41,856 bases of DNA, taken from an uncultured Flavobacteriales bacterium (lineage in GTDB: Bacteria > Bacteroidota > Bacteroidia > Flavobacteriales > Schleiferiaceae). This document shows, in pieces, positions 1 through 41,856 of the stretch; the first letter of the stretch is position 1; every line of letters begins with the position of its first letter. The DNA lies in the NCBI GenBank assembly GCA_950073045.1, contig CATMQD010000005.1, forward strand, positions 1 to 41,856, read 5' to 3'. The notes below the pieces were generated by a model that had not been told where the DNA came from, did no database searches, and saw only the letters and a list, made by a program, of their open reading frames with translations. The position numbers and the translations under genes are program-made.

Positions 1-1
1 T

Positions 2-1030
2 ACTCAAACTATTACCATCGCTCAGGATGATCCTACCTTGGTAAACAATCCGCTTTATACCTTATTAACAGGTGGTTCTAGCAAAACTTGGGCTGTGGAT
101 TCGGCGGCTGCCGCTCACTTTGGTGTAGGTCCTGATCCAATTGGTACCGCTGGTCGCTATCCAGAATGGTATGCTGCTGCACCAAACGAAAAGGCGGGTG
201 CCGATATGTATAACGACCGCTACACTTTCCACCTTAATGGCTTTGGTTTCGATCAAGTTACTGGTGGTGGTGTATATGTAAATGCCGAGCATGCTGGTAT
301 TCCTCCTTATGATGATACTACCGCTTCTCCGGTGGCCGACTTTATTGCTGCTTTACCTAACCAAATGGGTGAAACCTGGACTCTTACCGAGGGTAGCGAT
401 ACCACTTTGTCTGTTACTGGAAACGCAATGATTGGCTACTGGGCTGGTACTCGCACCTATACTGTAGTTAGCCTTGAAGAAAATGAATTATGGTTGAGCT
501 TTGTAGATACTAAAGCGGCTAACCCTGGATTAACTTGGTATATCCGTTTAGTACCTGAAGGTTATAACAGCAATCCTAATCCTGCTGAAGATCCTAACCT
601 TCCATTAGATTTCGAAAGTGTTACCCCTACTTGGACTACCTTCGGTAACGGTGGATACCAATACATTGCTAATCCAGACATGAGCGGAATTAATACTAGC
701 GCTAATGTTATGGAAGTAACTCATGGTAATGAAACTTGGGCTGGCCAATTTGTAAACTTGAAAGACAAATTAGACTTCTCTAGTCAAACCATGATTAAAT
801 TGAAAGTTTGGGCTTCTGATACCGGTACTTTCCGTTTGAAATTAGAAGATCAGAGTAACTCTAACAACTTTGTTGAATTAGATGCTTCTATCACTCAAAC
901 TAATACTTGGCAAGAGCTTAGCTGGGATTTCACTGGCACTGCTGCCGATTTTGATCGCTTGGTAATCTTCCCAGGATGGGGAATTACTACTCCAGACGTA
1001 TTCTACGTTGATGACATTAAGCAGGAATAA
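2..1030 (+). CDS. Surface glycan-binding protein, C-terminal part (5' truncated by window edge)
   Basis: The reading frame is open back to the first bases of the window, so the gene starts further left and the TTG at 38 is not a real start. The first ~190 visible residues are rich in G, T, D and aromatic residues and resemble the body of a Bacteroidota PKD-type surface glycan-binding protein. The last ~140 residues form a jelly-roll-like domain with the marks TWAG, LKVWAS, FRLKLED, WQELSWDF, LVIFPGWG and FYVDDI. The same marks recur three times in the secreted protein at 16761-18956. It lies directly upstream of a GH16 laminarinase and is probably the binding lipoprotein that follows susC/susD in laminarin loci, but susC/D are not visible here. 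Codons are strongly T-ending (GCT, ACT, GGT), unlike most enzyme genes nearby. Family placement is inferred; the binding role is likely. Confidence 0.75.
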   Translation, partial: TQTITIAQDDPTLVNNPLYTLLTGGSSKTWAVDSAAAAHFGVGPDPIGTAGRYPEWYAAAPNEKAGADMYNDRYTFHLNGFGFDQVTGGGVYVNAEHAGIPPYDDTTASPVADFIAALPNQMGETWTLTEGSDTTLSVTGNAMIGYWAGTRTYTVVSLEENELWLSFVDTKAANPGLTWYIRLVPEGYNSNPNPAEDPNLPLDFESVTPTWTTFGNGGYQYIANPDMSGINTSANVMEVTHGNETWAGQFVNLKDKLDFSSQTMIKLKVWASDTGTFRLKLEDQSNSNNFVELDASITQTNTWQELSWDFTGTAADFDRLVIFPGWGITTPDVFYVDDIKQE

Positions 1031-1048
1031 TTTTTAGTTCCGATATTT

Positions 1049-1083
1049 AGAGGGTAGGGTCCAAACCCTGCCCTCTTTATTTT
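1049..1083 (+). terminator. Rho-independent terminator between binding protein and GH16 gene
   Basis: Arms 1049-1060 (AGAGGGTAGGGT) and 1065-1076 pair over 12 positions with one G-T wobble around a four-base CCAA loop. A T-rich stretch follows from 1077. It sits 18 bases after the stop of the upstream gene and 20 bases before the next start codon. Confidence 0.8.
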
Positions 1084-1102
1084 TCTCCCTAAAAACACCA
1101 AT

Positions 1103-2227
1103 ATGAAATACCGGTTTATTACACTTGTGGCAATTATGGCTTTAGGCCTGATGGGATGTAGCGAAGAGGATAGTGGAAGCTCCAGTATTATTCGACCTAC
1201 TAACCTTCAGGTAGACCTAGAAGTGTCTCCAGATATCGAAGGTCAGGTTAATGTTTCATTAAGCGCCAATTTCACCAATTACTATCGGGTAACCTTTTAT
1301 GATGGTGACGAAGAAGTTACCATTGAAAGCAAAAATGGTGAAGCGAGTTATACCTTCAGCGAAAGCGGGACCTATGCCGTACGTTCACAAGCCTTTGCTA
1401 GCTTCGAATACTATATTGAGCAAACCGACTCGGTAAGTGTTACTGTTACATCAGGAGGCGGAAATAGCGGCGGTATTCCAACTACTGGCTACACCACTCC
1501 ATTAAGCTACCCGAACTACACCTTGGTTTGGAACGATGAGTTTGATGGCACTAGCCTATCCAGCGACTGGACCCATGAGGTGGGCACCGGAAACAATGGC
1601 TGGGGAAATAACGAATTACAATATTACCGTCCCGAAAACACCGAAGTGCGCGATGGCTACTTAATCATCACGGCTAAAGAGGAAGCCTTTGGTGGAAGGA
1701 ATTATACTTCTTCAAGAATTATCTCAGCCGGTAATCAAAGCTTTAAATACGGTCGAATCGACATTAGAGCGGCCTTACCCCAAGGACAAGGTTTATGGCC
1801 CGCCTTATGGATGTTAGGCGATAACTTTAATACCATCGGATGGCCACAATGTGGCGAAATTGATATTATGGAAATGGTAGGTGGATCTGGTCCAAACCGT
1901 GGCGATGAATATTGCTTCGGCACCGTGCACTGGGATAATAATGGCACCAAAGCCGACTTTGGAGGCTCCATTCGTTCTACCAGTGGAAAGCTATCTCAAG
2001 AGTTCCACGTTTACTCCATTATTTGGGATCAGAACTCCATTACTTGGTATTTTGATGATACCCAGTTCCACCAAATAGATATTACACCGGCTGCCCTAAG
2101 CGAATTTAGAGAGAAGTTCTTCTTCATCTTTAATGTTGCTGTTGGTGGCGAATGGCCTGGTAGCCCAAATGCCAGCACTACCTTCCCACAACAAATGGCG
2201 GTAGACTACGTAAGGGTATTTCAATAA
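1103..2227 (+). CDS. GH16 beta-1,3-glucanase (laminarinase), lipoprotein
   Basis: Secreted endo-beta-1,3(1,4)-glucanase predicted to cut the laminarin backbone at the cell surface or in the periplasm. The 374-residue product starts with a lipoprotein signal (lipobox LMGC, lipidated C19). A PKD/Ig-like domain spans about residues 30-115, followed by a GS-rich linker and a GH16 jelly-roll catalytic domain from about 140 to the end. The catalytic signature GEIDIME is complete: nucleophile E252, helper D254, acid/base E257. Typical GH16 marks WNDEFDG, WGNNELQYY and LWPALWML are also present. It follows the glycan-binding protein gene but is separated from it by a hairpin terminator. Its stop codon abuts the stop codon of the convergent GH17 gene with no base between them. 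The GH16 call is firm; exact substrate is inferred from the neighbouring GH17, GH81 and GH30 genes. Confidence 0.95.
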   Translation: MKYRFITLVAIMALGLMGCSEEDSGSSSIIRPTNLQVDLEVSPDIEGQVNVSLSANFTNYYRVTFYDGDEEVTIESKNGEASYTFSESGTYAVRSQAFASFEYYIEQTDSVSVTVTSGGGNSGGIPTTGYTTPLSYPNYTLVWNDEFDGTSLSSDWTHEVGTGNNGWGNNELQYYRPENTEVRDGYLIITAKEEAFGGRNYTSSRIISAGNQSFKYGRIDIRAALPQGQGLWPALWMLGDNFNTIGWPQCGEIDIMEMVGGSGPNRGDEYCFGTVHWDNNGTKADFGGSIRSTSGKLSQEFHVYSIIWDQNSITWYFDDTQFHQIDITPAALSEFREKFFFIFNVAVGGEWPGSPNASTTFPQQMAVDYVRVFQ

Positions 2228-4021
2228 TTAAGATTTGCGGAAAAGGAAACGAGAAATATAAATCTCTTTTCCATCGAAATTAACCAAGCCTTTGAGGTAA
2301 AGCGGAGCACTGATATTTTTTAGATCGGTCTCCGCTTTTATCTTTTTAATGGGAATCCGAAATCGCTGCTGCCCCTCTTCCAATTGAAATTCTTCATCAG
2401 GGCCAAATCGTACTGCCGCACTGCGTTGGCTACCCAGATTATAATCGCCACTTTGAAAGCCAATTTCAAAACTAGATTCGGTATTACCACCTATGCTAAA
2501 CTCTAAATAACCGTCTTCAAATTCGCTTAAATCTAAAGGCGCTTTCGCTGATAAAGATGCGCCCCACCAATCACCGGTTCCCGTTTTTAGCAGGAGCTTT
2601 CCATTTGGACTTTGCTCCATCACGCAAGTGCCTTCCCAAGCATTAAAGGTTAAATAGGAATCCGCGCCAAAGGAAGCTCGATCCTTCTCATTTGGCCAAA
2701 TCATAACCCCAAGCAAACTAGTATCATTCCGCATTAATCGTATAGAAGGTTGATCTATACGTCGGGGAGGAAGACCCGCTAAGGCAATCGCTTTGTCCTG
2801 GTCTCCATCGAGGGTTTTACGAATGGGTTTTCCATTTCTTTTTAAGCCCTCAAAAACACCTTTATCCACCAAGCTCCACAGTGGTGCCTTGGCTGCCCCA
2901 TCTACCGTAAATAAACCAAAGTGATTCTCTGATCCACCCGCATTTTCACCATCCTTCCAAGGTTCATCAAAGGCTTCGAAATAAAAGCAAGACATCTGAT
3001 TTTCATGGCAATAGGCATTAATCCATAAATGATAGAGCATTTGCATATACTCATTGCCTGCTCCAGATTGCGCTACACTGTAAAACCTATTATCGGCGCT
3101 CGCCCAACCCGTTTCACCAATGTGGATTTCCTTTTTCACTCCAAGATCGTTTAAATAGGAGCTTACTGCCGCTATTTGCGCATCTACACGATCAATGGCT
3201 CTGCCTACCGAAAGTTTTATTTGCCTGAACTTCGCTAAGGTATCCTGACCTTCTGGTAACCACCACCATTCCGGATTATAATGGGTATCGTGAAAAGGAT
3301 AAGAGTGTACTGAGAGATAATCTACTGCCCTAATCAAGGAGTCTAAAGCCGGTAAATGATAATCCTCGGTATCGCCACCCCAAGAGGCAAAATTATCAGA
3401 GCTTGTAATCCATAAATCAGCGGGCAAACTTCCATCTGCCTTGAGCGACTGCAAATACATTACCTCCTTTAAGATAATACGGGGATGCACATAATAGGTG
3501 GCCGCCCAATGCACCATCGACTCATTTCCTACCGCGATAACCTTTACAATATCAGGATACTCTTGAGCCAATTTAATAGCCTGCTCAATTTCTGCCTGGT
3601 TCTCGCTTTTATCCCCTTTAAGGTGATTCGGATGATCGGTCCAGGCTCCCTCGCATTGCATCCAAGCGCCGAGCATCACATACATTTCAAAATCGGAATC
3701 CTCTAGTTTCATCTCCCGAATGGCCTGAAGCAAATTTGGTGTATGATCGTAGAGCCGAGCGTGATAGGTGCGCAAAATGCGAATACCCATCGCGTCGAGA
3801 ATTTTTAAATCCTCCTTTATATCTGCTACGCTAGGCGCCTGGGAGCGATCTACATTTCGGTAGCCACCATAGGCAATCGCCGGAAATTTAGGATTACCCA
3901 AAATTTCCGCTGCATTGCGATCTTTCGGTCCCGAACAAGCAATTAAGCTTGAGAGTCCAAAACCGAAAATCAATGTTTTAATGCCGAACCATAATTTTGA
4001 AACTGCTGGATTTTGATTCAT
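2228..4021 (-). CDS. GH17 beta-1,3-glucanase, lipoprotein with C-terminal beta domain
   Basis: Predicted endo-beta-1,3-glucanase of family GH17, a (beta/alpha)8 enzyme that in marine Bacteroidota laminarin loci cuts unbranched beta-1,3-glucan chains. The 597-residue product has a lipoprotein signal (lipobox LIAC, C29). The barrel covers about residues 45-400. The acid/base lies in VGNES (E167) and the nucleophile in IGETGW (E303). Residues ~425-597 form an extra beta-rich domain that looks like a carbohydrate-binding jelly roll, making the protein longer than plain GH17 enzymes. The ATG at 4021 is the only reasonable start before the lipobox and lies inside the last 44 bases of the upstream GH81 gene, in another frame. 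It is the last gene of the minus-strand PUL operon. Confidence 0.93.
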   Translation of the reverse strand: MNQNPAVSKLWFGIKTLIFGFGLSSLIACSGPKDRNAAEILGNPKFPAIAYGGYRNVDRSQAPSVADIKEDLKILDAMGIRILRTYHARLYDHTPNLLQAIREMKLEDSDFEMYVMLGAWMQCEGAWTDHPNHLKGDKSENQAEIEQAIKLAQEYPDIVKVIAVGNESMVHWAATYYVHPRIILKEVMYLQSLKADGSLPADLWITSSDNFASWGGDTEDYHLPALDSLIRAVDYLSVHSYPFHDTHYNPEWWWLPEGQDTLAKFRQIKLSVGRAIDRVDAQIAAVSSYLNDLGVKKEIHIGETGWASADNRFYSVAQSGAGNEYMQMLYHLWINAYCHENQMSCFYFEAFDEPWKDGENAGGSENHFGLFTVDGAAKAPLWSLVDKGVFEGLKRNGKPIRKTLDGDQDKAIALAGLPPRRIDQPSIRLMRNDTSLLGVMIWPNEKDRASFGADSYLTFNAWEGTCVMEQSPNGKLLLKTGTGDWWGASLSAKAPLDLSEFEDGYLEFSIGGNTESSFEIGFQSGDYNLGSQRSAAVRFGPDEEFQLEEGQQRFRIPIKKIKAETDLKNISAPLYLKGLVNFDGKEIYISRFLFRKS

Positions 4022-7000
4022 AACTCACATTTAAATAATACATCCCATTTGCAATCTGGGGAAGGTCTAAACTTATATTTTTCGAAAGCGCAGTGGTCTT
4101 CATTAGCACTCTACCCTGCATATCCATTAAGCTTAAATCTGCTCCAGCTTTAGGAAGGTCCACATTTAAAATTCCATTGCTAGGGTTTGGATACACTGCA
4201 ATGTAGTCCATCCAGTTCTCATCCAGCCCAATATCGCTACAGGTTCCTACCACATAAGTATCCTTATTACCTGCATTATTACGCTCTCCCGCTCCGGGGA
4301 AGGAATAGGTATAATAGAAGTAAATCAAGTCCCCTTTATTCGCCGTAATCTGATAAGGCTGATTTGGCGTTACCGGATATCCAGGCATACCATTAGGATC
4401 GGTGCCATAATAAAGGATACAGGTAGGTACCCCTACTCCCGCTTGCGATGGAATAAAAGTTAGACTTGGATTATTATCATCCGAAGAGAACTTCCAACTA
4501 AAGTCACCATTAAAACTGGTTCCTTCGCAAGAAGGGGCGGTATCAATTTGCAGCACTAAGGGTGCCGACCATGATGAATCTCCAAAATGATCAAATGCCA
4601 ATAGCTTCCACTCTGTGGCTCCAAGCTGGGCAGTCCAATTTACCGAATAGGGCCTGCTATTTAAACTTTGGTATAATTGACCATTGAGGTAAAACTCTAA
4701 GCGTTGTACACTATCGTTTAAATCGCTAGCAGTTCCTAAAAGCTCTACTTGCTCGCCTTCGAAATAAGACTGACCATTGCTTGGTGCTAAGAAACTCGCC
4801 GTTGGAGGCACATTGGCATTATTCCCAACTACGATAAATAACTCATCGCTATCCTGATAAGTGCCATTGTCCACCACCAAGCGGTATTTATAAACCCCCG
4901 ATTGTAAATTAGAGATGCTGCTTAAGGCGGCGCTTGCATTTGCTGGACTGCTTGCACTCGGACCATAAAGCTGAGTCCACTGATAAGTGAGCGTTGCACC
5001 TCCGGGATCGGAGCTAGCGCTGGCATCTAAATTAGTTTGACTACTGGGTAAAACGATAACTTGGTTTGGACCGGCATCAGCAATAGGCTGACTGTAATTT
5101 AAAGGCCCTTGGAAGAAAAATTCCATCTCACCCAAATTGAACTCGCCCGACTCGAAGTAAATCCTTAAAATTTGCTCGCCCGATTTTAAAGGCACATTGT
5201 TGATGGTTTTGCTCGCCCAGGTATTCCAATCGCCGGTATAGTTAAAGCTAATTCCACTTTTTACAATTTGCCCATCCGACTCTATTCGCATTGGTCCACC
5301 ACCCGCATTGTTGCCACTGGCATAGCGAATATCCACATTATACATTCCCGCTTGCTGCACGTCTACTGTAAACTCTAACCATTCGCCCGAGTTTATCCAG
5401 CCAATTACGGCTCCTTCCGAAGGGTGATTGCTAGCATCCGCCCATTCACTTAAACGGAAATCGCCATTATTGCCCGGCGATAAATCTTGGTAACTTATAG
5501 CATTGGCAAAACCACCTTCAAATAAGTCATATTCTCCCGGAAAAATACTGCCTGGAATAATCGCTGCTGCGCCGCTATAAGGCAATTGCTCGCCCACGGT
5601 AACATGCACTAAGTTAGATACCGCGCAATTTCCGCCTTCGTACATCTGCACATAAAAGCCATGTACACCTGCACTGAGGCTATCTACCGTAAATTGATAA
5701 GGTGCTTGTTGCAGAGTCGCAATGCTATCGCCATTCTGGTACAAAACCATATAATCGGGATTTCCTTGCTGCAGATTAAAGCTCAGTTGAGCATTTCCCC
5801 AAGTATAGGCCCGGTCGAAAAGTACCGTTAGCTCACCTTCTAAATCAGCATCTAAGGAAGTGGCTAGTTCACCCGGATCGACCAGCAATTGCTGCCCATC
5901 AGAAAATGAAACCGTTAAGGGGCTGCTCCCATAATTTTGGGCGGTATAAACGGTATTGCCTCCGCTGCTAAAGGCAACCGCCAGAGGATGATCTGCTGTA
6001 ATGCTTACGTCAGGATGCCCCAGTACTTTCATGGCGTGTAGCCAATAATAAGTTTGAGCATCAGAAACCCCGAATTTCAATGATCGATTAGGATAAGAAT
6101 CGTATAAACTAAGTGCTTTATCAGGGTCTGTAAAGGCCAGATATTGCCACATTATATCATGCCAGAGATTCACATTAGGAGCATTTGCTAAAATGCCGGT
6201 ATTCTGTTCTATTTCCGACCATAAGCTTGCGGCATAAGCCTGATTATGTCCGAGGTACATAGAACCACCATGGATGGGATAAAGCTCTATCCCATAGGAG
6301 GCCGCGATATCTGATGTCCAAAAGGTACCATTATCATAACTATTGCCCCATACCCGAGAAACCAAGCTATATTGTTGATTGGCGCCAAAATTCCGCTGAT
6401 GCTGATCGAACCAATATTCTTCCACCGCCGCTTGCTCGGTAGTGTATAAGTAAATCCCTAGATCGCGAATGGAGTCGTTTCCAGTAATACTGCCCCAGTG
6501 AATGAGGGCCGAGTTAAACTGCATACTTTCGGAAGTTGACTCTTGATCGTTACCCTGCGGGAAACTTGCAAAGCCATTGGCCCAGCAATGACCAGCATAA
6601 GGACTGAAATTCCGTAGATAAGGAAAGAGATTATCATTGCGATTGGCACTAGCTGCATCGCGCACAAGCATATTAATCATCGGTGCCCAATTGGCGGACC
6701 AGCCTGGCTCATATTGTTCCACAAAAGAAGCAGCATGAATAAAATATCCCCAATGGAAATGGTGATCGTTAATATTCACATCTTGGCCATGACCAGCAGG
6801 ATAGCCCAATAGAGCATCCCAAGTTTGGTTGTAATAAAACAGGAAAGCCACTTCGCCAGATTGATAGCTCAACCAATCCTCCAAACGCTCTTTTACGGTT
6901 TTTAGAATACTATTTAAGGCACTGGTATCACCCGTTTGCTCAGCAATTCTTGCAGTTTGAATGAGTCGATTCATGGCCTGGCCTTCATTATAAGAATCGG

Positions 7001-8081
7001 TCCAAGTGGCCAAACCTTCGTTTTTAAGGAGATCTACCTTTTCCTGCAAAGCTGCGGGGTCGAAAGATCCGCTGCGGCAGTTAACATTTGGTAAGGTGGG
7101 TAAAATACCATGAAAGGTATATTGAGTTGAAAACTGATTGCCCTCCATTAATTTAAGATCTCCGCGAACTGTTGGGAATACCTCACTAGTATTTACCACC
7201 GAACCACTAGCTAAAGACGACCATTGGTGAGGCAATAAACCTTGTAGCATTAAACTGTCGGTGCCTTCCATAATTTGGCTTTGCACCGTAAAATCGGTTT
7301 GCACCACCCCGGTTTGCTCATTGTACTGAAAATCGGCGCGACAAACTTGTGGGAATACGAAGGCATGCTTGCGTAAATCATGGGCCTTTTGATCAGGGTT
7401 TCCGCCAGGAGGAAGGAAAAGTAAGGACCAATAATTTTTATTGTTTAAGCTCGAAGTATAGGTGTTTCCATTCTTGGTCCAAGTAGAACCTGAAGGCCCA
7501 TAAATGGCAAAATCGGCGCCATTACGCACCCCTTTTACAATTAAGAAAGAGCCAGAATCTGTTACTGTTCCCTGATTAACCACCACTTGAGCCGTGCTAG
7601 CAGAATCTTTAGTAAAATACAAAAAGGGCATGCCAATTCCGGTTTTCACCTGGAGGTGATTATTGGCATCTTCCCAATCTAGGGTAATCATCCAATCGTC
7701 GTGATCTGCCACATTCACCGCCGAGGTATTCAAACCACTAAGGCCCACAACTACCGGCTCAATATTATCAATTGGTCCCCATGGAATATAGGTAGCCACC
7801 AATCCTTGATTTACCGTTTTTAGGGTAAAGGGATAATTAAAGAGATTAGAGGAATGCGCATTTTTCACTTTATGCGACCACCACTCATTGGTGGGTACGG
7901 GCTTGCTGGCAGCAGGACCCGTTACGTAGGGTGTTCCAGAAGGATAACCATTTCGACCCGCGGCATCGGTGCCCGGAAAATTAGTAGTGTAGGAACCATT
8001 GCCTTTAGTTACCACTTGAGCCTGCAGCAGACTTCCAAACAGTAACAAGAAGCTAAGTCTTAAAAAGGAAGCCTTAGTCAT
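3978..8081 (-). CDS. Modular GH81 endo-beta-1,3-glucanase with CBM6, PKD, Ig-like, CBM56 and T9SS domains
   Basis: Large secreted inverting endo-beta-1,3-glucanase of 1367 residues. A signal peptide (residues 1-22, ending LLQAQ) precedes a GH81 catalytic region (~30-740). That region has the family entry motif PTNEWWS (63-69), the DHHFHWGY block (D439) and the NDQESTSES block with E514 and E518, the usual GH81 catalytic region. Accessory domains follow: an Ig-like stretch (~745-830), CBM6-like (~838-990), PKD/REJ-like (~1000-1086), Ig-like (~1092-1179), CBM56-like (~1185-1281, with LYYG, GYPVTPNQPYQITA and IYFYYTYS), and a type A T9SS sorting domain (~1284-1367, VYPNPSNG). It sits between the phosphorylase and GH17 genes in the PUL operon. 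GH81 and CBM56 are best known from fungi and Gram-positive bacteria, so the module set is unusual here. GH81 and T9SS calls are firm; inner domain borders are approximate. Confidence 0.93.
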   Translation of the reverse strand: MTKASFLRLSFLLLFGSLLQAQVVTKGNGSYTTNFPGTDAAGRNGYPSGTPYVTGPAASKPVPTNEWWSHKVKNAHSSNLFNYPFTLKTVNQGLVATYIPWGPIDNIEPVVVGLSGLNTSAVNVADHDDWMITLDWEDANNHLQVKTGIGMPFLYFTKDSASTAQVVVNQGTVTDSGSFLIVKGVRNGADFAIYGPSGSTWTKNGNTYTSSLNNKNYWSLLFLPPGGNPDQKAHDLRKHAFVFPQVCRADFQYNEQTGVVQTDFTVQSQIMEGTDSLMLQGLLPHQWSSLASGSVVNTSEVFPTVRGDLKLMEGNQFSTQYTFHGILPTLPNVNCRSGSFDPAALQEKVDLLKNEGLATWTDSYNEGQAMNRLIQTARIAEQTGDTSALNSILKTVKERLEDWLSYQSGEVAFLFYYNQTWDALLGYPAGHGQDVNINDHHFHWGYFIHAASFVEQYEPGWSANWAPMINMLVRDAASANRNDNLFPYLRNFSPYAGHCWANGFASFPQGNDQESTSESMQFNSALIHWGSITGNDSIRDLGIYLYTTEQAAVEEYWFDQHQRNFGANQQYSLVSRVWGNSYDNGTFWTSDIAASYGIELYPIHGGSMYLGHNQAYAASLWSEIEQNTGILANAPNVNLWHDIMWQYLAFTDPDKALSLYDSYPNRSLKFGVSDAQTYYWLHAMKVLGHPDVSITADHPLAVAFSSGGNTVYTAQNYGSSPLTVSFSDGQQLLVDPGELATSLDADLEGELTVLFDRAYTWGNAQLSFNLQQGNPDYMVLYQNGDSIATLQQAPYQFTVDSLSAGVHGFYVQMYEGGNCAVSNLVHVTVGEQLPYSGAAAIIPGSIFPGEYDLFEGGFANAISYQDLSPGNNGDFRLSEWADASNHPSEGAVIGWINSGEWLEFTVDVQQAGMYNVDIRYASGNNAGGGPMRIESDGQIVKSGISFNYTGDWNTWASKTINNVPLKSGEQILRIYFESGEFNLGEMEFFFQGPLNYSQPIADAGPNQVIVLPSSQTNLDASASSDPGGATLTYQWTQLYGPSASSPANASAALSSISNLQSGVYKYRLVVDNGTYQDSDELFIVVGNNANVPPTASFLAPSNGQSYFEGEQVELLGTASDLNDSVQRLEFYLNGQLYQSLNSRPYSVNWTAQLGATEWKLLAFDHFGDSSWSAPLVLQIDTAPSCEGTSFNGDFSWKFSSDDNNPSLTFIPSQAGVGVPTCILYYGTDPNGMPGYPVTPNQPYQITANKGDLIYFYYTYSFPGAGERNNAGNKDTYVVGTCSDIGLDENWMDYIAVYPNPSNGILNVDLPKAGADLSLMDMQGRVLMKTTALSKNISLDLPQIANGMYYLNVSYESKSSSFKIMVRH

Positions 8082-8116
8082 AGTATGTAGTTTAAACCCT
8101 TTAAGCAGAGGTTCCG

Positions 8117-11100
8117 CTAAGGCAAGGAAAGCCTAATTATTTCTATACTGCCATCACGTGCAAAAAGCGATGCACTATAGTTCGTATTTAGTAGGGTTTC
8201 TTTTTGGCTTATTTTTTCACCATTCTTGAGCTCAAGCACTAATCCAGTACTACCTTTTCCTTTGCTATACACAAATGGAACAGCGCAATAGCTAAATGCA
8301 AGTTCACCGGGTTTTAGCTCAATTTGCTGCCAATCGCCATTTACATCTAGGTAGCGGAATTGCGACTCCGTCTTTAAAAATTCTTCCTCCGACAAAAAGA
8401 AGGGATCAATATGTAATTCTCCTTTATGGGGCGCCAAGCCTAATTCTGCCCAGCGGTTTAAAATATCTTCTTTCACCTGGCCCGTCATTCCAGGTTGTTG
8501 AGCTCCAGCTGTAGAAGGCGTGTGAGAATAAGCATCGAAAGGGAAGGCTCCGTATAGTTCGGGTGACTTATTGGCCCCAATGCCCGCTCTTATCTCATAA
8601 TAATGATCGATTAAGCGACCTATAATTTCGGCTTTAGCGCCACAGGCTTTAGCTCGGATTAGGTTTTCCTGAACGGCTAAAAGCAATTTAGAAACCATGT
8701 GCCAGTAAATACTGCCCAAGCCTTCGTAACCATAAAAAGTTCCCGACCTACCCGTAAAAGCACGATGGATAAACTGCTCTTCATATAAGTCCAGCCAAAA
8801 TTGCTTTTCCGCTTTCACTTCAGCCGAAAGGCCCGACTGAGCTAAGCCTTCTAAATCGGCTAAAAGATCTTTGGCATTGTTGAGATGAGACTTAAAGTGA
8901 TAAAGTCCTTTCACATCCTTTTCCAGCAAATAATCGCTTAATTTCTGGTCCGCTATTGCTGATGCTTCAATATTATTCTTTGCTAAAAAGGCGGCTAAAT
9001 TTCGGTCGGGGTACAGCATATAAGAATACTGATCCTCACGGAACATGGCCGAGTTTTTAAGTCCATCTAAAACCGCTAAGGCTTTTTCGGGAGATAAAGT
9101 TTCGGAAGTTAATACCGCTACCTGGCCTTCCAACATTTCATAAAGCTGCTCCACTTTTGCTTCTGAACCTTCGAGCTTTAAAAGATTATAAGCATGGTAT
9201 AAACCATTTTCCTGTTCATTCGCAGAAATACTACGATCGAGGAATCGAATAGCCCGGGCACAGAACTCACGACATTCTATAATCCCCAGTGCCTGAGTAG
9301 CTCCCAAGTCTAGGGAATAAGCTCTATTACGATAGCGTTCACCCGCTGCACCCATGCGATCAATAAAGTCCTTACGCTGTGCGCCGTTTAAGGAATCTAT
9401 ACTTTGGTAATCGCGAATAATATCGGAGGTAGTGAGGAACAAATCCAATAAGGCCGCATTTACATGCAAATCCTCTTCCTGACTGCTCAACCACGATTCC
9501 ATAAAGCGCAAGAACCGACGGAGGTAATACAAGGTAACCATGCTTAGGCCATTACCCACCAATGCATTATTGGCATCATTCCACTCGGGTCTTTGGGTGT
9601 TCATCCAAATACCGCCCTCGGGCACAAGATTGTACATTTTAGTAAGCGCGGTTAATAGCAGCTTCTCAGCCAAATTAGCCCGCAGAGGCGCATTTTCCTC
9701 CCAAATGAGTTTACCATCAGTACCATAAGCCTGATACCGTTGCTCTGCTGCATCATTGAGCTTTTCATTAAATGTGATGGTATCTTGTGGGTCAGCCATA
9801 ATCTCTTGATGTCCTTTCAATCGGTAGGGAACATCAGCATAAACGAAGCTAAACTCGTGGGTTAAATCCTTCAATAAACCGGGATAATGCTTCTCACTAT
9901 GTTCTAACAAGCGCAAGAGATAAATTATCTGATGGTCACCCCAATACCCAATAAAAGACCAAGGGTCGTGTGGTTCAATCACCTCCCAATCGATGCCATT
10001 TTTGGCGATGCGATAGGGATTATAACCATCAATGGTACTCGCATTTAAAAACTTGAAGATCATCCCCTCAATAAAGCGAGGGTAGGAATAGGCCAAGGCC
10101 TCCCAATTTTGGAAGATATCTCGCCAATTGCCTTCGTAATTTAAAATCTTATTTCCTTCCGCATCAAGGCGAGTAATGCTAAAGCGATTCCATGGACGAG
10201 AGGGATCACCGTGGCGGCGACTGAAACTTAAGGGGAGATACTCCGCGCCTAAACGGCGTAAATCAGCATCTCCTTTTTCTTGCATCCAAGCTTGCAAATC
10301 AGCGTAGCTCATTGGGCCCTTTAAGGCCTTTAAATCACTGGCAAACTTCTCAGATAGCGGCTTATTACTCAGAGCAAGGTACGCTTTAAAATCGGCAAGA
10401 TCCAATCGATAAGTATCTTCAAATAAGCCCCCGCGCATTATATTATAAAGCACATTGCCATAATGCCGACTTTGCACCAATCGATCGGAGGAGCTCTGCA
10501 GGCCATCAGCTTTAGCGACTAAAGTTTGAAGTTCGGTATAAGTTCGCTTTAGCTCTTCTTCTAATTCACTGGCGCTAATGCCATTTTCAATAGCCGCTTT
10601 CAGATTATGCACCTCGGCACTAGAAAGACTGGTTTCGGCCACTAGATACCAAGATTGTATCGCATTCGGATTTAAGGCAAAATCGCGCTGGGCAAACCAA
10701 GCTGATTTTTGGGCCTTAGTAAAAAGCTCAGGCTGTAAATTGGCTCCCTTTCTAAAGGAATCAATTTGCTGATTACTTAAAAGATGTAAGGCTGGATTAT
10801 CTAAAGACCAAACCACATTGGCACTTAGCGACTCACTGGGCTCTGCCTTATCTACAATATTGGAACTCAAACTAAAGATGCCCATTCCGGTATCGGCATC
10901 CAGTTCATTCTTTTTATAGGCATCTACCAAAGTAGAACGTCGATCCTGCATAAGACCATCTACATTCGATGGCAACAAGTTTTCCAGTCCATCTAGGCAT
11001 TCGATCTCACGCGATTGATCGCCGATATTTTGGACTTCTACCTTTCGGATAAATCCATATTTCTGAGAGAAAGCCCAGCGGTAGCTGAATTTCAATAGCA

Positions 11101-11530
11101 AGTCGAAATTGATTTCTTCAAAAACCAATTGCTCGGCGCCAAGACTCTTGTATAAATTCCGCTCTAAGCGGTAAACTCCTTGGTAACGTGTTGAAAACGG
11201 CTCCCATAACCAAGCACTATTCGGCTTTTTAGGGTCGGCCACTCTTATTAATGTTTTAGGCCCAGTGAACTCCGCATTATCTACCAGTTTATCGTCGGTG
11301 TAATAAGGAAATATTGCTCGATCGGCATCTCCTCTTCCTGCGGTTAATCCACCATTACTAGCGATAAACATCCAATGATCGAAGGGACTAACCAAAGTCA
11401 TAAAGAAAGGTGGCATCTGATCTACCTTAGAAATGCGGTAAAAATCCTTGCCATCAAGTTCCACAAATTCACCCTTGGGGCTTTCGGCTCCAAATTGTAA
11501 ATCCTGATTTCCAATCTTAATTCGACTCAT
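8117..11530 (-). CDS. Beta-1,3-glucan phosphorylase, GH149/GH161-like
   Basis: Predicted cytoplasmic inverting phosphorylase that would release glucose-1-phosphate from beta-1,3-gluco-oligosaccharides. The 1137-residue product has no signal peptide or membrane segment. Length and layout fit the GH94-related families GH149 and GH161: an N-terminal beta-sandwich region (FFMTLVSPFDHWMF, residues ~42-55; GGLTAGRGDADRAIFPYYT), then an (alpha/alpha)6-type catalytic region. Within it are YEGNWRDIFQNWEALA (~465-480), DGYNPYRI, WGDHQIIYLLRL and PEWNDANNAL (648-657). The Asp in the WND motif, D652, is the likely catalytic acid by analogy with GH94. It begins four bases after the GH30 stop and is followed by GH81 after 35 bases. 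Its place in a laminarin operon with an MFS porter supports the substrate. Assignment to GH149 rather than GH161 cannot be settled by eye. Confidence 0.82.
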   Translation of the reverse strand: MSRIKIGNQDLQFGAESPKGEFVELDGKDFYRISKVDQMPPFFMTLVSPFDHWMFIASNGGLTAGRGDADRAIFPYYTDDKLVDNAEFTGPKTLIRVADPKKPNSAWLWEPFSTRYQGVYRLERNLYKSLGAEQLVFEEINFDLLLKFSYRWAFSQKYGFIRKVEVQNIGDQSREIECLDGLENLLPSNVDGLMQDRRSTLVDAYKKNELDADTGMGIFSLSSNIVDKAEPSESLSANVVWSLDNPALHLLSNQQIDSFRKGANLQPELFTKAQKSAWFAQRDFALNPNAIQSWYLVAETSLSSAEVHNLKAAIENGISASELEEELKRTYTELQTLVAKADGLQSSSDRLVQSRHYGNVLYNIMRGGLFEDTYRLDLADFKAYLALSNKPLSEKFASDLKALKGPMSYADLQAWMQEKGDADLRRLGAEYLPLSFSRRHGDPSRPWNRFSITRLDAEGNKILNYEGNWRDIFQNWEALAYSYPRFIEGMIFKFLNASTIDGYNPYRIAKNGIDWEVIEPHDPWSFIGYWGDHQIIYLLRLLEHSEKHYPGLLKDLTHEFSFVYADVPYRLKGHQEIMADPQDTITFNEKLNDAAEQRYQAYGTDGKLIWEENAPLRANLAEKLLLTALTKMYNLVPEGGIWMNTQRPEWNDANNALVGNGLSMVTLYYLRRFLRFMESWLSSQEEDLHVNAALLDLFLTTSDIIRDYQSIDSLNGAQRKDFIDRMGAAGERYRNRAYSLDLGATQALGIIECREFCARAIRFLDRSISANEQENGLYHAYNLLKLEGSEAKVEQLYEMLEGQVAVLTSETLSPEKALAVLDGLKNSAMFREDQYSYMLYPDRNLAAFLAKNNIEASAIADQKLSDYLLEKDVKGLYHFKSHLNNAKDLLADLEGLAQSGLSAEVKAEKQFWLDLYEEQFIHRAFTGRSGTFYGYEGLGSIYWHMVSKLLLAVQENLIRAKACGAKAEIIGRLIDHYYEIRAGIGANKSPELYGAFPFDAYSHTPSTAGAQQPGMTGQVKEDILNRWAELGLAPHKGELHIDPFFLSEEEFLKTESQFRYLDVNGDWQQIELKPGELAFSYCAVPFVYSKGKGSTGLVLELKNGEKISQKETLLNTNYSASLFARDGSIEIIRLSLP

Positions 11531-11534
11531 AATT

Positions 11535-13028
11535 TTATTTTGGGGAGATCACAATGGTTTGTAGGGAAGCTGCAGGAATCTCAATATTTATCGCTGCTTC
11601 CTCATCAATCTGATAACTAAAACTTAAGGCATTGTCGGTAGTATTCAAAATCGGAATTACCACTTCGCCATTAGGGTTTTCTAAAGCGCTTAGGTGTAGG
11701 CCTTCCGGCAGATGGTCGGCCTGGAAATCTATCCTTTTAGCGTCTCTGTTTATAAACTGACTAAAATGACGGAGAGCATCGTAAAGCGGGGTAAAATAAA
11801 CCTCTCCACTACTGGTATCGGCTATTACGGGTGCTACGCACCAATTTGAGGCGTGGTTTGGTCCACCTTGTCGATCTAAAACAATATTCCAATCTACCCA
11901 GGCGCTTACCTGATTATTTAGGCAGCCAATGATATCCCGCGCATAGCGGTAAACGGGTACATATTTAGGATGATCGGGTTTATCCTTTTCGGGGGCCCAG
12001 GTATAACCCCAGTCGGTAGCCTCTTTTTTCCAGTACCAAGCGTCATCTTGCCAATGCGGTACTTCAGCATCTACACAGGCCTCGGTATTCCATATTTCCT
12101 TATCCGGTGCAAGTGCATGGGTTTTTTGTAAAGATTCGGGGAACCATTTAAAAGTGCTGGTGTACCAATGCACCGCCGTTCCGTAAATCTGCTCCCTAAT
12201 TTCGGGGTCGCCCAATAACACTTCCGACCATTCTTCTAATTCGGCACCTCTATTTTGATCGTAAACCAAAAGCTTTTGATCCATTTGAGCTTCCGCCAAA
12301 GCTGGCGCTAGGTGGTCTTTAATAAAGAGCCCCATTTCCTCCGGACTAAAATGCATACTCTCCCAATTGGCATCATTGCCGAGAGGCTCATTTTCTACGG
12401 TAAATCCCCAAATGGGCAGGTCTTCATCAGCGTAAGCTTGAGCATACTTTACAAAATATTGCGCCCATAAATCGTAGTACTCGGGCAGCAATTTACCGCC
12501 ATACCAATCGCCATTAACCTTCATATAGGGCGGGGCCGTCCAAGGTGAGGCAAAAAACTTTAGGTCTTCACCTGCTATCTTTCGGGCAGCTTGGGCAATG
12601 GGAATAATATCATCCCGATCGGGGGCAATATCGAAGCTGCTTAAATTGCTATCACCGCTATCCACATAAGCGTATTTGCTAAGCGAGAAATCACAGGAAT
12701 TGATATGCAATCGCACTAAATTATAGGCCGAGGCGGTATCATTAAAATAGGCTTGTAAAACCTTTTGCTTTTGTGCTTCCGGCAGCTTTTGCAGCAGATG
12801 CGCACTGGCCTCCGTTATAGCGCCTCCAAAACCTTCGATGCGCTGGTACTTCTTTTGGGTATTAAGCTTTACTAAGATTGGACTTTCTCCGGCTTGAGCT
12901 TTTACGACTTGTAAGCGCTCACCTTGTGCCGAGCTCTGGTAAACCTTATATGCCCTTTGAGATTCGGTTTGGCAAGAAGGGGTGGCGAAAATAACCGCAA
13001 ATAGCACGAAGTACTTTAGGCTTTTCAT
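11535..13028 (-). CDS. GH30 beta-glucosidase/beta-1,6-glucanase, lipoprotein
   Basis: Retaining glycoside hydrolase of family GH30 (glucosylceramidase-like subfamilies). In marine laminarin loci, GH30 enzymes remove the beta-1,6-linked glucose branches so that the backbone enzymes can proceed; that role is inferred here. The 497-residue protein has a lipoprotein signal (PSCQ, lipidated C19). The barrel carries EGFGGAITEASA (~65-76), SPWTAPPYMK, the acid/base in TVENEP (E214) and the nucleophile in WNTEAC (E316). The usual small beta domain closes the C-terminus. Its ATG overlaps the TGA of the upstream GH16 gene by four bases (ATGA), indicating translational coupling, and the phosphorylase starts four bases after its stop. 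Confidence 0.93.
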   Translation of the reverse strand: MKSLKYFVLFAVIFATPSCQTESQRAYKVYQSSAQGERLQVVKAQAGESPILVKLNTQKKYQRIEGFGGAITEASAHLLQKLPEAQKQKVLQAYFNDTASAYNLVRLHINSCDFSLSKYAYVDSGDSNLSSFDIAPDRDDIIPIAQAARKIAGEDLKFFASPWTAPPYMKVNGDWYGGKLLPEYYDLWAQYFVKYAQAYADEDLPIWGFTVENEPLGNDANWESMHFSPEEMGLFIKDHLAPALAEAQMDQKLLVYDQNRGAELEEWSEVLLGDPEIREQIYGTAVHWYTSTFKWFPESLQKTHALAPDKEIWNTEACVDAEVPHWQDDAWYWKKEATDWGYTWAPEKDKPDHPKYVPVYRYARDIIGCLNNQVSAWVDWNIVLDRQGGPNHASNWCVAPVIADTSSGEVYFTPLYDALRHFSQFINRDAKRIDFQADHLPEGLHLSALENPNGEVVIPILNTTDNALSFSYQIDEEAAINIEIPAASLQTIVISPK

Positions 13029-14242
13029 TCGCTTGCTTTTGCTTGATATACCCGCACATAGTCGAGGATATACTGGTGCTTTTCAAAACTTGGATCGATA
13101 CCTTGGGCACCACCCCAACCTCCGCCAACAGCGAGGTTTATAATGATGTTTTGTGGATTATGAAAGGGCCACTCTAAATCATTAGCGTTCTTATCGTAGG
13201 TAAAATAATACTCACCGTCTAAATAAGCTTCTATACGATCGGGGTACCACTGGATAGCATAGGTGTGGAACTTGGTATCCATGCTATCAATTTCAATTTC
13301 GGAACCAATCTGATTACCCTGTTTAAAGTAATAAGCGCGGGTATGGCAGGTAGCGTGATTTAATCCACTTCCGGTACTGTCGTCAATTTCATAGCCCACG
13401 GTTTCCAAAACATCAATTTCTCCGCAATAAGGCCAAGATATTTCATCGCGATAAGCATCGCCCAATAACCAACCTGCGGCCCAAGTTCCTCTGCCGGCAG
13501 GCACTTTGGCGCGGAATTCAATCTTCCCATAGGTAAAGGCATGTTTTCCTTGGGTGCTCAATCGCGCCGAGGTCCAGGCTTGACCCATATCATTTTTATG
13601 CGCCTCGATAATGAGGTTTCCATTTTCCTGTCGGGCGTTCTCAATACGGTTTTCGGTATAAAATTGTGGTTCATTATTGCCCCAGCCCCAATTTCCAATA
13701 TTGTAAGACCACTTAGTGGTATCAGGTAATCCTGAGCCATCGAACTCATCGCTCCAAACTAGCTCCCAATCCTCGCCTTCCATATTCTGTTTATGGAAGT
13801 TTGGCGTTTCTTGGAGTTTCTTTACCAAGGTGAATTTTAGAGATTTAATGCTCGCGGTTCCTTGAGCTAGATGCAAACGCATGGGATGAGTTCCGGTATC
13901 GAGCGGACTTCCCACAATAGTGCTAAGTGCCATCTGCCCAGAAGGGCGCAGCATACCGGTAATATTATAGCTACGGTCGTCGGTATTTTGGATATAATCC
14001 TCCACCCACAGCTTGGCACTATCGCCACCTTTGGCCATCAGCTCTACTTTGTAGCGACCAGCCTCATTTACTTTTAAGTTGAAGTCTACAAACTTTTGCT
14101 CCCCGAACTGGTAGAGACTATCGCCACCAAATTCTTGAGCGGTAATTTCCAGAGGATCGTCTAATCGAGTTTGGTCTTCGCCTTGTGGATTATGACAAGC
14201 CCCGATGGCTAAAAGCGGTAGGAGGTAAAATATCTTTTTCAT
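13025..14242 (-). CDS. GH16 beta-1,3-glucanase with N-terminal binding domain, lipoprotein
   Basis: Second laminarinase of the locus, 405 residues. A lipoprotein signal (lipobox AIGAC, C16) is followed by a CBM6-like beta domain (~residues 30-140) containing RYKVELMAKGGDSAKLWVED and GTHPMRLHLAQG. The GH16 catalytic domain runs from about 155 to the end and contains WSDEFDG, WGNNEPQFYT and the complete signature GEIDVLE (E275, D277, E280). It ends in YILDYVRVYQ, typical of GH16. It differs from the GH16 at 1103-2227 in its N-terminal domain, so the two enzymes are probably not redundant. It starts one base after the MFS gene stop and overlaps the GH30 start by four bases. The GH16 call is firm; the N-terminal module family is tentative. 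Confidence 0.94.
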   Translation of the reverse strand: MKKIFYLLPLLAIGACHNPQGEDQTRLDDPLEITAQEFGGDSLYQFGEQKFVDFNLKVNEAGRYKVELMAKGGDSAKLWVEDYIQNTDDRSYNITGMLRPSGQMALSTIVGSPLDTGTHPMRLHLAQGTASIKSLKFTLVKKLQETPNFHKQNMEGEDWELVWSDEFDGSGLPDTTKWSYNIGNWGWGNNEPQFYTENRIENARQENGNLIIEAHKNDMGQAWTSARLSTQGKHAFTYGKIEFRAKVPAGRGTWAAGWLLGDAYRDEISWPYCGEIDVLETVGYEIDDSTGSGLNHATCHTRAYYFKQGNQIGSEIEIDSMDTKFHTYAIQWYPDRIEAYLDGEYYFTYDKNANDLEWPFHNPQNIIINLAVGGGWGGAQGIDPSFEKHQYILDYVRVYQAKASE

Positions 14243-14243
14243 G

Positions 14244-15803
14244 CTAGTCTTTTTTTACAAGCAGTTTTTCCAATTCTTCTAAGGAACGCCCTTTGGTTTC
14301 GGGCACCACGCGGATAATGAATATCAATCCTGCCAAGGCAAAAATGCCATATATGAGGAAGGTGGTAGAGCTGCCTAGTACTTCGAGCTCCCAGGGGAAA
14401 ACCCATTGTACGGTAAAGCTTACCGCTGAATTGATTAATCCTACGAATGAAATGGCGATGCCTCGGATTCGATTCGGGAATAACTCGGAAAAGAGTACCC
14501 ACATTACGGGTCCAATTGAAATAGCAAAGGAGGCCACAAAGGCTAAAATCGCAGTTAGAATTAAAAAGGTGTTTAGTTCAATTGCCGAATTGATAATGTC
14601 TTGGGATTTTTCTTCCCAAATATCGGCTGCTACCAAGGGCTCTACAGCGCTTTTAAAAGCATCGGCGGAAGTATAAACCTGGCCTTCAACCGTACTTAGG
14701 TCGGCCTCTAGGGCTAGACTTGTGATATCCTCTGACTTCAAATTAAAGGTTGCCGATTTAAATCCATAGCTCAATACGAACATAGAGATCACAATACCGG
14801 CAACGCCACCAATAAGTAGCGGCTTACGACCGAGTTTATCTATGAAGAGTATCGCTAAAACGGTAAAACCAAGATTTACTAAACCTACCAGAATGGCTTG
14901 CATAAATGAGGCATCAGTGCCCAAACCACTTTGCTCAAAAATCATAGGAGCGTAAAAGAATACCGAATTAATACCGGTAATCTGCTGTAAGATGGCCACT
15001 ACAATCCCGATGCTTAGTACAAGCTTTAAAGCGGGCCTAAAGAGTTCCCCAATGCTCGCTTTGTCTTTCCCCTCATCATCTTGAATATTTTTTTTAATCC
15101 GGTCCAGTTCTTCTAAGGCTCTTTCATTTCCCGCTACTCGGGCCATTACCTTCTGAGCCTCTTCTTCCTGACCGTTCATTATTAACCAGCGTGGACTGCG
15201 AGGAACCAGAAATAGGCCAAAGAAATACAGTATGGCCGGCAAGGTTTCTAAGCCCAGCATCCAGCGCCAATTATGTTTATCGATTCCTAAGTCGGCAATC
15301 CACGAGGCATCACTTTTCCCCAACTGGAGAATCCAATAGTTACTAAAGAAAGCTAAAGAAATACCAATAACGATATTAAGTTGATTAAAGGATACTAGAC
15401 GACCCCTTAACTCTTTAGGAGAAATTTCTGCTATGTAGAGCGGGGCTAAAATTAGAGAAGCTCCTACTCCAAAACCACCAATCATTCGAGCAATTACCAG
15501 GCTTACGAAATCGGGAGCTAAAGCCGAGGCGATTGCGGAAATGGCATAAAGAATTGCAGCCACTCGAAGCACAGCCCTACGACCAAATCGATCGCTTAAA
15601 GGTCCGGCCACCATCATGGCCAAAGTAGAGGTTAATGTTAAAGAAGCTACGGACCAGCCTAACTGTAATTTGGTAAGCTCAAACTCCTCTTCTATAAAGC
15701 CTACAACTCCAGAAATTACGGAGGCATCGAAACCCATAAGTAAGCCCCCTAGGGCCACAATAAGGGCAATCAGAAATACAACATTCGAATTGCTTTGCTT
15801 CAT
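14244..15803 (-). CDS. MFS sugar porter (sugar:cation symporter type)
   Basis: Inner-membrane transporter of the major facilitator superfamily, sugar porter family. The 519-residue, 12-segment protein shows the family marks DRFGRR (71-76), PRSPRWL (201-207), QQITGIN (273-279), DKLGRKPLL and PETKGRS near the C-terminus. It probably imports glucose or short beta-glucans released by the neighbouring hydrolases. Its position between the regulator and enzymes that include a cytoplasmic phosphorylase fits oligosaccharide uptake, though sugar porters mostly carry mono- and disaccharides. Between predicted segments 9 and 10 there is a hydrophilic stretch of about 55 residues (~350-405), longer than usual and expected to face the periplasm. 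It starts 27 bases after the regulator gene and ends one base before the GH16 start. Confidence 0.93.
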   Translation of the reverse strand: MKQSNSNVVFLIALIVALGGLLMGFDASVISGVVGFIEEEFELTKLQLGWSVASLTLTSTLAMMVAGPLSDRFGRRAVLRVAAILYAISAIASALAPDFVSLVIARMIGGFGVGASLILAPLYIAEISPKELRGRLVSFNQLNIVIGISLAFFSNYWILQLGKSDASWIADLGIDKHNWRWMLGLETLPAILYFFGLFLVPRSPRWLIMNGQEEEAQKVMARVAGNERALEELDRIKKNIQDDEGKDKASIGELFRPALKLVLSIGIVVAILQQITGINSVFFYAPMIFEQSGLGTDASFMQAILVGLVNLGFTVLAILFIDKLGRKPLLIGGVAGIVISMFVLSYGFKSATFNLKSEDITSLALEADLSTVEGQVYTSADAFKSAVEPLVAADIWEEKSQDIINSAIELNTFLILTAILAFVASFAISIGPVMWVLFSELFPNRIRGIAISFVGLINSAVSFTVQWVFPWELEVLGSSTTFLIYGIFALAGLIFIIRVVPETKGRSLEELEKLLVKKD

Positions 15804-15830
15804 TTTAATTGATTGATTGGTTAGAGATCA

Positions 15831-16586
15831 TTACAACTCAAAAGAAAAGCCTTTGGCCCTCAGTTCGTCGTAGCGTTGTTTATCGAATTTATAGAGGCGG
15901 GCCGGACGGTGAGGCACATCCTTTTGGTTTTCCTTTAAGGAGATTAAGAGGTTCATACTAAGAATACGCTTGCGGAAATTCGCTTTATCGTATTTCTCAT
16001 TTAATAGAGCCTCATAGAGCGCCTGTAAATCGGCCAAGGCAAACTTTTCGGGCAAAAGCTCAAAACCTACTGGCTGGTGACGCACTCTTTGTTGCAAAAC
16101 TTTAAGCGCATCATTTAATATTTCACCGTGATCAAAGGCCAATTCTGGAATTGCTTCTAAATCCACCCAATACACACCATCGGCCCAAGCCGAAGCATGT
16201 GGATCGTGCTTAGCAATATCTATTAAGGAATAATATCCGGTGGTAATTACACGGCCAGCTGGGTGACGATCGACCTTGCCATAAACCTGAGTTTGCTCCA
16301 TAAAAAGCTGCTCAATACCGGTAAGGTCGCGTAAAATTCGCTGGGCTGCTACATCGATATTCTCATTAGGATATACCAAATCACCAGGTAAAGCCCACAT
16401 TCCTTTAAAAGGTGCGGCACCACGTTTAATAAGTAATATCTTGAGGCGGTTTTCGTGATATCCAAAAACTACACAGTCGACCGAAACGCCGAACTGGAAA
16501 AACTTATCATAGGATATCTCATAATATGGAACGGCAAACTGCGATTTCCGACTGGTTTGCTCAGTAGTCAGCGTCTTTTCGGCCAT
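15831..16586 (-). CDS. Nudix-fold transcriptional regulator (NrtR/AraR-like), PUL regulator
   Basis: 251-residue predicted DNA-binding regulator: a Nudix-fold sensor domain (~residues 28-160) joined to a C-terminal winged helix (~172-240), the layout of NrtR and the Bacteroides arabinose regulator AraR. The Nudix box region (66-90) is degenerate. E75 and R83 remain, but the second Gly is D69, and the REUxEE core reads R-I-L-R-D-L, so two of the three metal-binding Glu are lost (I84, L88) and one is Asp (D87). Pyrophosphohydrolase activity is therefore unlikely; ligand sensing of a sugar or sugar phosphate is inferred. It is the first gene of the minus-strand laminarin operon and diverges from the CBM-repeat protein gene. 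A candidate operator lies in the shared upstream region, which suggests autoregulation. Confidence 0.88.
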   Translation of the reverse strand: MAEKTLTTEQTSRKSQFAVPYYEISYDKFFQFGVSVDCVVFGYHENRLKILLIKRGAAPFKGMWALPGDLVYPNENIDVAAQRILRDLTGIEQLFMEQTQVYGKVDRHPAGRVITTGYYSLIDIAKHDPHASAWADGVYWVDLEAIPELAFDHGEILNDALKVLQQRVRHQPVGFELLPEKFALADLQALYEALLNEKYDKANFRKRILSMNLLISLKENQKDVPHRPARLYKFDKQRYDELRAKGFSFEL

Positions 16587-16760
16587 GGTGTCGATTTAGT
16601 CAAAAACCAAAAATAGTAAAATTCATTTAGTAAAAGGTACTATAAGTGTAATATCCACATTACATGGTACACCTTAGTTTTCAGGCTTTAAAATAAAAAT
16701 TCGACTTACTTAATGTCATTTCTACCAAAAGTTATATTTTAGTAGCCTAAATCAGTACTA
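16587..16760. promoter_or_regulatory. Divergent promoter/operator region of the laminarin locus
   Basis: This 174-base gap separates the divergent regulator and CBM-repeat protein genes. It holds a perfect six-base inverted repeat, TGTAAT (16647-16652) and ATTACA (16659-16664), with a six-base spacer. Imperfect outer arms flank it: AAGGTAC (16634-16640) against GTACACCTT (16667-16675). On the minus strand, TATTTTTG (16615 to 16608) matches the Bacteroidota TAnnTTTG minus-7 box 21 bases before the regulator start, and a TTTT run (16635 to 16632) could serve as the upstream box. On the plus strand, TATATTTT (16733-16740) lies 20 bases before the ATG at 16761. The inverted repeat overlaps or lies just above the minus-strand promoter. 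Sites were read by eye; no binding data exist here. Confidence 0.55.
16647..16664. promoter_or_regulatory. Candidate operator: TGTAAT-N6-ATTACA inverted repeat
   Basis: Perfect dyad of two six-base arms around a six-base spacer, centred at 16655.5, inside a larger imperfect dyad reaching 16634-16675. Its location between the regulator gene and the divergent target gene makes the Nudix-type regulator the most likely ligand. Confidence 0.5.
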
Positions 16761-18956
16761 ATGAAGAAGATTACCTTATTAATGTTTCTTTTTGCTGCCT
16801 TCACCATGTCGGCGCAAAACGATACAGTTACTTTCAAGGTGGACCTTGCCGGATACTCTGGAACAGGATTCACCTCGGCCCATGTTAATGGGACCTTTAA
16901 CAACTGGTGTGGCGCCTGTAACCCAATGAGCGACCCTGATGGGGATGGCGTTTGGGAAGTGGCCTTACCATTAACCGCCGGTACCATCGAATACAAATTC
17001 ACTATTGATGGTTGGAACGATCAAGAAAACTTGACCTCAGGTTTACCTTGTACTATTACCACCGGTGGATTTACCAACCGAGAGCTTACTTTTAGTGGCG
17101 ATACCGTACTACCAGTAGTATGCTGGGAGGCTTGTGCTGCTTGTGGTAGCACTGGCGCCTCTGGTCCATTAAGCTTACCTATTACTTTCGATGATCCTAA
17201 CATCGCTTATCCAACTTCCTCTTTTGGTGGTGCTGCCGATACTTTAGTAGTTGATCCAACCGATCCTACTAATATGGTATTGGAAATCACCAAAGATGCC
17301 GCTGCTCAAACTTGGGCTGGTTCTATTGTTGGTGATAGCGGTTTAGCTGCTCCCGTTGCTTTTGCTGCCGGTGCTACTACAATGACTATGCGCGTTTGGT
17401 CTCCAGATGCTGGAGTAGAAATCCGTTTGAAATTAGAAGACTTTACTGATCCTACTGTTTCTGTAGAGACGGTTGATTCTACTACCGTTGCTGGTGGTTG
17501 GGAAACCCTGACTTTCGATTTTAGCAATCAAGCAAGCGGTACCGCGGCTATTAACTTTGCGAGTACATACGACAAAATTGCTGTATTCCCGAATTTCGGT
17601 GCCACCGGTACTACCAAAACTTTCTACATCGACGATATTATGTTCGGTGCAGGTGGACCAAGCGTAGTATTACCAAGTCTTCCAATCACTTTCGATGACC
17701 CTAATGTAGATTATACCAGCGGTGAGTTCGGTGGTGCTACCGATACTATTGTAGCCGATCCTACCGATCCTACCAATATGGTGTCTGAAATCCATAAAGA
17801 CGGTTCTGCTCAAACTTGGGCGGGTATTGTTATCACCAACAGTGGCTTAGCTTCTCCAGTACCTTTTACTGCGAATGATAATATCCTAAGCATGCGCGTT
17901 TGGAGTCCAGATGCGGGTATTGAAGTACGTATGAAAATCGAGGATAATAATGACCCTACTGTATCTGTAGAAACTGTAGATACTATTATGACTGCTGGTG
18001 CTTGGGATACCTTGGTATTCGACTTTAGCAACCAAGCAAGTGGCACAGCTGCTATTAACTACGCCAATACTTACGACAAAGTAGTAGTATTCCCTAACTT
18101 CGGTGTGGATGGCGCTACTGCAGGTGCAAAGACCTATTATGTTGATGACATTTCTTTCGGAATGATTATGCCTCCTCCTCCCGCTTTAGACACAATCGAC
18201 CTTCCTATCACTTTTGATGATCCTAGCGTTGATTATGATGTTACCAGCGAGTTCGGTGGTTGTGTAGATAGCTTAACCGTTGATCCTACCAATGCCTCTA
18301 ATAATGTATTGCGTATCGAGAAAACTGGTGGCGCTGAAACTTGGGGTGGTATTGTAGTAACTACCGGAGGTATGAAAAATGCCATTCCATTTACCGCTAC
18401 TTCTACAGGAATGAAAATGCGTGTTTGGTCTCCTGATGCAGGTACCGATTTCCTATTGAAAGTTGAAGATTCTAATGACGCTACCATTTCTGCAGAAACA
18501 GTAGCTACCACCACCACTGCTGGTGCTTGGGAAACATTAAGCTTCGATCTTTCTAATACTCCTGCAGGTACGCCAGCTTTTGATCCAGCGGCTAACTACG
18601 ATGTAGTAGTTGTATTCCCGAACTTCGGAACTCCTGGTATTGCAGTAGGTGCAAAAACTTATTACATTGACGATATCGAGTTCGATAACTCTATCGGTTT
18701 AAACGAGGCTAATTGGGCAGCAAACTGGACCTTAGCGCCAAACCCAAGTACTGGTATCGTTCGTTTGGAAGGCTTGCAAGCTGAAAACTTCGATGTTCAA
18801 GTAATGGACCTTAATGGTCGCTTGATCCTAAAAACTAACACTAGCCAATTGAATCAAGGGGAACTGAACCTCAGCAACCTGAACAATGGAATTTATCTAA
18901 TTACGGTTTCTAACGAATTTAAGTCGGAAAGTCGTAAACTGATCATCACCAAATAG
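16761..18956 (+). CDS. Secreted multi-CBM glucan-binding protein with T9SS sorting domain, no catalytic domain
   Basis: 731-residue non-enzymatic secreted protein. A signal peptide (1-19, ending MSAQ) is followed by a CBM20/48-like domain (~20-115, with VNGTFNNW and YKFTIDGW). A Cys-containing linker (CWEACAACG) leads to three tandem ~160-residue domains (139-297, 307-467, 481-642). Each repeat carries LPITFDDP, EFGG or SFGG, TWAG or TWGG, MRVWSPDAG, a ETxxFDxSN block, VFPNFG and YYIDDI or a close variant. A T9SS type A tail closes the protein (~645-731, APNPSTG). The repeat type matches the C-terminal domain of the surface binding protein at the left edge. It is divergent from the PUL regulator and followed by a strong terminator, so it is probably a single-gene transcript co-regulated with the operon. 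It likely binds laminarin at the cell surface or is released; the ligand is inferred. Codons are T-ending and look highly expressed. Confidence 0.88.
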   Translation: MKKITLLMFLFAAFTMSAQNDTVTFKVDLAGYSGTGFTSAHVNGTFNNWCGACNPMSDPDGDGVWEVALPLTAGTIEYKFTIDGWNDQENLTSGLPCTITTGGFTNRELTFSGDTVLPVVCWEACAACGSTGASGPLSLPITFDDPNIAYPTSSFGGAADTLVVDPTDPTNMVLEITKDAAAQTWAGSIVGDSGLAAPVAFAAGATTMTMRVWSPDAGVEIRLKLEDFTDPTVSVETVDSTTVAGGWETLTFDFSNQASGTAAINFASTYDKIAVFPNFGATGTTKTFYIDDIMFGAGGPSVVLPSLPITFDDPNVDYTSGEFGGATDTIVADPTDPTNMVSEIHKDGSAQTWAGIVITNSGLASPVPFTANDNILSMRVWSPDAGIEVRMKIEDNNDPTVSVETVDTIMTAGAWDTLVFDFSNQASGTAAINYANTYDKVVVFPNFGVDGATAGAKTYYVDDISFGMIMPPPPALDTIDLPITFDDPSVDYDVTSEFGGCVDSLTVDPTNASNNVLRIEKTGGAETWGGIVVTTGGMKNAIPFTATSTGMKMRVWSPDAGTDFLLKVEDSNDATISAETVATTTTAGAWETLSFDLSNTPAGTPAFDPAANYDVVVVFPNFGTPGIAVGAKTYYIDDIEFDNSIGLNEANWAANWTLAPNPSTGIVRLEGLQAENFDVQVMDLNGRLILKTNTSQLNQGELNLSNLNNGIYLITVSNEFKSESRKLIITK
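17175..18686 (+). repeat. Three tandem ~480-base repeats encoding CBM-like domains
   Basis: Copies at about 17175-17651, 17679-18161 and 18201-18686. All begin with codons for LPITFDDP and end with codons for a YIDDI-type strand. Copies 1 and 2 are the closest, sharing for example DPTDPTNMV, QTWAG and DFSNQASGTAAIN, while copy 3 has diverged. This fits internal duplication with an older split of copy 3. Confidence 0.85.
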
Positions 18957-18981
18957 TTCATTAGTAGGTTACATTTGGTAA

Positions 18982-19019
18982 CCCCGTCTCGGAATACCGA
19001 GGCGGGGTTTTTTATTTTT
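18982..19019 (+). terminator. Rho-independent terminator after the multi-CBM gene
   Basis: Arms 18982-18992 (CCCCGTCTCGG) and 18997-19007 pair over 11 positions with one wobble around an AATA loop. A T-rich tail (TTTTTTATTTTT) follows. It lies 25 bases after the stop codon. Confidence 0.92.
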
Positions 19020-19042
19020 AAGGCGAATTAGACGCCATTACT

Positions 19043-19426
19043 ATGAAAAAAGCCAGTCTACTCTATAGCCTACTTTTTCTTTTATGCCTCCAAAATCCGC
19101 TTCTAGCCCAGGAAGATCAAAGCCGAGGGGATCTCTTTCATGTATTATTATTGCAATGGAATGAAGATGCCGATAGTGCCCAACAAGCAGCCATTTTAGA
19201 CCTATTTCGAAACTTACCCACTAAAATTGATGGTTTTGAGCAAGCGAAGCTCATCAGGCCCATCCGAGCCAATAAAGGTCATGAGCTAGTTATCATTATG
19301 AGCTTTAAAAGTCAAGCGGCTTTAGATGTTTATCAAAATCATCCCGACCATCTAAAAATTAAAAAACTGGCCCTGCCCCTTTTAAAGGATCTTACCAAGT
19401 ACGATTATTGGGAACGCGAATCATAA
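19043..19426 (+). CDS. Secreted Dabb (stress-responsive A/B barrel) domain protein
   Basis: 127-residue protein with a signal peptide (1-22, ending NPLLAQ) and a Dabb-type alpha/beta barrel domain (~30-122). Visible marks are HVLLLQWNEDAD, the helix AAILDLFRNLPTKIDGF and HELVIIMSFKSQAALDVYQNHPDHLK. Dabb domains form dimeric ferredoxin-like barrels; many are enzymes on small aromatic or polyketide molecules, others have no known activity. Export to the periplasm is uncommon for the family but seen in Bacteroidota. It begins 23 bases after the terminator tail of the upstream gene, so it has its own promoter. No functional link to the laminarin locus is visible. Confidence 0.8.
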   Translation: MKKASLLYSLLFLLCLQNPLLAQEDQSRGDLFHVLLLQWNEDADSAQQAAILDLFRNLPTKIDGFEQAKLIRPIRANKGHELVIIMSFKSQAALDVYQNHPDHLKIKKLALPLLKDLTKYDYWERES

Positions 19427-19511
19427 ATTCCTTGGTCGGCGGTAAAAAAATTCAAGTAAGCTTTACAACCCTAAATCTCATCTTGCATCCTATAGTTGTA
19501 AATGCCCCAAT

Positions 19512-20048
19512 TTGAGCATCGATTTAAAAAAGAACATTAAAGCCCTGCGTAAAGGCAATCAGCTTGCTGGTTTCCAAATTTATCAGCATTTCGCCAAGGC
19601 CACTTACAATAGCATTTTGCGATTGGTACCCCAAGCGGATGAAGCTAGCGACCTTTTGCAGGAGAGCTTTATTCAGGCTTTTGAAAAAATCGACAGTCTC
19701 GAAAACGAGCAGGCCTTTGGTGGCTGGTTAAAACGCATCGCCATTAATAAAGCCTTGGCCCATCTGCGTAAGCAAAACCGAGTGGCGCTTTCGCTAGATG
19801 AAGTACCAGAAATAGATGCCGTGGAAGAGGACTTAGACCTTGCACCCCTATCCTTTTCGCAAATAAATGCCGCCATACAAGAGCTACCTGCCGGATGCCG
19901 GATGATTTTCCAGCTGTATTACCTCGAGGAATACAGTCATGCCGAAATCGCCACCCAACTCAGCGTTTCCGTTTCGAACTCGAAAACGCAATTACACTAT
20001 GCACGACACCTTTTACAAGAAAAACTAAAATCAGTCTATGAAACTTGA
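19512..20048 (+). CDS. ECF-type RNA polymerase sigma factor
   Basis: 178-residue sigma-70 family protein of the extracytoplasmic-function type. Region 2 (~residues 22-95) contains DEASDLLQESFIQAFEKI and GGWLKRIAINKAL. Region 4 (~120-172) contains LPAGCRMIFQLYYLEEYSHAEIA and the recognition helix around SVSVSNSKTQLHYAR. The only usable in-frame start is TTG at 19512, because no in-frame ATG or GTG lies upstream. A separate 12-codon frame from an ATG at 19502 runs across this start. A TATAGTTG sequence at 19491-19498 is one mismatch from the TAnnTTTG box. The gene overlaps the putative anti-sigma gene by 11 bases. It probably directs transcription in response to an envelope signal and its own operon may be among its targets (inference). 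Confidence 0.88.
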   Translation: MSIDLKKNIKALRKGNQLAGFQIYQHFAKATYNSILRLVPQADEASDLLQESFIQAFEKIDSLENEQAFGGWLKRIAINKALAHLRKQNRVALSLDEVPEIDAVEEDLDLAPLSFSQINAAIQELPAGCRMIFQLYYLEEYSHAEIATQLSVSVSNSKTQLHYARHLLQEKLKSVYET

Positions 20049-20553
20049 GGATTGGATGCGGGAACACCGCGCGGAATTCGATGCGGCAGAAGCCCCGGAA
20101 GGACTGTGGAACAACTTAAAAGAGGCCGTTCCCCAAGCACCGAAACGAAAAGCCTACTGGGCTTGGTCGGCAGCAGCAGTACTTTTAATTGCTAGCGGTT
20201 TATGGCTTACACGCTCTTCGACAGATGTGAAATTAGACTCCGAATCACAACTTCCCGAAAGCTTTCTTGCCCAGGAAGATGTTTATCAGCAAGATTTACA
20301 AATGATTGAATCCCAGATCGACATGCAGGAAGTAGCGGCTAATCCAGATTACGATTGGGTATTTGAAGAGTTGGAAGAATTGGATCGGATTAACCGTCAA
20401 TATCGCTCAGACATTGATAATCTGGTGCCGCAAGAGGAACTGCTTAAGGTACTCATCGACTATTACGAAAAACGCCTGCGATTGCTCCGCAGGTTACAAA
20501 TGGAACTAGAACGAAATCAAAAACTTACAGAAAATGAAAACATTAATTTATAG
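20038..20553 (+). CDS. Putative anti-sigma factor, single-pass membrane protein
   Basis: 171-residue protein with a short cytoplasmic N-terminus (~1-40, LEDWMREHRAEFDAAEAPEGLW) and one transmembrane helix (~42-60, WAWSAAAVLLIASGLWL). A periplasmic part follows, acidic and then strongly helical (~90-170, ending in a charged coiled-coil-like YYEKRLRLLRRLQMELERNQK). Position immediately after an ECF sigma gene with an 11-base overlap, and this topology, indicate an anti-sigma role. No zinc-binding HxxxCxxC motif is present, so it is not a ZAS-type anti-sigma. It overlaps the next gene by 20 bases. The role is inferred mainly from context. Confidence 0.7.
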   Translation: MKLEDWMREHRAEFDAAEAPEGLWNNLKEAVPQAPKRKAYWAWSAAAVLLIASGLWLTRSSTDVKLDSESQLPESFLAQEDVYQQDLQMIESQIDMQEVAANPDYDWVFEELEELDRINRQYRSDIDNLVPQEELLKVLIDYYEKRLRLLRRLQMELERNQKLTENENINL

Positions 20554-21838
20554 TCTACTTTTTAGCCTTAGCCTTAACCTAGCCTGGGCTTCTAAGTCGG
20601 AAATGCGGGTTGAAAAACGCGCCCAAGTAAAACTAGAGGTAGCTAAGGATGTAGATATCGAAATCGACGGTAGTAATACCGATATGCGCATCGACATCTG
20701 GGATGAACCCCGAATTGAGATTGAAGCGGTATTTCGTTATCGCGGTGAAGATCATCAGGATAAAATAGCGGAGTTTCTAAGTCAGTTTCAGGAAAAGATT
20801 GAAGTGGGTATTAGTCAATCTCCAGGCTCGGTGCGCATAGAAACCTTTCGCTCCCTGCCCAAGAAAGTACAGATTGGCACCAAAGACTTTATGATTTTTG
20901 AAATGGCCTTTTCCCGCGACGAGGTGCAATTAGAATATCATATCCATATGCCCGCCAAAGGCAAAGTAAATATTAAACACTCTTATCGCGACCTCCGTAT
21001 TTACGGGGATCTGGAGAACCTCCAACTCTATCAATACAGTGGTCGCCTGGCCATGGACAATATTAAGAAGGCCCAACTCACCTTAAAATATGGAGAAGCG
21101 AATGTGCGTCGATTAAAAGACTCCGAGATAAACCTCTATGAAAATGATTTAATAGCGGAAGAACTTGGCGATGTAGAACTGAATATCAAATACAGTCAGT
21201 TAAGATCGCGATTTGCCAAAAAATTAGACGTGCAAGCTTATGAAAGTGAGCTCGAGTTTGAAGAAGTGAAATCTTTGGATGGTAATTTTAAATATTCTCG
21301 CTTCCGAAGTGCCCGTCTTAAACATGGCGTTTTAGTAAGCTATGAAAGCCGCTATGATATTCAAGATATGATCTCCCTGCGCTTAGACAATAGTAAGTAC
21401 AGCACCTATGGCATCAATCGAGTAGATGAAGTGCGCATCACCCAAGCCTATGAGGATAATATGACCATAAGAAGCGTAAAAAGCATGGCCGCTGGAAATA
21501 GCAAATACTGCAAGCACCGTCTTGGTAGTTTAGAAGAGGACTATAGCTTGGATGGCTATGAAAGCGATCTTCAGATTGATAAACTAAGTGGACCTAAAGG
21601 CGATATCAGCATTAAGGGGAAATACATTAAGGCGGAGATAAATACCGCCGATGCAGTTTTCGATTTAATTGCCGCGATGCAATATGGAAATATCGACTAT
21701 CGCCGAGCCGAAGCAAGCGCCCAAATTAGCGAAGAGGGCAGCCGCATCAATGCTAAGATTCAAAGCAAGGCTCGAAAAGAAGGGGCTGGATATAAAATCT
21801 TGGTAGATGGCTATGAAATGAAAGTGCAATTGTATTAG
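20534..21838 (+). CDS. Exported DUF4097-like adhesin-type protein with regular Tyr-marked repeats
   Basis: 434-residue protein with a signal peptide (1-19) and a short beta region (~30-140). A long repeat region follows in which Tyr recurs every 17-18 residues: positions 151, 168, 186, 202, 220, 236, 254, 270, 289, 306, 325, 342, 364 and 383. Odd and even units alternate between Y(E/S)xxL-type and KYSxxR-type starts, giving a full period of about 34-36. This pattern strongly suggests a beta-solenoid, as in the putative auto-transporter adhesin DUF4097/DUF2807 families. There is no T9SS tail or lipobox, so it is periplasmic or secreted by another route. It is the last gene of the sigma/anti-sigma operon and overlaps the anti-sigma gene by 20 bases; it may be the sensed or regulated partner (inference). 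Confidence 0.72.
   Translation: MKTLIYSLLFSLSLNLAWASKSEMRVEKRAQVKLEVAKDVDIEIDGSNTDMRIDIWDEPRIEIEAVFRYRGEDHQDKIAEFLSQFQEKIEVGISQSPGSVRIETFRSLPKKVQIGTKDFMIFEMAFSRDEVQLEYHIHMPAKGKVNIKHSYRDLRIYGDLENLQLYQYSGRLAMDNIKKAQLTLKYGEANVRRLKDSEINLYENDLIAEELGDVELNIKYSQLRSRFAKKLDVQAYESELEFEEVKSLDGNFKYSRFRSARLKHGVLVSYESRYDIQDMISLRLDNSKYSTYGINRVDEVRITQAYEDNMTIRSVKSMAAGNSKYCKHRLGSLEEDYSLDGYESDLQIDKLSGPKGDISIKGKYIKAEINTADAVFDLIAAMQYGNIDYRRAEASAQISEEGSRINAKIQSKARKEGAGYKILVDGYEMKVQLY
20984..21682 (+). repeat. Coding repeat, 17-18 residue half-period (beta-solenoid)
   Basis: Fourteen Tyr-marked units within the DUF4097-like gene. Full repeats start at residues 168, 202, 236, 270, 306 and 342, with spacings of 34, 34, 34, 36 and 36. 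The DNA is too diverged to look like a recent duplication. Confidence 0.65.
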
Positions 21839-21863
21839 CCCAATTTTGATTTAGGATTCTATC

Positions 21864-21875
21864 GGACAATTGTCC
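21864..21875. repeat. Perfect 12-base palindrome GGACAATTGTCC
   Basis: Self-complementary 12-mer located 26 bases after the DUF4097-like gene stop and 7 bases before the larger hairpin at 21882-21920. It could be a protein-binding dyad; nothing else is known from the sequence. Confidence 0.6.
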
Positions 21876-21881
21876 ATTTTT

Positions 21882-21920
21882 GAAGAGGCGATTTTATCTT
21901 TCTGATGAGATCGCCTCTTC
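21882..21920. terminator. Hairpin with 11-base perfect arms, possible terminator
   Basis: Arms 21882-21892 (GAAGAGGCGAT) and 21910-21920 (ATCGCCTCTTC) pair perfectly around a 17-base loop. No T-run follows on either strand, so a standard Rho-independent terminator is not supported. It may act as a 3' end stabiliser or a Rho-dependent end for the sigma operon. Confidence 0.5.
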
Positions 21921-21953
21921 AGATCTAGTCCATTAGCCATAAAGCTAGATCTG
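21920..21953. repeat. Inverted repeat CAGATCTAG / CTAGATCTG
   Basis: Nine-base arms 21920-21928 and 21945-21953 with a 16-base spacer, directly following the hairpin at 21882-21920 and ending 26 bases before the VOC gene start. It could be an operator or leader hairpin for the downstream gene. Confidence 0.5.
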
Positions 21954-21979
21954 CCTTCATCTTTAAATGGAAACCTAGT

Positions 21980-22438
21980 ATGAAACGAATTCTACTACTC
22001 TTTATATTACTCTCCGCTTGTATGAGCGAAGCTACAACTGAAGCCCAGCAATCTGATAAAGAGATTAAGATGAATAATTATTTAGCCCTTTTCGAAATTC
22101 CAGCCACAGACCTTAATCGAGCGGTAAGCTTTTACGAGGGAATCTTAGACCTTAAAATTGAAAAGATGGAAATGCCCGGCATGGAAATCGGGGTGTTCCC
22201 TTATGAGAACCAAGCCACCACAGGAGTAATTATGAAAGGAGAAGGCTATAGCCCTTCGGCTGATGGAGTTTGCATCTATTTAAATGGTGGTAGGGATTTG
22301 CAAATTATCCTAGACAAGGTAGAGCAGTATGGTGGTTCAATCCTAGTACCTAAAAGTCCGCATGCTGATGGCAATGGCTTTTTTGCTCTATTCCTCGACT
22401 CCGAAGGCAATAAAATCGGACTTAACTCTGAGGCTTAA
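21980..22438 (+). CDS. VOC-family (glyoxalase-like) putative lipoprotein
   Basis: 152-residue protein. From about residue 32 it is a vicinal-oxygen-chelate domain (YLALFEIPATDLNRAVSFYEGILDL, then FALFLDSEGNKIGL at the end). Such domains act as glyoxalases, dioxygenases or antibiotic-binding proteins. The upstream ATG adds a classic lipoprotein signal (LLSAC, C14), implying membrane anchoring in the periplasm, which is unusual for this normally cytoplasmic fold. An internal ATG at residue 31 (MNNYLALF) would give a cytoplasmic form and cannot be excluded. The N-terminal signal has good hydrophobicity and lipobox, so I favour the upstream start. Its 3' end overlaps the convergent DUF1287 gene by 17 bases. 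Confidence 0.78.
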   Translation: MKRILLLFILLSACMSEATTEAQQSDKEIKMNNYLALFEIPATDLNRAVSFYEGILDLKIEKMEMPGMEIGVFPYENQATTGVIMKGEGYSPSADGVCIYLNGGRDLQIILDKVEQYGGSILVPKSPHADGNGFFALFLDSEGNKIGLNSEA

Positions 22439-23009
22439 ATCGGTAATGACCAATAATGGTGTAGTTAAATAGCACATCTTCTACTACCTGTCCTCCGCCG
22501 ATATTATGCACCACCAAAGGCCTTTTCTTATCGCAAGAACGCTCTTTTACTAAAATGCCAATATGGGTAATTCCGCCTCCTAAAGACCAGCAAACAATAT
22601 CGCCCGGTTTATAATCGCCGCTATTATTGCTCTTTATAAGCTCCTGTCCAAAACGACTAAAGAAGCACATTAAATTAGGAACCCTTCGGTGGTCGATATT
22701 GGGATCGGGTTTCGAGAGCCCCCAATTATCGGGGTATTCCTCAAAATGCGCTTTCATATCCTCATGCACCAATTGCTGTAAATCAATGCCCAGCTTGCGG
22801 TAGGCGCGAATTACCACATCGGTGCAAACGCCTTTGCCTGCAGGCACATCTCCATTCGGGTAATCAATGCCAAAATAGGAAGGATCGTATACCACCTGAT
22901 CGTATTTTAGGGTATATGCCGAATCGGCCAGGCGCTTGTAAAAGTCCTCTTGCCCTTGCAGCAGAAGGGTGCTAAAGAGGAAAAAGCTAAGACTGTAAAT
23001 CAATTTCAT
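22422..23009 (-). CDS. DUF1287 family secreted protein (NlpC/P60-like fold)
   Basis: 195-residue secreted protein. I place the start at the ATG at 23009, not further upstream, because this gives a clean signal peptide (MKLIYSLSF to LLLQGQ) and an ATGA overlap with the stop of the upstream gene. DUF1287 marks are GKGVCTDVVIRAYRKLGIDLQ (Cys in the GVCTDV motif), a HRRVPNLMCFF block, GDIVCWSLGGGITHIGI and VVHNIGGG. The Cys...His arrangement resembles the papain-like NlpC/P60 amidases, so action on peptidoglycan or another envelope substrate is possible but unproven. It is the last gene of a minus-strand unit with two DUF3592-like membrane proteins. Confidence 0.85.
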   Translation of the reverse strand: MKLIYSLSFFLFSTLLLQGQEDFYKRLADSAYTLKYDQVVYDPSYFGIDYPNGDVPAGKGVCTDVVIRAYRKLGIDLQQLVHEDMKAHFEEYPDNWGLSKPDPNIDHRRVPNLMCFFSRFGQELIKSNNSGDYKPGDIVCWSLGGGITHIGILVKERSCDKKRPLVVHNIGGGQVVEDVLFNYTIIGHYRFKPQS

Positions 23010-23764
23010 GATTGGGGCCAATTTTCTTTGATGAAACGAGGCACAAACCAAGGTAGTGCATCTACCACGATTGACTTTTCGGGATTATTGGGCGCATAAA
23101 TAATCATCTCCTTTACTTCATCCAGCATTTTCTCGGGCCGGTGACTTTTAGCCACACTTTGATACTCCTTGCCATCGCTGGCGGTAAAGCTAAAAGTGAG
23201 CTTATAAACTGGCTCTTCATTTACCGAGACATTGGTTTTCTCCTTTTTCTTTAAGCGACCAAAAGCTATCCTTCCACTTTGAATCAACTTTAAGTTTTTA
23301 TACCCGGTATATAAGTAGTAGAGTAAAGTTATCCATGACGCTAATACAATTACGATAATGATAATAGCGCCATTTTTACGGTTCGCCCTAAGACCCTTTA
23401 TTCGACTCAATTGAGGATTCTTTGGATGGTATTCCACCCTTACCACATCATTAACCTTAAGCGGATCTCGATTGGAGCAATACGAAATCCCTTCAATGGC
23501 TCCTTCTTCTGTGCTAAACACATATTCGTAGCCCATGGTGTAGCTATCTTCCCCTTCCCAATAGTAAGTATTGGTAATCTTCGCCTTTACCTCCACCAAG
23601 TTTTCGCTTTCCTTTAAATAGTAATAGGCTCGCCAATCAAAGTCGCGGTTAAAGCTGTAGGCAATCACGCTCAGCACTACCCCAACCAAGAGCAGTATTA
23701 ATCCAATTTTTCCTTTAATAAGGATAGCCAGTTTATGGCCTAAGGGAAGTTTGGGTTTAATCAT
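23006..23764 (-). CDS. DUF3592-like two-TM membrane protein, copy 2
   Basis: 252-residue membrane protein with helices at ~residues 18-37 and ~132-152. The stretch between them is extracytoplasmic (VKAKITNTYYWEGEDSY, VRVEYHPKNPQLSRIKG) and a second beta domain follows (~160-252). The VEYHPKNPQ and YAPNNPEKS elements are typical of DUF3592. It is a paralogue of the next upstream gene, sharing for instance YHPxNPQLxxIKG and an LPYxxPxFIxxNW-type end. Function is unknown. It overlaps the DUF1287 start by four bases, indicating coupled translation. Confidence 0.75.
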   Translation of the reverse strand: MIKPKLPLGHKLAILIKGKIGLILLLVGVVLSVIAYSFNRDFDWRAYYYLKESENLVEVKAKITNTYYWEGEDSYTMGYEYVFSTEEGAIEGISYCSNRDPLKVNDVVRVEYHPKNPQLSRIKGLRANRKNGAIIIIVIVLASWITLLYYLYTGYKNLKLIQSGRIAFGRLKKKEKTNVSVNEEPVYKLTFSFTASDGKEYQSVAKSHRPEKMLDEVKEMIIYAPNNPEKSIVVDALPWFVPRFIKENWPQS

Positions 23765-23766
23765 AA

Positions 23767-24528
23767 TTAATCAGGAATTTGCCAATTATATCTAATGAAA
23801 TGCGGCATATCATAGGGTAGGGTATCTACCATAATCGCCCTTTTTGGATTGCGGGAACTATAAATGATGAGCTCTTTACTTTCATCCGTTAATTTATGCA
23901 CCAAATGCGAACGCGTAGTCAATAGGTGCTTTCTGCCATCACGGGCAGAATACTCGAAGTTTAAAAGGTAAACTGGCTTGCCATCGTAATCGGCATCGGT
24001 TAATTCTTTGGACTTTAAAACCGCATGACTAATAACCCCCTTTTGAAGCAAGCTTAATTTACGGTAGCCACTAATTAGGGTGTAAACTAGATAAAGGAAG
24101 GCGCATATGGGGATTAGCAAAAAGAGTAAAACCCTGTAGCCACCCGGATTAATATCCATACCCTTAATTTGGTTGAGCTGGGGGTTTTGCGGATGATACA
24201 AAATAGTAACTCGCTTGCCAGGAGCTAAGTACTTATCGCCATAAGAGCGATAGCTTAAGGGCCCAATAGGTGAATCGAAAGCATAGTCATAAACCCAGTA
24301 ATCATCAACACCTGGATAAAAGAAATTAGGATAACTAGCCCTCGTTATTATTCCTTTCGTTTCTTCCAAATCACCGCGTAAGTGGATTAAGCCCTTAAAA
24401 TCGAGGAAAGGCCAAAAGTTACCAAACACTAGAGTGAAAACCACCAAGACAAATATTGCCGACCATCCATTGACATGATTAAACAGTAAAGTGATTCTAT
24501 CGGCAAGGGGTAGTTTTCGGGTCCTCAT
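23767..24528 (-). CDS. DUF3592-like two-TM membrane protein, copy 1
   Basis: 253-residue paralogue of the 23006-23764 product, with the same two-helix layout (~20-40 and ~130-150) and the same elements: TILYHPQNPQLNQIKGMD, IIYSSRNPKRAIMVDTLPY and a C-terminal PHFIRYNW. The two genes are separated by only two bases and most probably arose by tandem duplication. They differ in the periplasmic loop, so they may recognise different partners. No catalytic motif was seen and no function can be assigned. Confidence 0.75.
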   Translation of the reverse strand: MRTRKLPLADRITLLFNHVNGWSAIFVLVVFTLVFGNFWPFLDFKGLIHLRGDLEETKGIITRASYPNFFYPGVDDYWVYDYAFDSPIGPLSYRSYGDKYLAPGKRVTILYHPQNPQLNQIKGMDINPGGYRVLLFLLIPICAFLYLVYTLISGYRKLSLLQKGVISHAVLKSKELTDADYDGKPVYLLNFEYSARDGRKHLLTTRSHLVHKLTDESKELIIYSSRNPKRAIMVDTLPYDMPHFIRYNWQIPD

Positions 24529-24544
24529 GGAAGCAGATTATTTT

Positions 24545-24898
24545 TTACAGGTTTTGCCAAAGTCCATGTATATAACCATCGAGGTCTTTAAAAAAGGATA
24601 GCCAACCTTGACCGGGAATTTCGGTTTTAGGCACTACCACCTCACCACCTGCCTCGCGAATCATGGCCTGTGTAGCCTCAATATTTTCTACTCGAATGGA
24701 ATTGGCAAGTGGTTGCTCCGGATGACGTTTCTTCATTATTGCGCCATTAATCCCAGGCTCAGAATCGCCGGTAATCGCAAACCAATATTCCTCCTCTCCC
24801 ATCTGCTCAAAGCGCCAATCAAAAACCTCTTTAAAAAACTGCATGCTTTGCTCGGGTTGCTCTGCCGGAATTTCGAAATGTGTTACTCTGTTTTCCAT
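24545..24898 (-). CDS. VOC-family (glyoxalase/bleomycin-resistance-like) protein
   Basis: 117-residue cytoplasmic protein of the vicinal-oxygen-chelate superfamily, in one compact domain: HFEIPAEQPEQSMQFFKEVFDW at the start and WLSFFKDLDGYIHGLWQN at the end. It resembles the small VOC proteins annotated as glyoxalase or lactoylglutathione-lyase-like, but the metal ligands cannot be confirmed by eye. It lies between the DUF3592 pair and the membrane protein at 24946-26658, with gaps of 16 and 47 bases, so it may be in the same transcript. It is not a close copy of the lipoprotein VOC at 21980. Confidence 0.82.
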   Translation of the reverse strand: MENRVTHFEIPAEQPEQSMQFFKEVFDWRFEQMGEEEYWFAITGDSEPGINGAIMKKRHPEQPLANSIRVENIEATQAMIREAGGEVVVPKTEIPGQGWLSFFKDLDGYIHGLWQNL

Positions 24899-24945
24899 AA
24901 TGCTTTTCCTTTACCGTGCAATTTAATTATTAGTCACCAAGGCTT

Positions 24946-26658
24946 CTAATCCGGTAATTCCTGACTGTAAATCTTCAGTTTCATATTGTGAAAGGTTTTG
25001 GCCTTCTCGCCACCAAAGAGTAGGATTTCAACAAAAGCCTCCGAGTCCATAGTATGGGGCATTACCTTGTAGTTCACATAGCCCCTTTGCCATTTATCAA
25101 AGCCTTTTTCTTGATACATTAAAGTATGATTGATGCGCCAGAATACGCGTTCACCCTTATACTTAATCTTTATTTCTACCTGTGATTGATCGGATTCTTC
25201 AAACTGATCATCAAGCTCAATTCTAAAAGCCCGCAGGATATCGAAATTGGGAATCTCTTTGCTGCTCAAGCGCAAAATTCGCTTCATCTCATGCGGCTCT
25301 ACTTCAAAATCGCCTAGCTCAATCTCCTTCTCCAATTGCATCCAACGGAAATTGTATTGCTCCTTCCAAAACAAATCCTGATACTGGGGCTCCGTTTTTA
25401 AAAAGACCTGCCAGTAGCGCTCCTTATTCATGTAGTTCCACTGTAAAATGCGGCTTTGGTACTGATGCAGCTGTATCAAATTATGGGGAATACTTAGCAG
25501 AGAAATCAAAACCAGCGGCAAGGCCCATTGCCATTTTAAACCTTTTAGAAATAAGGCAAATGGCAGGAAAAAGAGCAGGTAGTAATTTATAAAGGGGCGC
25601 TGACCATAACTAGCGCCATACCACCAGCTCCACCAAGAAGCCATCACATAGCTTATGATCATGAAAAAGCTAAACCAAGTAAAAAAGAGGAAATACTTCT
25701 TTTGAAAAAGCCAATGTAGGGTGCTTAAAAAGGCAATAAATAAGATTGGCGTATACAGGAAGAGTCCCTTGCGATAGCCAAACCAAAGAGGCATTAATTT
25801 CGGTTCAGCCCAATATTTAAAGCCCTCACCTTGATAAGAGTAAATAAGCCAGTCGCCAGATTGAAGATACCAAGCACCCATCTGCAAGGTAAAAACCAAA
25901 AACACCGAGGCTATTCCCAATAGAAGGTAGGGCCAGTGTTTAAATAGCGTATTAAATCCGCTTTTTAATTCCGACCGCGAACCCGCCAAAAAGGGAACAA
26001 TTAAAATTATTAAAGCATCTACATTACGGATAAGCACCACTAAGCCAATGCTTAAACCTGCATACACAATATAGCGGGCCTCCTTTTCTAAAAAGAATTT
26101 CTTTACCCAATAGGCAAAGAGGTTAATGGCAAAAAAAGAATAAATATGACTGAAGCTTGCTTCTCGATCGAGGTAGCGATAAGCAGGCGTGCTAAAAACA
26201 ATCAGCAGAAAACAGAGGATAATAATCCAAGAATTAATACCATACAGCTTAAAGAGCTGAAAGAGGAGTATTAAGCCGAGACCCAAGTAAAAATAGCTTG
26301 CTGCCCGCACCGCCTCTTGAAAGTATGGCCCATAGCCATCATCGGTTTCGGGACTAATAGCCTGGGCCACTAAAAAGAATGGCATTTGTAAAACCGCTGT
26401 GCCTACCGCGTATTTATTAATTAGGTGATCTTGATATTCCACATACACACCATACTTACTAAGCCTTTGATAGCTCTCAGAGTCTTCTAGTAGATTTTGG
26501 TCCTTGCGGTTTAAATCGTGATGAATAAAAAAGGCGGGCAAATAGTCGTAATAACCAATCCCATCGGATTTTATAGGCTCCGAAGACTCAGTATAATTTA
26601 GCTTGAAGAGTATGAAAATCACTAGGAAAATTCCCAATGGCATTAAATAGCGCTGCAA
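24946..26658 (-). CDS. Polytopic membrane protein, GT-C (GT39/ArnT-like) type
   Basis: 570-residue integral membrane protein with about 10-11 predicted helices in the first ~400 residues and a hydrophilic C-terminal domain (~410-570). The first loop contains KSDGIGYYDYLPAFFIHHDLN, with acidic and aromatic residues where GT-C glycosyltransferases carry their catalytic Asp. The second large loop contains WKEQYNFRWMQLEKE. This layout suggests a lipid-linked sugar transferase (GT39/GT83-like), possibly acting on envelope glycans. The family is uncertain; it could also be an unclassified membrane protein. No operon partner is clear. Confidence 0.6.
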   Translation of the reverse strand: MQRYLMPLGIFLVIFILFKLNYTESSEPIKSDGIGYYDYLPAFFIHHDLNRKDQNLLEDSESYQRLSKYGVYVEYQDHLINKYAVGTAVLQMPFFLVAQAISPETDDGYGPYFQEAVRAASYFYLGLGLILLFQLFKLYGINSWIIILCFLLIVFSTPAYRYLDREASFSHIYSFFAINLFAYWVKKFFLEKEARYIVYAGLSIGLVVLIRNVDALIILIVPFLAGSRSELKSGFNTLFKHWPYLLLGIASVFLVFTLQMGAWYLQSGDWLIYSYQGEGFKYWAEPKLMPLWFGYRKGLFLYTPILFIAFLSTLHWLFQKKYFLFFTWFSFFMIISYVMASWWSWWYGASYGQRPFINYYLLFFLPFALFLKGLKWQWALPLVLISLLSIPHNLIQLHQYQSRILQWNYMNKERYWQVFLKTEPQYQDLFWKEQYNFRWMQLEKEIELGDFEVEPHEMKRILRLSSKEIPNFDILRAFRIELDDQFEESDQSQVEIKIKYKGERVFWRINHTLMYQEKGFDKWQRGYVNYKVMPHTMDSEAFVEILLFGGEKAKTFHNMKLKIYSQELPD

Positions 26659-26724
26659 GTGGAAAGGTTTGACTTAATGTTTATACCAATGAAGGAGGCG
26701 AAGATAGGAAATGCGGCTTGGTAG

Positions 26725-28158
26725 CTATTTCACCCAAACCACCGAATTATATCCATCGTATTCATTGGGCTCAAATAAGGGATTGGAGGGGTCGCGGACC
26801 CATTCTCCATCTACAATAAACTTATAGCGGGTTTTGCCTTTCGGCAGATGGATATCCGCATGCCAACCATCGGCATGCCGCTCCATACGATAACCCCATT
26901 CCTGCCAGCCATTAAAATCGCCGCTTACCAATACTTCCTCCACTCCTCGTTTCATAGGAAAAAAGAAGTGCTTATTGGGAGCAATGCTTAAAACGGAATT
27001 ACGGTAATTACCAGATCCGGAGCTAATGGGGTTTAAGGGATCCATCTTCCAAACTTCTTGGCCTGCCACCTGAAACTTATACTCATAATTTCCAGGGGCT
27101 AATACATAGGGTAAAACCCAACCGCTATCCGTGCGCTCCATGCGCAGCTCACCTTCCTTCCAGCCATTGAAATCGCCAGCTACCACCACAAATTCGGCGT
27201 CTTTCTCACTTGGGTAATAGAAATAAAAAGTATCTCCAATGGCCACAAAGGAATTCTCATTTCCGGCCCCATCAGGTCGCACCACCTTATTACTGGGATC
27301 TAAAATCCAATTGCCATCCACAATAAACTTATAGGCGTGAGTCCCTTCTTTTAAATAGCAGTCTCTTTGCCAGCCCTCCTTTGTTTTGCGCAGCGAAAAA
27401 TTATCCTCATTCCAATTATTAAAGGAGCCCGCAAGCATTACCTCCTCGGCATTGGTATATCCTTCTAAGCGAAAGCGGTGATTGGTTTTAAAATACACCG
27501 AGTTTTCATTTCCTTCCCAGTCGTTTTCCTTTAACTGGTTACGCGGATCCAAGAGCCAATAACCATTAACGATATACTTATAATAATGCGCGCCATCGGC
27601 GAGATTTAGATCGACATAAAAGCCACTATCGCAAGGCTGCATAGGATTAGCACTGGTGCTCCAATCGTTAAAAGTACCGCTTATAAACACCGAATGCGGA
27701 TCACCTTGTACTTTGAGGAAAAATCGGCTCAAGCCATTCTCCAGTTGTTTTACGGCCGGTCGGCGAAATAAGTTATAGCCATAAGTATAGTGGTCGGCGG
27801 TACTCTTTTGTTCCGGACCGAGCATCACAATGAGGTCCTTCTGGTTTTGTGCTTGCCCTTTTAATTGGTGCAAGGACTTCCGTAAAACGATCTCCTTTTT
27901 ATTAATGGCAACTACATGCCATAGCTGCGGGCTGGCCGCTCCCGATTTATGCAAGGCCTGCAATTGTGAACTATCAATACCGCAGCTACCCAATAGGCTA
28001 TCTAAACTGCGCGCATTAAGATCGCGATCGATATAACAGTAAAGATCGGTACCTTTAATTTTATAGTCTACCCCCTCTAATTCCTGCCCAAACACACTGT
28101 TTCCCAGCGCCCCAAAAAGCAGAAAGACTAATATTAGTATTTGTTTATGGATAAACAT
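26725..28158 (-). CDS. Secreted protein with four tandem CBM48 (glycogen-binding-like) domains
   Basis: 477-residue protein from the ATG at 28158. A longer frame exists upstream but lacks a signal peptide at its N-terminus and reads into the upstream gene, so I reject that start. After the signal peptide (ending SVFGQ) comes an unrecognised region of ~115 residues. Four AMPK/CBM48-type domains follow (~142-224, 226-307, 308-393, 395-477). Each has a G(T/S/D)FNxW motif and a matching YKFIVDGxWxxDPxN-type strand. There is no catalytic domain, T9SS tail or lipobox. Such domains bind alpha-glucan or act in protein assembly; ligand unknown. It overlaps the upstream protease-like gene by 14 bases, so the two may act together. 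Confidence 0.82.
   Translation of the reverse strand: MFIHKQILILVFLLFGALGNSVFGQELEGVDYKIKGTDLYCYIDRDLNARSLDSLLGSCGIDSSQLQALHKSGAASPQLWHVVAINKKEIVLRKSLHQLKGQAQNQKDLIVMLGPEQKSTADHYTYGYNLFRRPAVKQLENGLSRFFLKVQGDPHSVFISGTFNDWSTSANPMQPCDSGFYVDLNLADGAHYYKYIVNGYWLLDPRNQLKENDWEGNENSVYFKTNHRFRLEGYTNAEEVMLAGSFNNWNEDNFSLRKTKEGWQRDCYLKEGTHAYKFIVDGNWILDPSNKVVRPDGAGNENSFVAIGDTFYFYYPSEKDAEFVVVAGDFNGWKEGELRMERTDSGWVLPYVLAPGNYEYKFQVAGQEVWKMDPLNPISSGSGNYRNSVLSIAPNKHFFFPMKRGVEEVLVSGDFNGWQEWGYRMERHADGWHADIHLPKGKTRYKFIVDGEWVRDPSNPLFEPNEYDGYNSVVWVK
26728..27735 (-). repeat. Four tandem CBM48-encoding repeats
   Basis: Four units of about 250 bases each encode FISGTFNDW, MLAGSFNNW, VVAGDFNGW and LVSGDFNGW followed by a YKxxVxGxW-type strand. 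The proteins are clearly related but DNA similarity is modest, so the duplications are old. Confidence 0.75.
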
Positions 28159-29119
28159 TGATGATGAGTTCCTGTGTTTTAAAGTTAATGCAGACCGAGC
28201 CTTTGCGCAAGAGATCATAGCCCACAAATCCATCTACGGGATGGCCATAAGCCCGGCCAATTTCCTCTAGGTCGGCAATCATAATTTGGCAGTTTTCCAA
28301 ATCTGGTCCAAACTCCAATTTCCGAATCGCCCCTACCAAAACTTCGGCGCTACTTCCTCCAGCACCATTTAATTCTATGGTGCGGGTAATACGCATTTGC
28401 TCGTAGGCCTTGGCGGGAAGGTCATTATCTAAAAGTAAGGCCTCTGCACCGGTATCAAAACAGAGATCGAGCGCCAAGCTATCAATACTTCCTTGGGCAA
28501 TTATGGCATTATTCTCCAGACTAAAAGTCTTCCTAAATTCTTTCTCCGTAGCTAAATAAGGGGCTTCCAAACGACGACCCTCCCGATCTACACGGTACAC
28601 GATTAATTGCTCATTACGCATATCGAGTTCAATCTCCATGCGCATAAATAGGTTTACACCTAATAAGCCTAAAATCTGAATACCCCGGCGGTTCTCAATT
28701 GCAGAGAGGTCACTCACATCGGCCTCCAGATTTTCATAGTGCATACCTAGCACCTTAAGCCGCTCTACTTTGGTGATTTTTTGGGGAACCACATTGCCAT
28801 TTACATCGGTGGCCATATGCTGATTATCCTCTTCATAATCGCGGAAGTAAGTAGCATTAAGCACTAAATAAGGTGCTCCGGTATCGAAAATAAAATTGCC
28901 TCGAATGCCATCTACGGTGGCCTCTACGATAATAAGGTTACCCACGCGCTTAACGGGAATAACCAGTTTCTTAAAATCGCCTTTGGGCACGGGCCGTTGA
29001 GCGATAAGTCTGCGGTTATAACCATAGCTAATCTCCAAGCCAGCAAAGCCGGCATCCTCCCCTTCAGCCGAAAGGCTAAAAGAGAGTAAAAGGATGGGGA
29101 TTAGGCGCCAGAACTTCAT
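28145..29119 (-). CDS. Retropepsin-like aspartic protease, single chain with two DTG motifs
   Basis: 324-residue exported protein with a signal peptide (1-18, ending SFSLSA). Two aspartyl-protease lobes each contain a DTG triad: FIFDTGAPYLVL (D79) and LCFDTGAEALLL (D222). Bacterial retropepsin-like proteases usually have one DTG per chain and dimerise. Here two lobes in one chain resemble the pepsin arrangement and suggest a self-sufficient active site. Each lobe also has an ILGLLGVNLF or GFVGYDLLRKG-type strand of the aspartyl protease fold. Peptidase activity is inferred. It overlaps the CBM48 gene start by 14 bases and shares an ATGA junction with the fatty acid hydroxylase gene upstream, so the three form one transcript. 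Confidence 0.82.
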   Translation of the reverse strand: MKFWRLIPILLLSFSLSAEGEDAGFAGLEISYGYNRRLIAQRPVPKGDFKKLVIPVKRVGNLIIVEATVDGIRGNFIFDTGAPYLVLNATYFRDYEEDNQHMATDVNGNVVPQKITKVERLKVLGMHYENLEADVSDLSAIENRRGIQILGLLGVNLFMRMEIELDMRNEQLIVYRVDREGRRLEAPYLATEKEFRKTFSLENNAIIAQGSIDSLALDLCFDTGAEALLLDNDLPAKAYEQMRITRTIELNGAGGSSAEVLVGAIRKLEFGPDLENCQIMIADLEEIGRAYGHPVDGFVGYDLLRKGSVCINFKTQELIINVYP

Positions 29120-29991
29120 TTCTTAGCGCGCATTTCGGCCCTTAATTGAGCACTGGTTTTTCGGGAACCATCGTGACTCCAACCGGGAGGACCAAAAAGG
29201 TATTGCCAGGTATAACGTGGGTTTTTAGAAATGTCCTTAAAAATGTCGATCCACTCGTGCGTTGCGATATACAATGGATTAAAGCTCTTAATATTCTTGG
29301 TAAGGCCGTAATTAGGATGCTCCTCTTCTTCTACGAAAGTGCCAAACATACGATCCCAAATAATGAGAATACCCGCATGATTGCGATCCAAGTATTTAGT
29401 ATCGCTAGAGTGATGCACCCGATGATGCGAAGGGGTATTAAAGATAAACTCGAACCAGCGGGGCATGCGGTCGATTAATTCGGTGTGAATCCAAAATTGA
29501 TAAAGCAAGCTAATGCTATGCATAAAAAGAATGGCCAGAGGGTGAAAGCCTAATAGTGGCAACCAGAGGTAAAATAGGAAGCTTCCGGTAATGCCGCCGG
29601 TCCAAGTTTGGCGTAAAGCGGTGGCCAAATTATACTTTTGAGAGCTGTGGTGCACTACATGACTAGCCCAGAAATAACGCACATTATGGGAAGTACGATG
29701 ATACCAATAATAACTAAGATCATCACCCAAGAAAAGCAAAAGCCACATCCACCAAGTATTCTCCAGGGTAAAGATGCGGTATTGGTAAACCAGCATATAG
29801 GCCCCAAAAATCAAGGCTTTACTAAAAATCCCTACCGCTACATTTCCTAATCCCATGCCAATGCTACTAAGGGCATCTTTAGCCTCATAGGTAGCAATCC
29901 GCCGAATGGCGGTCAGCAGAATTTCGAGCAGCACAAAGCCCACAAAAAAGGGAATGGCACTGTGAATGAGATTGGGGAAATTGAAATCCAT
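29116..29991 (-). CDS. Sterol desaturase/fatty acid hydroxylase family membrane protein
   Basis: 291-residue integral membrane di-iron protein of the fatty acid hydroxylase superfamily. The histidine clusters are all visible: HRTSH (98-102), HVVHHS (111-116), a HTE at ~169 and HHRVHH (189-194). These bind a di-iron centre and the family hydroxylates or desaturates lipids or sterol-like molecules; the exact substrate is unknown. About five to six hydrophobic segments lie in the first ~185 residues. A TATTTTTG box (30003 to 29996, minus strand) ends only four bases from the ATG and a TTTG (30030 to 30027) lies 23 bases further up. If used, the transcript would have almost no leader. It is the first gene of the unit with the protease-like and CBM48 genes. 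Confidence 0.9.
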   Translation of the reverse strand: MDFNFPNLIHSAIPFFVGFVLLEILLTAIRRIATYEAKDALSSIGMGLGNVAVGIFSKALIFGAYMLVYQYRIFTLENTWWMWLLLFLGDDLSYYWYHRTSHNVRYFWASHVVHHSSQKYNLATALRQTWTGGITGSFLFYLWLPLLGFHPLAILFMHSISLLYQFWIHTELIDRMPRWFEFIFNTPSHHRVHHSSDTKYLDRNHAGILIIWDRMFGTFVEEEEHPNYGLTKNIKSFNPLYIATHEWIDIFKDISKNPRYTWQYLFGPPGWSHDGSRKTSAQLRAEMRAKK

Positions 29992-29995
29992 CTTC

Positions 29996-30030
29996 CAAAA
30001 ATAGAAATTGCCCCTTAGCTTTTTAGCAAA
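29996..30030 (-). promoter_or_regulatory. Possible promoter for the hydroxylase operon
   Basis: Reading the minus strand, TTTG (30030-30027) is followed 23 bases later by TATTTTTG (30003-29996), a fit to the Bacteroidota TTTG/TAnnTTTG promoter pair. It lies four bases from the start codon at 29991, implying a leaderless or nearly leaderless message. Confidence 0.4.
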
Positions 30031-30081
30031 CGGCTGCAGATTAGCACAATTATCTTAATTCTAAGGTGGTGGTCAAATTTT

Positions 30082-30089
30082 TACCTTTG
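30082..30089 (+). promoter_or_regulatory. Probable minus-7 box (TACCTTTG) for the marC-family operon
   Basis: Exact match to the Bacteroidota TAnnTTTG box, ending 16 bases before the ATG at 30106. No clear TTTG upstream box is seen at the expected distance. Confidence 0.45.
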
Positions 30090-30105
30090 ACAAAAATACC
30101 ACTCC

Positions 30106-30750
30106 ATGATTCTGGACCTGCTACGCAGTATTCTGGCAGATACCATCTCCATTTTTACCATTATGAACCCGCTATCGGTGGGCGTAATTATGCTGGGCCT
30201 TTTAGATGAAGATGCCCCCAAAGAAGAAATCCGCAGGGTGAGCTCTAAAACCATGCGCGCAGCCTTTATCGCAATGATGGTGGCCTTTTTATTAGGGACC
30301 TACATTTTTTCCTTTTTTGGGATTTCGCCTCATGGCCTGCGTATTTTCGGGGGAACCATCCTCTTTATGATGGGTCTTAATATGGTACAGGGTCACGGTA
30401 AAAAGGTAAACCATACCGCTAAAGACCAAGAAGCGGCTAAAGATCGAGACGATATTAGTGTAGTGCCCCTCGGTATTCCGGTAATGGTGGGTGCGGGTTT
30501 ATTAACCACCCTTATTAATATGAGTATCGAAGCGGAGGGCTGGCAAGACTACCTCAGTGGGGTAATTGCCATTATTATTTGTGCCATTGCTGCCCTTTTG
30601 ATTTTACAAAGAATGCCCATTATTAAAAAAGGCTTGGGGGTAAACGGACTTAAGGTTTTTAACCGCGTAATGGGCTTAGTGGTAGGCTCCTTGGCGGCGC
30701 AAATATTTTTAGAAGGCCTGTTTGGTCTCTACCAAAACTTCGTAGCATGA
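30106..30750 (+). CDS. MarC-family (UPF0056) integral membrane protein
   Basis: 214-residue membrane protein with six predicted helices and the MarC family start: LADTISIFTIMNPLSVGVIMLGLL, where the short helix with Asn-Pro is characteristic. Further marks are FFGISPHGLRIFGGTILFMMGLNM (~residues 68-92) and GIPVMVGAGLLTTLI (~130-145). MarC-family proteins are of unsettled function; the old multiple-antibiotic-resistance role of the E. coli protein is not supported. The ATG at 30106 follows a TACCTTTG promoter box. Its TGA overlaps the rmuC ATG by four bases (ATGA). Confidence 0.88.
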   Translation: MILDLLRSILADTISIFTIMNPLSVGVIMLGLLDEDAPKEEIRRVSSKTMRAAFIAMMVAFLLGTYIFSFFGISPHGLRIFGGTILFMMGLNMVQGHGKKVNHTAKDQEAAKDRDDISVVPLGIPVMVGAGLLTTLINMSIEAEGWQDYLSGVIAIIICAIAALLILQRMPIIKKGLGVNGLKVFNRVMGLVVGSLAAQIFLEGLFGLYQNFVA

Positions 30751-32078
30751 GTGTAGGCTATATTTTTATGGCACTGGCCTTTATCATTGGCTTTGCTATC
30801 GCCTGGTATATCGCCCAAAAACGTCCCGATCCTAAACTTAATGCCGAAAAGCAAGACCTTCTTTCGCAAAAGCAGGTTTTAGAATCGCAATTGGCATCTG
30901 CCGAAAGGCAACAGTCTGAAAAAGAGCAAGAACTGCAAAAGCTACGTGCACAAAGTAGAAGCGATGCCCAAACGCTGGCCAGCCTGCAGAGCGACCTCAA
31001 CTATAGTCGGGAAAGACTAAACAGTCAGAAAGAGGAATTGAGTGATTTGCAAAAGCAGTTTAGTGCTCAATTTCAGAATCTTGCCCAAAAAATCTTAGAA
31101 GAGAAAAGTGCCAAATTCACTCAGCATAATAAGGAGAATATTGAGGCCTTGCTTAATCCGCTAAACGAGAAGATTAAGGACTTTCAGGAACGGGTGCAAA
31201 AAACCAATACCGAGGGAGCCGAGCGAAATTCGGCCTTAATGGAGCAAATTAAAAACCTGAAGGAGCTTAATCACAGTTTACAATCGGAAGCGCATTTATT
31301 AACCAAGGCCTTGCGTGGAGAAAGCAAAACTCAAGGTAATTGGGGCGAATACCAATTGGAGCGCATACTTAATGCCGCTGGCTTGCAAGAAGGAATTCAT
31401 TACCGCCGGGAGGAGAACTTTAAGAATGAGGAAAACCAGAATCAAAGACCGGATTTCTTCTTAGATATGCCCGATGGCAAGCATTTGATTTTAGACTCTA
31501 AGGTTTCCCTAAGTGCCTATTTACGTTATACCGAAAGCGAGGACGAAGCGGAGAAAGCCCGTGCCTTAAAAGAGCATTTACTGAGCATTCACGGGCATAT
31601 TGATGGTTTGAGTAAAAAGAATTACCAGGATTTACCCGGTACCAATCAGCCCGACTATGTAATGCTATTTGTGGCCAATGAGCCAGCCTTACATCTGGCT
31701 TTAGCCGAAGATACCGAGCTCTTTGATAAAGCCCTGCGGAAGAACATTGTTTTGGTAAGCACCTCTACCCTATTGGCTACTTTACGCACCATCTCCTATA
31801 TCTGGCGGCAGGATGCCCAAAATAAAAATGCCGAGGAAATTGCCCGTCAAGCGGGGATGATGTACGATAAGTTCCGCAACTTTAGCGATGACCTATTAAA
31901 ATTAGGCGACCAAATGGAAACCAGTCGGAAAACCTATTCGGCGGCCATGAATAAATTAACTGAGGGTAGAGGAAACTTAGTGAGTCGAGCCCAAAAACTC
32001 CAAGAACTTGGAGCACGTAAATCTGCTAAGCAAATAGATCAAAGGCTTTTAGATAATAGCGAGGATAATGAAAACTAA
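30747..32078 (+). CDS. rmuC: RmuC family DNA recombination protein
   Basis: 443-residue homologue of E. coli RmuC, which limits DNA inversions and resembles restriction endonuclease-like nucleases. An N-terminal transmembrane helix (~4-20) is followed by a long coiled coil (~30-190, many Q/E/K heptads). The conserved RmuC core (~190-400) contains GNWGEYQLERILNAAGL, RPDFFLDMPDGKHLILDSKVSL (a PD-(D/E)xK-type strand), VMLFVANEPALHLAL and VLVSTSTLLATLRTI. It starts in an ATGA overlap with the MarC-family gene and overlaps the next lipoprotein gene by 11 bases, so the three genes form a tight operon. Confidence 0.95.
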   Translation: MSVGYIFMALAFIIGFAIAWYIAQKRPDPKLNAEKQDLLSQKQVLESQLASAERQQSEKEQELQKLRAQSRSDAQTLASLQSDLNYSRERLNSQKEELSDLQKQFSAQFQNLAQKILEEKSAKFTQHNKENIEALLNPLNEKIKDFQERVQKTNTEGAERNSALMEQIKNLKELNHSLQSEAHLLTKALRGESKTQGNWGEYQLERILNAAGLQEGIHYRREENFKNEENQNQRPDFFLDMPDGKHLILDSKVSLSAYLRYTESEDEAEKARALKEHLLSIHGHIDGLSKKNYQDLPGTNQPDYVMLFVANEPALHLALAEDTELFDKALRKNIVLVSTSTLLATLRTISYIWRQDAQNKNAEEIARQAGMMYDKFRNFSDDLLKLGDQMETSRKTYSAAMNKLTEGRGNLVSRAQKLQELGARKSAKQIDQRLLDNSEDNEN

Positions 32079-32799
32079 GATTTCTCTTTTTTTAGGCTTA
32101 GGCCTGATTTTAAGTGCTTGTGGGGGCAGCGATGCTGGTGACGGCCAAGCGCAAAAACCAGTGATTACCATTGTAAATCCCAGCGACACCATTAACCTCG
32201 CCGATAGCGTAGCGGTTAAGGTTTTATATAGTGATGATACAGGCTTGATCTTTACTGAACTTAGTTTAGGTACCGAAAGCGGCGGCAATACGGTGTATCA
32301 TTCTTCGCAAAGAGGCTTAAGCGGATTAAACGATGAGCTAGAGTTTAAAGCTTTAGTTCCGGCCGTAATTGATATTACCGGCTCCAACTACATCTTGGTA
32401 AAATGCCGCGATGAAGATGGTAATGAAAGCATTGCCGAAAAGTCTTTTATGGTGGTAAACCCCGATAATGTGGCGCCCGTATTTAAGAACGTGTATAGCA
32501 ATGGTTTCTTAACGCGCAATCCCAATACAGCCTTCGAAATTGTGTACACGGTAGAAGATGATAAGGGCTTAGATCGAATAGAATTCAGCTTTAGAAATTG
32601 GGATGGTCAGAATTTAGGCACTGAGTTCGAAGGTGGCAGCATTGCCATTAATGGCCAAACCAGCTATGCTAATGTGTGGGTGGCTTTGGGCGACCCCTCT
32701 TATGTTTCGGGTACTCCCTTTAAAGTGGAGCTTAAGCTTTATGACCTTGCGGGAAATGAAAGCCGTATGGTGATGAGCCCGGTTTACAATATCCAGTAG
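32068..32799 (+). CDS. DUF4625-like lipoprotein
   Basis: 243-residue exported lipoprotein (lipobox LSAC, C18) with two Ig-like beta domains. The first (~30-130) contains PVITIVNPSDTINLADSVAVKV; the second (~135-243) contains VAPVFKNVYSNGFL and a LYDLAGNESRMV end. This layout matches the DUF4625/cadherin-like lipoproteins common in Bacteroidota, whose function is unknown. The start lies inside the last 11 bases of rmuC. The gene converges on the DUF58 gene with a three-base gap and no hairpin between them. Confidence 0.75.
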   Translation: MKTKISLFLGLGLILSACGGSDAGDGQAQKPVITIVNPSDTINLADSVAVKVLYSDDTGLIFTELSLGTESGGNTVYHSSQRGLSGLNDELEFKALVPAVIDITGSNYILVKCRDEDGNESIAEKSFMVVNPDNVAPVFKNVYSNGFLTRNPNTAFEIVYTVEDDKGLDRIEFSFRNWDGQNLGTEFEGGSIAINGQTSYANVWVALGDPSYVSGTPFKVELKLYDLAGNESRMVMSPVYNIQ

Positions 32800-32802
32800 G
32801 AA

Positions 32803-34134
32803 TTAAATTAAGCCCCGGTTTTTCATTTCAAGGTATTTATTAATCACCTCTACCCGAAGATCGGCGGGACGAGTTAATAAGGTTTGGATGCCCACCTTTT
32901 GGAGGGCGGTGGCTATTCGGCGCTTTTCTAATATCATATCCTCCGCCAAACCTTTGCGGTAGATGGATCTCAAATCTGGAGCATCGTCGAGGCTTACATC
33001 TTCCACTTCTTCATTTAAGAAGAATATTACCAAAAGCCGATGCTTACGATTGATAAGACTGAGGTAGGGCAATTGGCGTCGCATGGCTTCTACCGTTTCA
33101 AAATTGGTGTAAAGCATCATTAAGCTGCGTTCCTTTAGGCGGTAGGTGCTCCAACGGTATAAGGCCCTAAAATCGGTTTCTTTATAAGAGGTTTTTTCCG
33201 CGTAAAGCGCTTCCATTATGCGCTGTAGCTGATTATTGCGGTTCTCGGGATAAACCTGACCTTCTACTCGATGCTGCACCGTTACTAGTCCGGGCCGATC
33301 GGATTTTTTAAGCGAAATGTCCGCCAATACCAAGCTGGCGTTTATAGCATGATCGAGCAGACTTAATCCGCCGAAAGGCATGCGCATGGTACGACCTTTA
33401 TCGATGGCGGCGACGATATTCTGACTGCGTTCATCGCGGTAATGATTCACCATAAGTTGGGCACTACGCGCGGTAGCCTTCCAGTTAATCCGACGGTAAT
33501 CATCGCCTTCTACATAGCGGTCAATTTTCTCAAACTCCCGACTAATGCTAATCCTGCGTACCTTCTTTTCGCCACTGCGCTGCAGGCGGTCGCTAAAGGC
33601 AATCAGCTCATACTTCCGGAGCTCTAAAAAGCTTGGATAGCATTTCACCTCCTGCTCCGCGGGAATTTTATAGCCTCGTTGTATGGAATGACTCAGCAGG
33701 GAAGCATAAAGGCGTAAGGCTCCAAAACGATAGGGTCCCCGTTTTACCGGCTTTAAATAGTAAACGATAGACTTAGTTTCTGCCGCTTCCAGCACCAAAT
33801 CGAAACTATTATCGCGCCATTGAAATTGCTCGGGCACCTCATCAATCAGCTTTAAGCTAATGCGATTATAGTAATTGCTAATAATGCGAATTTGAATTTT
33901 ATTGTCGTCGCCATTACTAAAGCGCTCGCCACATATTCTTTCGGCCTGCAAGCCATTCTTTTGGCGGTAAAGGATAATCAGCTCCAGCGCCAAAACCAAA
34001 GCATAGGCGGCAGAAATAAGGTAAACTGGGGCCGCGAGGAAATTCCAAAACTCCGCCGCTACCCACAGCACAATTAGGCCAGCAAAGTAGCGGTAGAAAT
34101 TAGGGTGTAGATATATGGATTTCCAGAATCTCAC
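32803..34134 (-). CDS. DUF58 domain protein
   Basis: 443-residue protein with two N-terminal transmembrane helices (~15-55) and a C-terminal DUF58 domain (von Willebrand factor A-like fold). The signature YVEGDDYRRINWKATARS is present at ~212-229. DUF58 proteins are nearly always coded beside a MoxR ATPase and are thought to act with it in assembly or chaperoning of other proteins. Here the ATG overlaps the MoxR stop by four bases. It is the last of six overlapping minus-strand genes. Confidence 0.92.
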   Translation of the reverse strand: MRFWKSIYLHPNFYRYFAGLIVLWVAAEFWNFLAAPVYLISAAYALVLALELIILYRQKNGLQAERICGERFSNGDDNKIQIRIISNYYNRISLKLIDEVPEQFQWRDNSFDLVLEAAETKSIVYYLKPVKRGPYRFGALRLYASLLSHSIQRGYKIPAEQEVKCYPSFLELRKYELIAFSDRLQRSGEKKVRRISISREFEKIDRYVEGDDYRRINWKATARSAQLMVNHYRDERSQNIVAAIDKGRTMRMPFGGLSLLDHAINASLVLADISLKKSDRPGLVTVQHRVEGQVYPENRNNQLQRIMEALYAEKTSYKETDFRALYRWSTYRLKERSLMMLYTNFETVEAMRRQLPYLSLINRKHRLLVIFFLNEEVEDVSLDDAPDLRSIYRKGLAEDMILEKRRIATALQKVGIQTLLTRPADLRVEVINKYLEMKNRGLI

Positions 34135-35126
34135 GCGCCGGGAACTTCAATGGAGCGCACCATTTGCTGGATGAGCTCCTCGGGAGAAATACCTTCCATT
34201 TCTTGCTCCGGACTTAAAATTACCCGGTGGGCCAAAACGGGCGCGTCTAAAAAGCGGATATCCTCGGGACTCACGAAATCGCGGTTTTGTAAGGCCGCAA
34301 AAGCCCGCGCTGCTTTTAGCAAGGCAATGGAAGCCCGCGGGGAAGCCCCTAAATACAAGCTACCATTATTACGGGTGGCATTGGTAATGGCGGCAATGTA
34401 TTTTAGCATATCCTCCTCCACGTGAATTTCCTCGGCCACCTTGCGCAGTTCGATAATATCGGCACTGCTCAGCACTTGCTCTACCTGCTGATCATCACCC
34501 GTTTTAAAACCTAAATGCAGTTTAAGAATATCGAATTCCTCGGCATCATTTGGGTATTCCATTTTTACTTTAAAGAGGAAGCGGTCTAATTGCGCTTCTG
34601 GCAATCGGTAGGTTCCCTCTTGCTCCACCGGGTTTTGAGTGGCTAAAACCATATAAGGCTCCTCCATGGGATAGCGTTTGCCATCGATACTCACTTGGCG
34701 CTCTTCCATCACTTCAAAAAGGGCGGCCTGGGTTTTAGCGGGTGAACGGTTAATCTCATCCACTAATAATAATTGAGTAAATACTGGACCAGCCTTAAAC
34801 TCAAATTCACCGGTCTTTTGATTATACACCGAGGTCCCCAATATATCGGAAGGCATCAAGTCGGGCGTAAACTGTATACGGGAATATTGTAAATCTAAAG
34901 AGCGGGCCATTAGTTTGGCCAGCTGGGTTTTGGCAATACCGGGAACCCCTTCTATAAGCACATGACCATCTGCGATAAGCGCTACTTGCAATAGCTCTAC
35001 CGCCTTTTTTTGACCGATAATAAAACGAGCAATTTGCTCGCGTACTTTGGCGAGTTCGGCATTAAAATGACTAAGATCTACCCGATTCTGAAAGGGCTCA
35101 TTAGTGTTTTCTAGATTTTCTTCCAT
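34131..35126 (-). CDS. MoxR-family AAA+ ATPase
   Basis: 331-residue cytoplasmic AAA+ ATPase. Walker A is GVPGIAKT (60-67), Walker B LLLVDE (116-121), and the sensor/arginine region ATQNPVEQEGTYRLPEAQLDRF is present. MoxR ATPases act as chaperones that assemble or activate partner proteins, commonly those with VWA or DUF58 domains. The start lies inside the last 26 bases of the DUF4350 gene, and its stop overlaps the DUF58 start in ATGA. In Bacteroidota this cluster is common but its client is not established. Confidence 0.95.
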   Translation of the reverse strand: MEENLENTNEPFQNRVDLSHFNAELAKVREQIARFIIGQKKAVELLQVALIADGHVLIEGVPGIAKTQLAKLMARSLDLQYSRIQFTPDLMPSDILGTSVYNQKTGEFEFKAGPVFTQLLLVDEINRSPAKTQAALFEVMEERQVSIDGKRYPMEEPYMVLATQNPVEQEGTYRLPEAQLDRFLFKVKMEYPNDAEEFDILKLHLGFKTGDDQQVEQVLSSADIIELRKVAEEIHVEEDMLKYIAAITNATRNNGSLYLGASPRASIALLKAARAFAALQNRDFVSPEDIRFLDAPVLAHRVILSPEQEMEGISPEELIQQMVRSIEVPGA

Positions 35127-36348
35127 GGCCGTATTGATTGTAAAAATTCTTTAATTGTTTTTCTTGCTCCAATAAGGTGTCACTGCTTACTGGTACTTCT
35201 TCATCTATAAATGCTTGGCGATAGGCGAAGCGTAAATAACCCAAGAGTTTAGGGTCGAGATCTAGCTTGCGCGCCAAATCTTCAAAACCTTGTTGCTCCG
35301 AATCGCGCAAACGAATTTGATAGCGATTGTGCACGAAATCGTTCCAGTACTCCATGCGCTTTTTAAACATGTTGCGATGGTGGGCATTTTTATAATACAG
35401 CGCACTAAGTCGGTTTAAGAAGTCGAGGCTGTTATTGCTAAAGGCATCTAAAACCGGAATCATTTTCTGTCGGCGTTTGGAGCCAATAAGCAGATAGGCC
35501 AGTATTAAGGCTATACCGAGGTATAAAGCAGTGCGCAAATAGGGGCTGTAAAGTAAAACTCTTAATGGGCTGCCGGGCTCAATTCTACCGAGGTGGTAAA
35601 ACTCAAAATGATAGGTGGGCAAATCCCTTTTAAGGTAAGAGAGTATTCCGGCACTAAATGCTCGGGAAACGCTATCCATCAAAAAATAATTTTGCAAGAG
35701 CTCTGGCGAAGAAAAAAGTACCAGCTGACCTTTACCCCAAGCCATGGAGCGGGCAATGGGCATATCCGCCGAATTAAAAGCAAAGTTTAGCGCTGCATTA
35801 TTGCTATCGACCACGCTTAAAGCACCTAGGGCATAAGTTGCTGCTTTTACGGGTACTTTAAAGGTATCCTTGGGCCAGGTCTTTAAATCAGGATGAAAGT
35901 AAAAGCTTTCGTTATTGCTAAGCTGCTGATACACTTGCTTAAGGTCAATGCTAAAATTGCTCGACTTTAAGCGATAGCCAAAAACTTCCTCCAAATAACT
36001 TGGGATTTGATGGGCGCCAATAATAAGCACTCCCCCCGCTTTAACAGAGGAGCTAAACCGCTTCCAGTCCTGAGGACTAGGCTTTACATCTTTTCCTAAA
36101 ATAAGATAATTGGCCGGGGCCAGACTATCTACAATATCCTCACTTTCGGTAAGCGGGTCATAAAGGGATTTAATGCTGGAGCCGGTATAATCGCTTACCA
36201 TTTGGTGTAATACTTCCCCACCAAAAGCGCGACTATCATCTTCGTTCCAGGTTTCGGGTGGAATGGATTGTGGACTTAAAAACCAAGCTAGGAATAAAAT
36301 GGATAAGCCGATTAAAAGGCCGATTATATTGGGACTAATTCTTCTCAT
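35101..36348 (-). CDS. DUF4350 membrane protein
   Basis: 415-residue membrane-anchored protein. An N-terminal helix (~9-26) is followed by a large extracytoplasmic domain with the DUF4350-type GGVLIIGAHQIPSYLEEVFGY strand-loop (~105-125), a second transmembrane helix (~273-291, ALYLGIALILAYLLIGS) and a cytoplasmic helical C-terminus. It resembles the GATase1-like domains found in ABC-type gliding/copper-associated proteins. It lies between DUF4129 and MoxR with overlaps of 4 and 26 bases. Function is unknown beyond the cluster. Confidence 0.8.
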   Translation of the reverse strand: MRRISPNIIGLLIGLSILFLAWFLSPQSIPPETWNEDDSRAFGGEVLHQMVSDYTGSSIKSLYDPLTESEDIVDSLAPANYLILGKDVKPSPQDWKRFSSSVKAGGVLIIGAHQIPSYLEEVFGYRLKSSNFSIDLKQVYQQLSNNESFYFHPDLKTWPKDTFKVPVKAATYALGALSVVDSNNAALNFAFNSADMPIARSMAWGKGQLVLFSSPELLQNYFLMDSVSRAFSAGILSYLKRDLPTYHFEFYHLGRIEPGSPLRVLLYSPYLRTALYLGIALILAYLLIGSKRRQKMIPVLDAFSNNSLDFLNRLSALYYKNAHHRNMFKKRMEYWNDFVHNRYQIRLRDSEQQGFEDLARKLDLDPKLLGYLRFAYRQAFIDEEVPVSSDTLLEQEKQLKNFYNQYGHGRKSRKH

Positions 36349-37028
36349 AATCCCCCGAGCTTTTTGCAGTCTTGGCGGTATTGCTGGGCCCGACTTTCAT
36401 CGGCTTCAAAGCCCCCGTACCACACGTATTCGAAGGTGCGACCCAATTGCGCAAATTGCTGGGCCAAGGTTTCGCTCTTTATTTCATAGCGGTAATCTAC
36501 ACTGGTTTTTAAAGGCGAGATTTTAAGGTGTCCGCTCGCCTCTAATTTCCGCAGTAAAAGGTGAAATTGAAGATGGATGTATTCGCGCCAATCTTTATTC
36601 CGCTCCGCTTTCTCCAATAATTGGTGGAGACTTTCCTCAGGGATTTCTTCCATCACCATTTTACTGGTATCCAGGTTTCGTTTCCGATTTGTAGCTAGGC
36701 CAATCCGGTCGGGGCCTAAAATGCGGTAAAGAATATAGAGTAAGGCCGCGGCTCCCAGCACAATGAGCAAGGTGCGACTCCAAACATTGGACAGCGCTCC
36801 AAACCAAAAGCGTTGAAGGTAATAGCCGATTTCTCGTTTTAGGCGATCCAGCCAAGATTCGCCTTCTCCCCGAACTGGACCAATATTATAGTCGTAACTA
36901 GAGTTGCTCTCCAGCTCTTCCAGCAATTCGGGACTAGGCTGCCGATAGAGGGTACTATCGCCATCTAAGCCCCGACTGGAAAAGGCTAGGAAAAAGAAGA
37001 AAAGTAAGAGCTTTAATCTAATACTCAC
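36345..37028 (-). CDS. DUF4129 membrane protein
   Basis: 227-residue protein with a signal peptide or first helix (~4-20), a periplasmic stretch, one transmembrane helix (~84-105, TLLIVLGAAALLYILYRILG) and a cytoplasmic helical domain (~130-227) with the DUF4129-like HLQFHLLLRKLEASGHLKI and TFEYVWYGGFEADESRAQQY. These proteins accompany MoxR/DUF58 clusters. It overlaps DUF4350 by four bases and the upstream membrane-protein gene by 11 bases. Confidence 0.82.
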   Translation of the reverse strand: MSIRLKLLLFFFFLAFSSRGLDGDSTLYRQPSPELLEELESNSSYDYNIGPVRGEGESWLDRLKREIGYYLQRFWFGALSNVWSRTLLIVLGAAALLYILYRILGPDRIGLATNRKRNLDTSKMVMEEIPEESLHQLLEKAERNKDWREYIHLQFHLLLRKLEASGHLKISPLKTSVDYRYEIKSETLAQQFAQLGRTFEYVWYGGFEADESRAQQYRQDCKKLGGL

Positions 37029-37929
37029 CTTCCTGATTAAGATTAGTGCTTTCAGTACTTGAGGCTTCTTGCAAGGCGATCTTTACGCCTACCGCATCCT
37101 TCTCTTCTACCATATTACAATACCAAGCAAAAATGCCGGTGTAGAAGATGATTCCAAAGAAAACGATGGCCAAAATGTTAATTACGGCTGAGGCAATTAT
37201 AAAGCCATCCGATTGCAAACTTTCAGTTACTGCCTGAGGGTCATCCAAAGCTAAAAAGGCACTGGCTCCGCCAAATATCATAAGAGGGATCGAAAAGGCC
37301 AAAATGATTAAATAGCCAATAATGCCCAAGAGAATCATAAAGCCAAAGCTTCGCCACCAAGCATCTTTAATTAATTCGCTACTGCGGCTAAAGCTATCCA
37401 TATCCTTGCGTTCCATCACTAAAGTGGGGAATACTAAGGAGAAGCGCACGGCAAAGTATATACCAGGAATTATAAATAAGACGGTTCCAATAAAAAGCGC
37501 TAAACCATATAGGATACTCAATAAAATGGCATAACCTAAGTTCTTTCTCACCTCAATCCATACGCTGGCGGTGCTGGGGTTTTCATCGGTTTCTTGAGCA
37601 ATTTTGTAATAGGAAAGAATAGTTAGTATGCTTAGAATGGATACTAGTCCATTAAGGATGTTCACTAGTAAAGCCATGCCGGTAAAGTTGGTCACATCAA
37701 TAAATCCATTACCAGGATTATAAGCACCAGAATTAACATCGCTCCACAGGTTATGGGTATAATAATATTGCACCGCGATATAAAGCAAAGCTACAGGGAG
37801 CACGATGCTCGCAAGGGCTTTTATGATGTGCTTAAAATGAGTTCGAACTAAAGCAAAGCTTAGGTTTATAGCTTCGCCAGCGCTGCGTTTCTGAAAAAGG
37901 GTTGCCTTAAGGCTGCTTGATGCGTTCAT
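37018..37929 (-). CDS. Six-helix membrane protein of the MoxR cluster
   Basis: 303-residue integral membrane protein with a short N-terminal cytoplasmic segment (KRSAGEAINLSFALVRTHF) and about six helices. The FIIPGIYFAVRFSLVFPTLVMERKD element (~155-178) is typical of the broad DUF975/YciC/GDPD-membrane-domain group. I do not recognise a precise family. It overlaps the SpoIIM-like gene by 23 bases and DUF4129 by 11 bases. It probably belongs to the same envelope complex (inference). Confidence 0.7.
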   Translation of the reverse strand: MNASSSLKATLFQKRSAGEAINLSFALVRTHFKHIIKALASIVLPVALLYIAVQYYYTHNLWSDVNSGAYNPGNGFIDVTNFTGMALLVNILNGLVSILSILTILSYYKIAQETDENPSTASVWIEVRKNLGYAILLSILYGLALFIGTVLFIIPGIYFAVRFSLVFPTLVMERKDMDSFSRSSELIKDAWWRSFGFMILLGIIGYLIILAFSIPLMIFGGASAFLALDDPQAVTESLQSDGFIIASAVINILAIVFFGIIFYTGIFAWYCNMVEEKDAVGVKIALQEASSTESTNLNQEGEY

Positions 37930-38881
37930 GTGCTTGGTGGATTATTTTTGGATATAAAACGAAGTAAAAAAGTATAAAGGCCAAAGAGCTAATGATAATA
38001 AAGAGTTTTAACCAATCGGGCATTTCGGTTAATCGGGTAACATAGCCTTCTAAAAATCCGGCTACGATAAACACGGGCACTAAGCCTAAAATCATTTTTA
38101 GTGAATCGCGGGCTCCCCTTTGAAAGCTTAAGCTCCGACTATGAGAACCAGGAAAAATAAAGCTGTTGCCCAATACAATGCCCGCCGCTCCTGCTAAAAT
38201 GATGGCCGATATTTCGAGGGTACCATGAATCCAAATGGTAAGTGCGGAAGTCCATAATAAGCCCTTGGCATAAAAGAAGTATTGAAAGGCGCCCAACATA
38301 ATACCATTGCGCAATAGGCTAAAACAGGCGCCTAAGGCGGTAAAAAGACCCAGGGCGAAGGTGTAAAAAGAGACCAGTACATTATTGGTGGTAATGCCTA
38401 AAGACATTTGCAATCGGCCCGCTTGCTTATAAACCGCCATCGGATCATTATTGGCGATGTTCTCCTCCGTCATGTCGATGTAATAATCGCCCATAATAAG
38501 CCGCGCATAAGTAGCATCTTGAGAAGCACTGTAAGCGCCTATAAGCATACTAAGCCCAAAAACTAAAAAGGAATACAGTACTTCCTTCCGGTATTTATAA
38601 TACACCAGGGGCAGGTCTTCCGACCAGAATTTAAGGAATCGATTTCCACTAAGCTTATGACCCTTATTTACCTGCGAATGAACCTTATGCGCCAATTGAT
38701 GCAAGTATACCGAGGCTTCTCCACCCGGATAAAAAGTATCTGCATAGGAGAGATCGTCTGTTACTTGTAGGTACAGTTTTTTGAGTTGATCAGGGCTATG
38801 AGATTTTGTTTCCTTAAGTAGGCGCTCAAATTCCTGCCAACGTTTTATATTCGACCGAATAAATGCAGACTCTGTCATCAA
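37907..38881 (-). CDS. SpoIIM (stage II sporulation protein M)-like membrane protein
   Basis: 324-residue membrane protein of the SpoIIM/DUF95 family. A soluble helical N-terminus (~1-90, with QLKKLYLQVTDDLSYADTFYPG) precedes five to six helices, including VSFYTFALGLFTALGACFSLLRNG and the family-typical WIHGTLEISAIILAGAAGI (~215-235). In this non-sporulating phylum the family is always near RDD and MoxR genes. The start is ATGATG at 38881, 29 bases from the divergent RDD start. It is the first gene of the six-gene overlapping minus-strand operon. Confidence 0.9.
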   Translation of the reverse strand: MMTESAFIRSNIKRWQEFERLLKETKSHSPDQLKKLYLQVTDDLSYADTFYPGGEASVYLHQLAHKVHSQVNKGHKLSGNRFLKFWSEDLPLVYYKYRKEVLYSFLVFGLSMLIGAYSASQDATYARLIMGDYYIDMTEENIANNDPMAVYKQAGRLQMSLGITTNNVLVSFYTFALGLFTALGACFSLLRNGIMLGAFQYFFYAKGLLWTSALTIWIHGTLEISAIILAGAAGIVLGNSFIFPGSHSRSLSFQRGARDSLKMILGLVPVFIVAGFLEGYVTRLTEMPDWLKLFIIISSLAFILFYFVLYPKIIHQAHERIKQP

Positions 38882-38910
38882 ATAGTTAAAGGCCCCGAAA
38901 AATACAGAAA

Positions 38911-39690
38911 ATGGAGACGATTCAAATTGAAACTGGTCAAAATATCCGCATAGAACATAAACTAGCCGGTGTGGGCAGTCGGGTAGTGGCCACTTTAATC
39001 GATTATTTTATTCTAGGCCTTTTTTGGTTACTGATGCTAGGGGTTTTCGGTTGGCTTGACGTGCGAGTTGATTACTTCTTTTTGATGAATTTAATCGTGA
39101 CCCTAATGATTCTTTTATACCAACCACTTTGTGAGCTCTTGCTGGATGGGGCCTCGCTTGGTAAGAAGATCATGCGCATTAAAATTGTAAAGCTAAACGG
39201 CGATAAGCTGGGAGTAACGGCGGTAAGCCTTCGTGCTCTATTAGGGATTATAGAAGTTTATGGTAGTAGTGGCGCCATCGCGGTAATTTTCACGGCATTT
39301 AGTCCCAAGGGTCAGCGATTGGGGGATATGGCTGCTGGCACCACTGCCATTCGCTTAAGGGGTAATATTAAAAAACTGGGCGCTCAATTAGATCAAAGAC
39401 CCAAATTGGATGATGACTACGAACCCACCTACAGCAATGTTATTAGGCTAAGCGACCAAGATATAGAGCTTTGTCGCCGCGCCATGGATGCCTTTAGGGA
39501 AACGCAAAACCGCGAAGCGATGGAGATGGCTAAAAGCATGGTGGAGAAAAAAATTGGGGTAAGCACCGACCTACACCCCATTAAATTTCTGGTTACCGTG
39601 GAGCGCGATCATTTGTATTACAGCCTGCGTGCCGAGGAAAAACGAAACGGAAACATTACTAAAATTCTAGATCAGGAGCAGTCGCTTTAA
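38911..39690 (+). CDS. RDD family membrane protein
   Basis: 259-residue protein with an RDD domain (~14-150) of three predicted transmembrane helices: GVGSRVVATLIDYFILGLFW with the Arg and Asp that name the family, then a LLDGASLGKKIMRIKIV loop. A hydrophilic C-terminal region (~155-259) is predicted cytoplasmic. RDD proteins have been proposed as transporters but the function is generally unknown. Divergence from the SpoIIM/MoxR genes across 29 bases suggests shared regulation. It converges on the serine hydrolase gene with a 37-base gap. Confidence 0.88.
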   Translation: METIQIETGQNIRIEHKLAGVGSRVVATLIDYFILGLFWLLMLGVFGWLDVRVDYFFLMNLIVTLMILLYQPLCELLLDGASLGKKIMRIKIVKLNGDKLGVTAVSLRALLGIIEVYGSSGAIAVIFTAFSPKGQRLGDMAAGTTAIRLRGNIKKLGAQLDQRPKLDDDYEPTYSNVIRLSDQDIELCRRAMDAFRETQNREAMEMAKSMVEKKIGVSTDLHPIKFLVTVERDHLYYSLRAEEKRNGNITKILDQEQSL

Positions 39691-39727
39691 AACCACTGAT
39701 CCATCTTTCAGGCATTTAAACAATAAT

Positions 39728-40978
39728 TTATTGCCGATAAATAAGCTGCGAGCTCCCGTCTTTAAAGCTCACTAATATTAATCCCCGATAGGAAGATTTA
39801 AAATACAGTTTATCGCCTTCTCGACTAAAATCTAGCTCTTGTCCTTGTACATTATATAAGGCCTTCAGCTCTTTTTTAGGGGGAATCACCAGCCAGTCTT
39901 TAGCAGGGTTAGGGTATAGCTCGGAGGCTGATGGAGTCTCTTCTGGCAGTGAAACTCCCGTACAATTTAGGGCATTAATATGCTGCCATAGTTCTTCATC
40001 AAATCCCGAAAGGGCCAGCAGTGAAGAGTCGGCCGCATTCCCCTGGCGCACCACCACTAAACCTTGCGAGGGCACCACATAAATCCTTTGATCATTTTTT
40101 CCTGCCGCCATATACAGGTCGCTGGGGGCACTGGGAATAATGGGTCCATTAAAACTTGCCGCTAAACCGGGCTGAATAAAGCTGTTTTTACCATTAAGCC
40201 AAGTGAGGTAGCCATAAGCGGGGTTTAAGCTCTGACTGCTATTAATCATCGCCTGAAAGTAGAGGCTGTCGTTTAATACTTTAGTACCGTTCCATTCCCC
40301 TTCGGCCAAAAGCAAGAGGCCAAAGCGAGCCATTTGTCGGGCATTGGAAAAGTAGAGATTATCCAGCCACAAACCTCTAAAGCCGATGCTTCCCGCTAAG
40401 GTGTTTTGGGTATAGCGATTAATGCCGGTGGCCGCGGCATTTTCCAATACATCCTTTAAAAGTAAATAAGGCGCATTATGGTAAAACCATTGATTGCCCG
40501 CATCGGTACGGTATTGCAAGCAGGTATCGATGGTGCAATCCCAATTCGGAACCAAGTAGTCCAAACCGGTAGTCATTTGCAATTGATCTTCTACCCGAAT
40601 TAAAGCCTCTTTATGCGCCGGCATGCTGGTCCAGCCTGCTCCCAAATAATGCGAAACCGAATCATTAATATTAAGCAGGCCCTCTTCTTGGGCCTTACCG
40701 ATTAAAAAGGCCATTAGGGTTTTACCCGCCGAAGCCCAATACCAAACTGAATCTTGGGTATAAGTTCCATAATAGGCTTCATGTACAATTTTGCCATCCT
40801 TAAGGATAATGCAGGATTTGGAATTCGCTTCAATTAAAAAACTGTCGAGGGCCGCAATTTCGGGCGGACACCAATTTAGGCTCGCCGGACTAAGGCTATC
40901 CCAAGTGGAGCCGGGAAAGTACAGTTGGGCTTGGGCGGTGCTAGCCAGCAGGGTAAAGAGGAGTAAAAGCTTCTTCAT
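39728..40978 (-). CDS. Serine beta-lactamase-like hydrolase with T9SS tail
   Basis: 416-residue secreted protein with a signal peptide (1-18, ending TAQAQ). The beta-lactamase-family domain (~30-330) carries the SxxK motif SAGK (S83, K86), the YxN motif YHN (Y166, N168) and a GxxGQ-like AAGKNDQRIYVVP strand (~290-305). A T9SS type A sorting domain (~345-416, ELYPNPAKDWLVI) follows. The family includes esterases, D-aminopeptidases and penicillin-binding-like enzymes, and true beta-lactamase activity is not implied. Surface location is expected from the T9SS tail. No operon partners are evident. Confidence 0.88.
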   Translation of the reverse strand: MKKLLLLFTLLASTAQAQLYFPGSTWDSLSPASLNWCPPEIAALDSFLIEANSKSCIILKDGKIVHEAYYGTYTQDSVWYWASAGKTLMAFLIGKAQEEGLLNINDSVSHYLGAGWTSMPAHKEALIRVEDQLQMTTGLDYLVPNWDCTIDTCLQYRTDAGNQWFYHNAPYLLLKDVLENAAATGINRYTQNTLAGSIGFRGLWLDNLYFSNARQMARFGLLLLAEGEWNGTKVLNDSLYFQAMINSSQSLNPAYGYLTWLNGKNSFIQPGLAASFNGPIIPSAPSDLYMAAGKNDQRIYVVPSQGLVVVRQGNAADSSLLALSGFDEELWQHINALNCTGVSLPEETPSASELYPNPAKDWLVIPPKKELKALYNVQGQELDFSREGDKLYFKSSYRGLILVSFKDGSSQLIYRQ

Positions 40979-41027
40979 TTTTATTTAGATAGAGCTCTTC
41001 GCTGTTAAATAGTTTAATCCGCTGCTG

Positions 41028-41711
41028 CTAGATTTCATCAAAGCCTGGTCTTTTAAACTTCATGTAATTTGGAAATGCATTTTGCAATTGCTCGCGGAAA
41101 TCAGCATTGCAAAGGCTCCAGGCCTTTAAGATATCGTTTTCGGGATACGCTTTCGGCAGCTGATTAATGACCGATTCTATTTCATTGAGCACTAAGATAA
41201 GGGCCTTAGCACTGCCATTCCAGTCACTTTGGGCGGGTATTTCGCCACCAGCATCGAATCGACCGCCAAGGGCCCGGTGAAGTTTGGGACCCACAAAATT
41301 GCGATGCTGAAGCAGGGTTTCCCTAGCATTCCAAAGGGCCATAAAGGAGGGATTATCCACATAGGCATTTTGCTTTTTAGTGGCTTGCTCCCACTTCTCG
41401 TTAATTAAGCTTAGCGCTTGACTAAAGTACTGCTGCCAACGATCATAGAGCGGCAGAATACTGGATTGATTAGGGTCAAAATCGCCGCGCGCTTCTTTCT
41501 GCGCCAGCTTTTCGGGTAAGGCTTCTAATTCCGCGAGATTGATATCGGCAAACTCATTAGTGTTTGCTGGCTCGGGAATTCGCTCTGCCCAATCCTCCGC
41601 ACTCACCTCTTCCCCTTGGTGCTTCGCTTGATAATAGCCACACAATTGCCGCAAAGTGCAGCGTTCGCACCAGCGATTGCAATAATGATGTATAGAGGGA
41701 ATACGAAACAT
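41028..41711 (-). CDS. Uncharacterised protein with N-terminal Cys cluster
   Basis: 227-residue predicted soluble protein without signal peptide. A C-x3-C-x2-C-x5-C arrangement lies near the N-terminus (C11, C15, C18, C24, within HHYCNRWCERCTLRQLCGYY). This could bind zinc or an iron-sulfur cluster. The rest is helical with many W, E and Q residues and no recognised motif. I do not recognise the family. The ATG at 41711 is the first in frame and keeps the cysteines. It lies 49 bases upstream of the serine hydrolase and may precede it in a shared transcript. Confidence 0.65.
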   Translation of the reverse strand: MFRIPSIHHYCNRWCERCTLRQLCGYYQAKHQGEEVSAEDWAERIPEPANTNEFADINLAELEALPEKLAQKEARGDFDPNQSSILPLYDRWQQYFSQALSLINEKWEQATKKQNAYVDNPSFMALWNARETLLQHRNFVGPKLHRALGGRFDAGGEIPAQSDWNGSAKALILVLNEIESVINQLPKAYPENDILKAWSLCNADFREQLQNAFPNYMKFKRPGFDEI

Positions 41712-41769
41712 TGCTTAAAAATAAGAAGATTAAGGTGCTTCTTTTCTCTGCTTTTCTTTTTTTCTGATG

Positions 41770-41856
41770 CTATTCTTTTGATAATCCCGGCAGGGCCGGG
41801 ACCCCAAGCTCCGTAGTAGCGATTTTCTTATATAGGTCATTAACGAGTTCCACATT
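41770..41856 (-). CDS. Possible C-terminal end of a gene entering from the right edge
   Basis: The minus-strand frame from 41856 is open to a TAG at 41770-41772 (28 codons). The peptide ends in TELGVPALPGLSKE, which looks protein-like. If real, the gene lies mostly outside the window and ends 58 bases before the Cys-motif protein start. Too short for a family call and could be chance. Confidence 0.35.
   Translation of the reverse strand, partial: NVELVNDLYKKIATTELGVPALPGLSKE

Follow-up and report, generated by a model that had tools for sequence, protein, structure and literature searches.

The window, by which we mean the whole stretch of 41,856 nucleotides that was analysed, is contig C5 of a 3.47 Mb assembly comprising 348 contigs, from a marine-type bacterium. 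Its left half is occupied by a beta-1,3-glucan locus encoding enzymes of the GH16, GH17, GH81, GH149 and GH30 families, as recognised with Pfam and curated profile models. The plus strand of the locus carries the gene for a surface glycan-binding protein (SGBP) and a GH16 gene, and the minus strand, read from the regulator, carries the genes for an NrtR-like regulator, a sugar-porter MFS transporter, GH16, GH30, GH149, GH81 and GH17. The SGBP is incomplete because the contig end cuts through its 5' part. Divergently from the regulator runs the gene of main concern here, which encodes a protein predicted to be exported by the type IX secretion system (T9SS). The features are the following.

2..1030, plus strand: SGBP with its 5' end lost at the contig end; aa 1-186 match PDB 7kv5
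599..1027, plus strand: single X584-type module at the SGBP C-terminus (aa 200-342), also recognised by Pfam CBM_4_9 (37.3 bits, cut-off 25.9)
1103..2227, plus strand: GH16 enzyme of the endo-beta-glucanase type
2228..4021, minus strand: GH17-type enzyme (Pfam)
3978..8081, minus strand: GH81 enzyme with CBM6 and a T9SS tail (Pfam)
8117..11530, minus strand: GH149 1,3-beta-D-glucan phosphorylase (1513 bits, cut-off 1150)
11535..13028, minus strand: GH30 enzyme (Pfam)
13025..14242, minus strand: second GH16 enzyme (Pfam)
14244..15803, minus strand: sugar porter family MFS transporter
15831..16586, minus strand: NrtR-like regulator of the Nudix family, divergent from the T9SS gene (NF050029, 9e-42; 143 bits, under the cut-off of 400)
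16587..16760, no strand: divergent promoter region, 174 bp between the regulator and the T9SS gene
16761..18956, plus strand: predicted T9SS-exported protein of 731 aa, with a CBM48-like head, three X584-type modules and a type A sorting domain
16761..16817, plus strand: signal peptide (aa 1-19) ending in ...FTMSAQ, without a lipobox cysteine (read from the sequence)
16824..17156, plus strand: CBM48/AMPK-like head (Pfam and head alignment)
17175..17645, plus strand: X584-type (8qx6-like) module, repeat 1, aa 139-295
17679..18158, plus strand: X584-type module, repeat 2, aa 307-466
18201..18683, plus strand: X584-type module, repeat 3, aa 481-641
18738..18947, plus strand: C-terminal sorting domain of T9SS type A, aa 660-729 (Por_Secre_tail, PF18962, 1.1e-14; TIGR04183, 50.5 bits, cut-off 23)

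The preliminary description of this gene, as encoding a non-catalytic T9SS protein with a CBM-like head and three repeats, was borne out by the domain searches. The head scored 44.4 bits against Pfam CBM_48 (aa 39-91, cut-off 22.4), the sorting domain scored above the TIGR04183 cut-off and was combined with an N-terminal signal peptide identified by eye, as in T9SS type A cargo, and Pfam detected no catalytic domain in the 731 aa, the repeats filling the remaining length. The start of the signal peptide and its ...AQ end were invariant in 11 of 11 aligned homologues. The protein does not qualify as a lipoprotein of the SusE-like/SGBP kind, since no cysteine occurs in MKKITLLMFLFAAFTMSAQ-ND after the signal peptide. 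The whole-protein model was of low quality (mean pLDDT 71, pTM 0.33, with part of the head below 50), and we therefore make no claim on the arrangement of the domains.

Pairwise identities between the repeats were 68%, 55% and 57.5%, and each repeat shared 33-37% identity with aa 200-342 of the SGBP. The Smith-Waterman scores between the repeats and the SGBP domain (143-175) exceeded all those obtained with 500 shuffles (mean ~32, sd 5-6, maximum 56), so that their homology is far above chance. The proposal that the repeats share a domain with the C-terminus of the left-edge binding protein, and that one domain type is used as a single copy in the SGBP and in triplicate in the T9SS protein within one beta-1,3-glucan locus, thus holds. 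The motifs quoted in support of it were mostly right, with some inexact letters: repeat 3 has TWGG for TWAG, only repeat 1 and the SGBP match RLKLED letter for letter, and the SGBP has WQELSWDF, FPGWG and YVDDI in place of WETLxFDF, FPNFG and YIDDI. The C-terminal domain of the GH17-type enzyme (2228-4021) was also considered as a further copy and rejected, its Smith-Waterman scores being at shuffle level against all four window domains. Searches of the T9SS repeats for CBM_4_9 gave nothing above the Pfam cut-off (2 of 16 copies matched, best E 0.024). No Pfam model fits the repeats or the 8qx6-type copies, which is why the repeats look unnamed.

The idea of an undescribed module family had to be abandoned, because the solved structure 8qx6 was matched by profile, Foldseek and VIA alike. 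The profile of the four window domains recovered PDB 8qx6, deposited under the title 'Novel laminarin-binding CBM X584' and released on 2024-09-18, with an E-value of 3e-12 over 159 of 159 positions, and no other credible solved chain beside it. With a profile of 80 rows the value was 9e-43, which is partly circular: 76 of these rows are sequences of relatives, and 8qx6 itself had served to find several of them (alignment A2 combined the 4 window copies with 76 of 112 copies detected; alignments A5, A6 and A7 were hand-picked subsets). Profile-profile comparisons with hhalign gave 1.4e-23 for the T9SS rows alone against the 8qx6-type rows, 1.2e-23 for the SGBP group against the same rows, and 1.6e-26 for the T9SS group against the SGBP group. 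The predicted model of repeat 1 (mean pLDDT 96.5) ranked 8qx6 first both in Foldseek (2.4e-07) and in VIA (Z 18.2, rmsd 2.4, 146 aligned residues; next entry Z 13.3). Five positions of repeat 1 (47, 75, 109, 138 and 151) held an aromatic residue in all 28 T9SS copies; the same was true of 10 or 11 of the 11 SGBP copies and of 98-100% of the 41 copies taken from SGBPs of the 8qx6 type. As judged from these profiles and from a predicted model, the repeats are relatives of a described laminarin-binding module and their family is not new. It had been considered that the repeats might match a named family devoid of beta-1,3-glucan binding; the nearest described module is, on the contrary, named for laminarin binding.

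Multi-copy relatives were found in Christiangramia SGBPs. A scan with the 8qx6 sequence returned 23 named loci, the best being Christiangramia/Gramella (81%), and C. forsetii was absent among its matches. The SGBPs of these loci bear a PKD domain (seen in L044), and those of L044, L045 and L046 contain exactly four module copies each, all four being detected by the window profile, which found at least one copy in 22 of the 23 loci and none in L060. We take the X584 module of 8qx6 to be CBM102, a family reportedly introduced in 2024 by Zühlke and colleagues for the four modules of a C. forsetii SGBP; the same authors are said to have described CBM103 on a GH16_3. The four copies in L044-L046 agree with this account. 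The title of Zühlke et al. 2024 (doi 10.1111/1462-2920.16624) stands in the reference lists of PMC11093988, PMC12915301 and PMC13235733.

In a tree of 123 module copies, separate clades were formed by the 30 T9SS-type copies (100/100), by the copies of the window SGBP type (10 rows, 100/99) and by those of the 8qx6 type (32 rows, 100/100). In the Christiangramia-type SGBPs, copies 2 and 3 fell into further deep clades, the deepest forks being weak (64/62). The four copies of single Christiangramia-type SGBPs fell into three separated clades with the T9SS repeats among them, again with weak deep forks. Given this separation, the T9SS and SGBP copies of the locus are old paralogous lineages and not the result of recent copying between neighbours. 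Since the 8qx6-type and T9SS clades are both well supported and have long stems, specificity may have drifted. Full-length versions of the window SGBP in three relatives are 450-457 aa long, with a lipobox-like N-terminus (SACKEDD, TSCKEDD, TSCSDDD), and are encoded directly downstream of the genes for a 1040-aa SusC-type and a 489-aa SusD-type protein, both identified from their size, their position and a reading of the sequence by eye.

The gene context was compared in 12 genomes, namely ten further loci, G016 and the window. The T9SS repeat gene adjoins the NrtR-like regulator in all 12, and GH149 lies on the same contig, 5.7-15.0 kb off, in 11 of them. In the remaining genome, G016, the repeat gene is beside the regulator on an 11.7 kb contig, and this contig gave no GH16, GH81 or GH149 match. 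The G008 operon encodes an additional enzyme near GH158 (PDB 9oro, 3e-100), and a similar protein was noticed by eye in G006. On a broader scale, the module was present in 36 of 60 genomes of the family, and in these genomes GH16 (35/36, vs 9/24 in the others), GH149 (22/36 vs 3/24) and GH81 (14/36 vs 0/24) were more frequent, counts that are uncorrected for relatedness and include the window genome. Only 29 of the 63 module clusters in the family had a GH16, GH81 or GH149 match on their contig at a distance of 25 kb or less, a count that fragmented contigs lower. T9SS proteins of ~416 aa with two module copies (L067:8207-9454, minus strand; L068:9073-10320, plus strand; L073:9034-10281, plus strand) are conserved among housekeeping genes, outside glucan loci. 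Some giant proteins also begin with the head and a single module copy (L070:5-7912, minus strand; open frames of 2968 aa in G044 and 2867 aa in G054), and the one in G038 has MAM and fn3 domains in addition. The copies among housekeeping genes and in the giant MAM/fn3 protein show that the module is not confined to glucan loci.

The divergent promoter (16587-16760) contains two copies of an ACYAWAAG-containing motif, TACTATAAGTGTA (16638) and ACCAAAAG (16724), both conserved among relatives. The ACYAWAAG core occurs 15 times in the window vs 7.3 expected, a number reached by 1 of 100 shuffles, and TACYAWAAGTNTA, with one mismatch allowed, occurs 3 times vs 1.11 expected, with 8 of 100 shuffles reaching 3. 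In three relatives, the stretches preceding SusC lacked the motif core. These observations do not support a regulatory motif shared by the T9SS gene and SusC.

The head possesses six invariant cysteines (30, 33, 77, 101, 105 and 108 in the numbering of the head alignment). All 14 heads compared share its W29, K59 and W65, which align with the glycogen-binding residues of AMPK (FNNW, YKF and DG-W) in an alignment with the AMPK beta-1 domain that is weak (E 0.003). Matches to the head profile were obtained in 114 of the 296 genomes of the order, making it a common domain of T9SS proteins. A single N-terminal head is found in the window and in the other genomes of the same genus, two C-terminal heads in G008 and G034, one C-terminal head in G006 and none in G009, and the number of repeats among the relatives examined is three, two or one. 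Given this variation in head position, head number and repeat number, heads and repeats are separately exchangeable parts. L086:4736-6079, L087:4633-5967 and L088:4515-5858 encode T9SS-like proteins in which two six-cysteine heads occur without any X584-type module. The three genes lie directly downstream of GH16 in SusC/SusD-type loci of other genera (three loci opened), suggesting that the head too may serve beta-glucan.

Further observations concern CBM48-like domains. Within the window, ~8 kb from the T9SS gene, 26725-28233 (minus strand) encodes a protein of 502 aa in which PF16561 recognises four AMPK/CBM48-like domains (4.8e-54, four stretches) and Pfam nothing catalytic. In G016, a second T9SS-like protein with two heads is present on the far side of the regulator (L092:2433-3437, plus strand). 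We also noted 13 pairs of neighbouring head and GH16 genes, taken from lists picked by eye and thus having no denominator; three of these loci were opened.

We consider that the T9SS protein is probably a non-catalytic accessory protein for laminarin capture in a laminarin utilisation locus, complementing the lipoprotein SGBP. Three X584-type modules in tandem would bind beta-1,3-glucan chains with increased avidity, and T9SS export and sorting would allow the protein to hold laminarin at or near the cell surface. The polysaccharide so held could then be cut by the secreted GH16 and GH81 enzymes, and the fragments taken up by the SusCD/SGBP complex, whose SGBP has a single member of this module family. 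Laminarin binding by these particular copies, surface retention, avidity and hand-over of the substrate are all steps that we infer.

The modules could instead bind another glycan or the surface matrix of the cell itself, the protein being an adhesin or cell-cell contact protein that lies beside the locus by chance. The same module does occur in T9SS proteins among housekeeping genes, the giant MAM/fn3 protein that has it also begins with the same head, and the fold superfamily takes in meprin MAM domains (VIA Z ~11). We nevertheless find this explanation unlikely, since in all 12 genomes compared the repeat gene adjoins the NrtR-like regulator, in 11 of them with GH149 on the contig, and the closest solved relative is a laminarin-binding CBM. 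Tandem beta-sandwich domains often act as spacers, and the varying copy number in the relatives examined (one to three) would fit repeats that have lost ligand binding and merely extend the head from the surface. We give hardly any credence to such a role: the aromatic positions are kept in 28 of 28 T9SS copies, though some may be core residues, and G009 has three repeats and no head to extend.

The absence of a head in G009, where the triple repeat stands in the same kind of locus, also argues against a bridge between two ligands, with the head binding alpha-glucan, be it glycogen, starch or a glucan of the cell itself, and the repeats binding beta-1,3-glucan. A score above the Pfam CBM_48 cut-off and the retention of the residues aligned with FNNW, YKF and DGW would be expected of such a protein, but head-only T9SS genes are located directly downstream of GH16 in the three SusC/SusD-type loci opened, and a Pfam scan of seven proteins from the left end of the window detected no domain of the GH13 type. 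We thus regard an alpha-glucan bridge as very improbable. More tentatively, and with considerable doubt, the capture protein could belong to a second layer of laminarin capture that marine Bacteroidota of this family would have beside the SusCD/lipoprotein route, made up of non-catalytic T9SS proteins that mix X584-type modules and six-cysteine heads in varying number and order, under the NrtR-like regulator or behind the GH16 of SusCD loci; the head would then represent a new branch of the CBM48 fold binding beta-glucan and not alpha-glucan.

Laminarin is among the most abundant marine polysaccharides. If our preferred reading, a laminarin-capture protein, is correct, the T9SS triple-module protein, with its conserved position at the end of the operon where the regulator lies, would add a means of capture distinct from both the enzymes and SusCD. 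The relatives, with zero, one or two heads and one, two or three repeats, offer ready constructs for the questions of avidity and head ligand. A literature search on laminarin, type IX secretion, carbohydrate binding and surface glycan binding gave one paper, on cellulose and alginate enzymes, and we make no claim that the T9SS arrangement is unpublished.

Among known systems, the window SGBP resembles in its N-terminal part PDB 7kv5, a 'PKD domain protein' (5e-22 for aa 1-186) that is presumably the SGBP of a Bacteroides beta-glucan locus; this likeness concerns the left-edge SGBP only, the T9SS protein having neither such a domain nor a lipobox. The head resembles the CBM48/AMPK beta-subunit glycogen-binding domain (PF02922, PF16561; PDB 1z0n) in its CBM_48 score and in the alignment of its W, K and W residues, but is set apart by its six invariant cysteines and by a C-terminal extension lying beyond the aligned region, and it is fused to X584-type modules and not to an amylase or a kinase subunit. 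CBM_4_9 (PF02018), CBM4, CBM11 (VIA Z 12.7) and CBM29 belong to the same beta-sandwich superfamily as the repeats; the SGBP copy passes the CBM_4_9 cut-off whereas the T9SS repeats do not, and 8qx6 is clearly closer. With 8qx6/X584 the repeats share full-length homology (28-30% identity), the fold, the conserved aromatic residues and the occurrence of several copies in one protein without a catalytic domain. The 8qx6-type copies are found in Flavobacteriaceae SGBPs that bear a PKD domain, and three Christiangramia-type loci have four of them, whereas the window repeats are three in number, form a separate clade and reside in a T9SS-exported protein with a CBM48-like head. The module and its multi-copy use are thus already known, and their arrangement as a triplet behind a CBM48-like head in a T9SS protein is a variant of them.
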